Shown: positions 1-16,152 of the stretch, in pieces
Numbering within the stretch: the first letter of the stretch is position 1
Layout of the letters: every line of letters starts with the position of its first letter
DNA from: Rhodospirillales bacterium
GTDB taxonomy: Bacteria > Pseudomonadota > Alphaproteobacteria > Rhodospirillales_A > JACZKS01
Assembly (NCBI GenBank): GCA_018648445.1
Contig: JABGRG010000089.1
Location: 1-16,152 of the forward strand
Length of the DNA: 16,152 bases
Reading direction: 5' to 3'
Made by a program: the position numbers and the translations under genes
Notes under the pieces: generated by a model
Databases searched by the model: none
Told to the model about the DNA's origin: nothing
The model's input: only the letters and a program-made list of their open reading frames with translations

Positions 1-589
1 CCCCTGCCAGTCGGCCGTAGGGCGCGGTGTCCACGTCACCCATTCTGAGCACGCGGAAGTACTCTTCGGGACGTCGGGGCAGCAAAATCGGTAACTGATA
101 TTCCTGGCCCAACCGAACATAGATATCCACCAATGAAGGAATGGCCGCGGCCCCCATGTGGGTGTCGATGTGCGTGACGTCGATGCCGGCGGCCAATGCC
201 CGGTCGATCTGGGCGCGCATTTCCATTTCTGCGGCTTCCGGTTCCACATGTTCGGCCAACAGAGCGACACGACGCCACATAAAGCCGTCGCTATCAACAA
301 GGCCGGAAGCCGGACTGGCGCTCACCAAGGGCCGCCATCGGTAGCCGGGCCATTCGCAGGTCAGTGTCAAGTGTACGCCGAGATCGAATTTCGGCTCTCC
401 GGCGGCCAGGTCGGCCATTTCGGGGAACCAGGGACACGGCACCATGACCGATCCGCAGGTGATGGCACCCGCCCAGGACAATTCGACGAACGCCTGATTT
501 GCGCCGTGGCACATGCCGACGTCATCCGCGTGGATAATGACCGCGCGGGTATGCGGGTCCAAGCCGAGTGCCTTCGACGTCGGGTTCAT
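1..589 (-). CDS. ChbG/YdjC-family carbohydrate deacetylase, C-terminus cut by window edge
   Basis: Translating the minus strand from the ATG at 589 gives 196 codons open to the window edge. The product matches the YdjC/ChbG/HpnK fold: an N-terminal strand ending in HADD (residues 20-23), GVHLTLT (71-77), and HIDTH (140-144). The family's metal-binding Asp and His residues lie in these three blocks. Members usually run 250-300 residues, so roughly a quarter to a third is missing. They remove acetyl groups from N-acetylated sugars or oligosaccharides, probably in the cytoplasm, as no signal peptide is seen. The start overlaps the stop of the preceding small gene as ATGA, so it is the last visible gene of the ABC operon. 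The role is deacetylation of the imported sugar, by inference. Family confidence is high; substrate is unknown. Confidence 0.87.
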   Translation of the reverse strand, partial: MNPTSKALGLDPHTRAVIIHADDVGMCHGANQAFVELSWAGAITCGSVMVPCPWFPEMADLAAGEPKFDLGVHLTLTCEWPGYRWRPLVSASPASGLVDSDGFMWRRVALLAEHVEPEAAEMEMRAQIDRALAAGIDVTHIDTHMGAAAIPSLVDIYVRLGQEYQLPILLPRRPEEYFRVLRMGDVDTAPYGRLAG

Positions 590-966
590 CCCTTGGGTTC
601 CGGTCGCAGACGCAGGGGGTCGGACAAAGCCATGTTCTGACCCCGGAAATACAGGTGATGGTCAGACTTGGAAATTCCCAACCCCTGTTTTTTTGCTTCG
701 ATGTGTACGTGGTAGAAGGCGTGGCCGGAGAAAGCAAAACGCCCCTCGGCGTCGGTTATTTCCTCGCCATGAAAGTTGATGGAGACAAGGCTTTTCTTGC
801 CCAGTTTCACGGTGGCGCCAGCGACGGGACGTCCCTGCATATCAACGACACGGCCGGAAAATTTTCCATCGTCGTTCAGAACCACATAAATGTTCCAAAG
901 GATCGAAACGATGGCGATGGTGCCAAACGTTATCGTGTAGCGGCTGCGCAATATGGACCACCACAT
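586..966 (-). CDS. small membrane-anchored protein with carboxypeptidase-regulatory-like beta domain
   Basis: This 126-residue protein has a short N-terminus with Arg7 and Arg9, one hydrophobic segment (about 11-30), then a soluble part predicted to face the periplasm. Residues about 34-85 carry the pattern SGRVVDMQGRPVAGATVKL followed by TDAEGRFAFSG and an alternating hydrophobic HVHIEA strand. That pattern is typical of carboxypeptidase-regulatory-like/transthyretin-fold domains. No catalytic motif is visible. An AGGG Shine-Dalgarno overlaps the end of the upstream permease gene, 7 bp away, and the stop overlaps the deacetylase start by 4 bp, so it is translationally embedded in the transporter operon. 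I infer an accessory role, such as a periplasmic sugar-binding or docking domain next to the ABC permeases. The fold assignment is moderate and the function unknown. Confidence 0.8.
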   Translation of the reverse strand: MWWSILRSRYTITFGTIAIVSILWNIYVVLNDDGKFSGRVVDMQGRPVAGATVKLGKKSLVSINFHGEEITDAEGRFAFSGHAFYHVHIEAKKQGLGISKSDHHLYFRGQNMALSDPLRLRPEPKG

Positions 967-973
967 AACCGGC

Positions 974-1786
974 TTACCCTTTGGCCGCGCCGGAGGTCAG
1001 GCCGGCGATGAACTGCTTTTGGGACAGCAGGAAGATAACCAGACCCGGCACCAGCACCATGATGCAAAAAGCATAAAGGGCGCCGGTGGTGTTCTCGTAC
1101 ACACTCAGGAAGCGCGACAATCCCAACGGTAGCGTCTGCATTGCCTCGTCACGGATGATGACAAGGGGCCACAGGAAATTGTTCCACGACCAGATAAAGG
1201 CCAGAATCACGTTGGTGGCGATGGCCGATTGCGACAGCGGAACCATAATCCGGTAGATGATCATCCAGTCCGGCACCCCGTCAATTCGCGCCGCGTCGAT
1301 CAGGCTTTTGGGGATGGCGTCGAAACTGGCCTTGAAAACGAAAATACAGACGATGGTGGAACACAATGGCAGCGCCATGCCCATGTATGAATTGAGCAGC
1401 CCCAGTTCCTTGGTGATCAGATACGCTGGAATAATGGTGGCCTGAAATGGGATCATCATGCAGCTGAGGAACAGCATGATCACCGCCTTCTTGCCCACGA
1501 AGTCACGGGTCAGGGCGTAACCGGCCATGGCGTTAAGGAATACGTTGGCCGCGACCACGATGATCGACACGATGAGGCTGTTCGCCAGATAGCTGGCAAA
1601 GGGAATGGTGTACCAAACGTCCACGAAGAAGAAGAGATGCGGGTCCTCGGGCAGAATCGAGGGCGGGAAGGTAAAAATGTTCTCGCCCGTCAGGCTGGTC
1701 TTCAGGACCCAGTAAAACGGCACCAGCATGGCGGCACAGACGGCGCTGAGTGCAAGATGCAGGGGCCAGTGCGGATAGCGGTGCAT
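974..1786 (-). CDS. carbohydrate ABC transporter permease, MalG-type (CUT1)
   Basis: Inner-membrane subunit of 270 residues with about six hydrophobic segments (near 10-28, 67-89, 101-121, 135-154, 190-210, 236-255). The cytoplasmic EAA loop appears as DAARIDG (164-170) followed by the expected hydrophobic, basic and proline residues; it docks on the ATPase. The C-terminal FIAGLTSGAAKG tail is typical of MalG-class permeases and supports the full-length call. It starts 3 bp after the stop of the MalF-type gene, with AAGGGA ahead of the ATG. It pairs with that permease to form the translocation channel for a mono- or oligosaccharide delivered by the binding protein. Substrate cannot be read from the permease. 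Confidence 0.94.
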   Translation of the reverse strand: MHRYPHWPLHLALSAVCAAMLVPFYWVLKTSLTGENIFTFPPSILPEDPHLFFFVDVWYTIPFASYLANSLIVSIIVVAANVFLNAMAGYALTRDFVGKKAVIMLFLSCMMIPFQATIIPAYLITKELGLLNSYMGMALPLCSTIVCIFVFKASFDAIPKSLIDAARIDGVPDWMIIYRIMVPLSQSAIATNVILAFIWSWNNFLWPLVIIRDEAMQTLPLGLSRFLSVYENTTGALYAFCIMVLVPGLVIFLLSQKQFIAGLTSGAAKG

Positions 1787-1789
1787 CGC

Positions 1790-2698
1790 CTAAGTCCCTT
1801 CATCCACGGCGCCCGCATCACCGCCGAATAGGCGGTTGGCGAGCCAGGCCAGCGTTACGAAAAACAGGAAATTCACCACCGTCATGGCGGCAGCGTAATC
1901 GAATTTGGAAAGGGTGAAAGCGGCCCTGTAGATGTAGGTGATCAACAGCTCGGTAACGTGACTGGGGCCCCCCTGGGTCATGACGTAGACCAGATCGAAA
2001 TTTGTAAACGAATTGATGATGCCGACCACGAAGCACAGGAAAATCGACGGCTTGAGCATGGGGAAGGTAATGCGGATGAAACGTTTCCAGGCCCCTGCTC
2101 CGTCGATGGCCGCCGCCTCGTAAAGGCTTTGCGGAATGTTTTGCAGGCCCGTTAGCAGGATGATCATGTAGAACCCCAGCACCTGCCAGATCGACGCCAC
2201 GATGACCGAGGGGAAGGCCAGGCTGAAACTCTCCAGGAAGGGAATGCCCTCGTCGATAATGCCCAGGCTCATCAGCACGTAATTGATGAGGCCCACCTTC
2301 TCGTTGAACAGCCATTGCCAGATGATGCCGACCGCCACGGTCATCACCGGATAAGATAAAAACACGATGGTGCGATAAACGCCGCGCCCGCGAATACGGG
2401 TATCGACCATTAAGGCGATGATCAGCGCGAGCCCGATGCCAATGGGCGCGCTGGCCATGAGGACGGACGTGTTCCACAGGCTTTGCCAGAACACGTCGTC
2501 GTAGATCAGCATTTCCTCGTAGTGATAGAGGCCCGCAAACTCGGTGGGCTTGAACGGATCCCAGAACTGGAACGACAACACGCCGTTCCAGATCAGGGGA
2601 ATTATCCGATATAGGGCGAAGATCGCCAGTGACGGCGCCAGGAAGAACCAAATGAGGATTAACTCACGGGTTCTCTTTTTTTTGATCAACGTGTTCAT
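1790..2698 (-). CDS. carbohydrate ABC transporter permease, MalF/UgpA-type (CUT1)
   Basis: Inner-membrane protein of 302 residues with a basic N-terminus (KKKRTR) and a first membrane segment from about residue 13. The EAA loop reads EAAAIDGA (194-201), followed by a Trp-Lys-Arg-Phe stretch and FPMLKPS. MTQGGP at 240-245 is the other hallmark of MalF/UgpA proteins. The length is that of UgpA-like subunits lacking the large periplasmic loop of E. coli MalF. The ATG at 2698 follows an AGGA-like ribosome site. It lies 30 bp downstream of the binding-protein gene and 3 bp upstream of the MalG-type gene, so the two permeases are almost certainly co-translated. It forms the channel heterodimer with the 974-1786 product. 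Confidence 0.94.
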   Translation of the reverse strand: MNTLIKKKRTRELILIWFFLAPSLAIFALYRIIPLIWNGVLSFQFWDPFKPTEFAGLYHYEEMLIYDDVFWQSLWNTSVLMASAPIGIGLALIIALMVDTRIRGRGVYRTIVFLSYPVMTVAVGIIWQWLFNEKVGLINYVLMSLGIIDEGIPFLESFSLAFPSVIVASIWQVLGFYMIILLTGLQNIPQSLYEAAAIDGAGAWKRFIRITFPMLKPSIFLCFVVGIINSFTNFDLVYVMTQGGPSHVTELLITYIYRAAFTLSKFDYAAAMTVVNFLFFVTLAWLANRLFGGDAGAVDEGT

Positions 2699-2728
2699 GT
2701 GTTCCTAGCACCGTCCCTGATGAATACC

Positions 2729-3982
2729 CTAGCGCCGGGAAAGAACCCGGTTGACCTTCTTTTCGGCGGCGTCGAGAGCTTCCTTGGCGCTCTTGCGGCC
2801 GAGAAGGGCGTTTTGCAGTTCCGGATAGAAGGCTTCCTTGACGGCGGCGTCCTTAGCCACCGGCCAGTTGCCCACCAGCTTGTCCAAGTGTTCTGTCTGG
2901 GTTTTCATGACCGAAACGGCGTCGGGGATGTTTTTCTCAAAGTAGGCCATGAGCTTTTTGTTGGCCACCTTGCTGCCGGTCAGCACGTTGAGCGACGAAC
3001 CCAGGTCATAGGCGCCACCGCCGCTGGTCGCCATCTTGGCAAATTCCCAGGCAATCTTCGGGTACTTGGTGGACTTGGAAATGAGCAAGGCATGGGAGTT
3101 GGGGGTCGACCAGTTGCCCGGCATCTGGGCCACGCCGACCGTGTCCTTGTTCATCCACGGACCTTTGGCCTTCATCCACATGAAGGCAGGCGAGTGGGCC
3201 TGCAACATGCCGATGGTGCCCGCCGCGAAGGCGTTGTTGGGTTTGACCCAGCGGCCTGTCCAGCTGATCTTGTTGATGGCTCCGCTCTTGGTGGCGGCGG
3301 CCAGTTTTTCGACGGCGGCCACGGCCGCGGGCGTGTTGAAGGCAGCCTTTTTCAGATCCGGCGTGAACATCTCAACGCCGTTCATGGCCATCAAGGACCA
3401 ATATAGCCAGTCGAAGTTCAACGTCATGAAGCCCGACTTTTCGCCACCGCTCAACTTTCCTGCATAAGCAAGAAGATCATCGAAGGTCTTGGGCGGCCCG
3501 GAAAGTCCGGCTTTCTTGAACATGGCCTGATTGTAGAAAAGCAAGGTTTTGGAGATGTAGAAGGGCACGCCGTAATTCTTGCCCTCGTAAACCCAGCTGC
3601 TCAGGAATTCCGGGTACAATTCGCTCGTATAGGAGGCCTGATCCGCCTTCAGGTACGGCGTCAGGTCCAGAAGTCCGCCCTTGGAGGCGTATTCCAGCCA
3701 CAAACCGCCTTGTACGTCGACGATGTCAGGAGCCGTACCAGCCACCACCTGTGTCTGATAATAGGTGCTCCATTCCGAGCCCTTCTTGTCCAGCCATTCG
3801 ATGGTAACGTCCGGGTATTTCGCTTTGAACTGCTTCATCCACTTCTCGGCTCCCGCCTTGAAGTGGGGGATATTCCAGGCAAGGAACGATATCTTTTTCT
3901 CGGCCTGGACCGGCGATGTTCCCAATACCGCGGCGACGGCAAAAGCGACAGCCGCAACGGTGGTCGTAATCGTGCTACGCAT
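2729..3982 (-). CDS. sugar ABC transporter substrate-binding protein (family 1)
   Basis: Periplasmic sugar-binding protein of 417 residues. I chose the ATG at 3982 rather than an in-frame ATG at 4015 for two reasons. An AGGAGGAAGACA ribosome site sits directly before it, and the protein then begins with a clean Sec signal peptide: MRSTITTT, an Ala/Val-rich core, and a likely cut after PVQA (about residue 27). The mature part has the family-1 pattern KISFLAWN near its start, a GTAPDIVDV segment, and a YGVPFYISKTLLFYN stretch, all typical of maltose/glycerol-phosphate-type binding proteins. It delivers substrate to the two permeases encoded next. Its position between the oxidoreductase and permease genes indicates one operon. 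Many aromatic residues would fit a carbohydrate ligand, but the ligand is not identifiable. Confidence 0.93.
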   Translation of the reverse strand: MRSTITTTVAAVAFAVAAVLGTSPVQAEKKISFLAWNIPHFKAGAEKWMKQFKAKYPDVTIEWLDKKGSEWSTYYQTQVVAGTAPDIVDVQGGLWLEYASKGGLLDLTPYLKADQASYTSELYPEFLSSWVYEGKNYGVPFYISKTLLFYNQAMFKKAGLSGPPKTFDDLLAYAGKLSGGEKSGFMTLNFDWLYWSLMAMNGVEMFTPDLKKAAFNTPAAVAAVEKLAAATKSGAINKISWTGRWVKPNNAFAAGTIGMLQAHSPAFMWMKAKGPWMNKDTVGVAQMPGNWSTPNSHALLISKSTKYPKIAWEFAKMATSGGGAYDLGSSLNVLTGSKVANKKLMAYFEKNIPDAVSVMKTQTEHLDKLVGNWPVAKDAAVKEAFYPELQNALLGRKSAKEALDAAEKKVNRVLSRR

Positions 3983-4036
3983 TGTCTTCCTCCTGCTTTT
4001 GTTGTCGTTTTCCAATAATTTCGGTCGATCAGGAGC

Positions 4037-5068
4037 CTAGAAGGCCAGTTGGACCTCCCTTCCCTCCGCCAGCGACCGCTCCGCTTCGAGACAGATGATG
4101 ATGCGCTTGCGTGCTTCCTCTCCAGAGACGATGGGCCGACGATTGCGGAACGCTTCGACGACCTTCACCAACTCTTCTTCCAGTTCAAACAGTTCGCCCG
4201 ATGGCGGCAACTCGAGCGTCTCGCATTTTTCCTCGCCGCCCTTAAGAACCTTCAATTCGAAAGTGGGGTGCCGGGTGCGGTCCATGGTTCCCGACCACCA
4301 GGTGCGAATAGCGCCCTCGCTGCCTACCAGTTCCATCACCTGATGGTGCTCGAAACCGGCCAAAGACTGGGTCACCATGGCGTACAACTGACCCGGCCAG
4401 CGAACCAGCGCCGTGAAATTGTCGTACATGTTGTGAGGCCCCGTTTGCTGACGATCCTTGGCGGAACCGGCAGCCAGCACGGAGACGGGATCGCCATGAT
4501 CCTCGAAATACCACATGAGGGAGTCAAAGAAATGCACCGGCTCTTCCAGCGTCCAAGAACCCACCTTGTCGCCGTCGAAACGCCAACCACCGGAACCGGG
4601 CCGATAGGGGTGACGGAACAGGCTGACAAGAGCATACATGGGCTCGCCGATGGCGCCTTCTTCAACCAGGGTTTTTACGCGCCCCCACTGGGTGGACAGC
4701 CGGAACTCGTGACCGATGGTAAGGACACGGTCATTGCGCCGGGCTGCCTCGATAAGCCGATCGCACTCCTCCACGCTCAGCGCCATGGGCTTTTCCAGCA
4801 GCATATCCTTGCCCGCTTCCAGGGCGGCCACCCCCACTTCCGCATGCAGATGGTTGGGGACCACCACGTCCACCGCATCAATGTCGGCGCGCGCCAATAC
4901 CTCTTGGTATCCACGGTACACGGCAATGCCGGGGAAAGCCTCTTTCGCGGCAGCCTCGGAGGCATCGTCACCAACGGCGATGGCCGCCAGTTCGGCACCG
5001 GGCGCCTTGATGATGGCGTTGGCATGATGCTGGCCCCAAAGTCCGTACCCGATCAGTCCAAAACGCAT
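4037..5068 (-). CDS. Gfo/Idh/MocA-family NAD(P)-dependent oxidoreductase
   Basis: Cytoplasmic sugar dehydrogenase-type protein of 343 residues. The N-terminal Rossmann fold has the dinucleotide-binding glycines G7, G9 and G12 in GYGLWG. The family's second signature, LEKPMAL, starts at residue 91, with the usual catalytic-region lysine in EKP. The C-terminal half carries GSWTLEEPVHFFDSLMW, a typical active-site stretch in which histidine and aspartate contribute to catalysis. Members oxidise or reduce hydroxyls on inositols, sugars and amino sugars, sometimes as part of redox-assisted glycoside cleavage. GGGGAGG precedes the ATG at 5068. It sits between the ATPase (39 bp gap) and binding-protein genes (54 bp gap), so it probably acts first on the imported sugar. 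Exact substrate is unknown. Confidence 0.92.
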   Translation of the reverse strand: MRFGLIGYGLWGQHHANAIIKAPGAELAAIAVGDDASEAAAKEAFPGIAVYRGYQEVLARADIDAVDVVVPNHLHAEVGVAALEAGKDMLLEKPMALSVEECDRLIEAARRNDRVLTIGHEFRLSTQWGRVKTLVEEGAIGEPMYALVSLFRHPYRPGSGGWRFDGDKVGSWTLEEPVHFFDSLMWYFEDHGDPVSVLAAGSAKDRQQTGPHNMYDNFTALVRWPGQLYAMVTQSLAGFEHHQVMELVGSEGAIRTWWSGTMDRTRHPTFELKVLKGGEEKCETLELPPSGELFELEEELVKVVEAFRNRRPIVSGEEARKRIIICLEAERSLAEGREVQLAF

Positions 5069-5107
5069 GCCCTAACCTCCCCTCGTTTATTATCGTCCCG
5101 ATTTATG

Positions 5108-6193
<1,086 letters not shown>

Positions 6194-6310
6194 TACTCAG
6201 CTTCCCCCAATTTCGTTTTTTTCCCCACCACCACTGAAAAGCCATTTTGCATCGAATGCAACCCCTATCCATGAGTGCCGTCAAAGAAAAATGGGGCTAT
6301 TCGGTCTCGG
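6194..6310 (-). promoter_or_regulatory. upstream region of the ABC operon with candidate promoter
   Basis: This is the only sizeable gap between the dehydratase operon (ending at 6311) and the ABC operon (starting at 6193). On the minus strand a TTGACG element (6284-6279) resembles a -35 box (5 of 6). Seventeen bases downstream is TTGCAT (6261-6256), a poor -10 (3 of 6) that is also the first arm of a palindrome. GGGGGA near 6210-6204 acts as the ribosome site. I see no convincing hairpin plus T-tract terminator for the upstream operon, so read-through is possible. The promoter call is weak and rests on position plus motif resemblance. Confidence 0.35.
6247..6261. promoter_or_regulatory. palindromic candidate operator TTGCAT-CGA-ATGCAA
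   Basis: A perfect inverted repeat with 6-bp arms around a 3-bp CGA centre. It lies 53 bp upstream of the ATPase start and would overlap the -10 of the weak promoter proposed there. Size and symmetry fit the operator of a dimeric helix-turn-helix repressor such as a LacI- or GntR-family sugar regulator. No such regulator is encoded in the window. I did not find another copy of the same arms in the other two promoter gaps. The palindrome is seen directly; operator function is inference. Confidence 0.4.
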
Positions 6311-6613
6311 TTATCTTTTCCCAGCACGGCCGGAGAGATTGTGGACGTGAACGTGGGTTCCCGCAGCGATGTCCCGTGTGGCGTCTCCAATGATTTCGCC
6401 ATATTTTCGGATTGTCGAGCCCGACGGGATGGATGCCAAAGCGAACTTGTGGCACCGCCGGATATCCTCCCCCACCTTTACCTCCACGGGGCCTGCGGGC
6501 GTTCCCACGCGGGCCAATGCTCCCGCAGCCAAAGGGCGCAGGGCCGTCGCCACGCCATCGTCTGCATGCAGCACCAGGGCGTCGACGGGTTCGCGGGTTG
6601 ATGTTTTATTCAT
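6311..6613 (-). CDS. UxaA-family small subunit (SAF domain), altronate dehydratase/SuyA-like
   Basis: A 100-residue protein matching the N-terminal SAF domain of UxaA/GarD enzymes. The C-terminal half follows the family pattern: HKFALASIPSG (55-65), IRKYGEIIG (68-76), ATRDIAAG (78-85), then HVHVHN (87-92). In altronate and galactarate dehydratases this domain is fused to or associated with the large catalytic part. In sulfolactate sulfo-lyase it is the separate SuyA subunit. The ATG at 6613 overlaps the large-subunit stop by 4 bp, so the two halves are surely made together. The predicted reaction is beta-elimination of water, or of sulfite if SuyAB-like, from a 2-hydroxy acid to give a 2-keto acid. 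Family is secure; substrate is not. Confidence 0.9.
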   Translation of the reverse strand: MNKTSTREPVDALVLHADDGVATALRPLAAGALARVGTPAGPVEVKVGEDIRRCHKFALASIPSGSTIRKYGEIIGDATRDIAAGTHVHVHNLSGRAGKR

Positions 6614-7773
6614 AACGCTGGCCCCATTCGACTTACAACTTCCTCGCCTTCATCCAAAATCTCGCCAAAGGTCATGGTTCCGGACGCCACCTCCATGGCC
6701 AGATCGAGAAGATCGGGCACGGCATCGGCCAAATTCCGCCGCCCTTCGAAGACTTGGGTAGCCTCGAAATCGATCTGCGAGTTCAGACGGTCCACCGAAT
6801 CGGGATTTGCCGATATCTTGATGGTCGGCGCAATCGAATTGACGAAACTGTTGCCCGCGCCGGTCGTGAAAAGAACCAGTTGCGCCCCTGCCGCGACCAT
6901 TCCCGTCATCGACTCCGGAGCATATGCCGGGGCGTCCATAAACCAAAGGCCGGGACCGGGTGGCGCTTCGGCCATTCCGATCACACCTTGAATGGGGCGC
7001 GATCCCCCTTTTGCTATGGCCCCCAACGCTTTCTCTTCCAGTGTGCTCAGACCGGCTTCGATATTGGTCGGTCCGGGGTTGTCGCCCAACAGATCGATCC
7101 CGGCGGCAATCGCCGCGTCTTCTCGCCGCCGGACCGCTTCGGATATGGCCTCGGCGACCGATGGATCGGCGGCGCGGGCCTGAAGCAGATGAACGGTCCC
7201 GAACCATTCCATGGTTTCGCCAATGACGGCCCGCCCGCCGCTGTCGACCACCGCATCTACGACACCGCCGACCAGCGGATTGGAGACCAGACCCGAGCTG
7301 GGGTCCGACCGGCCGCACTCACCGGCAACAAACAACGCCGACAGGGGTGCGGGACGCCGCCTTTGGCGCGACAAATCGCGCGCCAAACCGGCGGCGGCGC
7401 GTAATCCCCGGTCGGTCAGCGTCAGGGCGTCATGGCCGCATTCGTCCAACGTCAGCGCCACCACTGGTTTACCCGTTTCAGATATGGTTTGCGCAAATTC
7501 GGCCACCTGCGGCGGATGGCCGCCAATCAGCAAAACCGCACCCACATTGGGATTGCGCCCCAACCCGATGAGGCTGCGACGATGGAGGTCATAATCCTCA
7601 CCGACAATGCCGCTGCCAAAGGGCATGGCAAAGACGCGCGCACCCGGTATGGAGCGCCCGATCCGTCTCGCCGTCGGCCCGGTCAATCCGGTGATCGACA
7701 GGATCAAAAGATGATTTCGCACACCGATGGAACCATCGGGCCGTTCATATCCTTGAAAGCTTCGTTCGCTCAT
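6610..7773 (-). CDS. UxaA-family large subunit, altronate/galactarate dehydratase or SuyB-like
   Basis: A 387-residue protein matching the catalytic C-terminal region of UxaA/GarD enzymes. It begins with GYERPDGSIGVRN (8-20), then has FGSGIVGED (52-60), LDECGHD (109-115), ECGRSDPSSGLVSNP (152-166) and IGETMEWFG (184-192). The block at 152-166 corresponds to the CGGSDxxSGxxANP signature of the family, with Arg replacing the second Gly. Such enzymes use a divalent metal, often iron, to dehydrate altronate- or galactarate-type acids. The two-polypeptide layout also matches SuyAB sulfolactate sulfo-lyase. The start overlaps the stop of the UxuA-like gene as ATGA, and the stop overlaps the small-subunit start. 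Context with UxuA-like and enolase-superfamily enzymes favours an aldonate or aldarate dehydratase. Confidence 0.9.
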   Translation of the reverse strand: MSERSFQGYERPDGSIGVRNHLLILSITGLTGPTARRIGRSIPGARVFAMPFGSGIVGEDYDLHRRSLIGLGRNPNVGAVLLIGGHPPQVAEFAQTISETGKPVVALTLDECGHDALTLTDRGLRAAAGLARDLSRQRRRPAPLSALFVAGECGRSDPSSGLVSNPLVGGVVDAVVDSGGRAVIGETMEWFGTVHLLQARAADPSVAEAISEAVRRREDAAIAAGIDLLGDNPGPTNIEAGLSTLEEKALGAIAKGGSRPIQGVIGMAEAPPGPGLWFMDAPAYAPESMTGMVAAGAQLVLFTTGAGNSFVNSIAPTIKISANPDSVDRLNSQIDFEATQVFEGRRNLADAVPDLLDLAMEVASGTMTFGEILDEGEEVVSRMGPAL

Positions 7774-8810
7774 TTATCCGTCTCCGTCACCGCTCTAATT
7801 AGCCCGGCGATATAGCCTGTGGCGTAGGCCCGGCTGCGGTGTCCCCACACGGTATCGTTCACCATGCGTGGAACGTGATCGTCGATCAGGAACCCGTCGA
7901 ACTTCACCCGAACCAACTCACGCAACACGGCCACCAGATCGACGTCGCCTTCATCAAGGAAGCATTCGCGAAACTTGGGCACCGTTCCCTTGATGTTACG
8001 GAAATGAATGAAATCGATTTTGCCGCGTTCACCGAATTCACGTAACGCCGCCATCATCGCGTCGACCCCCGATTCCGACCAGGTGCCCATACAGAAATCG
8101 AGGCTGTGGTTGGGGCTGTCACCGATCTCCAGCGCGCGGCGCACCCCTTCGATATTTCTAAAAATACGCGCGACGCCGCCCAGGCTGGGTACCGGCGGAT
8201 CATCGGGATGAAGCGCCAGCCTGACACCGGCCTCTTCGGCAACCGGCAAAACCGCGTCGATGAAGTAGCTGTAGTTCGCCCACATATCGTCGTCGGTATA
8301 TTCGCGCCCGAACATGGGCGGGGCGTCTTCCACCAACGCCAAGTCGAAAGACGAACAACGGGCCTGACCGCGAATCTCGGTGGTTTTGGACGTGCGCCAA
8401 ACGCGCGTCGGCATCCAGTGGTATCCGAGGATGGGTATTCCGGCCCGTCCGATGGCGCGAATGGTTTCCCTGTAATTGTCAATCTGTTCGTCCCGTCCCG
8501 GCAGGCCCAGCATGGCCTTGTCGTAAAACCAGATCGGCACGTTCTCCAGCGCCTCGAGCCGCAGCCCGTAATCCTCAATGCGGCGGCGCTCCTGAACCAG
8601 TTCGAAGGTATCCCAGCGGCTGGTCGACCCAGACCCTCCATCAGCCACCCAATAGGTCCCGCCCAGCGCCCCCGATCCAAAAGACGCCTCGCCCGTAAAT
8701 GGCGGGGTGTTCAACACGATCCCCTCGACCCCCAACTGTTTGGCGAAAAGCAGATCTTCCTCGGTAGCGCCTCTCAGGCTGCCGATTGCGACACGCATGT
8801 TCTGTTTCAT
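7770..8810 (-). CDS. mannonate dehydratase-like TIM-barrel enzyme (UxuA family)
   Basis: A 346-residue cytoplasmic protein. I prefer the ATG at 8810, preceded by GGGGGAAGCC, over an in-frame ATG at 8828. Family blocks are clear: GYHWMPTRVWRT (129-140), LHPDDPP (H201), LDFCMGTW (C240), IHFRN (H269), and FLIDDH (D310/D311). These match the His-Cys-His-Asp metal site described for UxuA, which dehydrates D-mannonate to 2-keto-3-deoxygluconate. The protein is shorter than E. coli UxuA (394), and the spacing suggests a trimmed subfamily, so a related aldonate is possible. It is the first gene of a three-gene operon with the UxaA-type subunits, and shares a 77-bp divergent promoter region with the plus-strand enolase-superfamily gene. 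Confidence 0.9.
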   Translation of the reverse strand: MKQNMRVAIGSLRGATEEDLLFAKQLGVEGIVLNTPPFTGEASFGSGALGGTYWVADGGSGSTSRWDTFELVQERRRIEDYGLRLEALENVPIWFYDKAMLGLPGRDEQIDNYRETIRAIGRAGIPILGYHWMPTRVWRTSKTTEIRGQARCSSFDLALVEDAPPMFGREYTDDDMWANYSYFIDAVLPVAEEAGVRLALHPDDPPVPSLGGVARIFRNIEGVRRALEIGDSPNHSLDFCMGTWSESGVDAMMAALREFGERGKIDFIHFRNIKGTVPKFRECFLDEGDVDLVAVLRELVRVKFDGFLIDDHVPRMVNDTVWGHRSRAYATGYIAGLIRAVTETDK

Positions 8811-8887
8811 GGCTTCCCCCGTACGCATTTCGTAGCGATTGACCTCGGCGCACCATCCGTTCCATCATGACCTACGGGGAGGACGCC
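8811..8887. promoter_or_regulatory. divergent promoter region, UxuA-like operon and enolase-superfamily gene
   Basis: A 77-bp gap between two divergent starts, so it must hold promoters for both directions unless one is read from elsewhere. On the plus strand TTGACC (8839-8844, 5 of 6 to -35) is followed after 18 bases by CATCAT (8863-8868, 4 of 6 to -10), which would leave a very short leader before the GGGGAGGA ribosome site. A short inverted repeat TACG-CATTT-CGTA spans 8822-8834. Nothing stronger is visible on the minus strand. The individual boxes are weak; the regional assignment follows from gene layout. Confidence 0.4.
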
Positions 8888-9985
8888 ATGAGAATTAAAA
8901 AGATCACACCGCAAGTCCTGACGTGGGAGCTTGACGGCGGTTTTCGCAATCCCATCATGACTTGGACCCACAAGACCGTGGTCCTGGTGTTCGTGGTATG
9001 CGACGACGGAACCGTGGGCGTCGGCGAATGCTGGGCGTCGGGGGCCGAACCGAGCGCTCTGGTGGCAACGCTGGAAGACGACGTATCGCCTCGCCTGATT
9101 GGCAAGGACCCCCTGGCCATCGGCGCAAACTGGTCCGAGATCGACGGCCTGTCCCAAATCAGCGCGCGTCAGGGCATTTTGCGGGCGGCTTTGGCCGGTA
9201 TTGATATCGCGTTGTGGGACATTTTGGGCAAGGCAGCAGGTCTGCCGGTTTGGCGGTTGCTGGGCGGATTCTCGGATCGGGTATTTCCGTACGCCAGCGC
9301 CGGTTTGTATGCCCCCGGAAAGACCCCGGCGGATCAGGGAGCCGAAATGGCCGGGTATGTCGCCAAGGGGTTCACGGGCGTGAAGATGAAGGTCGGCGGC
9401 GCATCTTTCGACGAAGATGTGGCTCGTGTCGCCGCCGTTCGCGACGCCGTGGGACCGGACGTTCGCCTGATGGTCGACGCCTTGGGAATCATGACGCCGA
9501 CACAGGCGCTTCGCTTTGCGAACGCCGTTGCGCCGCATGACGTCTATTGGTTCGAGCAACCCGTTGCGCCTGAAGACATTCGCGGACTGGCGGCGGTCAA
9601 TCAACGCGGACCAATTCCCGTATCGGCCAATGAAAACGCCGTCGACCGGGGCCACTTCCGCACCCTCATTACCGAAGACGCCGCCCGCTTTATCCAGTTC
9701 GATGTTCTGGTTGTCGGCGGCATCACCGAAGGACGCCGTATCGCCAATCTGGCCGAAGCCTGGCATCTTCCCGTCACCCTTCATCATGCGGCCTCGGCGG
9801 TTTGTATGGCAGCCAACCTGCATCTGGCGGCGGGTTTGCCGAATTGCGATTCCATCGAGTACCACATGCTGCACCAATGGTTGTTTGACCGTGTGCCCGA
9901 TAGCGATTGGGCGTTGTCCGATGGGCACATCCGGCTTGGGGACAAGCCGGGTCTCGGCCTCGATATAACGCCCGACAGCCTCTAG
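8888..9985 (+). CDS. mandelate racemase-type enolase-superfamily enzyme (probable acid-sugar dehydratase), KxK type
   Basis: A 365-residue enzyme. The ATG at 8888 has a strong GGGGAGGA site before it; an ATG at 8867 is in frame but poorly placed. It has the complete mandelate-racemase-group active site: K166 and K168 in GVKMKVG, metal ligands D197, E223 (WFEQP) and E249 (ANEN), the D272-H299 dyad (QFDVLVVGG and TLHHAAS), and a further acid at E324 in SIEYH. Positions of these residues run two ahead of those in mandelate racemase itself, so the barrel is intact. Such enzymes abstract the proton alpha to a carboxylate and either racemise or dehydrate; the sugar-acid context favours dehydration. 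It is transcribed alone, against the flanking genes, and its stop overlaps the stop of the opposing gene at CTAG. Confidence 0.92.
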   Translation: MRIKKITPQVLTWELDGGFRNPIMTWTHKTVVLVFVVCDDGTVGVGECWASGAEPSALVATLEDDVSPRLIGKDPLAIGANWSEIDGLSQISARQGILRAALAGIDIALWDILGKAAGLPVWRLLGGFSDRVFPYASAGLYAPGKTPADQGAEMAGYVAKGFTGVKMKVGGASFDEDVARVAAVRDAVGPDVRLMVDALGIMTPTQALRFANAVAPHDVYWFEQPVAPEDIRGLAAVNQRGPIPVSANENAVDRGHFRTLITEDAARFIQFDVLVVGGITEGRRIANLAEAWHLPVTLHHAASAVCMAANLHLAAGLPNCDSIEYHMLHQWLFDRVPDSDWALSDGHIRLGDKPGLGLDITPDSL

Positions 9986-11109
9986 TCGTCTACCCGCCAT
10001 TTGGCCAAGGCGTCTTCGTTTAGCTCAATTCCCAATCCGGGGCCTTCCGGCAACGTCAGAAAACCCTCACGAATGGTTGGTGTGATGGTTAGCGCGTGAT
10101 CGAAGGACGGGTTGGGATTGGCATCCATTTCCAGCCAATCGGCACCTTCGACCGCCGCCATGACGTTGGCGCTGACGTAGAGACCGACGGCACCGCCGAA
10201 ATTGTGCAGGCACAGCCTCCGTCCCTGCCCGATGGCGTCGCGGGCGAAGACCATTCCATCCGACACGCCACCGCATTTCGTGATATCGGGCTGGACCACT
10301 CCGGGGTTCCAGCGCGCAGTGACCTCAGCCAACTCTTGCCGACCATATGAGTTTTCGCCGAGGGCCAGAGGCACGTCGATGCGGTAGGGGAAATCGTCAT
10401 AGGCGGCGATATCATCCACCGGGAAAGGTTCTTCCAGCCAATCCAGACGCGCTGCCTCGATATCGTCTTTCAACGCCAGCAGGCTTGCCGGTGTCAGGGT
10501 CTGATTGGCGTCGGCCATGATGGGTTCGTCACCCGCCGCTTTGCGCGCCGCGGCCAGCGTCGCCGGGTCCTTGTCGGGACCGAAACTGATGCGAACCTTG
10601 TAGCGACAATGACCCAGCGCGCGGGCTTCCTCAATCTGACCGGCGGTATCGTCGCAGCTTAAACCGCTGGCATATACCGGATAGCGGTTGGCGGTTTTCT
10701 TGCCACTCAGAAGATCGCGCAATGGCAGGCCCCTGCCCCGCGCGAAGGCATCCCAAAGGGCGGCATCAGTGCCGGCGATGACATGCTGAACCGGCCCCTT
10801 GGCCCCCCACTGCAAGGCCAGCAGGCGCAATTTCTCCTGCATCAACGCATACAGGCGGGCCGGATCATCGAGGGTTTCGCCGACAAGCAAGGGACGCACC
10901 ACCTGCTCGAACAACGCCACCTTTTCCGAGCATCCCCAAAACGGGAAATTCGCCCATATCTCGCCCAGTCCCCGCGCGCCATCACTGGTTTCGGCAACCA
11001 CGATCAGGTTGAGGCGTGCGTCCAAACGGCCGAACGGGGCGACGATGGGGCGCGGCAGGGGGAAACGCAGCAGTACGGTACGCAAATCGGTCAGAACCGG
11101 AGCATTCAT
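9982..11109 (-). CDS. mandelate racemase-type enolase-superfamily enzyme, KxR type
   Basis: A second, clearly different member of the superfamily, 375 residues. The first base motif is K171-V-R173 (YKVRIS), so the second lysine of KxK is replaced by arginine. Metal ligands are D200 (MADANQ), E226 (WLEEP) and E252 (GENSYG). The D275-H302 dyad (QPDITKCGG and LHNFGG) and a distal E327 (WLEMD) are present. It is predicted to act on a 2-hydroxy acid or acid sugar by enolisation, with dehydration most likely. It is the last gene of the sulfatase operon: its ATG follows the LarA-like stop after one base (TGA-T-ATG), so translation is coupled. Substrate and stereochemistry probably differ from the 8888-9985 product. 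Confidence 0.92.
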   Translation of the reverse strand: MNAPVLTDLRTVLLRFPLPRPIVAPFGRLDARLNLIVVAETSDGARGLGEIWANFPFWGCSEKVALFEQVVRPLLVGETLDDPARLYALMQEKLRLLALQWGAKGPVQHVIAGTDAALWDAFARGRGLPLRDLLSGKKTANRYPVYASGLSCDDTAGQIEEARALGHCRYKVRISFGPDKDPATLAAARKAAGDEPIMADANQTLTPASLLALKDDIEAARLDWLEEPFPVDDIAAYDDFPYRIDVPLALGENSYGRQELAEVTARWNPGVVQPDITKCGGVSDGMVFARDAIGQGRRLCLHNFGGAVGLYVSANVMAAVEGADWLEMDANPNPSFDHALTITPTIREGFLTLPEGPGLGIELNEDALAKWRVDD

Positions 11110-11110
11110 A

Positions 11111-12418
11111 TCAACACCGTGTCAAAAGGACGCCGTCGTCCGAGAATTCCATGGGCGCGAGATCGGACAGCACCTCGACCCCAGGTGTTCCCGCGATGTC
11201 TTCAAACAACGAATTTGAAACCAGAATCTCGTTCAGGTGCATGGTCGAACGGATTATGCAAAAACGGCTTTGGGCGGGATCGAGGCACCAGCTGGTAAGG
11301 GCGAGGGCCCGGGCAACGTCGCGTTCATCCGGCAGCACGATAGGTATGCGCGCTTTCTCGAGGATCGTCGCAACGATTGAGTTCATGTACATGGCCTGAA
11401 GGTCGAGCGAATTTGCCAGCGCACGCGGGATATAGTCGGCCATCCCGACGCCCATGCCGTTGCCGTGGGATTCCGGCGTGCAGCCCAAAACCCCTATCTT
11501 ATGGATGAACGGTTTTGGCGGGTTGGGAACTCCTCGAATATCGGTTCGCCCCGTGACCGCGTAATCCATGCCCGCGCCACTGATTTCCTTGCCAAGAACT
11601 TCAACGATCATGGCGTCGATCTGCGCGAACGGAAGGCGCGCCAACAAGGACTTGGCCAGCTTCAAAAGCCTCTCGTCGGCGGCGTGAAAGCTTTCTGGCT
11701 CCACCGCCTCGACCGTCACGATGTCGTGGTGGGCGTTTTCGACCACGGCAAGGCCACAGACCATTGGCGCATTATCCAGCAACACACGTCCGATCTCGGG
11801 CAGCACTTCACCCAGTCCGATTGGAGGCCCCATGCGATGGACGTAATTTGCCCCACGGTCCTTGCCCAGACCGACGGCGACCATTTTTACCAAACCGCTC
11901 TCAATGGGACGGTCAAAACTGGTGTGAGACTTGACACGGCTGATCGTCACGATGCCATCGGCGGCTGCGGCATTGGCGTCCAGCATGCACGGTATGCCTT
12001 GAGACGTGGTTCCAAATTCCACCGTTTCCATCGTCGCACGAACCGGCGCGCCGACGGTGGCCTCGGATACGCCAAGGCGCTCCAGCACGGCCGCCTGCCC
12101 TTCTGCCGTTGCCCCGCCGTGGCTACCCATGGCCGGAACGATGAATGGATTATGCCCGCGGCCTTTAAGATATGCGACGACACCGGCAACCAGCCCAGGC
12201 AGGTTCGTCAGGCCCCTGCTGCCGACGCCAACCGCAATCCGTGCTCCCGAAGGCAAGGCATTGAGCTTAATTGCGCTCGATAGCGCCTGCTCGATAGCAC
12301 TTTCCAAGTTATCGACCGGCGTTCCTTTGGGTTGCGGCAGGCGAACCCGCATCACGGTCGGAAGTTGGACGTCTGCGAGGACGGGGATGCGAACGGCGGG
12401 AAAAGTTGGGCTGGACAC
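11111..12418 (-). CDS. LarA-like nickel-pincer-cofactor isomerase (DUF2088 family)
   Basis: A 435-residue protein starting with GTG at 12418, chosen because AAGGA lies 8 bases upstream, immediately after the sulfatase stop. It has the LarA/DUF2088 layout: GSHGG (99-102, H100), RVKSHTSF (161-168, H165), IESGLVKM (K178), and NYVHRMG (H194). In lactate racemase LarA, a lysine carries the nickel-pincer nucleotide, a histidine 16 residues later binds nickel, and two more histidines act as bases. K178 and H194 have that same spacing. The family racemises or epimerises 2-hydroxy acids, including reported D-gluconate 2-epimerisation. The operon suggests an acid-sugar C2 epimerase. The cofactor makers LarB, LarC and LarE are not in the window. 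Family confidence is high; the substrate is inferred. Confidence 0.88.
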   Translation of the reverse strand: MSSPTFPAVRIPVLADVQLPTVMRVRLPQPKGTPVDNLESAIEQALSSAIKLNALPSGARIAVGVGSRGLTNLPGLVAGVVAYLKGRGHNPFIVPAMGSHGGATAEGQAAVLERLGVSEATVGAPVRATMETVEFGTTSQGIPCMLDANAAAADGIVTISRVKSHTSFDRPIESGLVKMVAVGLGKDRGANYVHRMGPPIGLGEVLPEIGRVLLDNAPMVCGLAVVENAHHDIVTVEAVEPESFHAADERLLKLAKSLLARLPFAQIDAMIVEVLGKEISGAGMDYAVTGRTDIRGVPNPPKPFIHKIGVLGCTPESHGNGMGVGMADYIPRALANSLDLQAMYMNSIVATILEKARIPIVLPDERDVARALALTSWCLDPAQSRFCIIRSTMHLNEILVSNSLFEDIAGTPGVEVLSDLAPMEFSDDGVLLTRC

Positions 12419-12429
12419 GACGTTTATCC

Positions 12430-13950
12430 TTATTCGGGAGACGGCAAGCCGTACCGGCGATAGGCCTCGGGCGGGGCCTCGTTTTCGGCCATCATTTCGA
12501 CCATGCGTGCAATCAGGCGCGCCTCCACCTCGGGATCGTCAAGCGGCGTCGTTTGTCCCGGATCGGTTTGCAGGTCATACAGCACGTTCACGCAATCGGC
12601 GATGCCGCCACCCTGCACCGGCGGGCGTTCGGCGTCCTTGTGGCCCGGCAGTTTGAGGATCGGCGCACCCTTCGAGAACTTGAACTCGGTGGTCAGTTCG
12701 GCGCCCTCGAATTCATGGATTTTGAACAGCGAGCCCTGGTGCGCGGGCATCAGGGTGTATTCGTTGATTTCCTGGTTCTCGACGTCGACAGGATAACGGA
12801 AATAGGTGTAGCGCCCGTCGGTGATATCGATAGGCCCGCCAAACATGCCATAGAGTGCGGCATCGCGGATCGGTTGATCGCTTTCCAGCACGGGCCGGAT
12901 GGATCGGCCTTCCACATCGGAGGGCACATCCGTTTCGCCGTGGAAATCCAGCAATGTCGGCATCAGGTCGATGGTTTGGGTCAGGCTGGAGCGCCGCTCC
13001 CCGCCCTTGTCGGCATGGTCCGGGTGATAGACCATCAGCGGAATATGAGCGACCTCGTCATAGTACGGCATACGGTTTTTGCCCCACCAGTCGTGTTCCG
13101 ACAGCATAAATCCGTGGTCCGTGGTCAGCACCAAGGCCGTATCTTTCCACATGTCGTTGGCGTCGAAGAAATCGAGAATTTGCCCGAAATATTCGTCGCA
13201 CATGGTCATCATGGCGGCGTAGTTGGCGCGAATTTCGGCGATTTGTTCCGGCGTTTCCTCGACCCGCTTGTAGCGCGGCCAATCAAGGATCGGCCCTTGA
13301 TAATCGGTCGGGTACATGTCGCGGAAACGCTGGGGCGCGATGAAGGGCTCGTGGGGGCTGAAGGTTTCGATCTGCAGCATCCAGTCGTCGGCTTTTTTGT
13401 TGCGCTCGAGAAACTCAAGCCCGTGCTTGAAGCACTGCACGGCCGGGAAGTCTTCTTCCTCGCGAATGAACTGGCGGTTGGCGATGTGCCGCCAGCGCTT
13501 GGCGCGGTCCGTCTCACCGTGGGCGAAGTGATGATAGGTCTCGCGCCATTCATCCAGCGGCCAATCGACCAGACCTTTCCACGGGTCCCATTCCTGCCCG
13601 CGCATGTTCTCCCACGATGAATTCCGGGTGTGGTAGCTCCATCCGCCATCCTCGAAATAATGGTAGTGGTCCGTGATCATATGCGAATAGACGTCGCGGC
13701 GTTTCAGAATTTCAGTCGCCGAGTCATCATAGGGCTCCATCGGGCCCCAACTGCGATGCAGGAAATTCAGCCGCCCCGTATGCAATTCACGGCGCGCCGG
13801 CATGCAGGGCAGACTGCCCGTGTAATGATTGTCGAAAGTCACGGCCCGCTCGGAAAAGCGGGTGAAATTCGGCGTTTTTGCCCATTTTCCACCGTAGCAT
13901 TCCATGGCTCGGCGATTGAGTGAGTCCATCAAAACGAAGACAGTCCGCAT
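12430..13950 (-). CDS. type I sulfatase, predicted cytoplasmic
   Basis: A 506-residue alkaline-phosphatase-fold sulfatase. The ATG at 13950 is preceded by AGGAGGG at ideal spacing; an upstream in-frame ATG at 14007 has no such site. The formylglycine motif C-x-P-x-R is intact as C49-M-P-A-R53 in SLPCMPARRELHTGR. D9 and N12 near the N-terminus, H200 (SPHEP), D278-H279 (TTDHGF) and K291 supply the expected metal and sulfate pocket. The protein begins directly with the first core strand and has no signal peptide, so it should act in the cytoplasm on an imported sulfated molecule. C49 would need conversion by a formylglycine-generating enzyme, and none is encoded here. First gene of the operon with the LarA-like and KxR enolase-superfamily genes. 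Phosphonate ester hydrolysis is a less likely alternative. Confidence 0.93.
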   Translation of the reverse strand: MRTVFVLMDSLNRRAMECYGGKWAKTPNFTRFSERAVTFDNHYTGSLPCMPARRELHTGRLNFLHRSWGPMEPYDDSATEILKRRDVYSHMITDHYHYFEDGGWSYHTRNSSWENMRGQEWDPWKGLVDWPLDEWRETYHHFAHGETDRAKRWRHIANRQFIREEEDFPAVQCFKHGLEFLERNKKADDWMLQIETFSPHEPFIAPQRFRDMYPTDYQGPILDWPRYKRVEETPEQIAEIRANYAAMMTMCDEYFGQILDFFDANDMWKDTALVLTTDHGFMLSEHDWWGKNRMPYYDEVAHIPLMVYHPDHADKGGERRSSLTQTIDLMPTLLDFHGETDVPSDVEGRSIRPVLESDQPIRDAALYGMFGGPIDITDGRYTYFRYPVDVENQEINEYTLMPAHQGSLFKIHEFEGAELTTEFKFSKGAPILKLPGHKDAERPPVQGGGIADCVNVLYDLQTDPGQTTPLDDPEVEARLIARMVEMMAENEAPPEAYRRYGLPSPE

Positions 13951-13991
13951 TGGAAGCCCTCCTGTTGCGCGTTGATCGCGCCTTATTCCCG

Positions 13992-14007
13992 TTGGCATGA
14001 TCGCCAA
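13992..14007. promoter_or_regulatory. palindrome TTGGC-N6-GCCAA, candidate LysR-type operator
   Basis: A perfect inverted repeat with 5-bp arms and a 6-bp spacer (ATGATC). The inner T and A are 12 bases apart, close to but not identical with the classical T-N11-A box of LysR regulators. The left arm overlaps the candidate -35 of the LysR gene, and the spacer coincides with the candidate -10 of the sulfatase operon. A protein bound here could repress its own gene and control the operon. The repeat is seen; binding by the neighbouring LysR protein is inferred. Confidence 0.42.
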
Positions 14008-14020
14008 GAAGAATTAAACT
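13992..14020 (+). promoter_or_regulatory. candidate sigma-70 promoter of the LysR gene
   Basis: TTGGCA (13992-13997) matches the -35 consensus at 5 of 6 positions. After a 17-base spacer, TAAACT (14015-14020) matches the -10 at 4 of 6. Transcription would start near 14027 and leave a leader of about 40 bases before the ATG at 14067. The -35 overlaps the palindrome, which fits autoregulation. Prediction by motif only. Confidence 0.35.
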
Positions 14021-14025
14021 TACAA
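13997..14025 (-). promoter_or_regulatory. candidate sigma-70 promoter of the sulfatase operon
   Basis: On the minus strand TTGTAA (14025-14020) is a 4-of-6 match to -35. After 17 bases comes GATCAT (14002-13997), a 4-of-6 match to -10. The -10 falls within the palindrome spacer. A promoter this weak would fit a need for activation by the LysR regulator. Motif-based and tentative. Confidence 0.28.
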
Positions 14026-14066
14026 ATACCCATATGGCTTACATCCATAACGATTCGGAATGGACC

Positions 14067-14996
14067 ATGGAGCTCCAGTCGCTCAAATACTTCCTCGCCG
14101 TGGTTGACGCTGGCAGCTTCAGCGCCGCCGCCCGTTCCCAAAACATCACCCAACCGGCCTTGACCAAGAGGGTTCGTCTGCTTGAGGAGGAATTGGGGGT
14201 TCGTCTGTTCGACCGGTTGCCGCGCGGCGTTTCGACAACTTCCTATGGCGAAGCCCTGGCCGGCCACGCCCGCTTGATACGAAGCGAGGTCGAAAACGCC
14301 AGCGCCGATATTGATTCCCTTCGCGGCGCGCGGGCCGGTCATGTTCGGATCGGTGCGGGGCCATCCTGGGGCAGCGACCTCCTGCCCCGCGCGATCGAAC
14401 GGGTGCATCGTGATCGGCCGGAAATCCAGTTCTTCGTGCGGCAGCTTCCCGAGGACCGCCTGTTTCCGGCTCTGTGCGACGGCGAACTCGACATCGTGGT
14501 CGGCGTTGTCCCGCCGCCTGCCGGGTTCGAAAACCTCGAGAGCACCACATTGATTTCGGACCAAACCAATGTCGTAGCGCATACCGACCATCCTTTGACT
14601 CGAAAATCGAGGGTCCGTCTTGCCGATTTGCTGGAGTATCCCTGGGTGCTTCCCAGTCACTTGACGATGATCCGCAACGTTTTCGATCAACTGTTTCACA
14701 TCGGTGGCCTTAATCCGCCGAAGCCGGTGCTTGAGAGCGATCCCCTGGTTATCCGGTTGGCGCTTCCGCGCTATGGGAATTTCCTTACCTTTACGGCCTC
14801 GCAAAACTTGGTGGAGTTCGGAATCGGTTCCCTCGTGTCGTTGAATGTCCCGGAATGTTCTTGGCAGCGAAACGCGGGCATTTCGGTTCGCTCGTCGGGT
14901 CATCTTTCACCGGCCGCGCGCCGACTAATCACCGAATTGGAGCAAGTTTGCAGCGAAACGCCACATAGCGCGGTGAATACGGGCTCTCGCACATAA
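14067..14996 (+). CDS. LysR-family transcriptional regulator
   Basis: A 309-residue DNA-binding regulator. The ATG at 14067 gives the family's usual opening MELQSLKYFLAVVDAGSF; an ATG at 14034 is in frame but would add 11 atypical residues. The winged helix-turn-helix covers about residues 1-60, with SAAARSQNITQPALTKRV, then EEELGVRLFDR and the conserved Thr-x-x-Gly turn (TTSYGEAL). The rest is a periplasmic-binding-protein-like effector domain, beginning near 90 with VRIGAGPSWG. Divergence from the sulfatase operon suggests that it controls that operon in response to a pathway acid. Its stop is only 5 bp from the convergent TctA-type gene's stop, so it could also relate to that transporter. 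Confidence 0.94.
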   Translation: MELQSLKYFLAVVDAGSFSAAARSQNITQPALTKRVRLLEEELGVRLFDRLPRGVSTTSYGEALAGHARLIRSEVENASADIDSLRGARAGHVRIGAGPSWGSDLLPRAIERVHRDRPEIQFFVRQLPEDRLFPALCDGELDIVVGVVPPPAGFENLESTTLISDQTNVVAHTDHPLTRKSRVRLADLLEYPWVLPSHLTMIRNVFDQLFHIGGLNPPKPVLESDPLVIRLALPRYGNFLTFTASQNLVEFGIGSLVSLNVPECSWQRNAGISVRSSGHLSPAARRLITELEQVCSETPHSAVNTGSRT

Positions 14997-15001
14997 GATA
15001 T

Positions 15002-16152
15002 CTATTTGCCCTCGCGCTTTCGATTCCGCCAATCCTGGTAGAACGGCCAAAACAGAAGAACGACGGAGATGATGACGAAGATCAGCGGCAATGGCCGGGT
15101 GACGACGGGCGAAAAATCCCCGTCCGTCATCATCAAACCGGAGCGCAGCTTCGATTCCGCGATGGGCGCCAACACGAAACCAATGACGAATGGCCCCAGC
15201 GGCACTTTCGAGCGCTCAAGGAAATAACCGAAAACACCGAATCCCAGCATTACCCAGACATCGAAAAAAAGGTTGTTCAGTGCGAACGAACCAATGACGC
15301 AGAACACCAGAATCGGCGGCAGCACGTAGGCACGCGGTGTGAACATCAACTGGGCGATCTTGCCGACCGAGCTGGTCATGATGCCGTACATCATGATGTT
15401 GGCCAGCAAACAGGCCGAAATCATGGCGTAGACGATTTCGGGGTTGTTGAGGAACAGCGTCGGTCCCGGCTGGATGGCGTGGATCATCAGTGCGCCGATC
15501 AAAATAGCGTCGATGACGCTGCCGGGAATGCCCATGGCAATGAGCGGAATAAGCGCCCCGCCGATTGTGGCGTTGTTGGCTGCCTCGGAAGCGACGATGC
15601 CTTCCTCGCTGCCGGTGCCGAATTTCTCGGGCGTCTTCGACATATTCTTGGCCGTCGTATAGGCGACGATGGACCCGATATTGGCTCCGATTCCGGGCAG
15701 GATGCCGATCCAGGTGCCGATCACCGAGGATCGCAACATGTTCCAGGCCTGGTTTTTCCAGTCCTTGAACGACATCAGAATGCCCTTGGTCGAGAATTTG
15801 GTGCGCTCAATGGTGCGGTCAATATCGACGATGTCGGCGATCAACTGGCTGACGGCGAACACACCGATCAGAACCGGCAACAGGCCAAGGCCGCCATTAA
15901 GATATAAAACGTCCCAGGTCAGGCGCGGGAAACCACCTGCCGCGGGATCAACGCCGGGCATGGCGACGAGCATACCAAGCGCGCCAGACAGCAGCCCCTT
16001 CACCATCGAGCCCTGGCTGACGGATGCGATCAAGACCATCGCCATCACCACCAGCGTGAAATACTCAAACGGCCCAAACCGTGTTGCCAGATCCGACAGC
16101 GGTTCAGACACCAAAACAAGAAATATCCAGGAGATAATCCCACCGATAAACG
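15002..16152 (-). CDS. TctA-type permease of the tripartite tricarboxylate transporter family, N-terminus beyond window
   Basis: The reading frame stays open to the right edge, giving 383 codons of a family that is usually about 500 residues, so roughly the first 115 are missing. A TTG at 16114 is an internal Leu codon, not a start. TctA hallmarks are present: IGILPGIGANIGSIVAY, then EEGIVASEAANNATIGG, then AMGIPGSVIDAILIGAL, with many hydrophobic helices and a basic C-terminal tail (RNRKREGK). This large membrane subunit works with a small TctB and a periplasmic TctC binding protein to import carboxylates. Those partners are not in the window; they may lie beyond the right edge. It converges on the LysR gene with 5 bp between stops. 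A sugar acid or sulfonated acid substrate is plausible but unproven. Confidence 0.92.
   Translation of the reverse strand, partial: FIGGIISWIFLVLVSEPLSDLATRFGPFEYFTLVVMAMVLIASVSQGSMVKGLLSGALGMLVAMPGVDPAAGGFPRLTWDVLYLNGGLGLLPVLIGVFAVSQLIADIVDIDRTIERTKFSTKGILMSFKDWKNQAWNMLRSSVIGTWIGILPGIGANIGSIVAYTTAKNMSKTPEKFGTGSEEGIVASEAANNATIGGALIPLIAMGIPGSVIDAILIGALMIHAIQPGPTLFLNNPEIVYAMISACLLANIMMYGIMTSSVGKIAQLMFTPRAYVLPPILVFCVIGSFALNNLFFDVWVMLGFGVFGYFLERSKVPLGPFVIGFVLAPIAESKLRSGLMMTDGDFSPVVTRPLPLIFVIISVVLLFWPFYQDWRNRKREGK

What the first reader, a model, noticed from the sequence alone, without database searches (positions are those of the whole stretch)
9982..13950. Cytoplasmic sulfatase, nickel-pincer isomerase and enolase-superfamily enzyme in one coupled operon
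The three genes are separated by 11 bp and 1 bp and face a divergent LysR gene. Seen: an intact C-x-P-x-R sulfatase without a signal peptide, a LarA-like protein with H100/H165/K178/H194, and a KxR enolase-superfamily enzyme. Inference: an intracellular route in which a sulfated 2-hydroxy or sugar acid is desulfated, changed at C2 and dehydrated. I know of no described pathway that uses exactly this trio.
Basis: partly seen in the sequence, partly recalled or inferred. Interest (0 to 1): 0.72.

Follow-up and report, generated by a model that had tools for sequence, protein, structure and literature searches.

The report
Predicted operon for sulfated sugar acids
A set of genes shared by several alphaproteobacteria appears to import a sulfate-bearing sugar acid, cut the sulfate off inside the cell, flip one carbon with a nickel enzyme and dehydrate the product, a predicted carbon and sulfur route not found in the papers searched.

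Summary
In detail: three co-directional genes (sulfatase 13950-12430, LarA-like 12418-11111, enolase-superfamily MR2 11109-9982; gaps 11 and 1 bp) with a divergent LysR. The trio recurs and is the core of a larger cluster. It follows TctA in L001 (Rhodospirillales), L005, L006 and L175; L004, cut by its contig, shows the trio too. In L005 and L175 most genes overlap by 4 bp, in the order TctCBA-sulfatase-LarA-sulfatase-MR2-SAF/GDAH dehydratase-LarC-LarE-LarB; L006 carries a sulfatase maturase (FGE). Maturation genes of both special enzymes thus travel with them. Trio loci form two non-sister clades in all three gene trees, so the linkage arose twice or was lost repeatedly. Against: only 2 of 33 close sulfatase places have LarA nearby, and 8 of 13 close LarA loci have no sulfatase within 5 kb. 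Most likely it is a cytoplasmic pathway for sulfated aldonic or aldaric acids: TTT import, desulfation, C2 epimerisation, dehydration. All these steps are inferred from families and context; substrate and order are untested. L175 lies in Pararhizobium sp. IMCC3301, where it could be tested. Side finding: a family-less, glycoside-hydrolase-like barrel protein accompanies six such sulfatase clusters.

The parts
12430..13950 (-). S1-type sulfatase, 506 aa, CMPAR (Cys49), no leader; first gene of the trio
   Evidence: C-x-P-A-R in 117 of 120 homologs
11111..12418 (-). LarA-like nickel-pincer isomerase, NCBIfam group 22, 435 aa
9982..11109 (-). MR2: enolase-superfamily enzyme, MR type (K171xR173, D275-H302 dyad), probable sugar-acid dehydratase
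   Evidence: dehydratase function inferred
14034..14996 (+). LysR-type regulator divergent from the trio; no LysR gene between TctA and sulfatase in L001, L005, L006 and L175
13951..14033 (.). 83-bp divergent region between sulfatase and LysR (presumed control region)
   Evidence: function inferred
15002..16152 (-). TctA, membrane subunit of a tripartite tricarboxylate transporter (cut by window end)
   Evidence: PF01970, 333 bits; orthologs of 97, 68, 72, 67, 71 and 91% near LarA in L001, L005, L006, L175, L013 and L172
8867..9985 (+). MR1: second enolase-superfamily enzyme, convergent with MR2 (4-bp overlap)
   Evidence: 50% relative beside a sulfatase in L190
7770..8828 (-). UxuA-like (mannonate dehydratase family) protein
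   Evidence: PF03786, 196 bits; below NCBIfam cut-offs; 94% in L001
6610..7773 (-). large subunit of an altronate/galactarate-type dehydratase (GDAH)
   Evidence: PF20629 and PF04295; GarD 6u7l, 107 bits
6311..6613 (-). small SAF-domain subunit of the same dehydratase
   Evidence: PF08666

Best explanation
The trio is the core of a cytoplasmic catabolic operon for a sulfated sugar acid, most likely a sulfated aldonic or aldaric acid. A TctCBA (TTT) importer brings the anion in. A cytoplasmic formylglycine sulfatase, with further sulfatases in relatives, releases sulfate. The group-22 LarA enzyme, with its nickel-pincer cofactor, inverts the free C2 hydroxyl. MR2 abstracts the C2 proton and removes water to give a 3-deoxy-2-keto acid; the SAF/GDAH dehydratase, MR1 and the UxuA-like enzyme handle other diastereomers or branches. 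LysR senses the acid. Shown here: gene content, intact motifs, LarA fold, recurrent linkage, and maturation genes in sister operons. Inferred: substrate, reaction order and every chemical step.
For: Linkage: a sulfatase lies within 5 kb of LarA in 5 of 13 loci with LarA at 48% identity or more, against 1 of 67 below that. LarA orthologs at E<=1e-100 were found in 8 of 788 genome searches; 6 of the 8 have a sulfatase within 5 kb and 4 the complete trio. Co-transcription: 4-bp overlaps from TctA through MR2 in L005, and from sulfatase through LarC in L175. Maturation: LarC, LarE and LarB in L005 and L175; FGE in L006 and a short FGE piece in L005. In G001, nearest to the window, LarC and two radical-SAM sulfatase maturases over cut-off. 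Two non-sister trio clades in the LarA, sulfatase and MR trees. LarA and MR2 homologs share contig lengths 9 times, 8 within the top 24 of both lists; offset control mean 1.0, maximum 4. Sugar-acid context of LarA relatives: IlvD/Edd dehydratase (L081; L002) and a gluconolactonase-family protein (L172). TTT systems for galactarate/glucarate and for sulfolactate are listed in PMC5812351 (passages).
Against: Only 2 of 33 close sulfatase places (E<=1e-120) have LarA in the fetched stretch. 8 of 13 close LarA loci have no sulfatase within 5 kb; G535 and G515 carry LarA with none in 20 kb. G455 has all three orthologs on three different contigs. MR2 of the window and of L005, L006 and L175 are only 36-37% identical, so they need not share a substrate. 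LarA-sulfatase and MR2-sulfatase contig matches (3 and 1) are little above control (means 0.6 and 0.5, maxima 2). A profile alignment with a canonical LarA failed; the Asp of the LarA D-x-x-R motif is not seen and the second His is shifted by three residues. G004 showed no LarC.
Confidence: 0.6

Rival explanations
1. Same pathway, different order: LarA and MR2 act on the acid while it is still sulfated, and sulfatases act last or at several points.
For: Gene order gives no reaction order; several sulfatases per cluster (L006 has four within 10.5 kb) could act at different stages.
Against: In L001, L005, L006 and L175 a sulfatase comes first after TctA, which suggests but does not prove first action.
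Confidence: 0.17
2. The 'sulfatase' is a phosphate- or phosphonate-ester hydrolase of the same superfamily, and the substrate is a phosphorylated sugar acid or a phosphodiester.
For: The best NCBIfam hit is PehA, a phosphoric/sulfuric ester hydrolase; PDB matches include a phosphonate monoester hydrolase whose C-x-P-x-R aligns with the motif here.
Against: PehA scores 150 bits against cut-off 900; the companions SulfB and Sulf3 are nearest choline-sulfatase (302 and 286 bits, also below its cut-off of 433); the best PDB match is an N-acetylglucosamine-6-sulfatase.
Confidence: 0.1
3. Unrelated neighbours: the sulfatase scavenges sulfur, while LarA and MR2 degrade an unsulfated sugar acid.
For: The sulfatase family sits mostly elsewhere (31 of 33 places without LarA); LarA also occurs without it (L002, L003, L007-L012).
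Against: Two separate assemblies with the same order TctA-sulfatase-LarA-MR2, with or without further sulfatases between, and 4-bp overlaps; MR2 relatives beside sulfatases even without LarA (L123, L124, L126, L139, L190-L192).
Confidence: 0.1
4. MR2 is a cycloisomerase or epimerase (lactone or anhydro-sugar acid), not a dehydratase.
For: PDB matches include 4ggb (127 bits; recalled as galactarolactone cycloisomerase, the entry says uncharacterized) and 3,6-anhydro-galactonate cycloisomerase 5xd7 (91 bits); some homologs are named galactarolactone cycloisomerase by a source.
Against: All are distant; the closest structure, 3ddm (193 bits), has only a putative name; SAF/GDAH and UxuA-like enzymes beside it point to dehydration chemistry.
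Confidence: 0.2
5. A sulfonate route: SAF/GDAH is a sulfolactate sulfo-lyase (SuyAB-like) and LarA a sulfolactate racemase.
For: SuyAB has the same SAF plus GDAH split (recalled); a TTT system imports sulfolactate (PMC5812351); known sulfolactate inversion uses two dehydrogenases (title of Denger and Cook 2010, in the reference list seen).
Against: Sulfatases do not act on C-S bonds; MR enzymes and UxuA have no role there; the only PDB match at E<=0.001 is GarD.
Confidence: 0.03

Closest known systems
LarA superfamily D-gluconate/D-mannonate 2-epimerases (GntE) and other LarA groups (PMC7583248, PMC11770544; abstract and passages seen)
   Same: NPN isomerase fold; C2 inversion of sugar acids; sugar-acid gene context
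   Different: NCBIfam group 22; no activity for it in the passages seen (whether NCBIfam uses the same numbering was not checked); coupled to sulfatases; too distant for PDB sequence hits
Non-phosphorylative sugar-acid catabolism with enolase-superfamily dehydratases (e.g. SAR202 fucose/rhamnose routes, PMC10444878; passages seen)
   Same: MR-family enzymes; 18 proteins of the arylsulfatase COG also in that genome
   Different: No LarA or TTT-sulfatase operon in the passages seen
TTT (TctCBA) uptake systems for galactarate/glucarate and sulfolactate (PMC5812351, passages seen)
   Same: Importer type and anionic hydroxy-acid cargo
   Different: Cargo here unknown; linked to sulfatases
Altronate/galactarate dehydratases (UxaA/GarD)
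   Same: SAF plus GDAH domains
   Different: Split into two short genes; far below the galactarate dehydratase cut-off (147 of 731 bits)

Membership tests
Formylglycine sulfatase (S1) | Sulfatase domain PF00884 above gathering score | tested here: met
   116 bits, cut-off 25
Formylglycine sulfatase (S1) | C/S-x-P/A-x-R modification motif | tested here: met
   CMPAR at 49-53; C-x-P-A-R in 117 of 120 homologs
Formylglycine sulfatase (S1) | A maturase in the genome (FGE or radical-SAM) | tested here: inconclusive
   No genome held for the window. Relatives: radical-SAM maturase over cut-off in 3 of 6 (G001, G455, G727); PF03781 in 5 of 5, though G001's copy looks secreted
Formylglycine sulfatase (S1) | Hydrolysis of a sulfate ester | not testable with these tools
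   needs assay
LarA (NPN isomerase) superfamily | LarA fold | tested here: met
LarA (NPN isomerase) superfamily | NPN-linking Lys and Ni-binding His | tested here: met
   K178 and H194 invariant in 36, spaced 16 like K184-H200 of LarA (numbers from PMC7583248)
LarA (NPN isomerase) superfamily | Two catalytic His (H108, H174) | tested here: inconclusive
   H100 and H165 invariant, but H165 lies 13, not 10, residues before the Lys; profile alignment failed
LarA (NPN isomerase) superfamily | Asp and Arg of the D-x-x-R motif (D72, R75) | tested here: inconclusive
   R68 invariant; the Asp not seen in the GSRG motif (by eye)
LarA (NPN isomerase) superfamily | NCBIfam group 22 cut-off | tested here: met
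   455 bits, cut-off 400
LarA (NPN isomerase) superfamily | LarB, LarC, LarE available | tested here: inconclusive
   In operon in L005 and L175; LarC in 4 of 5 relatives; window genome not held
Enolase superfamily, MR type | Three metal ligands, Lys base in KxR/K, His-Asp dyad | tested here: met
Enolase superfamily, named dehydratase | Equivalog cut-off of a named dehydratase | tested here: not met
   best two 95 bits each, against 650 and 500
UxuA mannonate dehydratase (window 7770-8828) | NCBIfam cut-off | tested here: not met
   161 against 191, and 118 against 200

The most novel reading that the evidence does not exclude
A self-sufficient operon type for polysulfated sugar-acid glycosides: TTT import of the intact sulfated compound, cytoplasmic cleavage by a new glycoside-hydrolase-like barrel family (unk459), several cytoplasmic sulfatases, C2 inversion by a nickel enzyme, and dehydration, with maturation genes of formylglycine and nickel-pincer enzymes carried along. 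It would have assembled at least twice in Alphaproteobacteria.
Probability: 0.25. Interest if true: 0.78.

Novelty: new variant of a known kind. Interest (0 to 1): 0.6.

Why it matters
Sulfated sugars are a large and slowly degraded part of marine organic matter, and the better-known routes desulfate them outside the cytoplasm (both recalled). An importer that takes in the still-sulfated acid and a nickel isomerase that corrects its stereochemistry would add a new step to carbon and sulfur cycling, give LarA group 22 a testable substrate class, and offer operons in which two unusual enzyme-maturation systems travel with their clients.

Tried and rejected
Window genome search: none held, so maturases were checked in relatives only. 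Sequence search of LarA against PDB found no LarA as single sequence or as profile; the fold comparison did. Profile alignment of LarA with a canonical paralog failed, so residue equivalence rests on invariance and spacing. Sulfolactate (SuyAB) route considered and put last. Literature (open-licence PubMed Central only): searches; in their listings and in the passages opened I saw no sulfatase-LarA-enolase operon. Searches returned no paper; one search returned one review (listing and start of abstract seen). The acesulfame sulfatase (PMC10413263, passages) is a metallo-beta-lactamase type with an ABC importer: not this system. Promoter and LysR-site analysis was not done.
Full report
What is there. 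The window holds a minus-strand run sulfatase (13950-12430), LarA-like isomerase (12418-11111) and MR2 (11109-9982), with gaps of 11 and 1 bp, and a divergent LysR gene (14034-14996, +) 83 bp from the sulfatase start. Motifs are intact: CMPAR in the sulfatase, without a hydrophobic leader; H100, H165, K178 and H194 in LarA, invariant in 36 sequences, 55% identity or more to the query; K171xR173, D200/E226/E252 and D275-H302 in MR2. Position 173 varies (R 81, K 33, Q 11, gap 1 of 126), so KxR is not a family signature.

The block is larger than the trio. DNA of the window aligns with L001, a Rhodospirillales MAG, over 6294-9976, 9992-13953 and 15029-16152 at 82-91%. This block holds SAF and GDAH (a two-subunit altronate/galactarate-type dehydratase), a UxuA-like protein, MR1, the trio and TctA. 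The ABC importer and Gfo/Idh genes at 974-6193 lie outside it. In L001 TctA and the sulfatase are 5 bp apart; in the window LysR lies between them.

Conservation. A sulfatase is encoded within 5 kb of LarA in 5 of the 13 loci with LarA at 48% identity or more and in 1 of the other 67; an MR enzyme in 4 of 13 and 4 of 67. Some contigs are short, so neighbours may be missed. Searches of 297, 292 and 199 genomes of three orders found close LarA (E<=1e-100; only the best 5-8 candidates per genome scored) in 2, 1 and 5. Of these 8, the trio is complete in G001, G002, G003 and G727; G005 (contig cut) and G455 have a different sulfatase within 5 kb; G535 and G515 have none in 20 kb by six sulfatase queries. 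G727 is Pararhizobium sp. IMCC3301: protein P0302, so named, is 100% identical there, and contig lengths agree. L004, from a further genome, shows sulfatase end, LarA, a second sulfatase and MR2 start on a 4.3-kb contig.

Operon anatomy in relatives. L005 reads TctC-TctB-TctA-sulfatase-LarA-sulfatase-MR2-SAF-GDAH-LarC-LarE-LarB, then a short FGE piece, a third MR enzyme and unk459. L175 has the same order through LarB, a third MR enzyme and unk459, without the FGE piece. L006 has three further sulfatases and a full FGE after GDAH; its LarC lies elsewhere in the genome. TctB is named by position and length, not by a family scan. Neighbouring genes overlap by 4 bp from TctA through MR2 in L005 and from sulfatase through LarC in L175, the sign of translational coupling. 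LarE scores 248 bits (cut-off 150) and LarB 241 (cut-off 175), LarC 258 and FGE 244. So cofactor genes of LarA and a maturase of sulfatases sit with their clients. In G001, G455 and G727 a radical-SAM sulfatase maturase is present above cut-off (not in G002, G003, G005); PF03781 proteins are present in G001-G005, the G001 copy apparently secreted.

Trees. In maximum-likelihood trees the window and L001 form one clade and L004, L005, L006 and L175 another, not sisters, for the sulfatase (2 changes forced by supported branches; shuffled mean 5.8), LarA and MR2. In the MR tree the label also covered MR1 of the window and L001, hence 3 changes. In the LarA tree the test counts only rows in named groups and is uninformative as a statistic; there the separation rests on L172 being sister to the window clade (100/99) and on a fork of 87/91. 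The linkage therefore arose twice or was lost several times. G455 carries the sister of each of the three window proteins on three different contigs.

Limits on the association. The sulfatase family is common in other contexts: it is found in 10 of 385 and 9 of 199 genomes (E<=1e-120; best 3-7 candidates per genome scored), 33 places in all, and LarA was in the stretch at 2. Of the other 31, 21 have a TctA or ABC-permease match, and TRAP-type proteins were seen at L118, L123 and L139. MR2 relatives occur with sulfatases but without LarA: L123, L124, L126 and L139, and L190, L191 and L192 (with TctC, TctA, SulfB and unk459). LarA relatives occur without sulfatase but with IlvD/Edd dehydratase (L081; L002). 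The common denominator is sugar-acid dehydration, with sulfatase and LarA as modules.

Mechanism. LarA enzymes invert C2 of 2-hydroxy acids, including D-gluconate/D-mannonate (PMC7583248 and PMC11770544, abstract and passages). MR enzymes with Lys and His-Asp bases remove the C2 proton of a sugar acid of given configuration (established for the superfamily; recalled). A C2 epimerase before such a dehydratase makes chemical sense when the imported acid has the wrong C2 configuration. TTT importers carry galactarate/glucarate and sulfolactate (PMC5812351, passages). Hence the commitment to a sulfated aldonic or aldaric acid. Uronic acids in ring form would not expose the alpha-hydroxyl that LarA needs (inference).

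Noticed in passing
L001:2220-3599 (-); L005:19518-20921; L175:268-1650; L190:1122-2474; L191:8894-10336; L192:11855-13297: A conserved protein of about 450-480 aa without a Pfam family beside cytoplasmic sulfatases and Tct genes; predicted glycoside-hydrolase-like barrel closest to PgaB.
   Followed up: partly
window 14034-14996: The LysR gene lies between TctA and the sulfatase, which are 5 bp apart in L001: a lineage-specific insertion into, or loss from, the operon.
   Followed up: no
window 2-589 (-): YdjC-like protein (PF04794, 165 bits), cut by the window start, near the ABC importer genes.
   Followed up: no
L173:10915-12216 and L174:7942-9243: A second LarA-type gene (Lar_N plus LarA_C in L173; L174 copy by resemblance) beside the group-22 gene in divergent orientation: two nickel-pincer isomerase genes side by side.
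   Followed up: no
G727 (Pararhizobium sp. IMCC3301): Eight matches to this sulfatase family (query P0302, E<=1e-60) in one genome.
   Followed up: no
L084 (Sinorhizobium meliloti pSmeSM11a), 946-14827: cysD, cysN and a sulfotransferase gene lie a few kb from a LysR-sulfatase-ABC importer set: making and removing a sulfate ester may be coupled.
   Followed up: no
L178:4290-7445 (+): Cas9-like protein (HNH_4, RuvC_III) in the Rhodospirillales MAG G001.
   Followed up: no
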